NCBI GenBank assembly: GCA_947561395.2
Contig: OX387184.1
Span: 20,733,687-20,797,686, forward strand
Origin: Buxus sempervirens
Lineage: Eukaryota > Streptophyta > Magnoliopsida > Buxales > Buxaceae
DNA length: 64,000 nt
Direction: 5' to 3'
Made by a program: the position numbers and the translations under genes. Under the pieces are notes generated by a model, which did no database searches, was not told where the DNA came from, and saw only the letters and a program-made list of their open reading frames with translations. Shown piece after piece: positions 1 to 64,000 of this stretch. The stretch's first letter is position 1. The number at the start of each line of letters is the position of its first letter.

Positions 1-571
1 TTATTTCTAAAAATTGAAGACAGAAAATAAAAAGGGATAGGGGACTTACCTGGATTGAGCAGGCAGGCAGCAGGGATTCCTTTCTCTTCTTTTGGAGCTT
101 CTTAGAATTCCTTGACTTCAAAATTTCGTGGCCCTTAGCTAGAGGAAAGAGCCTCTATTTATAGACACACCCAGGGGCAAGGCTGGTCCAGAAGGATATA
201 TCCTGATTCTCAGGATAGAGTGAAATACAGAGATAATGCCCATCCATAGCCAACCAAGGTGGCTTCAGCGAATAAAACACTTAATTCGCTCGTTTAAAGA
301 TATATTGGACTTCAAATAAAGCTCGGAAATCGAGAGAAGGACAAAACTTGCACGTGTCTTTAATGCCCGTAAATGATTTACGGTCCAATGGTGACCGTAT
401 TGGTACTACGGGCGCGCCTGCCCGTAGATATTTTGCGGGCGAGATAGGCCCGTGAAGCCAATACGGCCAAAGCCTGTTCATTCTATTTTTAGGCCTTTTT
501 GACCTGTTTTAAGCTCTAATTACATGTTTTTATTATTTTCTCATTTGGCAGTGCAATTTGGGGTGTCTACA
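1..571 (+). mobile_element. Ogre-type Gypsy LTR, 3' part (cut by window edge)
   Basis: The stretch ends in GCAATTTGGGGTGTCTACA, the 3' terminus style of Ogre/Tat LTRs (compare the termini of the solo LTRs at 7228-9697 and 19897-23925). Directly after position 571 the sequence switches to an inverted copy of the LTR family found at 2644-3755, so this LTR is inserted in that copy. Its 5' end lies outside the window, so whether it is a solo LTR cannot be told. Positions 365-470 hold four short palindromes (see separate entry). No coding sequence is visible. Confidence 0.75.
365..470. repeat. Four regularly spaced short palindromes in LTR
   Basis: Imperfect stem-loops begin near 365, 393, 420 and 447, a spacing of 27 to 28 bases. 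Arms are of the type GCCCGTA...TACGGTC, GACCGTA...TACGGGC, GCCCGTA...GCGGGC and GGCCCGT...ACGGCC. The block ends about 100 bases before the LTR 3' end. Similar arrays occur in the other two Ogre-type LTRs of the window. Confidence 0.65.
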
Positions 572-997
572 GCAGCCGCCCCCTTCCTCCTGTGCTTATA
601 CCCGATTACGGCTATAAGACCAGGATAGGCCGGTCCTGCAAACCCTGTCAGTTTTCTTTTTACTTTTGTTTCCCTTTTGAGGATTATCTGTTGTCGCTTT
701 CGGCTCGTCGGCCGATTTTATAATAAAGGATTTGTGTGCCATTAGTTGCTTTCGCTTTCAAACACTTACAAGAACCCAAACGAAGACCGAACCCCTTGTC
801 TTCATATCATTGCCTGACCCATTTTATTACATGTGACTTGCAGTACGACTGGACCGATCCCGGTTCAGATTCGGAACAGGTGCCCGGGGTCAGGGTTCGA
901 CCCGAAATCATTTGTATCAAACGATACTGGCACGCCCGCGTAGAGACACATCATCACCTTCGACACGTGTCCACACCGGCCCAATTTCGGAGCAACA
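572..997 (+). repeat. Partial LTR of the Tat family, inverted relative to the element at 2644-29109
   Basis: This is the reverse complement of the LTR part at about 2644-3070 and 27990-28410, with obvious identity over about 425 bases, ending in GGAGCAACA at 997. It shows a second copy of the same Gypsy family in the opposite orientation. Its other part is displaced by the LTR that ends at 571 and is not in the window. It may be a solo LTR or the end of a longer copy. Confidence 0.85.
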
Positions 998-1735
998 AGA
1001 ATACAAGCGCAATCATACCGGATATAGCATAGTAGAATACAAGCACAATCATACGAGGATAAAAGCATAATCATAATAGAATACAAGTATATTCATATGC
1101 AATATCATAAAAAAAAAAGTGAGGATAAATCTTGAAGTTGGTGCTCACATGCTGGTCATATGAGGAATTCGATTGCAAACATGACCTGACCAATACCATA
1201 CATGGTGACATGGGAAGATCTCGTGAATGAACCACGTCACGTGATGATTGCAGATAAAAATAAAATATGTGTTTTTCATTTAAAAAGAAACATGGACTTG
1301 TTGCGATGCTTAGAAGGCATGCAAGTGACTGGTAGCATATTATTCTAATTAGTATTTAAGCAACTAGATAAGAGATTCTGCGTTGAGTCTGTCGACCATG
1401 CCCCCACATCCTCTCCTACGCCCCCTCTCCTCCAATTTTACTGCACCAGTTATTAACGCCCACGTGTCCTCCACTTTAAGAAGAGGAGACAGAAACGTTA
1501 AAGCAAATCTTTAACAAACAGTGAACTAAAGTGGCTTAACCCTCCTCTGGTTAACGCCCACGTGTCTTTCCCCCCTTGTTGTCTTCTTCCTCACGAACAA
1601 AGAAGAAACAGAGTTACTACATTTCGTTGTTGACATAAGCCTTGGTGCCGCTACATCGCCAACCAAACCAGACAGAGCAACAACTACATCTCCTTCCAAA
1701 CCAGATACATCCAGCAGAACAGGCAATGTTCCGAT
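998..1735. other. Intergenic, short repeats, no gene seen
   Basis: Positions 998-1100 contain imperfect repeats of AGAATACAAGCACAATCATA. The 16-base string TTAACGCCCACGTGTC, which contains a CACGTG G-box core, occurs at 1453-1468 and again at 1551-1566. I see no convincing reading frame. Confidence 0.6.
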
Positions 1736-1989
1736 TGTTAGGATCAAGCGCTTACCACTATACCAATAACTTAAGTTATTTGTTAGAGCGCAACTTAATT
1801 TCCTTATACCATAGCAGGATGCTGGACCTTGGCCCAACATCCCCAAAAATCCACCACCCCCCCCCCCCCCCCCCCAAACACCCGTGTAACATAAGTTGGG
1901 AGCACACCTACACAAACCGCATAACATGTTCTCGGGAGGACTTGAACTCGAGTCGTGGGCTTCGATACCAATTGTTAGGATCAAGAAGA
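1736..1989 (-). mobile_element. TRIM-like small LTR element, interrupted by the Copia element
   Basis: A 104-bp LTR-like block (1736-1839) starts TGTTAGGATCAAG and ends GGCCCAACA. The same start recurs at 1973 and runs into the Copia LTR at 1990. Just inside the second copy lies GCTTCGATACCAAT, whose complement ATTGGTATCGAAGC matches an initiator-Met-type primer site, as expected for a minus-strand element. There is no coding capacity, which fits a TRIM. A run of about 18 C lies at 1856-1875. The remainder of the second LTR is not found on the far side of the Copia element. Confidence 0.6.
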
Positions 1990-2251
1990 TGTAAGAAACT
2001 GAAGTTGAATAGAGTATATGAGAGAAGGATTTATTTTCTGTTGAAGGCTCCAATTTGTTGATGAGATTACAAACTTAAATAGAAGTAATTTAAACAAACT
2101 TAACAAAAAATAAGCACCAACTAACCCATGATTAACAACTTCTAAACTAATGGGATCTCCCTAAAGAATTGGTAAAACACAACTAACTTCCTATAGAATA
2201 GGACTCCAACAATTATTCTGCTAAAAACATAACGGAATAAAACCTTTAACA
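1990..2251 (-). repeat. Copia 3' LTR
   Basis: 262 bp, TGTAAGAAAC to CTTTAACA on the plus strand (TG...CA ends), nearly identical to 33122-33383. The polypurine tract lies at 2252-2268 read on the minus strand. Confidence 0.93.
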
Positions 2252-2282
2252 CCCTCTCTTAAACTGAATTTTATTCATAAAA

Positions 2283-2643
2283 TCAATTTAAAGTAGAAAT
2301 CGAATAAACTCCAAGTAAATCACGCAGCTTCATAAAGGTAGCCAATTTGAGAGGATTGGTCAATATATCTGCAACTTGGTGTTCACTGTGACAATAAACC
2401 AATTCAATGAATCCTTTTGTGAGATCACGAAGGAAATGGTATCTCACATCTATGTGTTTGCTCCTATCATGTAAAACTGGATTCTTGGAGAGTTTAATGG
2501 TTGAACTATTATCACAATAAATCTGCATAGGTCCCTGCTGGAAACAATGCAACCATTCAAGTATTCTTTTCAGCCAAATAGCTTGACATACACAAGATGC
2601 TGCTGCTATAAACTCTGCTTCAGTTGTAGACAAGGTAACCACT
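2283..2643 (-). pseudogene. Copia RNase H, distal part
   Basis: The minus strand encodes a typical Copia RNase H C-terminal region with the motifs TLSTTEAEF, KHIDVRYHF and VADILTNPL. The segment stops at the border of the Gypsy LTR (2644); the proximal part of the same domain lies at 29110-29611 on the other side of the Gypsy element. Part of the broken Copia fossil. Confidence 0.9.
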
Positions 2644-3755
2644 TGTTGCTCCGAAATTGGGCCAGTGTCGACACGTGGTGGTGTTGATGATGTGTCTCTA
2701 CGTGGGCATGCCAGTATCATTTGATACAATGATTTCGGGTCGGGTCCTGACCCCGGGCACCTATTCCGAATCTAAACCGGGATGTCAGTTCAGTCGTACT
2801 GCAAATCACCTGTAATAAAACTGGTCAGGCGATAATATGAAGACTAGGGGTTCGGTCTTCATTTGGGTTCTTGTAAGTGTTTGAAAGCGAAAGCAACTAA
2901 TGACACACAACTCCTTTATTATAAAATCGGCCGACGGCCGAAAGCGACAATAGATAATCCCCAAAAAGGAAACAAAAAGTAAAAAAGAAAACTGACAGGG
3001 CTTTCAGGACCGGCCTGTCCTGGTCTTATAGCCGTAATCGGGTATAAGCGCAGGAGGAAGGGGACGGCTGCTAGCAAAGCAAATTCAGGGGGTTCACCTT
3101 GGATTGCTGTTTAACCGAAAATACACAAGTCAACTGGCTTGATCAGAGCGAGTCTCGAGACCGGCTGCTCGGGATTCTGTGACACAGAACTGCGAGTTAG
3201 GGGTGGCCTCAACTTACCCTCCGGTGGCAGGATTCTGGTGTTGATCGGAGTAAAGAGGGGTCTAAGGTGTCACTGCGACTGGAAGCAGTGATAGGAGTCC
3301 TAGTTTAACCTTCTGACTACAGTGTAGGAGAGGGGATAAATATCACGGATGATCAAAATAATATTATAACCGGTTGCGGTTGGATGGATTGTGTCCTCGA
3401 GCTCTTCGAAGTTGTGTCTTTTATAGCCGATCCCTGACGGTTGCTCAACGTCCTACTCTTGCACGATCTTCATGGCAGTTGGCCATCTTTAGTCTTCTGT
3501 TCCAGAAAAATAACCGCCCGGCCACGATCTTAAATAGGTTACTCTCGAACGACCGATGGCACGATCTTCTGATAGTTGTGAATGTGGTTTGTTGTATTGG
3601 CTTGCGTGGCTTTAACTGTACTCTTGGTTTATGCGTATGCTGAAGTGGCCTGTCCAACTGTACAAAGCCTACGTGTGTTGATGCTATGGCCTAAGTAGGC
3701 CACATAGGTACCACGTGGTCTTCTCTTATTCGTTGGTCCGTATAGGATGTAAACA
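2644..3755 (-). repeat. Tat element 3' LTR
   Basis: 1112 bp, plus-strand ends TGTTGCTCCG and TGTAAACA. It aligns end to end with 27990-29109. A purine-rich tract (AAGTAGGAGGGCAA on the minus strand) lies just inside at 3756-3770. Confidence 0.93.
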
Positions 3756-3986
3756 TTGCCCTCCTACTTATTTATTACGCCGTCATCGGCTGATGTGATG
3801 AGTAAGTATTTTAGGTTTTTCAAAATTTGTCCATTGCTTGATATGAAAGATTTCGCCACTTTCCCACGATCGAAATGATGAGACTTTTCGGGCTTCATCT
3901 TCCAGCTTACTTATAAAATACCGCAACAGAAATTTTACTTTCCTTGTCTCTTTCGGCTATTGTTTTTTCTTCTTCCTTTTTCTTCA

Positions 3987-6936
3987 ATGGCGGGTAATAT
4001 CATACGCTATACTTCTCCGGTCGAAGCTTTCGATGGCTCGTTATCTGTCGGTCCCTTCCTTTGTGCTCGTGATGCTCCTTTGGATGCCCCGACTGAAAAA
4101 GTGAGGGGTCCCTTACTTTTCACTGATGGGAGCAGTCTCAATCAATCTTCCTGTTTTCGGAGTTAGCCGACCGTTTATCCTGAATGGGTAGCCTGGGTCG
4201 ACAGAAGGAGAGAGCGTTTTGCAGTTATTTGGCGTAATACTGGTATTTATGATATGATTCATTTTTCTTGTCGCTCTATTCCTTTGAATCGCGAACTTCT
4301 CTGTGCCACGAGTTTATTCTGGAATGCCCAGACCAATACTTTCAAGTTCCTTTGCCGATGAGCCCCATTGTCATGGATGTTTGCTTCATTATCGGCTTCC
4401 TCACGACTGGTCATGAGGTCCGGGTCGGCATGACAGATCTTAAGAATTACCAGCACTTACCTTTGGTGGAAGTAGGTGAGAAGGGAAAAGAGGCGCTAAA
4501 GAAAAGGAAGCAACCCCTAGTGAAGGAGAAAAAACCCTCTAAGAAGGCGGGATCCTAGCGGTAGAAAGGGATTGTTTTGTCAGGAAGTAAACCTCAACAG
4601 ATGGATACGATCCGTACCTCTTATCGGTCATATATCAAGGACTGTGCAAAGTTCCAACCTCCAGATTACGAGTATGATGTGGAACACTTCTACTTCCTTC
4701 TTTACTTCTTCTGTACTTTCGTATTCTGCTCCAAAGCTCAAGCGGTTACCAGAGAATACTATTCACTGGTTAAGCTTATTCTGGGTGAGTAAGTTGCCTT
4801 TGCTCCCTATTTTTTGTCGGTCTTATACCGTTCCCTTCAAGAATTTGTTCATGGCACCCTTCAGAATCCTGGGGGACCGTTGTGGTTTCTCCAATTTTGG
4901 GCTTACCACTATTTTCCGTCTAAGTTTTATACTTGGGTACCGAATCCTCCTAATGTGCCTCCTGAGTTTGGTTGTTACGCCTATTTGGCCGCGACTCCTG
5001 CTGTCCTCTCTTTTTCCGAATGCTTTCGTTTCTTTTTTGGTCTTCGTCATTTCTCCACTCCTCCTCTCGAAGTTTCTGCTAATGCCCCCAATTTCCTTTC
5101 TATGGTGGACGACATAACTGATGCGCAGCATCTTATTTGGGCTAGCTTTTTGACAGCTTGAAATTTGAATTATGCTGTGAAGTCAATCAACAAGAAACCG
5201 GGATTTGAAGTCTACTTGCCGAATTGTGTAGGTCGGCAATTCCAATGTCAACAGAGGATCCCCTTGCTCGATATGGATGGTCTGTTTACCATTAATACCG
5301 GCTCCATTGAATGACTGTCTGTTATTGCAGTTGACGCTGCTCAAATGGAAGAGAGTTATAGGGCAATCGCTATCGATTTTCGTCTTCCCTTTCTTCCTCC
5401 TCATGACAGTTGCCGCTCTGATTTTCATGTTTGGTGGGGCTCTTTCTGGAGTGAAATTTGCTGCCATCCGGCCGATTATTATCTTGAAAGATTGGGTCTG
5501 ATTGGGTCTACTTGAGTCCTTGCCTGCACCGATCCAAGAAGGTATATTCTCCTCTTCCTTGTTTCCGATTTATATGATACTAATTTGGTTATTCGGCCAC
5601 CAGGTGAAGTACCGTTTCTGGCTTTAGAAGCTTATACTTCTCCTCCAAGGGAATTGGCCGAGGATCATGATGATGCTTTATTGCCAGAATGCCCTGCCTC
5701 GCCAATTGATCCAGATGAAGATCCCGATGACGTTCCATTACGACGGCGCCCTCGGAAGGTGTTGAATCTTATAGATTTATCATTGTTCATTCTTCTTTTT
5801 TTTGTCTTTTCCCTTGACACACTATTTTTCTAGGTTTCAAGTTCCTCGGGCCCGGTCACTCTTTCTTCCAATGTTATGGAATCTTATTCGAATCTAGTTG
5901 TTGATCCTATGTCTGTTTTGGACCCGGTCGATTTCATCGATCCTATCGAACCGATGGATTCTCTTGGTAGTGCCATTGGTAAAGTTCCTTTAGTACTTCC
6001 TGACGGTTAGGAACATTTTTCTCCTCGAGAAGATTCTTCAGAAAGAGGTTCTTCTCCAGAACTGCCTCCTGGGTATGAACAGGAGGTTGCCCCTCCGATA
6101 GCTGAAACCACTACGTCTACTGCCTCTATTGGGACTTACATTCCTCCGGGTCCTTCTGCTGTGACCGATATCCCCCCAGGTTCTTCTGCCATGGGAGTGG
6201 GAGATGGAGTTGACTGGCCGAGGCAAGCGCTCGTTGAATTAGGGAGCACCAGTTCATCTCTTGCTCCGGGATCTGTTCCTGACGCGGGGTTTCTTTCTGA
6301 TGATGGGCGTGGGCGATTGGGTGTAATGTTAAATGACGTTCGGTCCAATTTTCTGTCGGGCAGTTCTCCTGATCCTCCTCTTTATCTTCAAGACATATTC
6401 GATCAGAGATTGTCTGCCTTCTTGCTCCGGGCATAGTCGGAATTTCAGAGGAGACTCTTACTCGTGTGGTGGCATTGGTAGCAGAGCTTAAGGATATTAT
6501 TTCGGTGTCTTCTGACGTAAAATTGGTGTTCTCTCGACTTCTTCTCCTTTATTCCTATAAAGTTGTTTTTGACCATCATTCAGCCAAGATACATGAAATA
6601 ACCAATGCGGCTGATTCTGTTAATGGCCGATATCAACTTTTGCAACAACTGAAGAGTGAACGTGAAGTTTGTCATCATCAGTATATTGAAACGGTCCACC
6701 GTGTGAACACGATAGGTGGTAATATTGCGGATCTTGACCGTCAGATTGCAAAGTTGCAGTCTAAGATCTGAACTTGTAAATCAACGGGAGGAACTCCTCC
6801 GTACTAATGAAGTTGCTGATGATGCCATGAAGGAAAAGACCCGTCAGTGCAATGAAATTGCCCGTGAGCTGGAATCGGAAATAGAATTGGCTCAAGGTTC
6901 CTTTCTGCTTCGGTCCACTCTGGTAGAAGAAAAATA
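3987..6936 (+). pseudogene. Antisense plant-mobile-domain gene 1 of the Tat element, broken
   Basis: Runs opposite to gag-pol between integrase and 3' LTR. The start is ATG 3987 (MAGNIIRYTSPVEA), 70 bases after a TATA-like TTATAAAATA at 3911. Plant mobile domain features follow: PEWVAWVD near 4180, SPIVMDVCFIIGF near 4360, FYTWVPNPPNVPPEFGCYAY near 4925. An acidic, Pro- and Ser-rich middle (5585-6430) and a Gln/Lys/Glu-rich coiled-coil tail (6466-6936) complete it. Such antisense extra ORFs are known in Tat retrotransposons, and mobile-domain capture by Gypsy elements is known. At least one intron with GT-AG borders is likely (about 5758-5834). Broken, several interruptions. The function in the element is unknown. 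Confidence 0.7.
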
Positions 6937-7227
6937 ATCTGCCCAAGAGTCTTTTGATCGTATATATTCTGAAATTTTAAATACTTCTTTGTAAAGTGTT
7001 TAATGAATTCAAATATTTTTTTGAAATCCATGCACCAACTATCATGGCTGTTAGAATCGGCCCCTTTTTTGACAAAACCTATATTTTCAAATCGATTCAT
7101 CCGTATGATCTTTACTTTAAAAATGCTTTAATCGAGAAGATATTCAACCGCCGTTTCGATTTCTTTGGGAAGGCAATCGTACCATCAACACTCTTTTCGG
7201 GAAGACAATAGTCTTATCAAAGCCCTT

Positions 7228-9697
7228 TGTAGATACCTCAAATTGCACAGTAAAAATGAAGAATAATTGGCAAAAATCATTATCTCATTTGAAACCAGCA
7301 CAAAATTTGCGAAAATAGGCATTTTTCTTTGTATCCGATAACTCAGGTTGGATACAAGCATATTTCTTTATATCTGACATAAGTTGTCGGATAGAAGCAG
7401 ACCTTAATGTATCCGGCGACATATGCCGGATACGTATAAATGCTCTTGTATCCGACCTGATATGTCGGATACATGTTTTTTGCTTAAAATTAGGGTTTTC
7501 CGAGAGTTTTCATTTTTTACTGTCATATCCTTCATTAAAGGAGTGAAAATCTCAGAAATAGCCTTAGGGTTAAGGTTGGTGGGCTCTAGACATTATGTTG
7601 TGTCTACCATCTTGCAAGACCCTAACCTTCCTCAAGCAAATGGCCAACAACTTTTGCAAAGAGCTTTTGCCATAAGTGGGAGATCAAAGAGCTTCGAGTG
7701 AAGAGGGGAACCGCTGCAGTCTTGCTTCCAGAAGCCCAGGTAAGCCTCAAACCTCCCTTCATTTTTTTGTTCTTACATTCTAGATCTAGATCTCTTCTTC
7801 TACCTTTCTGTAGAATAAGGCCTCTTCTATGTGTGTGAAAACCCTTCTGCTACTCAAAGTACCTCGAGACTCCCCCTAGCCGTAAAACGTGAAGGTGGGA
7901 TCTAGGGGAAACGAGATTGAGGATTGATCCTAGTGTTAGCACTTTGTTGGAATAAGCCTTTTGATTCTATGAAAACCGTTTCATATTCAAAGTACCCCAA
8001 GATTATCTTGAAGAACCGTTATACGGGGAGAGAGAACTAAGGGAAACGATAATGGAACGGAACCCTAGGCTGTTTTAGAACCCCATTTGATTGATATGAA
8101 TGCATGCTATATGTTGTTATATTATTGAAGAATGGATTTTTACACATGCACACATAGCACTTTTTTGTCGGATTCGGCTCATATTTCAGATTTATTGCAT
8201 TCATTGTGATAGATCTGGAATAAATAGCCTCAAATAATTCTGGGATATTTCTTGTTGATTTCAAGCAAGTTTTGTTGAGTATTGAAGGCCTCTAGGTCAA
8301 ACCTCTCGGTTTTGGGCATTTTTGCTCACTTTTCGGGTTTCTTTTGGCATATTCTCTCCAATCGGAGAGAATGGTGAGCCAAGCTTGTGCCCTATTTTTC
8401 CTAGAGGTTCTTCAACACTTTTTCAAGTGATTTTGATTCATCTTGTACGGAACACACACACACTTGGTCACTGTTTTAAATTGATTTTACTCAAAAGTAG
8501 CAAAACGGGACAGCATCTGTACCCCAACTTCGGACACTCGTAACTTCATCGTCCGGATGAATTTTGGAGTGATTCTAGAGCCATGGGAAAGGTGAGGCTG
8601 TCTAGTTTATTCCTGTAAAATTTCATTAATTTCTATCAAGCGGATTTTGACACCTCTTTGTCGAAGTTAATAGGTCAGTTCAGGTCTGATTACGGAACCT
8701 GTCACTTCGACTGAGAGCCATGTGTTCGTTTTAAGTTCGATTCGAGTGATTCTTATTTCTGTGTTTTCCTTTGAGAGTCTAATTTCAAATCCAGTTAGTT
8801 TCATAATTTTTTGACTTCATTTGTGTCATGGGTAGCAGATTTACTCAGAACTGCTCAACAGCACTTTTCTGGGCAAACTTGTGATCCTCGGGGCCTGTTC
8901 GAGAGATCACACAAGGCACATCCGAATGAATTTTTGTATGAGGCTAGTTTCATTTGAAAGATGGCCATATAGACTTCATTTGCACCAAATTTCATGGATT
9001 TATATGGGGCCGATTTTTCTAAATGATTTTCCAAACTTGCCCACTTGTCACTTGTAACTATCTCCAACAGCACTTTTAAAGGAGGATAACTCTTAGGTTT
9101 TTAACCGGATTTAATTTCAAACTTGCATGAGTCTTATATTTATCATAATCTTTCAAATGAATTTGGTTTGATTCAATTTAAATTAGATTTGAATGATTTC
9201 AAGACAAATGGCATTACCTTTTATCGAATTTTCTGGATTTGACTCAATTTGGGTTTTGTGCAATTTTTGCTTTGATTGCCTTCTATTGGTAATATTCCAG
9301 AAGTGATATGGATATAACAGAGGATCTGGAATTCATTTGGATTTCCCATGTGGACATATCACATATTTTTTTAACCCTTTTCCAAAGTTTTTGATGATTT
9401 TAGCAAGCTTTCTCATTTTTTTAGCATGAACAACACTTGGCAACCACCTTGTGTGGGTGAATGGGGGTGCCTAACACCTTCCCCCATTCATAATCTAATC
9501 CCCTTACCCATCTCTGGATTTGATTTTCAAGTAGAGTTATTTTACTCTAGTATTTGCCTTTTAGCTCTTTTTGCTTATTTTGAATCTTTTGGTGCCCATT
9601 CACACCCCAAAAATTGAATGGTGGCAACTCTCCCATTTCCGTTGAGCCCGTGTGATGATGGAGGGGAATCATCTCGGTGATTTTTCCATGTCTCACA
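7228..9697 (-). mobile_element. Solo LTR, Ogre-type, nested in the Tat element
   Basis: 2470 bp, TGTAGATACC at 7228 to TGTCTCACA at 9697, with perfect 5-bp target duplications CCCTT at 7223-7227 and 9698-9702. The end sequences (GCAATTTGAGGTATCTACA read on the minus strand, and the GAGTTGCCACC and GGTGTTAGGCACCCC blocks near its 5' end) are typical of Ogre LTRs. No internal coding region, primer site or second LTR is present, so it is a solo LTR left by recombination. It separates the two antisense genes. Confidence 0.9.
7328..7474. repeat. Array of four hairpins, about 39-41 base spacing, in Ogre LTR
   Basis: Four stem-loops of the type TGTATCC...GGATACA start near 7328, 7369, 7409 and 7448. 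The third is GTATCCGGC...GCCGGATAC and the fourth TGTATCCGAC...GTCGGATACA; the second is weaker. The array begins 100 bases from the LTR 3' end (7228, minus orientation). Confidence 0.8.
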
Positions 9698-9814
9698 CCC
9701 TTCCCGATAGTTCGAATCATTACGAATCTTTTCTCTATCGGCAGATGTTTTTTCTATTGTGCTTCGTCTTCCTCATATCTGCAAGCTTCCTCTGTCTTGT
9801 TTCTGATACTGATC

Positions 9815-12800
9815 ATGGCGGACGAAAACCCTAATGACTTGAACCTGTTTGGTGACGGTGAAGATGGACCTGTTCTTGGTCCATGCACTGATGTAGAGAC
9901 GGTAGAGGCTCCCAATGTCATGCGTTCTACTTATCACTTAATCGGCGCCCATGAAGATGTGAAGTGGGGTTCTCTGATTCTGCTTCCTTGTTCTTGGCTG
10001 AAGCTTTCTCCTGAGTGGAACAAGTGGGTTGCCAGGCTACGTCCTTATCATATGGAAACCTGGGTTAGGCTTGGGTTGGCGGAAATAATCTTTTACTCTA
10101 CCTTCTACATTCCCTTCAATCCCGTCTTGCTCGGAGTGGCCTCATTCTTCTGGTGTTGGGGTTCTAACACCTTCTCTTTCCATCATAGTCCTATGACTCC
10201 CACACTCCTGGACGTCTGTTGTATCACTGGCCTTTCAGTTCTTGGGGAGGAAATAGATCACGGTATATCTCTTTTCCAACCTTCTGTTTTTAGTACCATT
10301 CATGCTTCTTCTGCTTTTGGCACCTTTGTTCGTGCCGAGCGTGTTTTAGATGATGACAATTCTCCTTCCTTTCAAGAGCACTGTTCTTTTTTGCTGTTCC
10401 TTCTTTGCCATTTTTTCTGTTGTGGCCCATCTGCTCAAATGGTAGGAGTTCGCTGGTATTGCGGTAGCCCTTGCTCAGGGTCGCCGTCTGGCTTTTGCTC
10501 CTTTCTTTCTCAGCCAGGTCTATCATGGCCTACATAGTCTATCTTCCGGTCGATTAGGGGTAGCTAGTGGCCCTCTCTGGTTCTTACAATTTTGGTTTTA
10601 TGAACACTTCCCCGGCTTTTTCTGTGAAGCTTTAGATAATCCCTCTCCCAATTGTTATTATGCCGGTCGTCGCTGGCTTACTGCGACGCCCAGGCAATTG
10701 TTTTTTGATGCTGTTCTTGGTTTCTTTCTTGTGGGTATACAGGAAGAACATCTACCCTTATTTTATTGCTTTTCTTTAGAGCAATTCCATGGGTCCCCTC
10801 TTTATGCTGCCATTAATTCTTCTCCTGAGAATCGTCGATGTGCTATGGCCAGTTTTCTCATTACACGGGAGCTTCCTTTTGGCTTGCATAACCAAGATGC
10901 TCCTACTACCTCCAGAAGAGAAGGAGTAGAAATTTACTTGCCGCATTTTGCTAGCCGGCAACTTGGATATGGCCAAGGCATTCCTCTTGTCTTATTCCCT
11001 TTTACCAATGGCGGTTCTCGGTCGGTCCTCAATCCCAGCTATCTGTCGTTAGTTACCTGTCGGTTTTGTGATCTTTCTGATCGTTTCCGCAATTATCCTC
11101 CTCCTCGGGAATCCTTGGCCGAACGTTCCTTTCGGAGATGGTGGGCTCGAATTTATCCTAACTTTGTCAAGCTTAATCTGGAGTCGTATACTGCTTTTTT
11201 CGGCCGACCGTTGCCGATGTTGCGAGTATAGGGAAACTCTGTGGGTATTATGAGGCTCGCTACTCAGGTAACTCTCTTTTACCTTCTTGCGAATTGATTT
11301 TCTTATATTTAGTCGATTCTGATCTTTTTAACATCCACTAGATGGTCGTAGTTCGACCAATGGAAAAGGCAAGAAAAAGAAAGCCCAGATGATGCCGACG
11401 GTCACTATCTGTTAGAGGCGACCTTCGAAGGCTACTGCCAGTCGGAGTAACCTTTCCTCCCAAATTCGCCACTGAAGAAGTGGAAGATTAGCGGGGTATC
11501 CAGTAGCCGTGCTTATGTCACTCGATCAAGCATGCGATTTCGGGTCTAGCATTCGAATGAACATATCACTGTGGCTGATGATTCTTCGAACGGGGAAGAA
11601 GATATTGATTTGTCTCGCCCTCATTATGGGCCTCTTGTTGGTTCTGGAAGTAGTGGTCAATCGTCTCCCATGCCGACTCTTCCCTGTGCATTCCATTATT
11701 TTACTTCTCCATCAGGTCCTTCAACGAACCCTGTCACCTTCCCGGCCGATCTATCGCCTAGCGCGTCTAGGCAGGCTCCTCCTATTCCTTGTCTTGGCCT
11801 TGATGAAGCTGGTCCGTCTACTTTCCCTGGTACTGTTTTATCGGATTCTTCTTCTGATGAATTACCTTCTGAGCCAAAAATCCCTGTAATCGATGAAGAT
11901 AATTTCAGAGCTCTCCCTGGCACTTGTTTTGGATTTGTCAAATCATGTTTCACGGAGGTAGACCGTTGTCTTACATTCCCAGAACTTAATGATCTTCTTC
12001 CAGTATTTTTTTCCAGGTTTTGACAGCCGGGATGAACTCCGCTCTTTTGTTCTTCGTCGACCTAAAGATCTTTCTGATGATGAACTGGCTGAAATTTGAT
12101 TGTTGATAGGTCGAGCTATGGGGACGAATTCTTATGGGGACCCTACGGTCAGAGGTCGGCTGTTGTCTATGTTTGGATTTTATAGCGCCGTGCCGCAGCT
12201 AAGGGAAGCCATGGATGTTCTTCGTTTTGTCAATGTGAGATGCTCCGACTTTCGCCGATAAATCCGTGAGGTATTCAGTTATCATCGTTAGCTTGAAGAT
12301 TTGAGGTGGACTCTACGTGCCAACTCCCTCGATCAGGCCTCTATTGCTGGTAGTCTATCGGCGGCTGCTCCGGCCGAATTGTAACGCCCCGAATCCGGGT
12401 TACGTAATGGAACCGTAACTCGTACCCGAGGGTTAGATAACAAAACCGCAGGATCTATATCAGAGTGTAAGAAACATGACATTTCATTTATTTCATCAAA
12501 CACAACATCAGAGTTCGCTAAAATATCCCAATCACTAACACACAATGAATCAAAAGAATTACAATTCCAAAGTTACTTACTATCTCAAATGAAAATAGCA
12601 ACTACAGTATATCTCAAAGTCACTCAACAAAGAAATCCTCTCCCCTATACTCAGGGTAATCCGCGTCTGGCTCAACCCCAGGTATATCGTCCTCACCAGG
12701 ATCTGAAAACAAAACAAATCAAAACGGAATGAGATACGAATATATCAGCAAGTAGCACATGCATGCACAAAACATTTATATCAGTTCTAAAACATGCTTC

Positions 12801-15800
12801 AATAGTAAAACATGCATTCGAAACGATAACCAATCTTTAAGAGTAAACCGAGTAACCCAAATACATTATGTATACTGATAAAGAGCAATATCAACAGTCA
12901 ATGCATGACAGAGATTCATAAGTGAAAACCTAAGCAAGTCCACGGTGGACTCATGAAATAAGATTGCCCTTAACTAGGTAATGCCGAAGTTCACTATGCC
13001 ACCTCCCGGCTTAGGTGCGAAGCCGAGTACACGATCATCGTCTTATTGCGGGAGAACCCATCCAGTACAGTGATGAGTTGGCATGTACTAATCCAGTCAC
13101 AGTCCGAGTACACGATAAAATGAGGGATAGCCGCAGCCAGCCGAGTACACGATCAAGCCTCAACGAGTACACAGTGGAAACGCGTGCGTGAACAACTCAT
13201 TACGACTAGCAAAGAAAACAATCTATTCCACTACCTAGCTCTTAACTTGACAAATGTGGATCCACACCGAGCTATGCCATCTAGACTCAAACTAAAGCCA
13301 AAAACAGAAATCTCATTAATATCAAAGGTTTCCATACCCAAAACATGCTATCTCGAGCACACAGCCATCTCTGAGTACACAGAGGACACAACCCCAAGTA
13401 CATGGGCATCTCCGAGTAGACGGAGGTAAAGTAACCATTCAGCCATCAAGTTCACAAGAACATTCTCACAGTGTATAAAAGTTCCAAAACTCAGATTTGT
13501 CCATAACAATTTAGTTTAGAAAGTCCTTTCCGAAGAAATGCTCAAAATCCTCTTTTATAGCCAAATTTGGTAAAACTGTCAAAACACGGTTAAACCGGCA
13601 AATTTGCATATAGATATCGAACTTTAGTAATAATATTAAATTCAGACTTGCCACCTTTAGTTGGAACTCAAACAGAAAGCTTTTCTCACAACATTTACTC
13701 TAACTCAATTTTATGTAATCTCATATGCTCAACTCCATACTTAATATTAAGCATAAACCCATGATCAGCACCTATATCTCACTCCAATTCCCTTCCTTCA
13801 TCTCCCATTTATCTCGTAGATAATACTTCCTTATAAGTGTAGAAAAATCCCAAATTATAATTGCTGGAAAAATCTTAGAACTTATTAAAATACTCACTCT
13901 TAATTACTTAGATAGATTGCTGATTTTTACACTAGTACCCGCAGAATTTCTCAGACCAACCTCTCTTATTTTCCAGAAATCCTTTAATTACTCTAGGTTA
14001 GATTCCCAAAGGTTTTTCCCCTTGCTGGAATTAAGGATTTGGGTTTGAATCACCCTAAACTTGAGCTGGGCTACAGGTCAGCAATGATCAGCAATGGTAG
14101 GCACTCTGTCTATTTTTCCAGATTCAAGTACAGCTGTAGAAATTTGATTAGGATTTATCTATTTTGTTGTAATCCAACTATTTCTGGTAATATTCTAACT
14201 CCCCAAACATGCCTCTATCATATATTTGAACCATTATAGCACAACTACTTACACTAGCCATTATTTTCCTTCCTTTCACATGGATTCCATAACTGAAATT
14301 TTCAGTTTGCCTAACACTAAACCATTGCCCTTCTTTCCCACTACTTCCTCACACTTTGACCCTCTAGAGTATACCTAGTTTAACCTATTTAGTTAACCAA
14401 TGCCTAACCACCTGGTTTAGCTACTTATTCTCCTATTCAAACCACCGACTAGTTGCCAATTCCCTCTAGTACTTCTTTTCTAAATATTCTTTGCCTAAGC
14501 CTTATTGTTCTCACACTTTATAAATGCTGAAAAGGTTCTGTGTTTTAACTATTCAGAACATAAACTAACTTTAATTTAGTTATGAGAATAATGCCTAATT
14601 GATGGAAAACCGATTTTAATTTACTAACACAAATCTGCAGCAACTCACTACTAATTTTATTTAGGTATCCTAGGATAGCAATTAGGAGTTAAAACTTGAA
14701 TTACCACTCCCTAAACTCAGCTGCACATGGCTGTAGCCAAAACAGATGGGTGCCAACCTCCTTCTAGGTCAGCCCTCCTTGGCGCTCATGAACTCTCTAC
14801 AGATTTCTAAACCTTTAAATCCATTTACTCTTCATTTAATTCTCATAACCAGCTTCCTAGAAGGATCTCTAACCTAGACTTGAAACTAGGCTTTTAAAGA
14901 CCAAAGAAACCTGCTGGACGCTGACCTCCACAGGAGGTGGGCGATCCCCAGCAATGCTGGGCGCTCTCTATATATGCCCAGATTCAGATTTCGGTTAAGA
15001 GCCACAGCCACAAACTCATCATGGACTTGCATTCAACTCGTTTCCAATACGATTCTAACATTATAAGCATGCCTAAAACATTAGTACAATTTAATATGAT
15101 CGACCATAATGATGCATACAGCAACTGTTCATATATTCTCTTGAATTTTCGAAACTGCACTTCAGCAACATGAAACTTAGTTCTAACATGATTCATACAG
15201 CAAATTTAACTAAGAATCTCCTTCCTCATGACACTATTTACATTTCTAATTATCAATCCAACCTGAAATCCAATTGAACTACTAGCCACCATGCCTTGAA
15301 ATTGACGTAAAAAACCAGCAAGAATAGAGATCTATCTCATGCTCAATCTATCAACCAATTTCGAATTAGAAATCATGCAAATCGATTAAAGTGGTGCTAC
15401 CCACCCTTAGATGAAATTTCGAGTTGCTGAAGACTGCAAATCTACAGATTTCGAATTTCTGTAGATGGATTTCACCTCACGATCACTTCTCCTCTGCAAT
15501 TTGTCTCGAGTTGCTTAACTCTTGCAGATCTTACATCTGGTTTGAATCCTCAATAAAATGAGAACGAAAACCTTACTTGCATTGATAACTCACTGAAAAC
15601 TTATCTGAATTTGCAGAACTCACCTTCACTTGACGAATTTGAAATTCTGCTGCAGCATACTTCTATACCGATAAACAGAGCATCATGATCAGGTCACTCC
15701 TCTCTGATCACCTCAGCAATTCGGTCTCCAGCTCCTCAACCCTAGCTCCTGGATCTCCTTCTCTATGAGATCTCCAAGTTGCTCGATCAAAACTTAGCAA

Positions 15801-16345
15801 AAAAAACTCAGCGAGCCATCTTTACACTGAATTTATATTTGCCGCTCAACCAAATGTTTAATTCCTGTTTTGCTGTGTTGCCATACTACCCAACATTCCT
15901 ACACTAGCAGCTCAATTAGATTTAAAAACAATTATCTTTGCCACCTCATTCGAGCAAAATCAACTAATTTAAATTTTTGAAAATTCCTCATACCTTTTTA
16001 CTTAAATAGCCCGACCAACACAAGCAAACTTTCCGTTTTAAATCACTAACCTCACTTCTCTGCAAAATTAATTAGTTAACATTAATTTAATCACTAGAAA
16101 ATTAATTTTTTAAATTTTCTAGAAAATTAGGGATTTTACACGAACTATCTTGTCTCCAATCTGAGGAACAACGTCTTAAAGAATCTATTAAGGCTCAGTG
16201 GATGTTGATCGAGTCAAGCCGTCATCGTTTGGAGGAGCACATGAGAGATGAAAGGGAGGTAGAGATACGCTGAGCTGAGATGCAGTTCGTGTTGGAGCGG
16301 GCGAAGTATGATCATGCCCGATTTAAGTTTTGGTTTGAAGGGTAA
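9815..16345 (+). pseudogene. Antisense plant-mobile-domain gene 2 of the Tat element, broken, split by a solo LTR
   Basis: Starts at ATG 9815 (MADENPNDLNLFGDG) and holds a long open mobile-domain region: VMRSTYHLIGAHEDVKWG, KWVARLRPYHMETWVRLGL, SPMTPTLLDVCCITGLSVLG, then EGVEIYLPHFASRQLGYGQG near 10925 and RRWWARIYPNF near 11140. A low-complexity acidic middle follows (11570-11930), then a predicted coiled-coil tail that is interrupted at 12380 by a solo LTR and resumes at 16141 (ELSCLQSEEQRLKESI..., end 16345). It is only distantly similar to the first antisense gene, so the pair is not a recent duplication. A probable GT-AG intron lies around 11268-11340. Broken, a handful of interruptions. 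Confidence 0.75.
12380..16140 (+). mobile_element. Solo LTR (chromovirus/Tekay-like), nested in antisense gene 2
   Basis: 3761 bp beginning TGTAACGCCCCGAATCCGGG and ending GGGATTTTACA. Flanks are CGAAT (12375-12379) and CGAAC (16141-16145), a 5-bp target duplication with one transition. The TGTAACGCCCCGA start is characteristic of long chromoviral LTRs in plants (lineage inferred). Near 13020-13160 the motif CCGAGTACACGAT recurs three times and shorter GAGTACAC forms follow. No coding region or internal LTR copy is seen. A compact non-autonomous element with undetected ends is the alternative. Confidence 0.8.
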
Positions 16346-16567
16346 GTTCCTTAAACAATATACTGTTTGTTCGGTATCAAATTTTCGGTGGTAATGCCAT
16401 GTGATTGGCATTTTAAACTTATTATTTAGCCAATTTCTTGGCTTCTTTATTTGAACGGTAGTTTCTTGCATATTTTTAGATGCATAACATACTCGTTTTA
16501 TTTTATATCAACTACTCGCTACAGAAAGAATAAAACTTGAAACAAGAACAATAAAAATGTATTTATT

Positions 16568-17131
16568 TCAACATTGATCTTTCATACAACCAAAGCCGAG
16601 CTCTTCTGGCTTTTTCATACAACCAAGGCAAGATATTTTAGCCGGGGCCAGTATGTCCCTGAAATTGCTCCACACGCCAATATGGATGGCGTGAGCGAAG
16701 GGCAATTCAATCAAAGGGACATGGGAAAAGAGGGAGGAATGGCGAATACTCCGACCTACATACATGTTGGTCGGAGAAGAGAACTCTTGTTTCTGCACAG
16801 ACATTGGTTGTAGAAGACCTACCGTGATGGGGTCAGCGAGAGTAGAGCCGCCTTTTCCGATTCCGCCCATTCCTATGAAGTAATTGGCTTTGTCGACTTC
16901 TTCTTCTTCAATCATCTTCTTAGTCCATAGTCGGCCTTTGATCATTCGCCATTTCTTTTTCTTCATACTACTCAGCTTTCTTTTCTTGAAAGAATGGCGA
17001 ACATCACCTTTGGTATTTATAGACTGAACGTTTAGAGGAAGATCAATGGGCTTGAGTAGATCTCGAAGAGATCTCATATTTCCGTCTAATTTGCACCGTA
17101 TACTGTCGGCGCTTCGATTTGACAATGCCAT
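16568..17131 (-). pseudogene. Unassigned open stretch downstream of Tat integrase
   Basis: A 187-residue minus-strand frame (MALSNRSADSIRCKLDGN...) lies in sense orientation after the integrase. It has a Lys/Arg-rich stretch (KKRKLSSMKKKKW) and an acidic patch (IEEEEVDKAN) and no family that I recognise. It could be a C-terminal extension of pol or a small extra gene of the element. Confidence 0.3.
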
Positions 17132-17245
17132 TTATTTGGCGTTGTGGGTACCGAGCAGTAGGTATTTATTTTATTCCTGATTTTCCTCAGGTTGGTTATC
17201 GATTTCACGGCTTTCCCATAGAGTGGAAAAATACCGTTTCAAAAA

Positions 17246-18330
17246 CTAGCCATTGATAATCTTCTTTTCTTGGCCATCTAATGATTGTATATGGTATGCC
17301 CCCTCGGGCAATACTTTGCTGACTTTCAGTGGTCCTTCCCATGTAGGCGACCACTTTCCATATAAGGAGTCCTTTTTCCCTATTGGCAGAAGGGTTTTCC
17401 ACACTAGGTCCCCTTGAGCAAATGACTTGTGTTTCACTCGGCGGTTATACGATCTAGCAATTCTTTGTTTAAGTGTCGTCTGTCGGTCGGCTAGCCTCCT
17501 CATTTCTCCCAAGTCGTCTAGCTCAACTAACATTGCTTCTGTGTAATCCGGGGAGTAAAATTATTTTGAATAGCCACCCTTAAAGATTTGACCGTGATCT
17601 CCACTGGAATAACTGCCTCATGGCCGAAGGTTAAGGCAAAAGGGGTAGTCCCAATAGATGTCTTGTAAGACGTACGATACGCCTACAATGCTTCAGATAG
17701 AAGTTTATGCCAACTTCTTGGCTTATCTTCAATCATATTTCTCAGAATATTCTTTAATACCTTATTGGTTGCTTCAGTTTGTCCATTTGCCTGTGCGTAA
17801 TAAGGTGTCGATTGAATCATTCTTATGCCATATGTTTTGGCAAATTCAATCATTTCCTGTCCCACAAAAATAGTGCTGGAATCGGTCGTGATGGTCTTTG
17901 GGATGCCGTACCTGTGAATTATCTTTTCCCTGATAAACTCGATCACATCTGATTGTTCCACCTTTTTCAAAAGTTTGGCTTCCACCCATTTGGTAAAATA
18001 ATCGGTAGCTACTATGATGAAATTATGTAGCCCAGATGAGGGATGATACACCTTTCCAATTAAATCCATTGCCCATCCTCTGAAGGGCTATGGTTTGACT
18101 ATTGGTTGCAACTCGAATGCTGGTACCATTTGAACTGGTCCATGTTTTTGACATTCTTGACACTCCGTGGCAAACGTTTGGCAATCCTTCAAGATTGAAG
18201 GCCAGTAATAACCATGTCGACGTAATAACCATCGCATCTTGATTCCATCTTGGTGTGCGCCACAGACCCCTTCATGTACTTCGGCCATTACTAACATGGC
18301 TTCTATAGGGTTGACACATCTAAGTGGAAT
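17246..18330 (-). pseudogene. Tat integrase, broken
   Basis: The minus strand encodes the HHCC zinc-binding region (VHEGVCGAHQ...CQTFATECQECQ, near 18150-18290), the integrase core (FIIVATDYFTKWVEA, TDSSTIFVG, YYAQANGQTEATNK, 17683-18069) and the C-terminal region (RRVKHKSFAQGDLVWK, WEGPLKV, 17246-17533). This is Ty3/Gypsy integrase order. Fossil with a few breaks. Confidence 0.92.
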
Positions 18331-18470
18331 GTCATCAATACTCTTTCGAGCACCCATTTCCCATAGAATTTCCAACCCTATAATCGTAGCTTCAAACTCC
18401 GTTTGATTATTCGTAGGCAATTCTTCGAGCTAAAATGCATGTCGTGCTTATCGCCGGTTGGTGAAGTTTT
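18330..18470 (-). pseudogene. Second RNase H-like segment (Tat hallmark)
   Basis: The minus-strand stretch NNQTEFEATIIGLEILWEMG lies between the RT-linked RNase H and the integrase zinc region. It matches the pattern of the additional archaeal-type RNase H that Tat-group elements carry. Only part of the domain is recognisable. Confidence 0.65.
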
Positions 18471-18524
18471 TACTACTTCGATCCCAGAAGCAAATTCTAT
18501 TTTTGAACGATCAAATTCCAATGT

Positions 18525-19890
18525 CTATGGCTGGAATTCGGCATAGCCAAAACTGGCATGAAATACTGGGATATCAAGTTCTTTCTCTTGTACACTAGAT
18601 GGATGATCGGCCAAGAAATCGGCCAATGCTTGCCTTTTTACCGCTTTCTGTGGTACGTATTTGAAGTCAAACTCCATCAGAGTTAGAGTCCATTTCCCGA
18701 GTCTACCACTCACCGTGGGTCGAGTGAGCATATACTTAACCATGTCAGTTGCTGCTATGACAAAAATCTCTCTTGCCGAAAGGAGATAATGTCGCAATTT
18801 GGTAGCTGAATAGTAAAGTGTGAGACACAACTTCTCTAGATTAGTGTACCTTTCTTCTACCGGAGTAAGGAATTTGCTAAGATAATAAATGGCCTGCTCA
18901 AACCCCTGGTCGTTCTCTTGTGCCAGCAAGACTCCAATTGAATCGTTCGCAGCCGCTATGTAAAGCTTTAGTGGCCATTCTTTTGAAGGTGGCACTATGA
19001 CTGGCGGTGTTGCCAAGTATTGCTTAATGCTTTCAAAAGCGGTTGGTGTTCCTCATTCCAAATAAATTCTTCGGTATCCTTGATCTTTAGCAATGGAGAT
19101 AGAACCTTGATCTTTCCAGCCAAGTTTGAAATGAATCTCCTCAAGAAATTCACTTGGTCGAGCAATCTTTGTAGCTGTTTCTTATTGATCGGTGGCTTGG
19201 CTTCTATGACCGACTTTGCCTTATTTTTGTCAACCTCTATTCCTCTTTGGTGTATGAGAAAGCCTAGGAAATTTCCGGCCGATACACCAAAAGCACATTT
19301 TAATGGGTTCATTTTCAAACTGTACTTTCGAAGTCGCTCAAAAATCCGCTTTAAATGTTGCAAGTGGTCTGTTTTTGTCTGAGATTTTATTACCATATCG
19401 TCAATATATACCTCAAGTATTTGACCAATCATATCATGAAAGATAAGATTCATTGCCCTTCGATACGTTGCGCCATCATTTTTAACCCGAAGGGCATGAC
19501 TACCCAACAATAAGTTCCTAATGCTCCAGGACAACGAAATGCTGTTTTAGCTACATCATCTTCAGCAATAAAAATTTGATTATAACTGGAGTGGCCGTTC
19601 ATAAATGACAAAAACTTATGCCGTGATGCATTATCAACTAAGAGATCAGTGATCGGCATTGGGTATTCGTCCTTGGGTGTTGTAGAATTCAGATTGCGGA
19701 AATCAATACATACCCTAATTTGATCATTCTTCTTGATTACAGGCACAAAGTTTGAAAGCCAATCGGCGTACCGTATTGGCCTAATAAACCCGGCTAATAA
19801 AAACCATTCTATTTCAACCTTTACTTAACATATCACATCGTCACCCATCCTCCTCGAAGGCTGTCTGAATGGTCTAAATTCTGGCTTGAT
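18525..19890 (-). pseudogene. Tat reverse transcriptase and RNase H, broken
   Basis: RT motifs in order from the right: IRVCIDFRNLN, YPMPITDLLVDNA, TAFRCPGALGTYCWVVMPFG, the catalytic VYIDDMVIKS (near 19400) and LKMNPLKCAFGV. RNase H follows with LYIAAANDSIGVLLAQ, AIYYLSKFLTPVEERYT and ALADFLADHP. The solo LTR at 19897 separates this block from the pol N-terminal part at 23931. Fossil with several breaks. Confidence 0.93.
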
Positions 19891-20950
19891 AGGGAGTGTG
19901 CGCGCGTGGGAAACGTGGCACGGGGTAATTCGGAGTCACCACCGCCTGATGGGGTGCAGGCGGACACCTGGGTGCCTAATCTTGTCTATTAGGGCTTTTG
20001 GTCTGCGGCTTGAGATTCTAAGTTTGGTTCTCGGTTGCGGTCCGGGGAAGTCCGTAGACACCTCGGTCCACCCCGTCAGATGACGGGTCCCGTGGGTTTC
20101 CCTGGTTTGAGTCAGGTCTCTTGCTTGGTTCTCACCCGATTCCTAATCCAGCAGGTATTTAAGTTAGGTTTTGGCGGGACCACTTGATTGGTGTGGGTCC
20201 CTTTAGTTGATTTTATCTTTGCTTAACTTAAATTGTCTGAGTCTGATTGGGTGGGCCCCGTTGGAGGGCCCACGGTGTCCTTGGCGGGCTTGGGTAAGCC
20301 CATGTGCCCATGTGGGCCTCTGTCTAAGCCTAGGAGGCCCTGTGGGCTTTGGTTAAGTGTGTTGGTTTTATTTAGTTTGTTCAAGTTGGATACTTAAGTG
20401 ATTTTCCATGCAAGAAGCGGGCCGGCATTGATTTGCGGGCCCCTGGGTGGGCCCGCATGTTGGTTGCCAAAATGCCTTTAATTTATCTTATTTAAATTCA
20501 CCCATGTGGGTTGGATGTTGGGCTTGGGGCCCGTAGTCCAAATTTGGGCTTAAAAAGCCCAGTTCCTTGAGGCTTAGGGTTTGCACCCTTCCTTGGTTAG
20601 GTTAATGGGCTTTGGCGGGCCCGATAGGCCCTAGCCCTTGGTCTCGGCCAAACCATGCAATTCGTATACTCATGCCACACAACAAGGTTCGGATGGGCCG
20701 CATTGGGTTTGGCCCACCCGGTTCAATTAGTTCACTTTATTTAATCTTACTTATTTGCATGCTTTGGGATTTACTGGGCTTGGTGGGCCCCGTTGGAAGG
20801 GCCACCAGTGTACCAAGTTGGACCAGTAGTCCAGGTCCCAAGTTGGGTTTCTGGGTGACCCGGAAACCCTGTTGGTTCAGTGGTTTTTGGTTCAAATTGC
20901 TCCAAATTTCGGCAAGACATCAAATCATACAAAAAAACACATTTTCTGGG

Positions 20951-21017
20951 TGTATCCGGCCACTAAGGCCGGATACACATGGGCCCTAGGTGATCCGGCC
21001 TGAGTTGCCGGATCACC
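20951..21017. repeat. Two hairpins in Ogre LTR
   Basis: TGTATCCGGCC...GGCCGGATACA at 20951-20977 and GGTGATCCGGC...GCCGGATCACC at 20989-21017, start to start 38 bases apart. They are related in stem sequence to the arrays at 22938 and 7328. Confidence 0.8.
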
Positions 21018-22327
21018 TCAAAATTGCCTTTTTTTCGGGCTTAGGCCATTGGGATGGCTTCCAGGGGCTTCCTAAGGCCTTTCTATAAGCCATGTGGGCC
21101 CCAGAGATGGCCCACATCGGTTCAGGGAGTGGGGAATTGCATGGGGGTTGAGTGCGGGGTTGCTTGCGTGCCTAATGCCTAATGGGTTGGATTTGGTAGC
21201 ATAAATGGGCGTGTGAACCTGCTGGAACAGCAGCCATAAAAAGGGATTTGAGCATGCTGGAGAGGCTAGAAATGGTGGGAAAAGTAAAGGGAAATCATCC
21301 CTCATCACTCATCAAGTTGGGGTGTTAGCATTGGGGGTTTATACAAGTGAGAAAGCATGCTGGACAGGAGGTGTAAAATCATAAATAAAAACTCTTAAAA
21401 CAGCAGGTGACCATGGATACAAATGCATACACCAAGGGACATATACAAGATTTGTGCATGACGTTTTATGGACCACACATAAGACACCAAAGGGGGTGGA
21501 GCACATCGTAAACATGGGGGTTTTGGGGGATTAGGAGCATGTTGATAGATCACATATGCATGCAGGTACCCAAGCCAATTAATCAACCAAACAAGCCACA
21601 CATATGCCAATAAAAGCAACTAAAGGCACCTGCTGTAGGTGCACAGGGCAGCAGCCAAGAGGGAGGTCTTAAACATGCTTTCAAGGCTGGAAATGATGGG
21701 CAACGGGGTGGGGGAGCGTGGCAACAGAATCTTTTGTTCATGATACCCAAACTAGGGCATGTTGTGCTACTCATCTTCATTAGGACAGGGTGGAAGGGCT
21801 GTTGCTGCTGCTGTCGGCAGCAGCTCTAATGACCTTGCATGCTTACTAGTTTCATCATCAAAACCTCCTGGGATGCCATGAACAGCGGCTATACATGGTA
21901 GGGAATGGGTCACACTCACATATGCACAGGTAAATCATGCCAAAACAGCACATACTTAGGGGGAGGGGAGCAGCATGGGGTTAGCAAGCTTGCTGGGAAC
22001 AGCAGTAGCATAAGGGCTTGCTGCTGTTCCCAACAGCAGCTCATCTGGACTAGCATGAAGGGGGTTATGTGGTACGGGGAGCATGCTCATTACCCTACTA
22101 AAACAGCAAATAAAATAGCACCAATTCACAATAAATCAACAAACGAGGACACATCATGCATGCCTAAAAGAAAAGCAAGATAAAGGGGAAGAAACTATGG
22201 CATATGAATAGGAATTGCTAAGGGGAAAAAATGTGATAATATCGCTGCCGACAGCAAACCCAAAGAGAAGCCACATGCTTACTAATTTATCAGAAAATCC
22301 AACCAAGAAACCAAAAGTGAAAGGTGG

Positions 22328-22331
22328 AGGA

Positions 22332-22363
<32 letters not shown>

Positions 22364-22364
22364 G
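22328..22364. repeat. Poly-G run
   Basis: A GGAGGAGG lead-in is followed by about 30 consecutive G. Length in such runs is prone to assembly and sequencing error. Confidence 0.9.
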
Positions 22365-22937
22365 CTTTACAAAGGGTACATTAGATTAGAGTGGGAGGAA
22401 CATTCTCCTCCTAAAAACACTCAAAACAGCAGATTAAATGGCAGCTTACGAGCACCCAAAAAAGGTATAAAGAAGGAGCTCTCCTACTCCCATAGAACCC
22501 TACATGAACCTCTTACTTGTGGTGGTTCTCATGACTAAAGTGATAGGACCTATACATGCTTAAGATACCATGGTAGTGATTTCATGCAAAAGAAGAGGAT
22601 ATGCTCAAGAAATCCTTCAAAAAAATCTGATTTTGATATATATGGAATGCAAAGTATTGAGGACCTTTACCTGATGGTTTTTACACCCCTGGGAAGAGTG
22701 GAGACACCTCCTTGTGGCTAGGACAGCAGCAGCTCTTGCTCTCCTCCTTGTTGGGGTGTGGGTGAAGAGGAAGAAGGGTGGGAATAGCTTGGGGTGGTGT
22801 GGGAAGGTGGTGGAGCCAAAGGGGTGCTGGGGAGGGAGGATTCGGATGGGTAATAGAGGGGCAAGGTGGTTTAAAAACAATGAAAAAAACCAACCATTGG
22901 AAAGGGGGATGCTGTCCCCTTTTATAAAAAAACTTAA

Positions 22938-23185
22938 TGTATCCGGACTTGGAGTCCGGATACACTATATATCATGTGTATCCGGACTCCAAGTCCGGAT
23001 ACATTAAGCTTCCTTTGTATCCGGACTTGGAGTCCGGATACAAAACCTAATAATTGGCAAAATTGATTTCCGCCGCGAATTTGTCGGAGAATCGGCGCCA
23101 ATCTTGCCGAGCAAATCTTCGTATCCGGCCTTGGAGTCCGGATATATACAAGGGTATGTGTATCCGGTATATTTGACCGGATACA
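22938..23185. repeat. Array of five hairpins in Ogre LTR
   Basis: Stem-loops of 26 to 31 bases at 22938, 22977, 23014, 23120 and 23159: TGTATCCGGACT...AGTCCGGATACA three times, then GTATCCGGCCT...GTCCGGATATA and TGTATCCGGT...ACCGGATACA. Within each group start spacing is 37 to 39 bases. Stems are 9 to 13 bp with few mismatches. Confidence 0.85.
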
Positions 23186-23339
23186 AATCGAAAAATTACG
23201 GATTTGCCCTTCGACTTGACAGATTCGACCGATTTGACACTTTTGGATATCTACGGATTGCCCCGCACGAATTTTTGTTTAGTCCTTGAGATTTTTGGAT
23301 ATTTAAGATTTAGCCCCTAAGGTATTTTGCTGTGTTGGC

Positions 23340-23395
23340 AGCCACGTGTGCAGTTCCTGCGCCACGTGTGCAGTTCCTGCGCCACGTGTGCAGTT
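23340..23395. repeat. Three tandem 20-bp units with a G-box
   Basis: The unit GCCACGTGTGCAGTTCCTGC is repeated nearly three times without a gap; each contains CACGTG. It lies in the 3' third of the Ogre LTR. The CACGTG core is the plant bZIP/bHLH binding core (known); activity here is unproven. Confidence 0.9.
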
Positions 23396-23534
23396 TTCGT
23401 CTTTTGCTGCCTGGAAACTTCGACAGCTCATATTTCTTTCATCTGATCTCCGATTTGAGCAAACTCAATTGCGTTGAACTCGTATCGGAGCCCTCTATTC
23501 AATGACATAGGGTTAAGCACCTAGCACGGGGTTC

Positions 23535-23800
23535 GAGGAAAAGTCAACTTTCGGCTCATCCTCAAGTTTGACCGCCCGCAAAACCCTCATCCGGACCCCG
23601 ATTCCAGCAAACCCAGTTGCGTTGGAACCGTGTCGAGATTCTATATCCAATGGTATAGGGAAAGTTACTTGGCACGGAAATCAAGGAAAAGTCAACTTTC
23701 GGCTCATCCTCAAGTTTGACCGCCCGCAGAACCTTCATCCGGACTCCGATTCCAGCAAACTCAGTTGCATTGGAACCGTGTCGAGATTCCCTATCCATTG
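23535..23800. repeat. Tandem duplication, about 148 bp period, in Ogre LTR
   Basis: A block starting AAAAGTCAACTTTCGGCTCA near 23539 and again near 23687 covers almost two copies; a diverged earlier partial copy begins near 23445. Differences are few. Confidence 0.85.
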
Positions 23801-23930
23801 AGATGAAGCAAGGTGGCAGATTATTACTTGATCAAAAGGTCAAATTTTGACCCATCAGGGTTTGACTTTTTGACCAGGGTTTGCATTTCCGGCTCTTTCG
23901 GGGGCGCAAAAATGAGGTGCTTACAGGGAG

Positions 23931-24300
23931 CCTGTGTTCTACCATTTTTCGATCCAACCCTGGCATCTCTTGGTAAGTCCAGGCAAAACAGTCCGAATAT
24001 TCGGCCAACAACTGCTTCATTTCTTGTTTGACTGAAGGTGGTAGTAACTTGCTTATGAAAACAGGCTTTCGTTCCGCTTCTGTCCCTAGGTTAACTTTTT
24101 CTAAGGGATCTTGGGTGTCTACCTTCAGATCTTCTAGCTTGGTTAGTGCTGCTTGCAGATCGGCGATAGTAATCTCATCCCGATCTTGTATCCTTTCATC
24201 ATCTTGTTCATTGATGAATTCGGCCGAGTTTACCATTATCTCGTCGTTTCTCAGTCATTCCTGATCCTGTTGCAATTTACCCACCTTTTCTTCCTGCATG
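23931..24300 (-). pseudogene. Tat pol, segment between protease and RT
   Basis: The minus strand encodes a region with SKLLPPSVKQEMKQLLAEY and CFAWTYQEMPGLDRKMVEHR, the segment that precedes the RT core in Tat and related Gypsy elements. It abuts the target duplication of the solo LTR on its left. Fossil. Confidence 0.85.
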
Positions 24301-24576
24301 TAAGCCGTCATCTTTCTTAAGACGGCTTTTGCAACTTCTAATGGTTCAACCATCATTTGGTAGTTCTTGGAGTTCGGCGACTCCGGCTACCTCTATAAGC
24401 CATTGTTGCGCTGTTTGTAGTATAGCCGAACTTGAAGCTATCGGCTGCCCGTTCTTGTCATATCCACAAAATGAAATTGGTTTTACCCCTTCGTTATAAA
24501 GGGATGCATGTGCGGCATTGGAATCTACAGCAAATGGCCACTTGTCGGCTTTTACTTCTTCGATTTTGCCATCTTT

Positions 24577-24933
24577 TCAAAACAGCAACGATTGGTGTAA
24601 AGAAGATGGTACACATCTATTCGAATGGATCCAATCTCTTCCCAGCAATGCATTGTATCCGGCCGATGATTCAATCACGAAGAATGCTGTGAGAGATTGC
24701 CATGCCCCAACCGTTAGTTCGATTGAGAGGATTCCTCTAGTTCCTGTAATACCCCCTGCAAAGTTAGTAACAGTGATTTCGGAAGGAATTAAATCCGAAT
24801 AAAACTTACCTAGCTTCTTCAGTGTGAAGATCGGAATGAAATTTACTGATGCCCCATTATCAATTAGAATTCTATTGATAGGGATCCCATTCATGTGCGC
24901 CTTTATAAATAAAGGCTTCAGATGTTGAGTCAT
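24577..24933 (-). pseudogene. Tat aspartic protease
   Basis: The minus-strand frame carries INRILIDNGASVNFIP (active-site motif position) and YNALLGRDWIH, the second conserved block of Gypsy proteases. It lies in the expected place between gag and RT. Confidence 0.88.
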
Positions 24934-24999
24934 GGCTAAGGATGGTTCAGCAAAACATACCTCTTCAACTGGACCGATTTGGTCACCATCGGCCGGTTT

Positions 25000-26530
25000 C
25001 TAGTCTTTTTTCTCTTCCTCAAGGTGTTCCGGATCGATCACATACAAAGCTACTGGGTCCTCTTCCTCATTGATCTCTTCTAACCGTGGTAAATCCATGC
25101 TCGCCCCGAAAGTCATAGGTAAAGTGAGGACCATATGACAATCAAGTGGTATCGGGGGCATTCGGCCGAAACAAATTTCGGCTATTGACACATCAGCACT
25201 CAAAGGGGGCTGACCCAGTGATTCGCTGATCTTATCCTTCGGGGTTTCGAGCGTCAATTCCTCGGTTATTTCTATCGTAGAGGGAGTCGACATCCTGCTA
25301 TATTCAGTTAACAACTGTTCAACTAATAACTGTTCTCCTTCCCCTCCGGCGAAATTGTCTGTTAGATTATCGTAAGAAACCAGTCTTTCAGTTACTGCAT
25401 TGGAACTATGTTCGGGTGCAGCATTTGGAGCAGCTGATGAACTGGGTAATGGGCTCCTCAAGAGCTTTTGTGGTTTTGGAGTGCGCCTTTTGGCGGTAAA
25501 CCTAGATGACCAATATGGTTCAGAAGATCCAGTGCTCTGTTCCTGGTATCGTTTCTTAGCTTGTTGTTGCTGCCAGCGTCGCTTCTGCGTTTTGGTCAAT
25601 TCTGCGACATTTCCTTGAGCATAGAAAGGAAACTTAGGATGAGTCAATCTTTTCCAGTGACCATCTCGAATAATAGGGGGTTTTACCATCCTGGGCTTGA
25701 CCCTGTTTACCATCATATATTATTCATGAGTCATATAGCCGCTTTCCCAAGCTGGGCTATATGTGGCTGCCGTCTTTGTCGACGAGCCTACTTGTCTTCC
25801 AGAAGTTAAGTAGAGCGGCCTCTTGCCCCCCCTGAGTATGATGTGTATCTTCATACTTTACGGATTTTCCTTTGTTATACTGAGTATCCTGGTATCCTGT
25901 TATCACTTTTTGCTTGCATTCTTGACAAAGGTGATCTGGTGATACTTCTATTTTCTTCAGAATCTTGCATGATGCATCCTTATTAAAGGAAGAATCCTCT
26001 GAGGATTTAGCAACCATTTCCGATCGCTTTCTGGTTGCAACTTGATTGGAAGATAATTTAGAAGAAGCCGAAGTCAATTTCTTTGTTATCATCTCGTTAG
26101 GATCTCGCTTTCTGTTTTCTTCCATCCTGGGTTCGCGCCTGGACTTATGCCACCATTCACCCCAGATTTCACCTCTCCTTTCTTGACGCCATGATCGGCC
26201 TTGTGTGGGTGGATACCTCCAATAGTTTCTTGGTCGCAAGTTCACTTGGTTTTGAACCGGTTGTGTTCTTTTTCCCCATTTTTCCGACGAGGATCCATCC
26301 AAGTCGATTTTAATTGCTGGAGTGCGTTTTTGCAAGCCAATGGTGGCCATATTCACCAATACCTCTTTAGGGAATGGTTGTGTGTCAACCTGCATCTTCC
26401 CTTTGTTTGCCTCCGCAAACTTCAGGAGTCCTTTATCAATATTCTCCTGTATCACATTGTGAAGCACAGTACATTCATTAGTTTCGTGAGTCTTCATTCC
26501 ATGCCATTTACAAGCTTTACCCTTGTCCGC
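25000..26530 (-). pseudogene. Tat gag C-terminal and linker region
   Basis: Two long minus-strand open stretches (25000-25716 and 25757-26497) lie between protease and gag. They are basic and Gln-rich (QKRRWQQQQAKKRYQEQ) with a Ser/Thr-rich middle and a Cys pair LCQECKQK near 25930. The position matches the spacer between gag and protease in Tat elements. Fossil. Confidence 0.75.
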
Positions 26531-26800
26531 TACATTGGCCGGGATAAAAGGATGGTCTTTGGTTAGTCTGAAGAATCCTTGTTTCAGAAGGTATTAAAAT
26601 ATTTCGGCCGTCTTATTTATGTCAAAGGAATAATTTCGGCTAAAAGTATTTGTCTCTTTTGTCGCTTCTGTATCCTTGGTTTTTTGGATAAGAATCGGAC
26701 AGGTAATTGATTGTTTTCCTACGACTTCCACGATTCCATATTCAAAGTTCGGGTCCCTGTAATAAGACCCGTAAAATGTGGCTTTCTTTTCGTTGTCTTC

Positions 26801-27982
26801 CTATAATAGCCATTCATATTTGGCTGCTCTGGCCGACAACTCAAATAAGTCTTCAAATTGTTCACCTTCAAATTTCTTTCGAAGTTCAAAGTGTAGTCCG
26901 TTTAAGGCTAAATTCGCAAATTCTGATTCTGGTAAAAGAATTCGGCATTTGTTTTTCATATATTTAAAGCGAGCGATGTACTTATTGGCCGATTCCCCTG
27001 GTTGTTGTCTTAATCGAGCAAGATCAACCATGGTTACTTCGGGTTCTGTTCGATAAAATTGAGAGTGGAATTTCTCCTCCATCATTGCCCAATTTGTAAC
27101 GGAATTAGCCAGTAATGTAATGTACCACGTAAAGGCTTGTCCGGTTAATGAATTTCCAAATAGTATGAGTCTGAGGAAGTCATTACCGGATGCCTCTCCA
27201 CATTGAACCGTAAATCGGCCAATGTGTTCAATGGTAGACTGTTGACCTTCTCCTGAAAACAAAGTGAATTCAGGAATTTTGTATCCCCTAGGAAATTCAA
27301 ATTGCTGGTCAATCCAGCCTGGGTAAGGTTTCCGATAAACTGGCCTAGTCATTCGTCGGTGATATTGATCTCTGATCATCTCTTGAATTACATTTTGAAT
27401 GTAATTACGGTTTACGGCCATATTTCTTACCCGAATATCTTCTCTATGGTTTTCCTGTGCTTCCCTTTGCCCCCCTGGGTGTACCTTGATCGGAGGCACA
27501 TTAGGAGGAATTGGGATGCTAGGGGGTATTTCTCCCCTAACAGCAGCGGTATTAGCCGGTTCATTTCGGCCATTTCCGCCCAAGTTCATGGGTGGTGGTT
27601 GCTCCAGGATATTTATCCTTTCATGAGCATTCGAACTAGCAGCCGATGTTTCGGCTTGCTCGGCCATCATAGCCGGTCTTGCCATTGTGGAGAAACCTTC
27701 CTGTAAAACCGCTAGGATTCTACCATTATCAGAAGAAATTTTGTTAATACCTTGACCAAAGCCTGCCATTTGCTGGCTAAGACCTTTTATGGCCTGGATA
27801 AGTCGTTCATTAAGATCCGGCTGAGAACTCGAAGGTCCTTCTTCCGGGACTTCTGAAGCATAAAGAGGATTTACCTGAGATTCGGTAGGTTCCTCGGGCG
27901 TTGCATTTTCAGCATGTCGAGTACTTCTTCTTGTCGCCATTAGTGCTCTTTCAAAGACTAATGGTCCCACCGGGCGTGCCAA
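26801..27982 (-). pseudogene. Tat gag (capsid-type) region
   Basis: A 393-residue minus-strand frame starts ten bases inside the 5' LTR. It contains a retrotransposon gag core: FPRGYKIPEFTLFSGEG, IGRFTVQCGEA, LRLILFGNSLTGQAFTWY, MEEKFHSQFYR, LRQQPGESANKYIARFKYM. The N-terminal part is variable and rich in Pro, Asn and Gln. This is the longest single open stretch of the element. It belongs to a dead element. Confidence 0.92.
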
Positions 27983-27989
27983 AAAAGGA

Positions 27990-29109
27990 TGTTTCTTCGA
28001 AATTGGGCTGGTGTGGACACGTGGTGGTGTTGATTATGTGTCTCTACGCGGGCGTGCTAGTATCATTTGATACAATGATTTCGGGTTGGGTCTTGACCCC
28101 CGGCACCTGTTCCGAATCTAAACCGGGATGTCGGTTCAGTCGTACTGCAAGTCACCTGTAATAAAACCGGTCAGGCGATAATATGAAGACTAGGGGTTCG
28201 TTCTTCGTTTGGGTTCTTGTAAGTGTTTGAAAGCGAAAACAACTAATGGCACACAACTCCTTTATTATAAAATCGGCTGATGGCCGAAAGTGACAACAGA
28301 TAATCCCCAAAAAGGAAACAAAAAGTAAAAAGAAAACTGACAGGGCTTGCAGGACCGGCTTGTCCTGGTCTTATAGCCGTAATCGGGTATAAGCGCAGGA
28401 GGAAGGGGGCGGCTGCTAGCAAAGCCAATTCAGGGGGTTCACCTTGGATTGCTGTTTAACCGAAAATACACAAGTCACCTGGCTTGATTAGAACGAGTCT
28501 CGGGACCGGCTGCTCGGGATTCTGTGACACAGAACTGCAAGTCAAGGGCAGCCTCAACTTACCCTCCGGTGGCAGGATTCTAGTGTTGATCGGAGTAAAG
28601 AGGGGTCTAAGGTGTCACTGCGACTGGAAGCAGTGAGAGGAGTCCTAGTTTATCCTTTTGACTACAGTGTAGGAGAGGGGATAAAGATCACGGATGATCA
28701 AAATAATATTATAACCGGTTGCGGTTGGATGGATTGTGTCATCGAGCTCTTCGAAGTTGTGTCTTTTATAGCCGATCCTTGACGGTTGCTCAACGTCTTA
28801 CTCTTGCACGATCTTCATGGTAGTTGGCCATCTTCAGTCTTCTGTTCTAGAAAGATAACCGCCCGGCCACGATCTTAAATAGGTTACTCTCGAACGACCG
28901 ATGACACGATCTTCTGATAGTTGTGAATGTTGTGAATGTGGTTTGTCGTATTGGCTTGCGTGGCTTTAACTGTACTCTTGGTTTATGCGTATGCTGACGT
29001 GGCCTGTCCAATTGTACAAAGCCTACGTGTGTTGATGCTATGGCCTAAGTAAGCCACATAGGTACCACGTGGTCTTCTCTTATTCGTTGGTCCGTATAGG
29101 GTGTAAACA
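27990..29109 (-). repeat. Tat element 5' LTR
   Basis: 1120 bp, the partner of 2644-3755. The right flank CCACT (29110-29114) matches the left flank of the other LTR, which fixes the outer border of the element. Confidence 0.93.
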
Positions 29110-30400
29110 CCACTTTTTGCTTCTTTGATGACCATGATATAGCTCCTGAATTCATCATAAATACATGACCAATAGTACTTTTTCTATCATCTAAGTCTCC
29201 TGCATAATCACTATCACTAAAGCCAATAAGATTTGATCCTTCTCCTTGTTTATAAAAAACACCAAAATCAAGTGTACCTTTTAAGTAGCGCAAGACTCTC
29301 TTTGCAGCAAGGAGATGAAGCTCGGTTGGACATTCCATATACTTGCTAATAAGACTTACAGCAAACATAATGTCGAGCCTTGTTGCTGTTAAGTACATCA
29401 AGCTTCCAATAATTTGCTTGTATAAGGTACTATTAACCTTCTTTCCTTTAGGATCCTTTGTGAGCTTCAAACCTGGTTCCGTTGGAGTTCCAACTGGGTT
29501 GCAATTCATCATCTGAAACTTGTCCAACATCTCCAAGGCATATTTCTTTTGTGTGAGGAAAATTCCAGCTGTTGACTGCACTACTTCGATACCAAGAAAA
29601 TAATGCATCATTCATAGATCTGTCATCTCAAACTCTGCCAACATGGACCTTTTAAAATCCTCAAACATTGCTTGATCATTTCCTGTGTAGATCAAACCAT
29701 CTACATATAAACAAACAATCAGAATTTGTTTTGCAAATCCAAATTTAATAAAGATTGTATGCTCGTATGGACATTTTTGGAACCCTGCCTTAGCAAAATA
29801 AGTATCTATACGGCTGTACCAAGCTCTGGATGCTTGTTTTAGCCCGTATAAAGCCTTATTCAACCTATATACCTTCTTTTCACTTCCTTGTTACACATAA
29901 CCAGGGGGTTGATCAATATAAACCTGCTCATGTAGATTTCCATGTAGAAAGGTTGATTTCAAATCCAATTGAAAGATAGGCCAGGAATTTTGTGCTGCTA
30001 ATGACACCACCATTCGAATTGTATCATGCTTTGCAATTGGAGCAAAAACCTCCTTGTAATCAACACCAAATTCTTGCATGTATTCCTTTACAACGAGCTG
30101 AGCTTATACTTGTCAACTTCGCCATCTTTGTTCAACTTCGTTTTATAAACCCATTTAACACCAATGGATTTTTGCCCTTTTGGAAGTTCTGTCAGCTCCC
30201 ATGTGTTGTTTTTCTCTATGGACCTAATCTCCTCATCCATGGCCCTTTTCCATTTTGAATCTATGGCTGCTTCTTGGAATGTGATGGGATCACAATCTAA
30301 TAATAGTGCATAATGAGCAAGAATATTATCAGATTGATCGCTACTAACCTCATAATCCTGCATCCAAGCAGGCCTCTTCTTTATTCGCTGAGATCGAGAG
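29110..30400 (-). pseudogene. Copia reverse transcriptase and proximal RNase H, broken
   Basis: Minus-strand motifs from the right: WELTELPKGQKSIGVKWVYK, YKEVFAPIAKHDTIR, FQLDLKSTFLHGNL, MNKALYGLKQASRAWY, the catalytic palm region near 29690, HYFLGIEV, TRLDIMFAVSLISKYM, FSDSDYAGDLDDRKST. The RNase H part ends at the Gypsy target duplication. Fossil with several breaks. Confidence 0.93.
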
Positions 30401-30649
30401 CTTTCACCTACTGCTTGGGCTTTGTTGACATCAAGTGGCTGTTGCAGCTACTGGTCTGATTGCAACAGTTGAGGAAGAAGTGGTTGCTCATGCATTTCTT
30501 CTTCTTTTTCATCAAGACTCACAAGTATTTGTTGCTGCCCTGCGTCTTTTCCAGTCCAATTCCATGTGTTTTCTTCATCAAAAACAATGTCTCGGCTGAT
30601 GACAATCTTCTCTGTGATGGGATTGAACAATTTTTAGGCTTTTGATTGT

Positions 30650-31400
30650 TCACTGATTCCAAGAAAGACATTTCTCACCTTTGTCATCTAGTTTCTTCCT
30701 CTTCTCATTTGAAATATGTGCATATGCAATGCACCCAGATACTTTGAAGTGATCAACGGCTGGCTTTCGTCCACTCCAAGCTTCTTCTGGAGTCATGTTT
30801 TGAACAGAAAATGTCGGACTTTGATTCAAAAACATGAGTACTCCAATTTACTATTTCTGGCCAAAAACTCTTCGGAATTCTACCGTTTGCCAACATAATT
30901 CTTACCATGTTTAGGATAGTTTGGTTCTTCCTTTCTGATACACCATTTTGCTGAGGTGTGTATGCTGCTGTCAATTGCCTTCTAATGCCATGCTCATCAC
31001 AAAAATTTGAAAATTCTTGTGACATATATTCTCCACCACTATCAGTTCGGAGAGTTTTAATGGATCTCCCAACTTCATTTTCTACTCGGGCTTTGAAGCT
31101 TTTAAAAGCTATGAAAGCTTCAGATTTCTCTTCCAAAAAATAGATCCATGTTTTTCTACAATAATCATCAATAAAAGAAATAAAATATTTCTTTTGTCCA
31201 TTTGATATCGGGTTTATTGGACCACATATATCAGAATGGATCAACTCCAATGGCCTCTGTGCTCTCCATGCCCTGCCTTTGGGGGATTGCTCACGATGTT
31301 GTTTGCTAACAAACAACACACTCTTCGCATAATTTGGAAGGAGGAGTAATCTGAGGAAGACCAATCACCAATCACCAATCACCAATCACCATGTTCTTCT
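30650..31400 (-). pseudogene. Copia integrase, broken
   Basis: Core motifs on the minus strand: LELIHSDICGPI, YFISFIDDYCRKTWIYFL, LRTDSGGEYMSQEF, TPQQNGVSERKNQTI, then MTPEEAWSGRKPAVDHFKV. The order and spacing are normal for Ty1/Copia. A short direct repeat of ACCAATCACC lies at 31361-31390. Fossil. Confidence 0.92.
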
Positions 31401-31479
31401 GAGAAAGAGTCTTCAATCCATTGAAATTCAAATGGCCATAACGAAAATGCCAAAGACACATTGGATTGTTCATCTTGAC

Positions 31480-32060
31480 GATAAAGCAGCTCTATAAATT
31501 CTTGATTTGAAGTGGAAACAGCCTGTTTGGTGTCATCTTAACATGAGCAATTAGACCCCTTCTAGGATCATAGATTTCACAAACACCTGCTTTGATTGAA
31601 ACCACATATCCCTTCTCTTGCAGTTGTCCCACACTTAAAGTTACTTTTGTTGAAGCTTTGATACCAACTGACGCCGGACAGAATAATGATTATTCTGCAG
31701 GCTAGTTCCAATAGTTGATTCATAAGGAAGAACACAAGAAAATCGCCCAAAATTAGACCCCTTCTAGGATCATAGATTTCACAAACAGCTACTTTGATAG
31801 AAACCACATATCCCTTCTCTTGCAGCTGTCCCACACTTAACAAGTTACTTTTAAGGTTAGAAATATAAAAAACATTTGAGATATTTTCAATACTATCTTC
31901 TTTGGTCCTGATTTGAACATCACCTTTTCCCATAACATTTACTTTAGAATGATCACCAAAGCACACAGTAGTACGAAAATCTTCATTAAAATTATAAAAG
32001 AATGACTTACTACCACACATATGATTGCTTCAGCCTGTCTAAATACCATACGTCAGGTTC
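31480..32060 (-). pseudogene. Copia protease and pre-integrase region
   Basis: Minus-strand motifs WYLDTG (protease), SNHMCGSKSFF, VCFGDHSKVNVMGKGDV, NISNVFYISNLKSNLLSVGQL (pre-integrase). Part of the broken Copia element. Confidence 0.85.
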
Positions 32061-32089
32061 AAGCTTGTTCTCTTTGACATGGAATGCCA

Positions 32090-33041
32090 TCAAAGGACTT
32101 TCTTGTTCCTCTTTCTTTGCAAAGTTGGACTGTTCTCCTTTGTTAGCATGGAAGTTTGTAGTGCATTCGGACTTGTAATGGCCAAACTTGTGACAGCGGT
32201 AGCACTCAATGTTGGACTTATCAAACTTTGGTTCATTTGGGAATGAGTGTTGGTGGTGATCATGTCCTTTGCCTCTGCCTCAAGAATTTGGTGTGTAAGA
32301 ACCTCTGCCTCTTCCTCGCCCACGACATCGACCACGACCACGACCACGACCACGACCTCTATATGATCCTCTCCATATAGAGGTTTCACCATGAGTAGAA
32401 GCCTTCAAAGCTTGTTCTTCAGTTGGACCAGTTGTCATTTTTTGTTCATGTACCAATAATGAACTTTGCAGTTCATCAATGGAAAGCTCATCAAGGTCTT
32501 TTGATTCCTCAATAGAACACACTACATAGGCAAATTTTGGAGCCATTGAACGAATAATTTTTTCCACCACAGCCACATTTGCAATTTTTTCACCATGAAT
32601 ATGCATCTTGTTAACTATTGCTAGTGTTCTTGAAAAATACTCATGTACAGATTCTCCTTGCTTCATGTGAAGAATCTCAAATTCTTTTCGAAGAGCTTGA
32701 AGCTGCTGTCATTTCACCCTTGTTGAGCCGTGATACTTTTTCTTCATGGAATCCCAGACCTGTTTACAAGTATCCTTTTGGAGAATCGTCTCCAAAATGG
32801 CACGATCAATTGCTTGAAGCAGATAATTCTTTGCCTTGAGATCCTTCAGTTTTTGTTCTTCCAGTTTCTTCTATTGAGGTTCTGTCAACTCCACTCCACT
32901 CGCTGGTTCAATCACACCGGTTTCCATGATAGTCCAATAATCTTTCGATCGCAGAAAATTCTCCATCAACATGCTCCAATGATCATAATGACCATCAAAA
33001 CGAGGGATTGCCGGTTGCACATAATTATTATTTGATGCCAT
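32090..33041 (-). pseudogene. Copia gag with zinc knuckle
   Basis: Starts at MASNNNYVQPAIPRFDGHYD (33041, minus strand) and continues through a UBN2-type gag region (MKQGESVHEYFSRTLAIVNK, SIEESKDLDELSIDELQSSL), a Gly/Arg repeat (RGRGRGRGRG, near 32300-32355, a CGACCA microsatellite) and the knuckle CYRCHKFGHYKSEC near 32160-32205. Fossil. Confidence 0.9.
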
Positions 33042-33121
33042 TTATGCCTGCTGGCTGTTGCTACAAAAAAAAAAAAAAAAAACTGCTGTTTTTTTTTCGT
33101 CCCTCTGGCTTTGATACCAGA

Positions 33122-33383
33122 TGTAAGAAACTGAAGTTGAACAAAGTATACAAGAGAAGGATTTATTCTCTGTTGAAGGCTCCAATTTATTGATGAGATT
33201 AAAAACTTAAATAGAAGTAATCGAAACAAACTTAGCAAAAAAAAAGCACCAACTAACCCATGACTAACAACTTCTAAACTCATGGGATCTCCGTAAAGAA
33301 TTGGTAAAACACAACTAACTTCCTATAGAATAGGACTCCAACAATTATTCTGCTAAAAACATAACGGAATAAAACCTTTAACA
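33122..33383 (-). repeat. Copia 5' LTR
   Basis: 262 bp partner of 1990-2251. The initiator-Met-type primer site lies directly inside (33098-33121 on the minus strand). Confidence 0.93.
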
Positions 33384-33385
33384 CC

Positions 33386-33627
33386 GATAAGTCCTAAAAA
33401 TGTCAAAGAGCTCTGCCAGAATCTTGGACATATTACTGTTGAAATCTTTACCTATAATGAGATGAAAGTGGCCACTAAGAACTTCTGGCCAGACAAAGTT
33501 CTTGGGAAGGGAGGGTTCGGGATTTTCTACAAGGGTGTTACAGACGAGAATGTCAGGCCTAGTTACATAACAATAGATGTCGCCATTAAAGAGCTAAATC
33601 CTGAAGGGTTGTGATAGAGAATGGCTG
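33386..33627 (+). pseudogene. Receptor-like cytoplasmic kinase exon fragment
   Basis: The frame reads PKNVKELCQNLGHITVEIFT, EMKVATKNFWPDKVLGKGGF, GIFYKGVTDENVRP and VAIKELNPEG. This is the N-lobe of an RLCK VII/PBL-type kinase: the Gly-rich loop (LGKGGFG) and the VAIKEL lysine are present. A splice donor GTATG follows GAATGGCTG at 33628. Six bases expected between GGG and TGTGATAGAGAATGG are missing compared with family members, so the frame breaks at TTG TGA (host exon). It starts within a few bases of the Copia LTR and no further kinase exons are visible. A gene remnant, not a functional gene. Confidence 0.8.
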
Positions 33628-34199
33628 GTATGTTTTTGCAAATCTTTGTTTTCTCAGTATAACTTTGTATATCTTCTTGCTTCTTGACAATATTTTTCTT
33701 TACATTGATATTTTAAATGTACAGATAGATACTATTGATTCCAAGGCAAAACATAGACATTAAAAGAGGAAGAAATAAACAAAGAGATTGCAGTTTTTAC
33801 TGTTCTAGCTAATGGTCTTTTGTAGTAGACCAAATTTAAGTTGCTAGATCATCTAAACCTAGGGTTGCTCGGCGGGCCGCGGTATTAAACCCCCTTTTTT
33901 TTTTTAAAAAAAATCCAAAAAATCTCAAAAAAATATTTTTATTATTCACAAAATTGTTTTACACTTATTGGGATAGATTTTGCTAAAAAAAAAAAAAAAT
34001 TACACCCATTAGAGACTTAAAGTAGTCTAATTAAAAACCATAGACTTAACAAATATATTTAATTGGAGATTTTATAACAGCTTTTTGGGCTTATTTATAC
34101 CTAATTATTTTCTTAGTTTTGATTGATTATATAAGAGCTTCTATAATTATATTTTCCAAATCCTTAATTTTTAGCTAAAATAATTTAATTATGATATTA
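33628..34199. other. AT-rich intergenic
   Basis: Low-complexity A/T runs (33890-33925, 33987-34002). No gene is seen. It may contain the intron remnant of the kinase fragment. Confidence 0.5.
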
Positions 34200-34424
34200 T
34201 TGATGCAAGAAGGTGCTATGTCCTAATGGTTGAAGAGAAAGTTTTAAATCTGTTGGGCAAGGTTCGAATTCACCTATAACAATCTCTACCACCAACCAAG
34301 GGGTGGTTGCGGGAAGGTTTCCGAATGGATTTTGGTAAACATAGACCCACCCCTTTTAGGAGTTTAGTCAACACCAAACCCGAACCCGCTCTAACGAGGC
34401 AGATCAGGATTGACCGTATTAAAT
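34200..34424 (+). mobile_element. Possible tRNA-derived SINE remnant
   Basis: The start region has an A-box-like TCCTAATGGTTGAAG (34219) and, 30 to 40 bases on, a B-box-like GGTTCGAATTC (34261). This spacing fits a polymerase III promoter of a tRNA-derived SINE. No clear poly-A tail or target duplication was found, so the call is weak. Confidence 0.35.
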
Positions 34425-34560
34425 GGAATATATTATTAAATAAATTTATTTATTCATTAAATATATGCTTTTATTATTTTAAATACATAAAAATAATATT
34501 TTAATAAACTAAGCTCCTGTTTGTGCTACGTTGGGCTAAACCCTAACTAGCCCCTAAACC
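34425..34560 (+). repeat. Dispersed repeat, copy 1
   Basis: Contains TATTATTAAATAAATTTATTT, ATAATATTTTAATAAAC, then AGCTCCTGTTTG and TTGGGCTAAACCC. The same order recurs at 35923-36080 with moderate divergence. This suggests the 3' portion of an unclassified transposon. Confidence 0.7.
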
Positions 34561-35107
34561 ACAAGAACCTCCTTTTTAAACTCTCTTTAAAAGAGTTTTT
34601 TCAGAACTCTCCTTTTTGTAAAATTTCCGTCTTCCCAATTTTTTTTAAGAGTTTGTCAACAAGAAAAACCTCTTAATTTACGACAACAAAATCTTCTAAC
34701 CGTTAGATACTTCATATGACAAATTTCTATTAAAGTGCACATATGTGTCTAGGAGAAGGTGTAGAGGATGTCAATCCCACAAGGATTGGCCGGCCCTCTT
34801 GAGTCAAGATAGAGACTGGGGCTTACATCTGATCGAAAAGTAAAACTTGAGATTAAAAATGTCCTTTACTAAGTATATGATATGATTTTCAAACCTAAAA
34901 CAGAATCTTTCACCTTAAATGCAAATCATCTCTCTTGATGGTGATCTTCATTTCTAATAAAAATTATCCCTTACTTTATTAAAGAACAAGTGTTCTCTCT
35001 ATTGTATCCACTCCATTCTTTTCGGGCCTTCAATAACTTTTAAGTTGATCTATTAAGCAATTATATATATCTAATTTTTTTAGTCATATACATGTAGTAT
35101 TGCACGT
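34561..35107. other. Intergenic, no gene seen
   Basis: AT-rich sequence without a convincing frame or repeat structure. Confidence 0.5.
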
Positions 35108-35270
35108 GGCATCCGCTGGCAAATGATTCGCATCCCCTATAACTTAGGCTGTATACACCCTCTCACATTCATTTGGGAGTCCTATCATTCATTTGGGGGC
35201 CCCACACAATGAATGTGAGGGGGTGTCTACAGTGTATGTTGTAGATGATGCCCATTTGCTAGCAAGGATT
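35108..35270. mobile_element. Fold-back MITE, small copy
   Basis: Terminal regions are inverted: GCAAATGATTCGCATCCCCT with TGTATACACCCTCTCACATT on the left, and the reverse complement of AATGAATGTGAGGGGGTGTC and GTAGATGATGCCCATTTGC on the right. The same terminal words flank the larger fold-back element at 41244-41632, so both belong to one family. Confidence 0.65.
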
Positions 35271-35552
35271 GTACTAAAAACCACTTTTGTGCAGTGTACA
35301 CCCTGAACAAGAGCCTGATAACAAAATCATAAAAGAGCCATCTGCATATCTCCTCAACAGAGCTCTCCTGAGACTACGCACTAACTAGTTAAAACAATGT
35401 GGTTTAAGAAACCTCCTAAATCTGATTAAAAAGAACAAGGAAATCAAATTCAAGGGAAGCAAATGGCTACCAACCACACAAAACATGATCCAGCAAACAT
35501 AAAAAGTAGAGCATTAGACAGGTAACAGCAAGGATTAATCGGCAAAGCTCAT

Positions 35553-35711
35553 TTATGCACGAAGAGGAGAGTATATGGAAGAGACAATAGCTTTGGCTAT
35601 GCAAGCAAATATCTTCTTCTTCACTTCTCCCCTCTTGGGTGGTACCCTTTTTCCTTCTCCCATTCTCACCCAATGCTTGTGTGCATTCGAACTAGTCTTC
35701 ATGGTCTCCAT
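35553..35711 (-). CDS. Possible 52-residue basic microprotein
   Basis: An uninterrupted minus-strand frame of 52 codons runs from ATG 35711 (context AAGAGATGGAG) to TAA 35553-35555. The product is basic: METMKTSSNAHKHWVRMGEG, then KRVPPKRGEVKKKIFACIAK, then AIVSSIYSPLRA. It has no signal peptide or membrane segment; the GEGKRVPPKRG core followed by an amphipathic helix looks selected rather than random, and small plant proteins with this kind of core exist as far as I recall, but I cannot name a family or role. No intron is needed. The short length makes chance possible. Confidence 0.5.
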   Translation of the reverse strand: METMKTSSNAHKHWVRMGEGKRVPPKRGEVKKKIFACIAKAIVSSIYSPLRA

Positions 35712-35922
35712 CTCTTTCTAACAAAGCGATCTGCAGGCTGGACCATGGTGTGAAGAATTTAAAGGGAATGGGGAGGTCGATCACATTCAACTATTCAAGT
35801 ATCCTTGCGATGATCTAAGCTAAACGTCACCATGACATAATCTGGTTAATTATTAAAATATGATTATCACTGTGATAATAAGTTACAAAATACAATTAAA
35901 AGATGAAAAAAATTTTTTTTAA
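35712..35922. other. Intergenic upstream of the microprotein
   Basis: No TATA box of clear quality was seen. The sequence CTAAACGTCACCATGACATAATCT near 35820 recurs in diverged form near 36450 with ATTATTAAAATATGATTATCACTGT, another sign of repeated DNA. Confidence 0.5.
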
Positions 35923-36080
35923 ATAAAATATATTATTAAATAAATTTATTTGTTTGTTAAATATATACTTTAATATATGAAATATATTAAAATCGTATTT
36001 TAAATATATGAAAATAATATTTTAATAAACTTAGCTCCGGTTTGTGGTGCAATATTGGGCTAAACCCAAATTAGCCCCAA
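35923..36080 (+). repeat. Dispersed repeat, copy 2
   Basis: Partner of 34425-34560, in the same orientation and about 1.5 kb away. Confidence 0.7.
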
Positions 36081-37172
36081 ATCCGATTTGGGCAATACCA
36101 AACCCTAATCATTAGGGCTGGGGTCAATGACCTGTTTAACCTGCCCTGTTGCCATCCCTACACCAAACAGATCATCTAGCAGTTAAAATCTGGCCATTTC
36201 TATAGATTATGACAGTTAACAAGACAAAAATCAAGTCGAAAAGAGTTATTTATAGTGGTGGGTCCCACTTAAACAAAGGAGCTAAATCTAAAATATCCAA
36301 ACAAGATTTTGAATTCTAGCAATCAACACTAACAATCTCATCATCACCATACTCCAGGATTAAGAATCTAATTTTTCAGAATCCAACTTATAATCTAGAA
36401 TCCAGAAACCAGAAACAAATCCAAACGACCCATGTATCCTTGTGATGTAAGCTAAACGTGTCATGACATAATCTAGTTAATTATTAAAATATGATTATCA
36501 CTGTCTTGCTAAGTTTCAAAATAAAACCTGCATACTTTCAAATTTCACCTGCAAAAAATAGACGGATTGAGATAGATGGTTTACGCACTTTTATCAGTTT
36601 TGCGTTAGGGTCTGTGAATCAAGTCCCCGTTCTTAAAGAGAAAATTTTATCAAGTCAAAACATTGAATCCTCTAGCCCAATTACCTTCCAATCACACACT
36701 TAGGAGTTCGATAGCAATTAGTTTTCAAGTATAATGGCTTTGTCTGTCATCCCATTAATTTGTTTCCTTCCTTGAAAGCAAACCGGATTAAACTATATTG
36801 AAATAGCAGTTGTCTCTTTGTCTCTTTTCTCCTTTTCTTTTGACTAATCCATGGAATTGTCTCCTTCTCTCTCCCAAGATTATGATATATAATGAGAAGA
36901 GCCTCTTTGGGAATCATGCCAAACAAAATATGCAGTTTTCCAAAACAGCCCTTATACATTATTGAAAGATTTATTAATAAAAAGGTAGAATGGTCAAAAC
37001 TGCCCAAACTTTTATAAAAATTAACAATCAGTTTTGCAACTGCTTCTTCCAAAATTCTCCCTCTGTCCCTTCCTACACACATGCAGTACCACACGTGCAC
37101 CCCTTTTAGTCTATAGAATATGAACTTCTAGAAACAAGTACCCTTAGACCCTAAATTAATTATTGTAGAATT
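36081..37172. other. Intergenic, no supported gene
   Basis: AT-rich. A 117-codon minus-strand frame at 36747-37100 has no recognisable domain and is probably chance. The stretch ends at the CACTA target duplication ATT (37170-37172). Confidence 0.5.
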
Positions 37173-37431
37173 CACTACAAAAAAATTGGGTTTTAGTGGC
37201 GGACGGTAAGCATCTTTTAGCAACGGTCTTTGGTGGACCGCCGCTAAAAAGCCTACCATTCCTAAATAAAATTTTTTTTCCTAAATAAAATTTTCATTTC
37301 TATCTCTTCGTCCCAATTTCTCATCTCCCCTTCTCTTCTCCTATTTTTTTTTTCCTTGCAGAAAGCCCTAGAAATCTCTCTTTCGATCTTGATTTCTTCA
37401 GGCGGCATTCGCAATCTCTCTTGATCTTGAG

Positions 37432-38033
37432 ATGTCGATTTACCTTCGGGATCCCCTACCAGATAATAAACCAGAAATGGTTTCATCACCCAGAGGAGTT
37501 GTAGTTATGGTGCCAGTGCTAGTGCTTTCAGCAGCCTCGTCAGCCATCTTCCTCTTCTTCCTCTCCTCCAGCTACTACCCTAAAACCACCACCTTCAACC
37601 CCCGCTCCACCGCTATAACCACCACGGGCGAGGACAAAAGTATTGTAAGATCGACGTATCGAATCTCTGCAACTGCAAAAGACATCGCATGGTTGAAAGA
37701 TCAGATCCAATACAACATGTTACATATGCAACAAAATATACTCCGCAAGGGCATAAACCCTCGCACTAGCGCCCAACAGCTCCAAGATCTGAACCAGTAC
37801 TTTCTACCTCTCATTCTTTGCACTCAGATTTCAAGATGTCAGACTAGTTTTCACTTGTACCTCTTTCCAGTCGGTGATTAAGATTTCCTATTTGTAGATT
37901 CAAGGCAGAATGCACGTATCCAGGAGATCGGATGCAGCATGGTTCGTGTTGGATTGCAGTTTATTAGGTACCTGAATCCAGGGCATTTCCATTGCCTTGA
38001 ACGATATGAGCTTTCCTTAATGGCTGCATTTAG
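37432..38033 (+). pseudogene. Captured fragment of a membrane-anchored methyltransferase-like gene
   Basis: The first exon (ATG 37432 onward) encodes a short N-terminus, one membrane segment (VVVMVPVLVLSAASSAIFLF), a Thr/Pro-rich linker and DIAWLKDQIQYNMLHMQQNI plus LRKGINPRTSAQQLQDL. A second exon-like stretch (37898-38033, AG before, GT after) encodes IQEIGCSMVRVGLQFIRYLN and PGHFHCLERYELSLMAAF. The latter resembles SAM-dependent methyltransferase motif I in plants (LEIGCGTLRVG type), with Ser-Met in place of the usual Gly-Thr (host gene fragment). The middle exons are absent. Identification rests on recollection of the family. Confidence 0.6.
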
Positions 38034-38621
38034 GTACGAGCATAATAATCGCTAATGTTGCTCAAAATAGTTGCTTATTTATGGATTTCAAGGTTTTTAA
38101 AATTTATAATTTATTTCAGCTAAATCAATTGTTTGTTTCCTGTACCAGGCTCATAAGGTTATCTGCATATTCTATGTTTCATTTTCTATCTTTTTTAATC
38201 TTAAAAGAACGTGTTATGTTAGAAATATGGTATTGTGGAATTGGGTTGATCTGTTGTCTCACTTTCAAATTAAATAAAACATTTGGGCTTGTGATTCCCC
38301 TTATTCTTGTGTCTTGTGTGAATAATAGCAGGTAAATTTTTTTTTTTTAACCAGTGTAAGCTTATTACATATTGTGAAGATCTATTGTGAATAACAAGTC
38401 CTCTAGACTTTTCTCAGTTTATTAATCTGATCATTTGAGGTTATTTCTAATTCTCTTTATTGAAATGGAAGCTAATTTATGATTCATTCTATTCCTTTCT
38501 TTCTCTGTGGAGTTAATATATATGATTGGATCTTTTTTTTTTTTTTTGGTTCCATCTTTACATGTAGCTATAATTGCATCAAACTTCCTAGCCACATATG
38601 AAGCTCATTTTGGTAATTGTT

Positions 38622-39064
38622 GAATCTGTAGTGAACTACATCGACACTCACCTAAATGCATCAACCGTTGCTTTCCTTCTGGGGCATTCTTCATCTGCAG
38701 TTATTATGGTGGACCAAGAGTTATTTACCTTAGCTAAGGAAGCTTTGAACATCTTAGCACAAAAAAGCAGAAGATATTTTATGCATCCAATTCTAGTTCC
38801 CATAGGTGATGCAAGCTGTGACCCGAAGGTACTCAAGTATGCTGTGAAAGGAGAAGCAATTGAATATGAGAAATTTCTCGAAGCTAGTGACCCTGACTTT
38901 TCTTGGAAAGCTCCAAAGGATGAGTGGCAAAGCATTTCTTTGGGCTATACTTCTGAGATTACATCCAGTCCAAAGGGTGTGGTATTGAGTCATATAGGAG
39001 CATATCTCATGGCCCTAAGTGGTGCTCTTGTATGGGGAATGAATGAAGGGGCTGTGTACCTGTG
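38622..39064 (+). pseudogene. Captured acyl-activating enzyme (AAE) fragment
   Basis: One open stretch reads VVNYIDTHLNASTVAFLLGH, VIMVDQELFTLAKEALNILA, EAIEYEKFLEASDPDFSWKA, DEWQSISLGYTSEITSSPKG and GAYLMALSGALVWGMNEGAV. This is the N-terminal part of the AMP-binding domain of plant acyl-activating enzymes (AAE1-type CoA ligases). The ATP/AMP signature is YTSEITSSPKG where families have YTSGTT-SPKG, so a catalytic-loop Gly is Glu here. The frame closes shortly after (TGA 39063-39065) and no later exon is found. It lies inside the CACTA element and is a transduplicated gene piece. Confidence 0.8.
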
Positions 39065-39289
39065 AACTCAAGAGATTTAGGCCCTTTCTTCAGTTCGGGC
39101 AGGTTTAGGCCTTCCATGGCCTTGCCAGCTAGTGCCCTGTCTTATGTATTCTAGTTCTAGGTATGGTATTTCCTAAATCTTGTTTAATAAGGTGTTACTT
39201 TTTATAATATTTAATCATTTTAGTTCTTAATTGCATGGAATAAACTAGTTTGAAAAGCATATGATTAATGGTTCTATTTCTTGTTTTGC

Positions 39290-40260
39290 AGTTGAATTTC
39301 ACCATAGTGACAGTTACCTTGCAATTGCAGGCAAAGATATAAGGTGAGTTTCCAAGGAATAAAAAGGAAAACGAAAAAATATATATTTAAGTGTTTGTAG
39401 TCTGGTATAAAATTAAAGAAATGGCTTCTTTTTTTCTTTTTCTTGTCTTGTTTGTTCCATAACTAAAAAGTGTGCCATGCATCTTGTGTATTTAATGATG
39501 ACCTATGGTTATTTCATTGTGATACTTCTGCTTTGTTGCATTAGTTAATGCTGAAATTATGCTATATGGTTTATGAATTAATTTTTTTATTACATTCCAA
39601 AATTTTGCCATTGTAAAGTTTGAATGGAACTGTAACAAAACTTTCCCTGATTTGTCTGGAACAGGTTCTCTCTCTCTCTCTCTCAGTTTTCCTTTCTCCA
39701 TTTGTAAAAGCATCACATTACCAGTGGAAAGATACGTAATATCACTTTATTTCTCTCAGATTGAAAAAATAATACACATAGAGTATGATTCTTGCACATT
39801 GAAAGTTATAATCTTGAATTATCACTTATTAGTGTGGTGGTGAGATTTCTCATTTCAATCGGTTTTCATATTTCTTTACAAAACTCTTTGGTGAGCTTCA
39901 ATTGAGCTTATTTTGCAGATTAACATGGAAATGGAAATGAAGAAATAGCTCTCTAAGGACTTTTCGCAAAAATCTAAAATCACAGAGCTTAGACAACAAT
40001 CCAATCTCAACAGGCCTTCATCGCCATCTTCATCTTTGAGATCACTGTCAATGGATAAACCAGAATATTCACCTCTTCTATTAAGCATGCCAAGCATTTC
40101 GTACAGGCCTGAATCCCTTAAGGAAGTAAGCATTGAGCAAGCATTAGTGTAGAAGACAATGCCACCTGGATGTTTTGGATGTGCAGGCAGTGTATCAAGC
40201 TCATTCAACCAAGGCTCCCGGATCAGGAAGGCAAGAATTTTGGATATTTAATCACTGAGA
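39290..40260. other. CACTA interior, further unassigned sequence
   Basis: A CT microsatellite lies at 39667-39686. At 39920-40235 both strands are open for about 90 codons, on the plus strand with a Ser-rich reading (NLNRPSSPSSSLRSLSMDKP) and on the minus strand with LPAHPKHPGGIVFYTNACS. It may be a third captured exon, but the source gene is not recognised. Confidence 0.35.
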
Positions 40261-40682
40261 TTGTATCATCCACTTGAACGATATATATTGATTTTTTTCT
40301 TTTCACGTATGTTAGTTTGGTCATTCAACAAGTTTGTCCTTTACCTTCTTTTATCTTTTCTAAAGGAATTTGAGATTAGGGGCTTTTTTGATATTGTGGA
40401 AAAGTCAATGGTTTAATATTTAATGGGGCAGGGGGCAGCAGGTGAACGGGCAAGGGCAGCGAGCTTAATAGATTTTTCCATTTTATTTTTTTTTGAAAAA
40501 CTAAAAGAATTAGCAGCGGGCAATAACTGCCGCTAAAGGTCTATGGGACCGCTGCTACAAGTTTTAGCGACGCAGGATTCAGGGGCGGGCTCCCGACGGA
40601 CCTGCAGCTTTTTAGCAGCGGTCCATGATCCTTAAGTGGCGGTTTTGGCCCGCCGGTAAAGGTGCTAAATTTTGTTGTGATT

Positions 40683-41243
40683 GGATAAGGTTTATTTTAA
40701 TGATTAACTCCCGATTTAATAATGTTTGGAAAAAGCTTTTACTGGACCAGACCCATTCCATCGCTTACCCTCCTCCACGGTCCTTTAAACAAAGTATTTT
40801 CATGATACTTTTTCAAAATAATTGGGATTATTCTTGGTAATTGAGGAATAGTTATTTAATAGAGAACTAGTGTCATTTAATTGTTCATGAAATGTTTTTT
40901 TCTCATAAATACCCTCAAAAGACTTGTAAACCTTTTGATGATTGGTTTGTTACAAGTAAGGTTTTCAAGTATTTTAAGGGTATTTCTAGAAAAAAGCTCT
41001 TTATGAACAGGAAAATGACATTTATTCTCAAATATAAAAACGTATTTCTATATTATCAAAATTTCTTTGATTGAATCTCAATTATTTTGAAAAATAAACC
41101 GTTTCTATACATATAACCTGGATAAGAGAAATGGTATGATTTCGAAGGTATATGGTCGATCATGAAAATCTCATCCACATGAACAGTGAATGCCTAAATT
41201 AGAAAGAACTAAAAAAAAGTTCCTTTATATGGTGGGGGACAAT
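40683..41243. other. Intergenic AT-rich, no gene seen
   Basis: No supported frame or repeat. Confidence 0.5.
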
Positions 41244-41632
41244 GGACATCATCTACAGCGGGCGTGGATACATCCCCTCACATGAATGGTGGGCGCTAGG
41301 GTTGATATCATTTGCCGCAGTGATCCTACGGTAGACCGTGCAGCATCGTGGGATGCTGCCATGTGTAGCATCCCACAGATGCTGCATTTTTTGAAAAAGG
41401 TGAAATGTCATTTCAAATGACATTTCACTTTTTTTTTATTTGATTTTGTAGCATCCGTGGGATGCTGATCCGTGGGATGCTACACATGGCAGCATCCCAC
41501 AGATGCTGCACCGTTTGCTGCAAGAACACTGCGGCAGACGATTTCATCGGGTCTCTCAAAAAGTGAATGGGGCCCCACCATAATGCGAGGGGGTGTATAT
41601 ACCCTGCTATAGGGGATGCAACCATATCCCTT
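41244..41632. mobile_element. Fold-back MITE, large copy
   Basis: The ends are imperfect inverted repeats (GGACATCATCTACAGCGGG on the left; the reverse complement of ATAGGGGATGCAACC and GAGGGGGTGTATATACCC on the right). Inside, long inverted arms GGATGCTGCCATGTGTAGCA and TCCCACAGATGCTGCA occur at 41352-41386 and again, inverted, at 41455-41510, with an additional 16-base duplication. At the centre is a perfect-looking palindrome GTGAAATGTCATTT / AAATGACATTTCAC (41400-41428). The whole can fold into one long hairpin. No target duplication was identified. Confidence 0.75.
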
Positions 41633-42488
41633 CACAATCAGATACCCTTTCTCTTATACAGGCTGTATATATATATATAAACGGTTTATTTTTCAAAATA
41701 CTGTAGTCATATACCATTATATAACTGATGGGACGTAGACTAGTTAAATGCATGCACCATACAACATCTGAATCCTTAGAAAATGGACAAATCCTTGCAC
41801 ATTTCATTAGGAAAAGGAGAAATTTTCACCAAGAAATTTTCGTTATGGTATTTTGGCCATGTTGATTAGTGCCTTCGCAACTCTATTTTTTTTCACTTGA
41901 CAAAAGAATATGTTGATATGTTTTTCTGGTTAATGATTAGCCTATGTAGGTTCCACTAGCATGTTGTTGATTCGATACATTTAGTTATGTTTGTCAAAAA
42001 TTAGTTTCATTAAAGAGAGATAAATGTGGGTCTTTCTCCATTATAGCTATAAATCTAACTTGGACCGCCCAAGTCTCACCTGACCCAACTCATATAAGAC
42101 CTTGAACTAAGTACTTAGTTTGGGTTAGGGTTGCACCAGGCTTCATTTGTGTGTCTATATATGTACATCTATGCGCACACACGAATACCATACAACCCAA
42201 AAAGCCCAGCACGAACAAACTTGGTTATATATATGTATGAACTTATGCGTACATACATTTATGTGCACGCAGACATGCATACATGTATGTATGTGTATCT
42301 ATGTACCACATACACACAGAATGAATGATATTCCAACATTTATATTAATTGCCAAAAATGAAAGAAAAATTTATATTTTGTTTAAGCCAAACTAAACTCA
42401 AACCAAACTACAATAACAAAGTTCGGCTTAGCTCTAGGTTTAATGGGTTTTGGTTTAATCGCGGGGCTAACGGCGAGTTCGGGCTGAC
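41633..42488. other. Intergenic with simple repeats
   Basis: (TA)n at 41669-41680 and TATATATG/TACATA/GTATGTAT-rich sequence at 42155-42320. No supported gene. Confidence 0.6.
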
Positions 42489-42600
42489 AAATCTATCTAT
42501 ATTAAGCGAAGCGGGGGTGGCTGCTGACGTGTCACCCCCGGGTCGCTTCGGAGGCTCGGGACAGGCTCGCGTGCTTTGGCGTGCCCGAGCCTCGCAAAAA
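42489..42600 (+). mobile_element. Helitron-like 5' end (tentative)
   Basis: ATCTATCTATATTAAGCGAAG at 42491 resembles the TC-starting 5' termini of plant Helitrons. It is followed by GC-rich DNA with the inverted pair GAGGCTCGGG (42551) and CCCGAGCCTC (42585) and an A run (42597-42614). No CTRR 3' end with hairpin was located, so the element is not delimited. The tubulin exon downstream could be its cargo. Confidence 0.35.
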
Positions 42601-43082
42601 AAAAAAAAAAAAAAGCCTTCGTACTTCAAGTGTGGCATGGCAGTTTCTGCCGGTTTGGAGGTGGTTCGGTACTGCTATCGCTGATCGTAATTTTTGGATC
42701 AGTTCACTTTCTATGCATCCTCAATCTGCACCCCCGCCGTGAACCCCTGCTGGATGGGCGCCGTGTGTCCACCAAAACTCATTTGCGCTAAATGAGGTTC
42801 CGACAGCCCGTGCGAACCGGGGAACGGACGACTCTTAACGGAACGTTAACAGTGGTTTTGTTTTCGACTCCCCTAAAAAAATCTCCCTCCAAAACTCATT
42901 TGCCAAGATTTCAAGATTTCATCCTTCCCTTCCCTCGAGCAGCAGAGGTTTCAAGATTTCAAGATTTACTTCTAATAGGAGGGCGTCTTGATAAACGCTC
43001 ATCTTCCGTTTGCTTTGATTGTTTTCTTTCTCCTCCCGTTCGATTCTTGCATTTTCTCGGCCCTATCTCTTTCTCTGCGAAA

Positions 43083-43175
43083 ATGAGAGAGTGCATTTCG
43101 ATTCACATCGGTCAGGCCGGTATCCAGGTCGGACATGCATGCTGGGAACTTTACTGCCTCGAGTATGGCATTCAG
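43083..43175 (+). pseudogene. Alpha-tubulin first exon, isolated
   Basis: ATG 43083 opens [20 protein letters not shown] then [11 protein letters not shown], ending exactly at a GTAATG splice donor (43176), the exon 1/intron 1 border of plant alpha-tubulin genes. Two residues differ from the near-invariant family sequence (His for Asn at 18, Tyr for His at 28). The second exon (PDGQMPSD...) is not found in the following 1.2 kb, so this is a promoter-plus-first-exon fragment. About 200 bases of C/T-rich upstream sequence could be the 5' leader (42880-43082). Confidence 0.85.
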
Positions 43176-44343
43176 GTAATGCTCTGTTGATCCGAACCGT
43201 TTCTTATCTTCTCTGTGTTTCTCTGCTTTTCTCCTTTACTTTGCATCATTTTTATTTTCGATCTTTTTGTTTTTTTCTCTGTTGATGTCCATTCATATCT
43301 GTATGCCGTGTTTTTTGTGAGATCTCGCTGGATCTAAGCTTTGATGCTTTTATTTGTTTTGATCTTCATAAGAGATGCTCTTGAAAAGGCATGATTTGCT
43401 GTAAAATGGATTGATCTTTCTAGATCGACATTCGACAGAGTTATGGATTTTCTCAAATGATTTTGTTAGATCTATGCGGATATGCATTTCCTTTTTTTTT
43501 TTTGTTTCACATCTATGGAGTTATAGGACTATTTCGCCTGAATTCCATGGAAACTGGATGAAATGGCAGTTATGTGCTGTTGGTGCAGATTCTGTTCTAA
43601 TTTCTGCATTAGATCTGCAAGATTCCTCAGATCTGTCTAAATTCTTCCCTATTCTTTTCGTCGAAATCCATGCAACTCCTTATGCATTTGGATTTATTCT
43701 TTTTATGTTTCACTCATTATTTTAATGTTAGTCTGCATCATATCTGCTAGAAGATTAGTCGTAATTTCACTAATTACATTTTATTTTCTCGATGTATGTT
43801 TCTAATTTACAAGTTGGCTTGAGCGTCACAATGCATCCTAATCTCTCATCACTCACTAAGCTAGATCAATTCTTATGCCCTTTTTTATTTTGATATTGTG
43901 GAGGATCATTTGGCTTTACAAATAAAATTTTCTATTTAATATATGTATTCATCTCTTATATTGCTTTCACTCTTCAAGATTTCATTTAAACATTCCAATG
44001 CGTTCAAATGAGATCTCTTCCATGAGAAGCGTTCAAGTAGCATTATTTCGAATTTTAGCCAGATAGATAGATCTCATTCGAACAAGTTCCTATAAAATCT
44101 GCTGGCCAGAGAGTGGAAGAGATGCAATTGTGGTTGAAACATCATGCTAATTAAGGCTGCAAACATCTAACGTTCTTAACATTACCCACTATTTGTTATT
44201 TTTAATTATAATTGTGCACACTAAAATCTACCTTTCCATCAGAGTTCCGCATTAATGGGTTTTTTTAATTTATCCACGTTTTTTTTTATTTTGTGGTCAA
44301 AAGTCGGTCGTTCAATGGTCCGTCCTTTTCTTCTTTGTTTTTT
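43176..44343. other. Tubulin intron remnant and AT-rich sequence
   Basis: T-rich, intron-like sequence follows the tubulin exon. No matching acceptor with tubulin exon 2 was seen. Confidence 0.5.
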
Positions 44344-44520
44344 GGGAAAATTTCAAAAACATGCCACTTTACAGCGATTATTACAAAAACATGCCATAAA
44401 GATGCAAAATTTCAAAAACATGCCACTTTTGAGAATTATTACCAGAAAGGGATCATTGCACGTTTGGGGAAATTTCAATGCCCAAAATGCCCTTAGATAT
44501 AAGGGCATGTTTGCACGTGC
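44344..44520. repeat. Terminal-repeat-like block of a MULE or related element (tentative)
   Basis: GGGAAAATTTCAAAAACATG begins at 44344 and CAAAAACATGCCA recurs three times in 80 bases, followed by AAATGCCC and an AAGGGCATGT inversion near 44500. A start with GGGAAAATTTC is the style of many plant MULE terminal inverted repeats. A matching inverted end was not seen up to 64000. Confidence 0.35.
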
Positions 44521-44589
44521 CCCGCTCTCTCCCTCCTCTCCTCTCCTCGCCTCTCGCCCTCGTCCTGTGCGAGCGAAAAAACCCACCTT

Positions 44590-44810
44590 CGAAACCCTAA
44601 ACCCGACGACGAACGCCGGCTAATCTTCTCAAAATCCGGCGAGCTAGGGTTCTTCCCGCGTTCTCTCCTCGTTCTCTCCTCTCCTCTCCTCTCGTCCTGT
44701 GTGGAATTTCAAAAAGTGAGAACCCTGCGAATCCCAACCCTAAACCCGAAGCCGACGACGAACGACCGGCCAATCCCTTCTTCGCCGGCGAGCTAGGGTT
44801 GTTGCCGGAG
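44590..44810. repeat. Diverged tandem duplication, about 145 bp
   Basis: AACCCTAAACCCGACGACGAACG near 44596 and AACCCTAAACCCGAAGCCGACGACGAACG near 44737, each followed by CCGGCGAGCTAGGGTT and a CTCTCC-rich tract. The composition is like a plant 5' leader. Frames here are not supported. Confidence 0.65.
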
Positions 44811-47234
44811 CAAGTTTGCTTCGTCTCCAAGCCCGACGAACCCCCACGAACCCCGACCATTCTCATCTTCTTCTCCATAAGGGCGAAACCCTCTCCTTCC
44901 CCCATTCCTCTCTTCGACGAAACCCTCTCGTTTCGTGCATTGTTTTCCTCTCCTCTCTGTTTGCACACATTGAGGAATTCGTCGTTGGAGAGCCACCGCG
45001 GTTGAAGTTTGTTGCCGTCGACGACCTGCTGTTCGTCGCCGTAGGGAGTGCTGCCGTTGGCGACCAGGTAGCTGCCGAGTGCCTCCTTTGAATTTTATTT
45101 TGCGAAATTGAATTTAAATTTGCGCATTTGCATATTTGCACATATTTAAATGGTAATCTTCTTGTAGAAATGTCTTAAATTTCAATGATTCTGTTGTTTG
45201 CCTTAGCGAAATGTGCCCTTTCGAATTTGAATATGAGTTATTTGCATGTTTTTCGAATATTGGCTGTAGTAAATGTTTACACCATCGTTGTCCAACTATA
45301 GAAGCGAGCAAGCAGCTCCATTACACTGAAAAAAGTCCATGAATGATGTAGTGCTCTGAGTTGCGAATGTGTTCTGAAGCCATTAAATTTTTTGCTTCCA
45401 CTCTAGCAATGGCCTTGTATAACCATGCTTCTTTAGAAGTTCTTCCCAAATTCAATGAGTTTGTTGGCTCTACCGATGAGACTTCCAATACTTAACAGAT
45501 TGTTATTGGAGGTTTTTGATCTCTTCTATTTTAAACTGAAAAGCAAACAGCACCAAACAATAGTATCTTCGGATATCTCTTGTGCAGGCTATTCAGGGTT
45601 GCTTGAGATGCTGGTTTTTTCTCCTCATTTGGACCAAAAACTGAACTTTTGCTTTTGCTGTATCTTCTTCATATCCTGTGACAATTCAAATCAAAAGGAA
45701 TGAAAATTTCTCATCTTATAAGAGAGGCAAAGAGAGAGCAACCATAGTCTTTACAATTTAGTAAATAAAAGGTATATTTAACAGCCACATAACATTTTGA
45801 GTCCTCCTCTTCCCCCAATCAGGTCAGTTGCATAAGAAATATGGAACATGATAATAGGCTTTTGGAGTGTGTTGTGAGGCATTAAGAAATATGGAACATG
45901 ACCGACGCCTACCTAGTCCTTACTCCATACCAACAAAGCCTTCAATCATGCCTTCTTTTAAGGGTGAATGCTCCACTCCCCATGCAACCACCACAAATAC
46001 TTTCACTGTCGTCATAGATCACAACCATCATATTAGCCTCGTGTCAGGTAATGACCCATGACCTGGAACCTATCAGCTGCAGTAGATAAGACTTTATAAC
46101 CTTTGTGCCAAATCAAAGATCTGATGGTGATGATACCTTTGATAACAGATCCCTATTTCCAAAGGGGTAGTTTCACAAAGTGGCCTGAATTTAACATTGC
46201 CACCTTTGTGTTCTCAGGCTTAGACTCAGGACATCTTGATAGGAGACTGCACCTCAATTTTTGTAGTAGATATTGACCACAATATAATTAAGTAAATGTA
46301 AATACTTTTAGCACAAATAAGTGTATCTATTACCTCTGTTTTACCGTCTAATTTTTTGGTTAAATAAACATAAATAAACCCATTAAAGATAGAGAGAGGA
46401 ATTAAACCTTACTGCTACTGCCATGCCAAAATCAGTTATTTTCTGCATTGCACAGAGCATCAAGCCTTACTGCAAATGTTTATCAGCAGTAGATGCTGTT
46501 ATGCCCATCACCTCCTCCTCCTCATATCATTATTTTCTGCTGAATCTGAATCAAAACCCACCTCTCCTATCATCCAATCTCAATCTCCAAAACGAATTAA
46601 TAGATGTAATAAACCAAAAGATAACATTGAAAACAATGAAAACAAGAATATGGATCATAAGAAATCTGAATTGACAAGTTGCCCAATGACTAAAGACTTT
46701 CAACAAATATATATAACAAAGCAACCAACAAAAAGCAGCACAACCCTCCTTTAAAGCAAGAAGATGAACAGCATCAGGTCCAATGTTACCATCTATGGGG
46801 GTTAATGGTGTGGCTACATCAATTAATTTCCTTTGAATCACCTGAAAATTTCAATTACCAATACAGGCAACTTAAAATGAACAACCAGCCAATAAGTTGT
46901 TGCAGAAATAAATCTATCAAGCAATGAAAAATGCATAAAAGCAAACAAAGAAATGAAATAAAAGTTTTTTACAAGGAACAAACAACCAGATAAGAATTAA
47001 ACAAATACAGAGAATCATAGTGAAAAAGGCATAGCTTGCCAAATTTGATACCTAGTTCAGGCATTTTGTGGCCAGAAAACATGGCAGAAGAGACCCTTCA
47101 CCATCTGTAATTCAGGCATTTTCCATATGGAATGGATGTAACTTAAAGGCCTATTAAACAGGAATGAGGCAAGGTGGCATCTTGTATTAAAGTTTAAAAT
47201 CATATTTTGTGTGTGAATGTTATGTGCCTTAGGC
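44811..47234. other. Long stretch without a supported gene
   Basis: A GC-rich leader-like region up to 45090, then AT-rich DNA. AAGAAATATGGAACATGA occurs twice (45834 and 45885). Upstream coding exons of the protease gene at 47235 were looked for and not recognised. Confidence 0.5.
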
Positions 47235-49922
47235 ATGGATTTTGCACGGGATCAGGAGCGGGCGGCAGATGATGTGACTCACGTGCCGACAGATATAGAT
47301 CCGGTAAGGCAAGCCATTGCATTATTTCTTTTATTTTACACATTCTTCTATACATCTCCTTTCATCAATATGTTTTCATTGTCGTAGGTATTACGAAGTC
47401 ACATTGTTCGTATGATCGGCTTTGCCCGTGACTTCACACGGCATTGTACCGACTTTGCTGGCTCTTTACGCCACTCCCATCGACATCCACCACCGCCAGA
47501 TGCTGAGCCTGACTGGCGTTGTACTGATGATGTGGCTCCTCCACCACCTCCAGATGCGGAGCCCGACTGGCCTTGTAATGATGATGTGCCTCCTCCACCA
47601 CCTCCAGATGGCGATGGCACTGTTGATGCACACGCAGAGTTTTCATCACCTCCTTTTGCTGGAAGTGTGCCAACTGATGAACCCGCAAGTACATCTGAGG
47701 GTCCAAGTACGATGCAATCTTGTCCCAGAGGTAGGGGGAAGCGAGTAAAGCACCTTGTACATAAATTGAGGTCACCCTTTGTCGAGACGCATAGATTCCC
47801 CCCATTACCTGAACGAGAGACAAAAGCGTGGATGTATGCCATGACACCAGGGTTTTCGCCGATGTAAGTATATATCTTCTGTAATTGAGAGTAATTAACA
47901 GATTTACACCATTCAATATTGTGTTTATAGTTGGTTGTTGTTTTTTTTTTTTCCCTTATAAGTGGAATTGACGCATGCAGGGAAAAACTTGTTGATTTCG
48001 GTGATTGCTTTGCGACTCGATTCGATCTACTTGGTCTTTTTCCACGACGAAGGGTTAGCGACCTGGTAAGTTATTTGTATCGAAAAGTGTATCATTTGTT
48101 TTAGGTTACAATGGTACTTGGATTAGTTTTCTCACTCAGGTGATTGTGGAATAGGTTATGCACATGTATGTGCTTGCTCGTGTCAAATCTACGCGGGAAC
48201 ATGCATCAACTATCCGTCGTCATTACATTACACCCTACACATCTGTACGTATATAGGATTGTATGTTAGGACGCTTAGAATAATTAATTATCAATGCATA
48301 TGGAGTACTACAGCGGACTAATATATTGTACTTGTGGTTTACAGGCTGCAATCCTAAAAGGAACAGTGACTGTAGAAGATGCTGTACGAAGTCAATTTTC
48401 ACGAGATGTTGTAGGATGTAGTTTGCTTCGATGTCATATGGTATGATAAATTTCGAATATTTTATTACTCTCATTTACATAATTATTAACGCCTAGTACA
48501 CCTTGTATTGTCATTTGATAGGCTTTCCTACCGATCTTGAGGAGGAACCATTGGTTCTTGGTTGTTTTGAACATCAAGGACCAACGGATCGAAGTGTTAG
48601 ATTCGGTACCGAAGAGTCGGCCTGGTGATTACCGTGCTGTATCAACGAAATTGGTATGTAAAAAGCTATATAGTTTCAATGTATTATATAAATTGATATT
48701 GAATGGTTCAATTTTCATTGCAGACAACTTTTTTTTCAAAAGTCTTTGAGGAGCTTAAACGTGGCTGTGACAAGAGAGTGCAGGAGTGGTCAGTGGTGCC
48801 TGTGTCTGTGCCCTGTCAAAGTACTTCGTAAGTTCCCAATTTTATCACTCATATGTTACCTTAAATTACATGACCATTATAGAGATATTGGATAATGCCC
48901 TTAGGTTGCTTATTTGCTTATTTCCAAATAAGCAACCTGTGGAGCTCAAAGATGGTGTAGATGGGAAGATGGAGAGACGATGTAAACTTAGTGAGATTAT
49001 ACAGTTGTATATTAGGATGGTTTAGTTATTTTGCGTGGATGTATAAATTGTATTTATCAGGTGGTCATTTGTGTTTGAGGGCTTAGCCCATACTCCTATT
49101 TACAGGCGTTATATAGCCGTTTTTCTGAAAAAAATTTAAGAGGTTATTTTGTGTGTTTGGTTAGTTCTGAAGTTGGTTTTCATTACTTTGGGCCCTAAGC
49201 TAGCGCCCAGGAGCCAATATAAACCTGATATGGGTCGACCTGGTTCCGGTGTGCCACATTCTTTTAGTCGTTGAGATTGAAACTCAAATATTATAGGTAT
49301 ATCATTGGGTATTATGATATAAATAATTCCAATTATTAAAATTCTTTAGCAAGATACGTATTGGTGGAGTCTAATTTATTTTGATTTTATTTGTAATTCC
49401 AATTATTAAAATTATTTTAGCTAGATTCATTGGGTATTATCATCTGAATAATGGTGATATTTATTGAAGAATAAATCTTGAAATGAAATTAAAAGTATCC
49501 TCGGTGTTGCAATAATATTACATGCTTAAAATACAGTGGGAAAAAACATGAAATCATTATTGTTCGATCATGAATAATTACTACATTGAATTATAGCTTT
49601 ACCTTACCCCCAATAACACCTGTACTTTCTAGTTATTTGCCATGTCTACCTTCTCTTGATCTTTTCCATTTGTTGTGTAGTGACGATTGTGGTGTATTCG
49701 TAATGAAGTACATGGAATATTGGGATGGGCATCAATTGTCGACTAGGTTTGGGCAGGCAAGTATATATTTTCCTATGCAACATGATGTGGTTAAGACTTA
49801 CAGAATTTTTTTTAGCAAGTGTTTCATTTAAATTGTAACAGGAAAATATTGGACACTTTCGGCATGAATTGTTAGCATACCTGTTGCTCCACCCTGCAAA
49901 CACAATCAAGTTCCCGTTCTAA
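47235..49922 (+). CDS. Ulp1/C48 SUMO-type cysteine protease of a MULE, nine exons, frame intact
   Basis: Exons: 47235-47303, 47388-47863, 47981-48065, 48155-48244, 48345-48440, 48522-48653, 48724-48827, 49681-49756, 49842-49922. All borders are GT-AG except one GC donor (49757), and phases agree throughout, giving 402 residues. Residues 45-100 are Pro-rich with two DAEPDW repeats; 165-272 is a helical linker; the C48 peptidase domain covers about 250-402. The whole catalytic set is visible: His282 (NHWFLVVL), Asp299 (IEVLDSVP), Gln348 (VPCQ) and Cys354 (DDCGVFVMKYMEYW). Ulp1 proteins cleave SUMO-like conjugates; MULEs of the Kaonashi kind carry such genes (known). The start is the first in-frame ATG after an AG; it may be an internal exon of a formerly longer gene, since it resembles exon 6 of the gene at 58849-60597. 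Confidence 0.8.
48903..48938. repeat. Short perfect hairpin in protease intron 7
   Basis: AGGTTGCTTATTTG and its exact inversion CAAATAAGCAACCT are separated by 8 bases. A possible remnant of a tiny fold-back insertion. Confidence 0.8.
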
Positions 49923-50127
49923 TTGAGATGCTTAAACCTTCCTGAGAATGTGGATGCGTACGAATTTCGACCTTCTTGAGTTGCATTCTTTCTAAAGTCT
50001 CTTAATTTTGTGACCTTCTAATTTTTGTTTACTTTTGTATTAGATTATGAAAATTCCAGGAATTTAGTAGAAGCGATTTATATTCTTCTTTTTGAAATGC
50101 CTTTTCTGCTGTTCCTATTGCTGTCAG

Positions 50128-50346
50128 AGTGTTGTATCAGAAGATCCTCACTTTCATAGTATTATGAGCATACTGTCTGTAGTTGGACTCGTGGTATGTC
50201 TAGTTATGTGAAATTTTCTGAAGTCTTGTTAGTTTTTTTCTGTCAATGATTTGTAACCTTATTTTTACATAACTTTTATCTTTCAGGCTTTTGTAATAGC
50301 ATAGTCGTTGGGAATGGGACCCATTCCGTGGATTATATTGTCTGAG
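50128..50346 (+). pseudogene. ERD6-like sugar transporter, two-exon fragment
   Basis: Exon 50128-50193 (AG before, GTATG after) encodes SVVSEDPHFHSIMSILSVVG then LV. Exon 50287-50346 encodes AFVIA, then SLGMGPIPWIILSE and a GTATGC donor. The GMGPIPWIILSE block is the conserved cytoplasmic-loop motif of monosaccharide/ERD6-like carriers of the MFS. The second exon has an in-frame TAG after AFVIA where the family has Phe or Gly, so the copy is dead. The remaining exons are absent. It lies 200 bases after the protease stop codon on the same strand and looks like captured cargo. Confidence 0.75.
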
Positions 50347-51074
50347 GTATGCATAGTTTATTTAAATTGTTTACCACATCAATATAAGGAAAAATCCCTA
50401 TTGTCAATCTATTTTCACTTCAAGTCATTTGTCTTAGCACCAATGATGCTGATGCTAGTTTCGTCCTTCTTTTACGTGTCCTTCACGATGTCTCTTCGTC
50501 TTCTTACAACTTTGTTTTGTGTATGCAAGCAAGCGTGGATCTATCCAGTACGGGTAATTGAGATGCTTAAACGTTCATGATAATGTGGATGCGTACTTTT
50601 TTCCCTCAATATTAGTGATTTTAGCTGTACATTATCAACTTTTGGTTCAGTCACGTGAAAGATCCTGCCATTACTTAAATCATGTGTATGGAATGGATTT
50701 TTCTTCCTCACGTTCGAAATATCTGAAGCCCTTCTTAAGTATATTGTGAAATATTCAGAGATCTTTTGAGTTGAGGCAGTTCAATTTTGTCAAATATTGT
50801 TTCGACTTGTAAAATTTAAATCGACTTCTTCATTGTTTTCTCCATGTCATATGTTAACATCACACTAGCTTCATGATAACATGATTATTTACGTTTCTCT
50901 GTTTTTGTTCTTTCCTGTTGTTTTATTGTGCCTCTACTCATGTCAAATCTGTAATGATTCTTCAGGCTTTTCTGAAAGTTTGGTTTATTTTAGTTCTTAT
51001 GGATGGCAAAAGGAAGAGGAAAACAATTGTTTTCAGCAGATTATAATATTGCCTGTTGATCTGTTTCCAATTAG

Positions 51075-51795
51075 GCTTTGTGACGAAGCTACGAGTGCTC
51101 TAGACAGTACAACAGAAGCAGAGATATTAAGTGCACTGAAATCCCTAGCGAATAATAGGACATCCATATTCATTGCTCATAGGCTTACAACTGCTATGCA
51201 GTGTGATGACGTGAGCATTTCTTGCTGGGGGAACTGGTTATAAATGTATTTGTGTGTTTTTTTTTCTTTTCTGATGGTTCTCGCTTTTGACTTATCTGAG
51301 TAGATTGATAACTGGGTGTAGAGAAAGCTAGACTAGACTAACCACCATCTGCATATTATCTTCCTTGTTACTGATTCTGCAGGGAATTGGTGTTCCTTTT
51401 TTTTTTTTTCTGTGGTTGGGTTTGGTGGTGGGGGTGTGTGGTTGAATTTTTTGCTTTTTTGGTGGTGGGGTGGTGTTTTGTGTTTGGTGGGGGGGAGGAG
51501 GGCGGTGTTGGTGGTGCTGCAGCGGCAATGGTTGTGGGTTGGCTTCTTGTGTGTGGGTGTGTACAGATATGATTTCTTTTCAATTGGCTTATCTTGTTCG
51601 TTGTTTACTTTATTTTCCATTTTTTATTTATTTATTTTTTTCCAGGTTATTGTTCTAGAGAATGGGAAGGTGCATGAACAGGGGCCACATGAAGTTTTAT
51701 TATCAAATTCAGGAAGATATGCACAGCTATGGGGACAGCAAAATAATCCTATTGGCGGGGTTGATTCAAACGTCAGAGTTGAAGCAAGAGTGTGA
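51075..51795 (+). pseudogene. ABCB25/ATM-type mitochondrial ABC transporter, last two exons
   Basis: Exon 51075-51210 encodes LCDEATSALDSTTEAEILSA, LKSLANNRTSIFIAHRLTTA and MQCDD; it includes the Walker B aspartate-glutamate, the D-loop (SALD) and the H-loop histidine (IAHRL). Exon 51646-51795 encodes VIVLENGKVHEQGPHEVLLS and GRYAQLWGQQNN, ending at TGA 51793-51795. This is the C-terminus of the ABCB23-25 (ATM) half-transporters that export a sulfur compound from mitochondria for cytosolic Fe-S assembly (known). The frame is open, but Walker A, signature and membrane domain exons are missing, so it cannot work alone. The intron contains a G/T-rich low-complexity tract (51410-51550). Confidence 0.85.
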
Positions 51796-51825
51796 GAAGA
51801 GCACACACCGAAACCCTATAAAAAG

Positions 51826-51895
51826 CAGGAAGATATACACAGCTCTGGAGACAGCATAATGACCTTATCGATGGTGCTGATTCCAATGGCAGAAA
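51826..51895 (+). repeat. Diverged tandem copy of the ABC transporter exon tail
   Basis: AGGAAGATATACACAGCTCT at 51829 and the following 45 bases match 51711-51775 (AGGAAGATATGCACAGCTAT...) at about 75 percent by eye. The copy lies 30 bases after the stop codon. Confidence 0.75.
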
Positions 51896-52382
51896 AATAA
51901 TCCTATTAACAAATTTGATGAATTGTCAACGAGCATGGTCTTATATTTTCTGAAAGGTTTCTTCATAGCAAAATTGTAATCATTATGTAAATTCTAAAGA
52001 AAATGGATACTCTTCACATCCCTCAAAATTTAACTGCTTAGAGCCGAGGACTGAAAAACAGGTCGGCATGCTGCTGTGATGGCTGATTAGTAAGAGAATG
52101 GGTTGTCCAATTACGCGGAGGTCAGATCAGTATTCGTTCCTTGTTATCTTCGTGAACAGCTGGAGAAAAAAAAAACGTGGGTGGTATTAACAGAAGGTGG
52201 TTAAAATTTGAGTTTGGTAAGGCTGTAAACGAGCTCGGCTCAGGCTCTTAGACCTTGGGTTCAGGCTATTTGAAAAGTTGAAGTTTGATAAAAATTCTTG
52301 GGCTCAGGATATTTGAACTTTTACTTTGTTTAGATTTATGTGAAGGGGATATGATCCAGTCCCGTGGTCCCGCCTATCGTTA

Positions 52383-53925
52383 GCTCGAGTCCCATGTAAA
52401 ATAATTCGAGTCCCTTGTAACATTGCTCGAGTCCTACATATACTTAGCTCGAGTCCCATGTAAAATAACTCGAGTCCCATGTAATTAGCTACGGCACTCA
52501 CGTATACTAAGCTCGAGTCCCATGTAAAATTGCCCGAGTCCTACATATACTTAGCTCGAGTCCCATGTAAAATAACTCGAGTCCCATGTAAACCACGTCG
52601 AGTCGTCTCCCGTATACGTAGCTCGAGTCCCATGTAAAACTGCTCGAGTCCTACATATACTTAGCTCGAGTCCGATGTAAATTTGCTCGAGTCCCATGTA
52701 AAATTGCCCGAGTCCTACATATACTTAGCTCGAGTCCGATGTAAATTTGCTCGAGTCCCATGTAAAATAGCTCGAGTCCGATGTAAATTTGCTCGAGTCC
52801 CATGTATCCAACTGCTCGTGTCCGATGTAAAATAGATCGAGTCCCATGTAAATTTGCTCGAGTCCCATGTATACTTAGCTCGAGTCCAATATAAATTTGC
52901 TCGAGTCCCATGTATACTTAGCTCGAGTCCGATGTATATTTGCTCGAGTCCCATGTATACTTAGCTCGTGTCCGGTGTAAAATAGCTCGAGTCCCATGTA
53001 AATTTGCTCGAGTCCCATGTATACTTAGTTCGAGTCCAATGTAAATTTGCTCGAGTCCCATGTATACTTAGCTCGAGTCCGATGTATATTTGCTCGAGTC
53101 CCATGTATACTTAGCTCGTGTCCAGTGTAAAATAGCTCGAGTCCCATGTAAATTTGCTCGAGTCCCATGCATGGTATACAGCTCGTGTCCGGTGTAAAAT
53201 AGCTCGATTCCCATGTAAATTTGCTCGAGTCCCATGTCCATGTATACTTAGCTTGAGTCCAATGTATACTTGCTCGAGTCCCATGTATACTTAGCTCGAG
53301 TCCGATGTAAATTTGCTCGAGTCCCATGTATACTTAGCTCGAGTCCAATGTAAATTTGCTCGAGTCCCATGTATACTTAGCTCGAGTCCGATGTATATTT
53401 GCTCGAGTCCCATGTATACTTAGCTCGTGTCCGGTGTAAAATAGCTCGAGTCCCATGTAAATTTGCTCGAGTCCCATGTATACTTAGCTCGTGTCCGGTG
53501 TAAAATAGCTCGATTCCCATGTAAATTTGCTCGAGTCCCATGTATACTTAGCTCGAGTCCAATGTATACTTGCTCGAGTCCCATGTATACTTAGCTCGAG
53601 TCCGATGTATATTTGCTCGAGTCCCATGTATACTTAGCTCGTGTCCGGTGTAAAATAGCTCGAGTCCCATGTAAAATTGCTCGAGTCCCATGTAAATTTG
53701 CTCGAGTCCCACGTATACTTACCTCGAGTCCCATGTAAAATAACTCGAGTCCCATGTACAATTTGCTCGAGTCCCACGTATACTTACCTCGAGTCCCATG
53801 TAAAATTTGCTCGAGTCCCATGTAAATTTGCTCGAGTCCCACGTATACTTAGCTCGAGTCCCATGTAAAATTGCTTGAGCCCCACATATACTTAGCTCGC
53901 GTCCCATGTAAAATTGCTCGAGTCC
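52383..53925. repeat. Minisatellite, about 1.54 kb, 21-24 bp units
   Basis: Roughly 65 to 70 units share the core CTCGAGTCCCATGTA and alternate in their tails (AATTTG, AAATAG, AAATTG, TACTTAG). Variant cores CCGATG, CCAATG and CCGGTG occur in a fixed order that recurs, for example 52980-53130 against 53285-53450, so there is a higher-order period of several units. Divergence rises at both edges (CCTACATATAC forms at 52430-52740; CCCACGTATAC forms after 53705). It ends about 150 bases before the TATA box of the GRF gene. Open frames here (GTRANLHGTRA-type peptides) are repeat artefacts. Confidence 0.95.
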
Positions 53926-54074
53926 CTCCTACTAAAAGTCCTATGTTGGTGTCCTTGAGTCGTATGTCAAGTACGGTCGAGTCCTTAGTAAATAGGTCAA
54001 GTGCCCTCATATTTTGCGTGCTCGCATCTACTAATACAACCAACGTGTTTCACGTGGGCCTGCCTTCCGGCTCG

Positions 54075-54084
54075 TTTATAAATA
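54075..54084 (+). promoter_or_regulatory. TATA box of the GRF gene
   Basis: TTTATAAATA, 51 bases before the ATG at 54135, between the minisatellite and the gene. Confidence 0.6.
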
Positions 54085-54134
54085 CAAGTGTGTCAAGCGA
54101 GTCACTTATGCGCTACCCTTTGTGCGAAGGAAGA

Positions 54135-54806
54135 ATGGAAGTTTCGGCAAAGGCTACCGATCCCCACGCTCGTGTCCCATGTCCATGCGGGAAAGGGATG
54201 CTTAAAAGGAAACTCTCCCACACCTCACGTAATCTAGGGCGCTTTTTTTTCACTTGTCCATCGTCTGTAAGTATGCATTTTTACCAATCTGGCCATTCAA
54301 CTATTATAAGACTGTCTAAATTAAATGCATTATTTCTTACAGGGCAATGGTGGGAATGGATGTGGGTATTTTGTTTGGTGCGATGAGTTATTACTGTGTG
54401 AATGTGGGAGGGGACCATGCCGTGTGTTAACCGCAAAAACTCCAACAAACAAAGGGAGAAGATTTTACCGATGTCCTTTTGAAGTATGTGTGGAGTTGTT
54501 TAGCACTCAAATACGTTCCTCCCACACGAGATATTTTTCACAATGGGGACTTCCTAATTGATTTTCATGTCATTGTATTTCCAGGGCGAACAAAGCTGCC
54601 ATTTCTTCTCCTGGTTGAATGAAGTTGGGGTAGAAAAGGGTGAATCGTCGAATTCATGCGATGCAGAAAACACTGAACAAATACAGCCAAGGGCATGGGA
54701 AGTAGAACGACGGCTATTGCAGGAGGAGCGTGATCATGCGAGAAGGATGTCCGACATATACCGTGAGTTGCTTCACGACATTGACAAAGTTAAACTGGAC
54801 GAATGA
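54135..54806 (+). CDS. GRF-type zinc finger protein, two fingers, three exons
   Basis: Exons 54135-54266, 54343-54483 and 54585-54806, all with GT-AG borders and phase 0, give 164 residues. Finger 1 runs from about residue 14 to 59 (CPCGKGMLKRKL, GRFFFTCP, then CGYFVWCDE); finger 2 from about 64 to 103 (CECGRGPCRVL, GRRFYRCP, then CHFFSWLNE). Both fit the CxC...C...CxxFxW pattern of zf-GRF domains, which bind nucleic acid in other proteins (known). Residues 126-164 form a charged coiled-coil (WEVERRLLQEERDHARRMSD). Both introns cut their finger at the same place, after the TCPSS or RCPFE block. Small plant proteins of this shape are often transposon-linked (recollection). No break is seen. 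Confidence 0.82.
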
Positions 54807-57228
54807 ATTGGTTAACCGGTGATGGAGATGCATGTTTGGTGTGGTTGTCGTTGAGTTTTGGTTACAAAATGCTACTAAATGTAGTTTTATTTGGTTTGAC
54901 AAAATGCTAGTAACTATTGTGTAATATGTAACTGAAGACCATGTATGAGAACCTAAAAGTAGTTTTATTTCCATTTTCATGGAAAAGGAACATTATGTTT
55001 GATACAATGTTCACATTCGCTAATGATACAAAGGAAAAGAACTTACATCATATAGTGCCCAGAAAATAAGAATGAAGGAAATAGTGAAAATGGAGACCTC
55101 AATCACTCTTCATTGGTTAACTGCAAATTGTGAAAACGTTACCCCTGTATAAGTCCACCACTGTATGGCCCACAAATACGCATTGTGACTTCCATTTGAT
55201 TAATCAACTCCGTTGCTTTTACCTGTATCGCAATTGAAGCTCCCATTCAGAAATGCAGCAGGTACCACCCAAAAAGAAAAACAAAGAAACGCCCTTTCTT
55301 TTACTATCTTAGGATCTCACAATCTCAATACATAACACAATTTTCCAAACAACAAACAAAGGATTTATCTTCTCCAACAAAATTTCTGGGTTTATCTAAT
55401 GACTCAGACAGCTGGATAAAATCTTTAATCAATTCATTGGCCGGACCGTGGTTCCAAAGACTGTGAAGTAACCTATTAAATCACACAGCTAGATACAGGC
55501 ATTTGAATCTTGTATCTAGATAATGGAAGATACATGCATTTAAATCTCATAGCTAGATACAGGCATTTAAAGCACACTTGGGAGATACAGACATTTAAAG
55601 CACACAACTCTGTACATTTTCTTATTGCAAAAATCCATAGCTGTTGACTGGAGAACTCCACGTACGACAAATGTGTACATTTGATTGAATGTTTCAGAAA
55701 CGTAAATATTAAAAGGGGGAAAAAGTACAAGGTACCCACAAGGGTTGAGCAAACAGAGTAAAAAACAAAACAACAAAAAAGTACAAAAACCCTTGGGAAG
55801 AAAAACCAAAACCCAACAAAAATTACTCCATAAATGCAACAGATGACCAATTGCAAAACACTTATTGTGATAAAGGTGTTGCTTTAAATATCTTGTTGTG
55901 GCAGCTTGACGAAACGTAGCTGTTAGGTGGACTTGTAAAGCACTGGCTCATTAAATTTGGGAGACATCCCAGATTCCATATGACTAAAGAAATCCAATAT
56001 TTATAATTGCAGTTCCCACCATGTGGCACCTTTAGATACCTCGATCAACCTGCAAGTTCAAGGTCCCACATTTCATAAAAAGATTTAATGCCTCTCAAAC
56101 ATGGAATTTATTGATATTTAAACAATCTACAATTCCATAGAAATAATACAAGATTTGAGCCTTAAAAGGCACATTTTTTGGGGTTTTGGTTTAAGGTCTA
56201 TAAGAGACTAAACTATTTGAACTACATGAAAAATATAATGTGCATTAATCTGCTGTTAATACAGATAAGCCTGCATCTTTTATACCCATGTAACCATGCA
56301 TTAAATAAAGAAGATTTAATAGACTTACTAAACCATTTTTAATGTAAGCATGGAAATATGAAAATGCATCTGCTACTTAGCCAGCTCAGAAATTTGGGCC
56401 TTCTATTTCAATTTTCAAATAAAATTTAAAAAAAAAAAAAAAAAATTTGGTGTTTGGCACACTACACTTGCTTGCACCATTTTCCATCTGTTAAGTATGC
56501 ATACTTAGTATCTTCTTTGATATGCACCACTCAAGAGTTCAGACAGTTATCAGTTTCAAATATTTTCAAATGCATGGTATACAGAAGCCTTATCATCTTC
56601 ACCAACAAATTGTAGCAGGGCTTCATAAAAGCCTCCCAAAGGGGGAACTACCAAACTCAATTTAATGGTTGCTCAATGAGAAAACCAGGATCACAAGGGT
56701 ATTATAGCCACCATTCTGATCTCATTGGATATAATGATTATCTAAAGGCTGAAGTCTGGGCTTGGCGTGGGCAGGGAAGGGAGATGTAATTGAATTTTTT
56801 CATATCCAAGATTATATTCAATTGCAGATGCAGCCAGTTGACATTTCATACTGAAATGAAACAAACCATGAAGAAAGCACTGGAAATGGAGAGTACGGTT
56901 TAACCAAACATGAGTTTCCACAATATCCGATAGTTAAATAATGATACAAAGCCATAATTGTAATTCTGGCATTAGTTCTTCTAGTGTTAGTAAGAGTTTC
57001 CTGTAACATAATTAGCATAGGGTTTTTTTCTTTTTTAGTAAAAACAAAGTACACATCCATCTCCAGAAATACCGATCATAGTGGGACACCTTTCTCTTGA
57101 AAGAGGAAAATTAAGAAGGGAAAGGGAACAGAGCTTTCACTAATAACACCAGAAGTCAGTTTCTAAAAACCAAACTGCTTGGCCATTGAGTTATTTGAAC
57201 TATAAGCTACCTGCATTCATAAATCTCA
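54807..57228. other. Intergenic or 3' flank of the bZIP exons, no gene seen
   Basis: Near 55485-55610 a motif AGCTAGATACAGGCATTTAAA recurs three to four times in diverged form. A run of 19 A lies near 56427. Nothing else is supported over these 2.4 kb. Confidence 0.5.
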
Positions 57229-58051
57229 TTAGATTGCATCTATGTTAGCTGTTGTTTGGGGATCAGCATCTGGGTGACCATTACTCTCATCTTCTACTGA
57301 GTTCTGTCCTTGATACTTCTGAAGCTTCTCCTACATATGTATGATAGAAAGCATCAAGTTACAAATAAATCCACCAAAAGAGTAGCAAAATATGAAAGAT
57401 CAGACATCAGAAAAATATGGAATATTAAGACAGTAGCCCTATATGGAATCAGTATCATGCTTGGGGGAAAAAACTAATATATCAGAACCATATGCAAAAC
57501 TTACAGTTAAAGAGGTGTTCTCTGATGCCAATTTCTCACATTCCTCTTTTATACGCCCCAGTTCATCTCTGAGGGAAGTGTTCTCCTCTTTTAGTGTTTC
57601 CACTCGACGAGCAAGTTCCTCACACTCAGCCTAATGACATTTGAGTGATCAATACTAATAGAAGGACCGAAAGAGGATGTTGCACGTGGGCGCGGGGGGG
57701 TTGGGGGGTGTGGTAGCAGGTAATTAAATCGATTACATAGGTAACTATATAAATTTTCCATGCATTTGCTAGATTGCATATGGACAGATCAAGTAGGTGA
57801 GAAAGTGTGTCAACTTACATAAGTGCCCTCATATTACATAAAACACATGACTAATTGGCATATTGCAATTGAGGGCATTCATGGAATCAGCATAGATGCT
57901 ACCAGAGAACAACTAATATAAGTTATTAATCTTCTTGTCTATGAGTAAGTAAAAATCCAAAAACATCTCTAACCTGCTTTCTAAGCCTCGAACGTCGTGC
58001 TGATTCCCTGTTAGACTGCTTTCTTCTTTGCCTCGTAAGCTCCCTTTCATC
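57229..58051 (-). pseudogene. G-box bZIP factor (GBF type), last three exons
   Basis: Minus-strand exons 57974-58051 (basic region, DERELTRQRRKQSNRESARR then SRLRKQ), 57505-57630 (zipper: [40 protein letters not shown]) and 57229-57330 (C-terminus ending ADPQTTANIDAI, stop TAA 57229-57231). Splice sites and phases are intact. The basic region has the NxxxARRSR signature and the heptad leucines of group G bZIPs, which bind CACGTG boxes. Upstream exons with the Pro-rich activation region are not recognised in 58052-58848, where the transposon gene begins, so I treat it as a truncated or captured 3' part. It could be the end of a real gene whose 5' part was displaced by the MULE. Confidence 0.75.
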
Positions 58052-58848
58052 CTGTAAACAAATAATTGGGTGATTCAACAAAAGGTGAATGAAAGGACTC
58101 CATTGAAGGATCTCATGTACCAGTACCTGCAAAGAGATAGTAGCCCCGGAGGTAGCACCAATATCATATCAAAATAATAAGCCTCCGAAGGCTGGGAACA
58201 AGAACCTAACATTATCTGTAATTAGTCCTTGCAGAGGGAACAAACACACACTGAATTTAGGTTTCCCCAATTGGTGTTCAATACCTTTTTTGGAAAAGGA
58301 CAACAAGATAAAAGGAAGCATCATGGACCTCTTTATTCAATTTCAAGGTGGTGGATAAATATATTAAATATCATCGATAATTCCATCCATGTAACAGCTG
58401 TGGCCTTCTTAGTTTCCTTCTGTGAAGTGTGAACCCATAAATTAAAAGAGCGCCCATCACAATACATATACAATATCTCATGAAAAGGAATCTCAGTTTT
58501 AATGTGCAAGACATCTCAAGTACTTAAAGAAAGAATTACAAATGTAAAAAAAAACTTGCTCATTGGTATTATGACGTAGGAAGGGGGGAAAAAAACAAAA
58601 ATATAATAGTATACGAAACATTCACTTGGGAGCACCATGCTACCTGCAGCCTTTACTCCCAAATGATAACTTGATGGAGATTTCACGAAGCCAGTCTTCT
58701 TCCTCAGTTTGCAGATGGACCTGCATTCACAGACACAAACCCAAACTTAAGTAACTATCAAGAACAAAGACGAAACGAAACCAATTTTGAATGACAAGAA
58801 CAGTAAGCACATGTTAAGTATTTATACAATTCTACTACAATCTCGTAT
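58052..58848. other. Region between bZIP exons and the HMG gene
   Basis: Minus-strand exon-like bits occur (VHLQTEEEDWLREISIKLSF near 58640-58720 followed by a GT; GATSGATISLQ near 58130) but I cannot assign them. The first could be a further exon of either neighbour. Confidence 0.35.
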
Positions 58849-60597
58849 CTACAAGACTTGGTTCTCGGAACCAGGTCTAGTGCGGAACATACCATCTTGC
58901 CTACCCATTTGGGATGCATAAGCGATAGCCATCTTATACTCGTCCTGCATCATGCGCAACGATGCACGCATGCCATCCAACGCTTGTTGGGATGCCTAAC
59001 AACAAAGTATTCATAATTTAGAACATTCTAAAACATGTCAACAACACCGACGACCAACGTAGGGGGTGACAAGTCTTACCGGATCAATCCCTGGAATAGG
59101 TCCTTCATCAACATCTCCAACTCCTTCCTCAGCACGCACCGTCAGTGCCACCACCTGCATCGACTACACTATATTAATAGTCCATCCACAATAGACCATG
59201 TAGAATATGAAGGGGCATAGAAAATGATGTTTTACCTCCCCATTGCCATACCCGCCTGCTGATTTCTCAGCCTTCTCCCGTGACTTCACACGATCGTCGT
59301 CCCACCACCCCAGACGTGGCGTTGGACGACTTGATTCAATATCACCAACACGTACAACTTCATAGTAGAAAAGCTGAAACATTAATAAAATTTGGGAAGT
59401 CATGGTGTATTCAGCATATACTTGTCATCTTGAACTAATACAACCAAAAACAAATCAGAGACGAAATTACCTGTAAAAATAGGAGGCATCCACCAATGTT
59501 GGTTTTTTTTTTCTCCCGATATTTCACAATTTCATCAAACAGAACATCAAGTACAAAAGCAGCCCAATTGTACTGCCCAACCCTACTAATATTAGCTACG
59601 GCATGCAGAAAATGAAGCTTCACGTGTGGGTTCGAACCCGGGCATAACAAACATCCCACAAGAAATAGTACAAATGCCTGTTGAAAGGCATGGCCGGAAC
59701 CTAGAGTGGCCAATCTGGACTCTATATCGTTTAGTGCTATGCCATGCCTATCAAAAGTAAAGCTTGCCCGAAGCTGGGCAAGCTGCTCAATGGGACCATC
59801 TATGACAACCTTGGGCCCTTCGCTCCTAAGGCCCAAGATGGTACTTACAGCGGCGGGGGTAATGGGGACAACCGAGGATCCAATCCTCAAACTACGACTA
59901 TGTACATCGATGTGGTCTACTAACCAGGCGCAAAGCTTCACACATAGGGATGTGCAGCGCATCTGGAGAAGAGAACCAAATCCTATCTCAACAACTACAC
60001 GTCGCTGGTCCTCGTCAAGCAAAGTCACGAAATGCACAAATCGCTTTGGGGAGCATCTTGTTCCCAGAGACGCCTACACTTACATAAACATGTGTTAGTA
60101 TAACGCAACTACATACAAAACATTCATAATGTTCAAGAAATGAAGTTATACCTTTCCTCTTATTTTTCCTGTTGGAGTCGGGGCCGCTTCCAACCACTCT
60201 GTCATTCGTTGATTGTATAAATCTTTATACTTCTGCTTCGCACCAGCATCCATCGCTTTCCATAGGCCTTGCGCCTCCTGCGTGATCTACAAAATAGTAA
60301 TGCAACTGTATTTATTACAATTGACACTGTAAACATTATCAACTAATATATAGCACTTTAACCAACTCACCGTCGTGACATTTATGGAAGACCTACTCTT
60401 CCGAATTGTTTCAAGGTACTCATTTCTGTAAGAAGTAAGTATAACATTAGAAATCCACTTAGTTCGGATTTGGACAGTAAAACAACAATGCTTTAATTGT
60501 TTATACTTCATCACCTGAATATGAGGAAGGCATTCACAGGACGCGATGGGCCACTAGAAGAACTACCCGACGCGACATCCTTCTTCTTCTTACCCAT
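58849..60597 (-). CDS. HMG-box-like plus plant-mobile-like domain protein of a MULE, seven exons
   Basis: Exons from 5' to 3': 60515-60597, 60371-60425, 60152-60286, 59471-60073, 59236-59373, 59080-59154, 58849-58995. All have GT-AG borders and consistent phases, giving 411 residues from ATG 60597 to TAG 58849-58851. Residues 19-80 look like an HMG box (RPVNAFLIFRNEYLETIRKS, then LWKAMDAGAKQKYKDLYNQR). Residues 100-338 match the N-terminal plant-mobile-like domain that precedes Ulp1 domains in MULE proteins (CVKLCAWLVDHIDVHSRSLR, PITPAAVSTILGLRSEG, QQAFVLFLVGCLLCPGSN, NWAAFVLDVLFDEIVKY, GGCLLFLQLFYYEVV). Residues 364-411 are helical (MRASLRMMQDEYKMAIAY). The usual Ulp1 domain is missing; a Ulp1 gene lies separately at 47235. 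The gene starts 463 bases downstream of the transposase stop codon on the same strand. The function is unknown; DNA binding is inferred. Confidence 0.78.
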
Positions 60598-61059
60598 TAT
60601 TGAGCTGCAACTAAAATAATATAACGCACATATACTAAAACCAAGGAAGGTTAGTAGTAATTACATACCAGGTAAGATTACAAACACAAACAGTCAAAGT
60701 AAGGCAACATTACAACTACCCAAAGTCATAATAAACACAAAAACATGTTTCACAATGCAACTAATAAACCACCAATGTTGGTAGTAAAATATGTTTCACA
60801 ACCAACATGTTTCACAATGTTACGGCACCCACGACTAAGTGGCAAACCAGTTCTTCATAAAACAGTAATAAAAATAAGGTTTCGTGGGGTTGTTGATCAA
60901 TTGTTGCCACATTTCACGACACCCAGCAAAACACATCACGCCAACCTGCAAATTAGACGTCGGTAAGTCAAAGATAATTACAGGCTACAGCAAGAACTTA
61001 GATGCATGAATAGATGTAAGATGGACTACAACAACCTGCACATTATACCATGCCAGTCT
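60598..61059. other. Spacer between transposase and HMG gene
   Basis: No gene. Repeated ATGTTTCACAA words at 60745, 60790 and 60808. It should hold the 3' end of the transposase transcript and the promoter of the HMG gene. Confidence 0.5.
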
Positions 61060-63349
61060 CTATATTGAAGCTCTGCAACTTGCTCGGTTGTGTCCAACAC
61101 CCTTGCATCTGGAACAATGAACCTGTCGCTTGTCTTGGAATTGTGATTCAATGCGCTTCTGCTTAGGGCGCCCTGGACGTCTTGCTGTCTTTGGTGGGAA
61201 CGAGATAGATGGGGTTTCACTTGAATCTTCTATGGAAACCACGTCGATGTCCTCAACCATGGGGAAGTCATGTGTTGGCACAGCATGCATCAATTCGTCG
61301 TATATCAACCCTTGCGTTGCCTTGTGGTAGCATAGGTCGACAAAGTCATATACATTGAGCCTTACCAAGTTCAAGACGGCACATGCGTGTGCACAAGGAA
61401 TGCCCACCATCTGCCACTGTTTGCACGTACACTCACGACGGATTAAATGCACCATGATATATATCTCATCACCTCTAACTTCATATTCATGTTGCCCACA
61501 TTGAATGACACTCAGCCCCAATGCCCTAGTGAGATTCTCCTGAATCTTGGCATCAATTCGACCACCAACATTGGACACCCACGTGTCAATACACCTCCGC
61601 TTCCTCATCAATAGCTCTGTAAGCTTCACTCGATGTGCATCAATAAACCGCATTACAGGCAATTTCCTTTCTTCTACCATCCAAGCATTGAATGATTCCG
61701 CTAAATTTGAATTCAGCTTATCCCACCGTTTCATAGGGAACAATGAATTGGCCCAATGTTCGGGCCCATTCCTCCTCACCCAATCAGCTAAGTCAGGTGC
61801 ATATTCATGCATGGCAGCCAATGCCTTATCGTAGTCCCGAGGGAGCCTTGCGTAAGCAATATCATCAAGTAACCGTAAGGCAAATTTCTTTCCCTCCCTC
61901 AAATGAAAGGATCCAACGAATTTACTAAAGTTTTCCTTCAGATGTCGAAGACAATGAGAGTGGCTCCTAGCGCCAAAGGTAGCACTTACTGCAGTTATAA
62001 TGCTTTGATTCCTGTCACTTACAATGACTAAATCCTCTCTGAAGGCTATGGATGACTTAAGAAGTTGTAGAAACCACATCCAATCCTCATTATTCTCAGC
62101 ACTAACAATTGCAAAGGCAACTGGAAACATGCCGTCATCAGCATCGAGGGCTGTAGCAGAAAGCAACGTGCCCTGGTATGGCCCACTGAGATGACTTCCA
62201 TCAATGAACAACAGTGGTCTGCAACCGATCGCAAATCCCCTCAAGGAACATCCATAAGCAATAAACAATTGCTTAAATTTTCCATCTTCACTTGCTGCCC
62301 AACTTGCCACTGTGCCAGGATTACTCTCTTGCAGCCGTTCACACATCCATGGGATGAACTTATAAGACTCCTCCACATTACCATCTATCCTCTGTTTCGC
62401 CTTTTCCTTGCTCCTCCAACATTGCTGATATGTCAATGGCATTGCATGATCATGATAAAAGTCTTTGCCAATTTGTCGTGGCAAGTAGCTTGGAGTGTTC
62501 CTAATTGTCCTCTCAATCACACCAGAAAGGAACTTCGTTCTCACAACCGGTTTCATAGACAATTGCTCTTGGGCTGAGTGGCTATGCTCCTTCACAAACT
62601 TCATCACCCTCATAAAACTCGTATCCCTCACACGTCTTGCCGTTACCTTCCAAGGACAATCCGTGCCTGCACAACGGACACTAATGTATGCTGGAGAATT
62701 TTTTTTCATCACATATTCAAACCTATTGGCAATAGCATGCTTGTACACTGCTTCTCTAAACTCCTTAGGGCTCTTAAATATCTGGTCGACCTCAGTAATT
62801 GCATCCTGCCACAGGCTAGATACAAGGGGACCTCTGCTGACTTCAGTGCAACTTTCAAGAAGCGGAGTCTCCCGATCCTCTACTTCATCGTCATTGCACG
62901 GAAGTACAGAGTGACCACTTAAAGGTACACTCGTCCTGAAATTACACAATATATGACTATCATTACATGTAATATGGAGGAAACATAATCCCATGTACGG
63001 TTAATGAATATTACCTCCGACAAGTGTCTCTTTCTTGTGATGATCCTTCATCATTATAGACATAAATGTTGGCCCAACCCTCGTTGTAGCGAAATAGGTA
63101 CGATAACGCATCTTGATCAGAGAGTGCCAGTAGAACGCTCTTGTCAAACTTCACCGAGTACTTCATACTTACACTCACCGGGGATATATTCAATAACCGA
63201 CAAACAGCTTCAACGACCTCAGTATAATTCATGTTGCTATTTAGATCGACACCCTTACTACTTCCCCCACTATACCCCATTGACCCATCTTCCTTGGTGA
63301 TTACTTGTCCTCCAATGTGACAAAAACAGAATAGAATCTCATCTGACAT
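61060..63349 (-). CDS. MULE transposase (MURA type), 736 residues, two exons, intact
   Basis: Exon 1 is 63015-63349 (ATG 63349, MSDEILFCFCHIGG) and exon 2 is 61060-62935, joined across a short GT-AG intron. Residues 1-105 resemble the PB1-like domain of many MULE proteins; 160-235 is the DNA-binding MuDR region (IFKSPKEFREAVYKHAIANR, GTDCPWKVTA, EHSHSAQ); 350-530 is the DDE catalytic domain with Asp357 (LLFIDGSHL), Asp419 (VIVSDRNQS) and Glu525 (NSNLAESFNAW); 613-632 is a SWIM finger (CTCKQWQMVGIPCAHA); 719-732 is a CCHC knuckle (CSRCKGVGHNRASC). The length is normal for autonomous MULE transposases. An ATG further upstream (63394) is in frame, but it precedes an AG and adds a non-conserved stretch. 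No stop or frameshift is seen. A domesticated MUSTANG-type gene is the alternative, less likely given the knuckle and the neighbours. Confidence 0.88.
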
Positions 63350-64000
63350 TGTGCACTGTCCAGCGAATTGAAATATTAAATTCTTCATATTCAAATATAA
63401 TGGAAAAAATATATTTTGAAATATTACAACATACTAAAATAAATATGACTCACAAGACAAGAATACATAGGCAGATCAGGTATGTCAGTCAATTTCCCTC
63501 AAATCCCCTCAAATTAATTGAAGACAGATGTTGGGGAAGACTTTAGACTTAAAAAAATTGTAAATAAAAAATAGAGGTTGTAGAGTTAAATTATAATTCT
63601 ATTTCCCTAGTAGGAGGTTTTCACTTCAAAACAACTACCAGAAATAGAAACAAGAGAAAAAGAGACCAATTAAATGCAACATACTGCATTTAAACTGGAT
63701 CACCAACACCTATTACATTTTAATGGCTTAAGCAAATGAAATGCGGAATGTTTCTCTCAAAAAATCAATGGTAAACAAAACTTAATCCACAAACAATAAA
63801 ATAACTGCAAGAAAGTGGGTTACAACTTATTTTTAATGCATATTAGGTGACTGCAAGTAGCGTTTCAACAAAACTAATGACGTTGATTAAATTTCCAATA
63901 ATAAGGATTTTCATGCTTCAATAAAAGAACTACTGGACCTTGAGGGAAAAGAATTTCAGAGGGCCTCACATTGCCTTTAGCACCCTATAACCAATAAACC
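63350..64000. other. Upstream of the transposase, no gene seen
   Basis: AT-rich sequence. I looked for a MULE terminal inverted repeat matching 44344 or another internal block and found none; the element may extend beyond the window. Confidence 0.5.

What the first reader, a model, noticed from the sequence alone, without database searches (positions are those of the whole stretch)
58849..60597. HMG-box-like domain joined to a plant-mobile-like domain in an intact transposon gene
Seven exons with correct borders and phases keep a 411-codon frame open. The first 80 residues look like an HMG box and the rest like the N-terminal half of MULE-borne Ulp1 proteins. A DNA-bending domain on such a protein could serve integration, end recognition or targeting. 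I do not know of a described HMG-plus-mobile-domain MULE gene.
Basis: partly seen in the sequence, partly recalled or inferred. Interest (0 to 1): 0.75.

Follow-up and report, generated by a model that had tools for sequence, protein, structure and literature searches.

The report
HMG-box plant-mobile-domain gene beside transposase
A jumping gene in a plant genome appears to carry, next to an open transposase gene, a second open gene that joins a DNA-bending HMG box to a 'plant mobile domain', a pairing I could not find described and that may help the element bind DNA or resist being silenced.

Summary
On the minus strand, 60597 to 58849, seven exons and six GT-AG introns give an open 411-codon frame. 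Pfam finds an HMG box (residues 17-80, E 7e-12) and a plant mobile domain, PMD (163-323, E 1.6e-12), both above curated cut-offs. The HMG match spans two introns; retaining intron 1, 2 or 3 gives an early stop. Exons are 17 points richer in G+C than introns. Upstream on the same strand is an open 736-aa MuDR-type transposase. PMD genes in MULEs are well known (PMC6446971, PMC5418596); an HMG box on one was not found in my ten searches of an open-licence library, and plant HMG-box proteins are described in four other architectures (PMC12786108). Best reading, inferred: a MULE accessory protein whose HMG box brings the PMD to element chromatin, most likely to oppose silencing, less likely to help transposition. 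Not shown: transcripts, element ends, relatives, function; a PMD-only product from an internal ATG is not excluded.

The parts
60515..60597 (-). Exon 1 of the HMG-PMD gene: ATG, lysine-rich start (GKKKK), first part of the HMG box (RPVNAFLIF)
   Evidence: an acceptor-like TGCAG lies just upstream of the ATG, so a 5' UTR intron is possible
60371..60425 (-). Exon 2: middle of the HMG box
60152..60286 (-). Exon 3: end of the HMG box and linker
   Evidence: retaining intron 3 would give a 92-aa HMG-only protein
59471..60073 (-). Exon 4: most of the PMD match, 201 codons open. The acceptor's TAG is an in-frame stop directly before it; the first in-frame ATG is its codon 38 (protein residue 129), still upstream of the Pfam PMD match
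59236..59373 (-). Exon 5: end of the PMD match and downstream region
59080..59154 (-). Exon 6
58849..58995 (-). Exon 7 and stop codon; by eye a GTATGT donor-like site lies shortly before the end
63015..63349 (-). MURA transposase exon 1 (PB1-like by eye and recall; no Pfam match above cut-off)
61060..62935 (-). MURA transposase exon 2: DBD_Tnp_Mut, MULE, SWIM and Transposase_mut above cut-off; C-terminal zinc finger below cut-off
47388..49828 (+). Ulp1-type protease region on the opposite strand; Peptidase_C48 above cut-off over 27 residues only, in X-joined frame pieces; membership in the same element unproven
   Evidence: the three single frames of this region given matched no family

Best explanation
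The gene is an accessory gene of a MuDR-type Mutator-like element (MULE) in a flowering plant. It encodes a protein with a short lysine-rich start, one HMG box and one plant mobile domain (PMD). Shown: the open spliced frame, the two domains, and an open transposase gene next to it on the same strand. Inferred: the protein enters the nucleus; the HMG box binds and bends DNA at the element and so brings the PMD there; the PMD then interferes with host silencing of the element, either by competing with the host PMD proteins MAIN/MAIL1 and their partner PP7L or by playing a role like that of the VANC anti-silencing proteins of VANDAL elements. The result would be transposase expression and mobility.
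For: HMG_box and PMD above Pfam cut-offs in one open frame across six introns. Open MURA of 736 aa with DBD, MULE and SWIM domains above cut-off; 462 bp separate its stop from the HMG-PMD ATG. Passages read: PMD is listed for several plant MULE clades, and PMD and/or a DUF for half of the VANDAL members (PMC6446971); MAIL1/MAIN act in silencing and the authors speculate that MULE-captured PMD serves anti-silencing (PMC5418596; similar in PMC8616336); VANC proteins, with DUF1985 and DUF287, are sequence-specific anti-silencing factors (PMC5735166).
Against: DUF1985, a VANC domain, scores only 12.2 bits against 35.1, in the 199-aa PMD piece alone, and is not listed for the whole protein, so this is not shown to be a VANC. 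No match to one recalled VANC21 motif in 58061-64000. Element ends were not found, so the pair is linked by adjacency only. No expression data, no second copy, no relative. The HMG box may have little sequence specificity, and nothing here ties it to element DNA.
Confidence: 0.4

Rival explanations
1. Transposition cofactor. The HMG box bends the element's ends or the target DNA and helps the transposase form its complex or integrate, a job like that reported for maize mudrB.
For: DNA-bending domain beside an open MURA. A passage in PMC6446971 says mudrB is apparently required for integration and that mutB of the yeast element Mutyl has a DNA-binding role and lies in the transposase's orientation. 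That HMGB1 helps other recombinases is recalled.
Against: The passages read give PMD no role in transposition chemistry. Element ends unknown.
Confidence: 0.23
2. Recent chance capture. HMG-box exons of a host gene were transduplicated into a PMD gene of the element and have no function yet; the frame is open because the event is young.
For: MULEs often capture gene fragments (PMC13317346, passages); the neighbourhood has other partial genes.
Against: Three HMG exons are joined in phase with the PMD, and the neighbouring MURA is open. The box is divergent from solved HMG boxes (best E 7.2e-7), but this is weak evidence because no plant donor could be searched.
Confidence: 0.19
3. Remnant of a longer HMG-PMD-Ulp1 gene. 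The Ulp1 half was separated by an inversion and now lies on the other strand at 47.4-49.8 kb; the 411-aa product is a truncated form.
For: PMD and Ulp1-type regions lie in one neighbourhood on opposite strands, as an inversion of about 47.4-58.8 kb would give.
Against: ULP sequences in either orientation to the transposase are reported in MULEs (PMC2528002, passages). A bZIP exon and, by eye, an ABC-transporter end lie between. Two different elements are equally possible.
Confidence: 0.1
4. Wrong gene model. HMG exons and PMD exons belong to two products: an HMG-only protein of 92 aa ending in intron 3, and a PMD protein from an internal start.
For: Retaining intron 3 gives a stop one codon past exon 3. 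Exon 4 has an in-frame ATG at its codon 38, upstream of the Pfam PMD match. Odds raised from 0.05 to 0.08 when I noticed this on rechecking.
Against: Exon 4 is open from its acceptor onwards, in phase with exon 3, and 37 codons before that ATG are free of stops; the G+C contrast fits the whole exon mask.
Confidence: 0.08

Closest known systems
MULE-borne plant mobile domain genes (MUDR, MDR, MUDRAVI2, VANDAL, MULE-Monocots clades; table in PMC6446971)
   Same: PMD gene carried with a MURA-type transposase in a plant
   Different: An HMG box precedes the PMD; 'HMG' occurs 0 times in that paper's main text. The PMD gene here has the same orientation as MURA, whereas for most of the MUDR clade it is listed as antisense
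Transposase-PMD-C fusion proteins of MULEs in grasses and Amborella (PMC5418596, passages)
   Same: PMD joined to another domain in a MULE
   Different: There PMD is fused to the transposase; here a stop ends MURA before the HMG-PMD gene, and PMD is fused to an HMG box
VANC anti-silencing proteins of VANDAL elements (DUF1985, DUF287)
   Same: Accessory MULE gene; proposed role
   Different: DUF1985 below cut-off; 'HMG' occurs 0 times in the two VANC papers
KAONASHI / ULP-containing MULEs
   Same: MULE accessory gene; an Ulp1-type region lies in the neighbourhood
   Different: No Ulp1 domain found in the HMG-PMD protein
Plant HMG-box proteins (HMGB, 3xHMG-box, ARID-HMG, SSRP1)
   Same: HMG box
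   Different: None of the four described architectures (PMC12786108, passages) has a PMD; the box here has Asn in RPxNAF, as in BBX, where HMGB1 box B has Ser. Plant HMG boxes themselves were not compared

Membership tests
HMG-box proteins (PF00505) | Score above Pfam gathering cut-off over most of the domain | tested here: met
   46.1 and 49.8 bits vs 25.4; profile 1-64 of 69
HMG-box proteins (PF00505) | L-shaped three-helix fold | not tested
Plant mobile domain (PF10536) | Score above Pfam gathering cut-off | tested here: met
   47.7 bits vs 34.9; profile 44-218 of 347, so partial coverage
VANC (DUF1985) anti-silencing proteins | DUF1985 above cut-off | tested here: not met
   12.2 bits vs 35.1, E 0.19, in the 199-aa PMD piece; not listed for the 411 aa. 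DUF287 not listed either
VANC (DUF1985) anti-silencing proteins | Causes loss of methylation at its own element | not testable with these tools
   needs plants and bisulphite sequencing
MuDR-type MULE | Transposase with MULE catalytic domain, Mut DNA-binding domain and SWIM finger | tested here: met
   61.1, 60.0 and 29.0 bits vs 27.6, 25 and 19.6
MuDR-type MULE | Terminal inverted repeats and about 9-bp target-site duplication enclosing the genes | tested here: inconclusive
   No inverted repeat between 46000-58860 and 63380-64000 above shuffles; the 5' end may lie past base 64000, and MULEs without TIRs are reported (PMC2528002)
ULP-MULE accessory protein (KAONASHI type) | Ulp1 (C48) domain in the same protein | tested here: not met
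   Not listed for the 411 aa at E up to 10; C48 matched only in joined pieces from 47.4-49.8 kb on the other strand

The most novel reading that the evidence does not exclude
A class of plant MULEs carries its own HMG-box chromatin-targeting factor: the HMG box, with the Asn that I recall as typical of SOX/TCF/MATA-type boxes, supplies sequence- or structure-guided binding, and the PMD counters the host MAIN/MAIL1/PP7L silencing pathway. This would be an anti-silencing system distinct from VANC.
Probability: 0.25. Interest if true: 0.78.

Novelty: new variant of a known kind. Interest (0 to 1): 0.52.

Why it matters
The PMD occurs in many plant transposons and has host relatives needed for silencing, yet its function is described as unknown (PMC8616336, PMC5418596, passages). 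A natural fusion to a well-understood DNA-binding and bending domain is a Rosetta-stone clue that the PMD works at DNA or chromatin, and it gives a testable protein. If the fusion is conserved, it would add an architecture for HMG boxes in plants and a new kind of MULE accessory gene.

Tried and rejected
Whole-genome search for the window: no genome held. Relatives: the search for related loci in viral contigs for exon 4, the MURA frame and the HMG part (1, 0 and 22 stretches matched a pattern, none a relative) and tblastn of the 411 aa in plasmids (no match). By their descriptions these collections are not of plants, so this says nothing about how common the fusion is. The genome-contig scan and the phages collection were not used.

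Element ends: local alignment of 58050-58860, 55000-58860 and 46000-58860 with the reverse complement of 63380-64000 scored 22, 25 and 30; the maxima of 200, 100 and 40 letter shuffles were 32, 33 and 34. The repeat finder over 46000-64000 listed 12 inverted pairs of 25-36 nt, 71-85% complementary; I took none as a TIR.

AlphaFold2 of exon 4 alone: mean pLDDT 43.3, pTM 0.29; uninformative, so no fold search was run. PDB sequence search with 311 residues holding the PMD: one match at E 2, taken as chance.

VANC21 motif (recalled form YAGTATTAY): no match on either strand in 58061-64000; weak evidence, since motifs differ between families.

HMG subtype: in the alignments the box has Asn in RPxNAF like BBX (HMGB1 box B: Ser), and Val further on where HMGB1 box B has Ile and BBX has Asn. 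The rule linking these residues to specific or non-specific binding is recalled, so I call the subtype mixed.

Literature: PMC1702500 (Babu 2006) not held. 'HMG box' with 'plant mobile domain': 0 papers. 'HMG' occurs once each in PMC8616336, PMC13317346 and PMC12477816, each time in the reference list. Of every paper cited I saw passages found by term, not the whole text. Subscription papers and protein databases were not searched.

Changed on rechecking: an in-frame ATG at codon 38 of exon 4 was noticed, so the wrong-model rival went from 0.05 to 0.08, the best explanation from 0.42 to 0.40 and chance capture from 0.20 to 0.19.

Full report
What is there. The window has 40.5% G+C and reads as plant DNA by its genes (MURA, PMD, bZIP, tubulin-like). 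On the minus strand from 60597 to 58849, seven exons of 83, 55, 135, 603, 138, 75 and 147 bp are joined by six introns of 78-97 bp, all GT..AG, into a 411-codon frame (last exon counted to the stop at 58849).

Is it more than chance. Three lines agree. First, Pfam: HMG_box at E 7e-12 (residues 17-80, profile 1-64 of 69) and PMD at E 1.6e-12 (163-323), both above curated cut-offs. The HMG match spans 64 residues against 64 profile positions although two introns (after codons 27.7 and 46) interrupt it; the lengths agree with correct junctions, but the residue alignment to Pfam was not printed. Second, keeping intron 1, 2 or 3 introduces an early stop, and exon 4 is open for 201 codons in one frame against 16 and 14 stops in the other two. 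Introns 4-6 were not tested this way in a separate step, though the read-through printed shows stops in introns 5 and 6 and none in the stretch kept from intron 4. Third, exon G+C is 0.488 and intron G+C 0.318; 3 of 1748 circular shifts and 0 of 1749 placements of the reversed mask do as well.

HMG box. phmmer with the first 91 residues against PDB sequences lists 45 distinct sequences at E up to 10. By their names, and by recall for some, they are HMG-box proteins; the best are BBX at 7.2e-7 and HMGB1 at 2.1e-6. The motif is RPVNAF, with Asn as in BBX (RPMNAF), while HMGB1 box B has Ser (RPPSAF); further on it has Val where HMGB1 box B has Ile and BBX has Asn (alignments). By a rule I recall, the first residue is typical of sequence-specific boxes and the second of non-specific ones, so the class is mixed. 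No fold test was made.

PMD. The match covers profile positions 44-218 of 347. DUF1985, a VANC domain, scores 12.2 bits against 35.1 in the 199-aa PMD piece and is not listed for the whole protein. A PDB sequence search gave one match, at E 2. AlphaFold2 on exon 4 alone failed (mean pLDDT 43.3). The other PMD frames of the window, 9659-11228 (+), are near or above the PMD cut-off. Outside the gene itself, tblastn of this protein in the window found nothing better than E 0.5, so no second copy is present.

One product or two. Exon 4 begins right after an in-frame TAG, which is its acceptor, and stays open; its first in-frame ATG is codon 38 (protein residue 129), still upstream of the Pfam match. 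So the fused model is favoured by phase and continuity, but an HMG-only product (92 aa with intron 3 retained) together with a PMD-only product from the internal ATG is not excluded without RNA.

The neighbour. A two-exon transposase gene, 63349-63015 and 62935-61060 on the same strand, encodes 736 aa without a stop, with DBD_Tnp_Mut (60.0 bits), MULE (61.1) and SWIM (29.0) above cut-offs. Its stop lies 462 bp before the ATG of the HMG-PMD gene. An acceptor-like TGCAG directly before that ATG allows a 5' UTR intron; this is not shown.

Element limits. No terminal inverted repeat rose above shuffled controls. The 5' end may lie past base 64000. On the 3' side a bZIP exon (frame 57926-58168, minus; 28.3 bits vs 27.6) lies about 0.7 kb away, so the left end is probably between about 58.1 and 58.85 kb; this is inference. 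An Ulp1-type region lies at 47.4-49.8 kb on the plus strand: Peptidase_C48 scores 28.9 bits vs 20.7 on X-joined pieces, over 27 residues, while three single frames from there match nothing. Whether it belongs to the same element, was split off by an inversion, or comes from another element cannot be told.

What is known. From passages read: PMD is listed for many plant MULE clades, often antisense to the transposase (PMC6446971); PMD-C occurs as fusions with MULE transposases in grasses and Amborella, and the authors speculate about anti-silencing (PMC5418596); genic PMDs can be fused to protease, kinase or phosphatase domains (PMC7156037); VANC proteins are sequence-specific anti-silencers (PMC5735166); ULP sequences occur in MULEs in both orientations (PMC2528002); plant HMGB proteins fall in four architectures (PMC12786108). 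None of these passages names an HMG-PMD gene, and the search for both terms returned 0 papers. The library holds open-licence papers only, and protein databases, where such a fusion may be listed without comment, were not available; so novelty is provisional.

How it likely works. Shown: the open frame, the two domains, the open neighbour. Inferred: nuclear entry, perhaps helped by the KKKK start; binding and bending of DNA by the HMG box; recruitment of the PMD to element chromatin; interference there with host silencing. I give this 0.40. A transposition cofactor gets 0.23, chance capture 0.19, a truncated HMG-PMD-Ulp1 remnant 0.10, and a wrong gene model 0.08.

Verdict. The finding is real at sequence level, and the reading as a domain fusion is supported. 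It is a new variant of a known kind (a MULE accessory PMD gene) with an added DNA-binding domain. Interest 0.52: a specialist would be moderately surprised, and the fusion offers a handle on the unknown role of the PMD, but it rests on one copy without transcripts or relatives.

Noticed in passing
47388-49828 (+): Ulp1-type protease region on the strand opposite to the transposase: C48 match over 27 residues in joined pieces; HWFLVVL..VLDS and DDCGVF motifs by eye.
   Followed up: partly
57926-58168 (-): bZIP exon (PF00170, 28.3 vs 27.6 bits) of a gene that looks G-box-factor-like by eye, just downstream of the HMG-PMD gene; by eye further 3' exons follow towards 57240. No upstream exons identified: a gene broken by the element, or a captured fragment.
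   Followed up: partly
50869-51792 (+): By eye, the C-terminal end of an ABC transporter (DEATSALDSTTEAEI...) without upstream exons seen; Pfam gave no ABC match to these frames.
   Followed up: no
52367-53927: Long minisatellite array (self-matches 76-86% identical), running into a frame with a GRF zinc-finger match below cut-off (22.8 vs 25.9 bits) at 53853-54383 (+).
   Followed up: no
9659-11228 (+): Second plant mobile domain in two overlapping frames, just below the cut-off in one (34.5 vs 34.9 bits) and above it in the other (49.7); possibly retroelement-borne.
   Followed up: partly
38592-39062 and 42792-43187 (+): Partial host-like genes: an AMP-binding enzyme piece (30.9 vs 29.9 bits) and a tubulin N-terminal piece (24.4 vs 33, below cut-off).
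   Followed up: no
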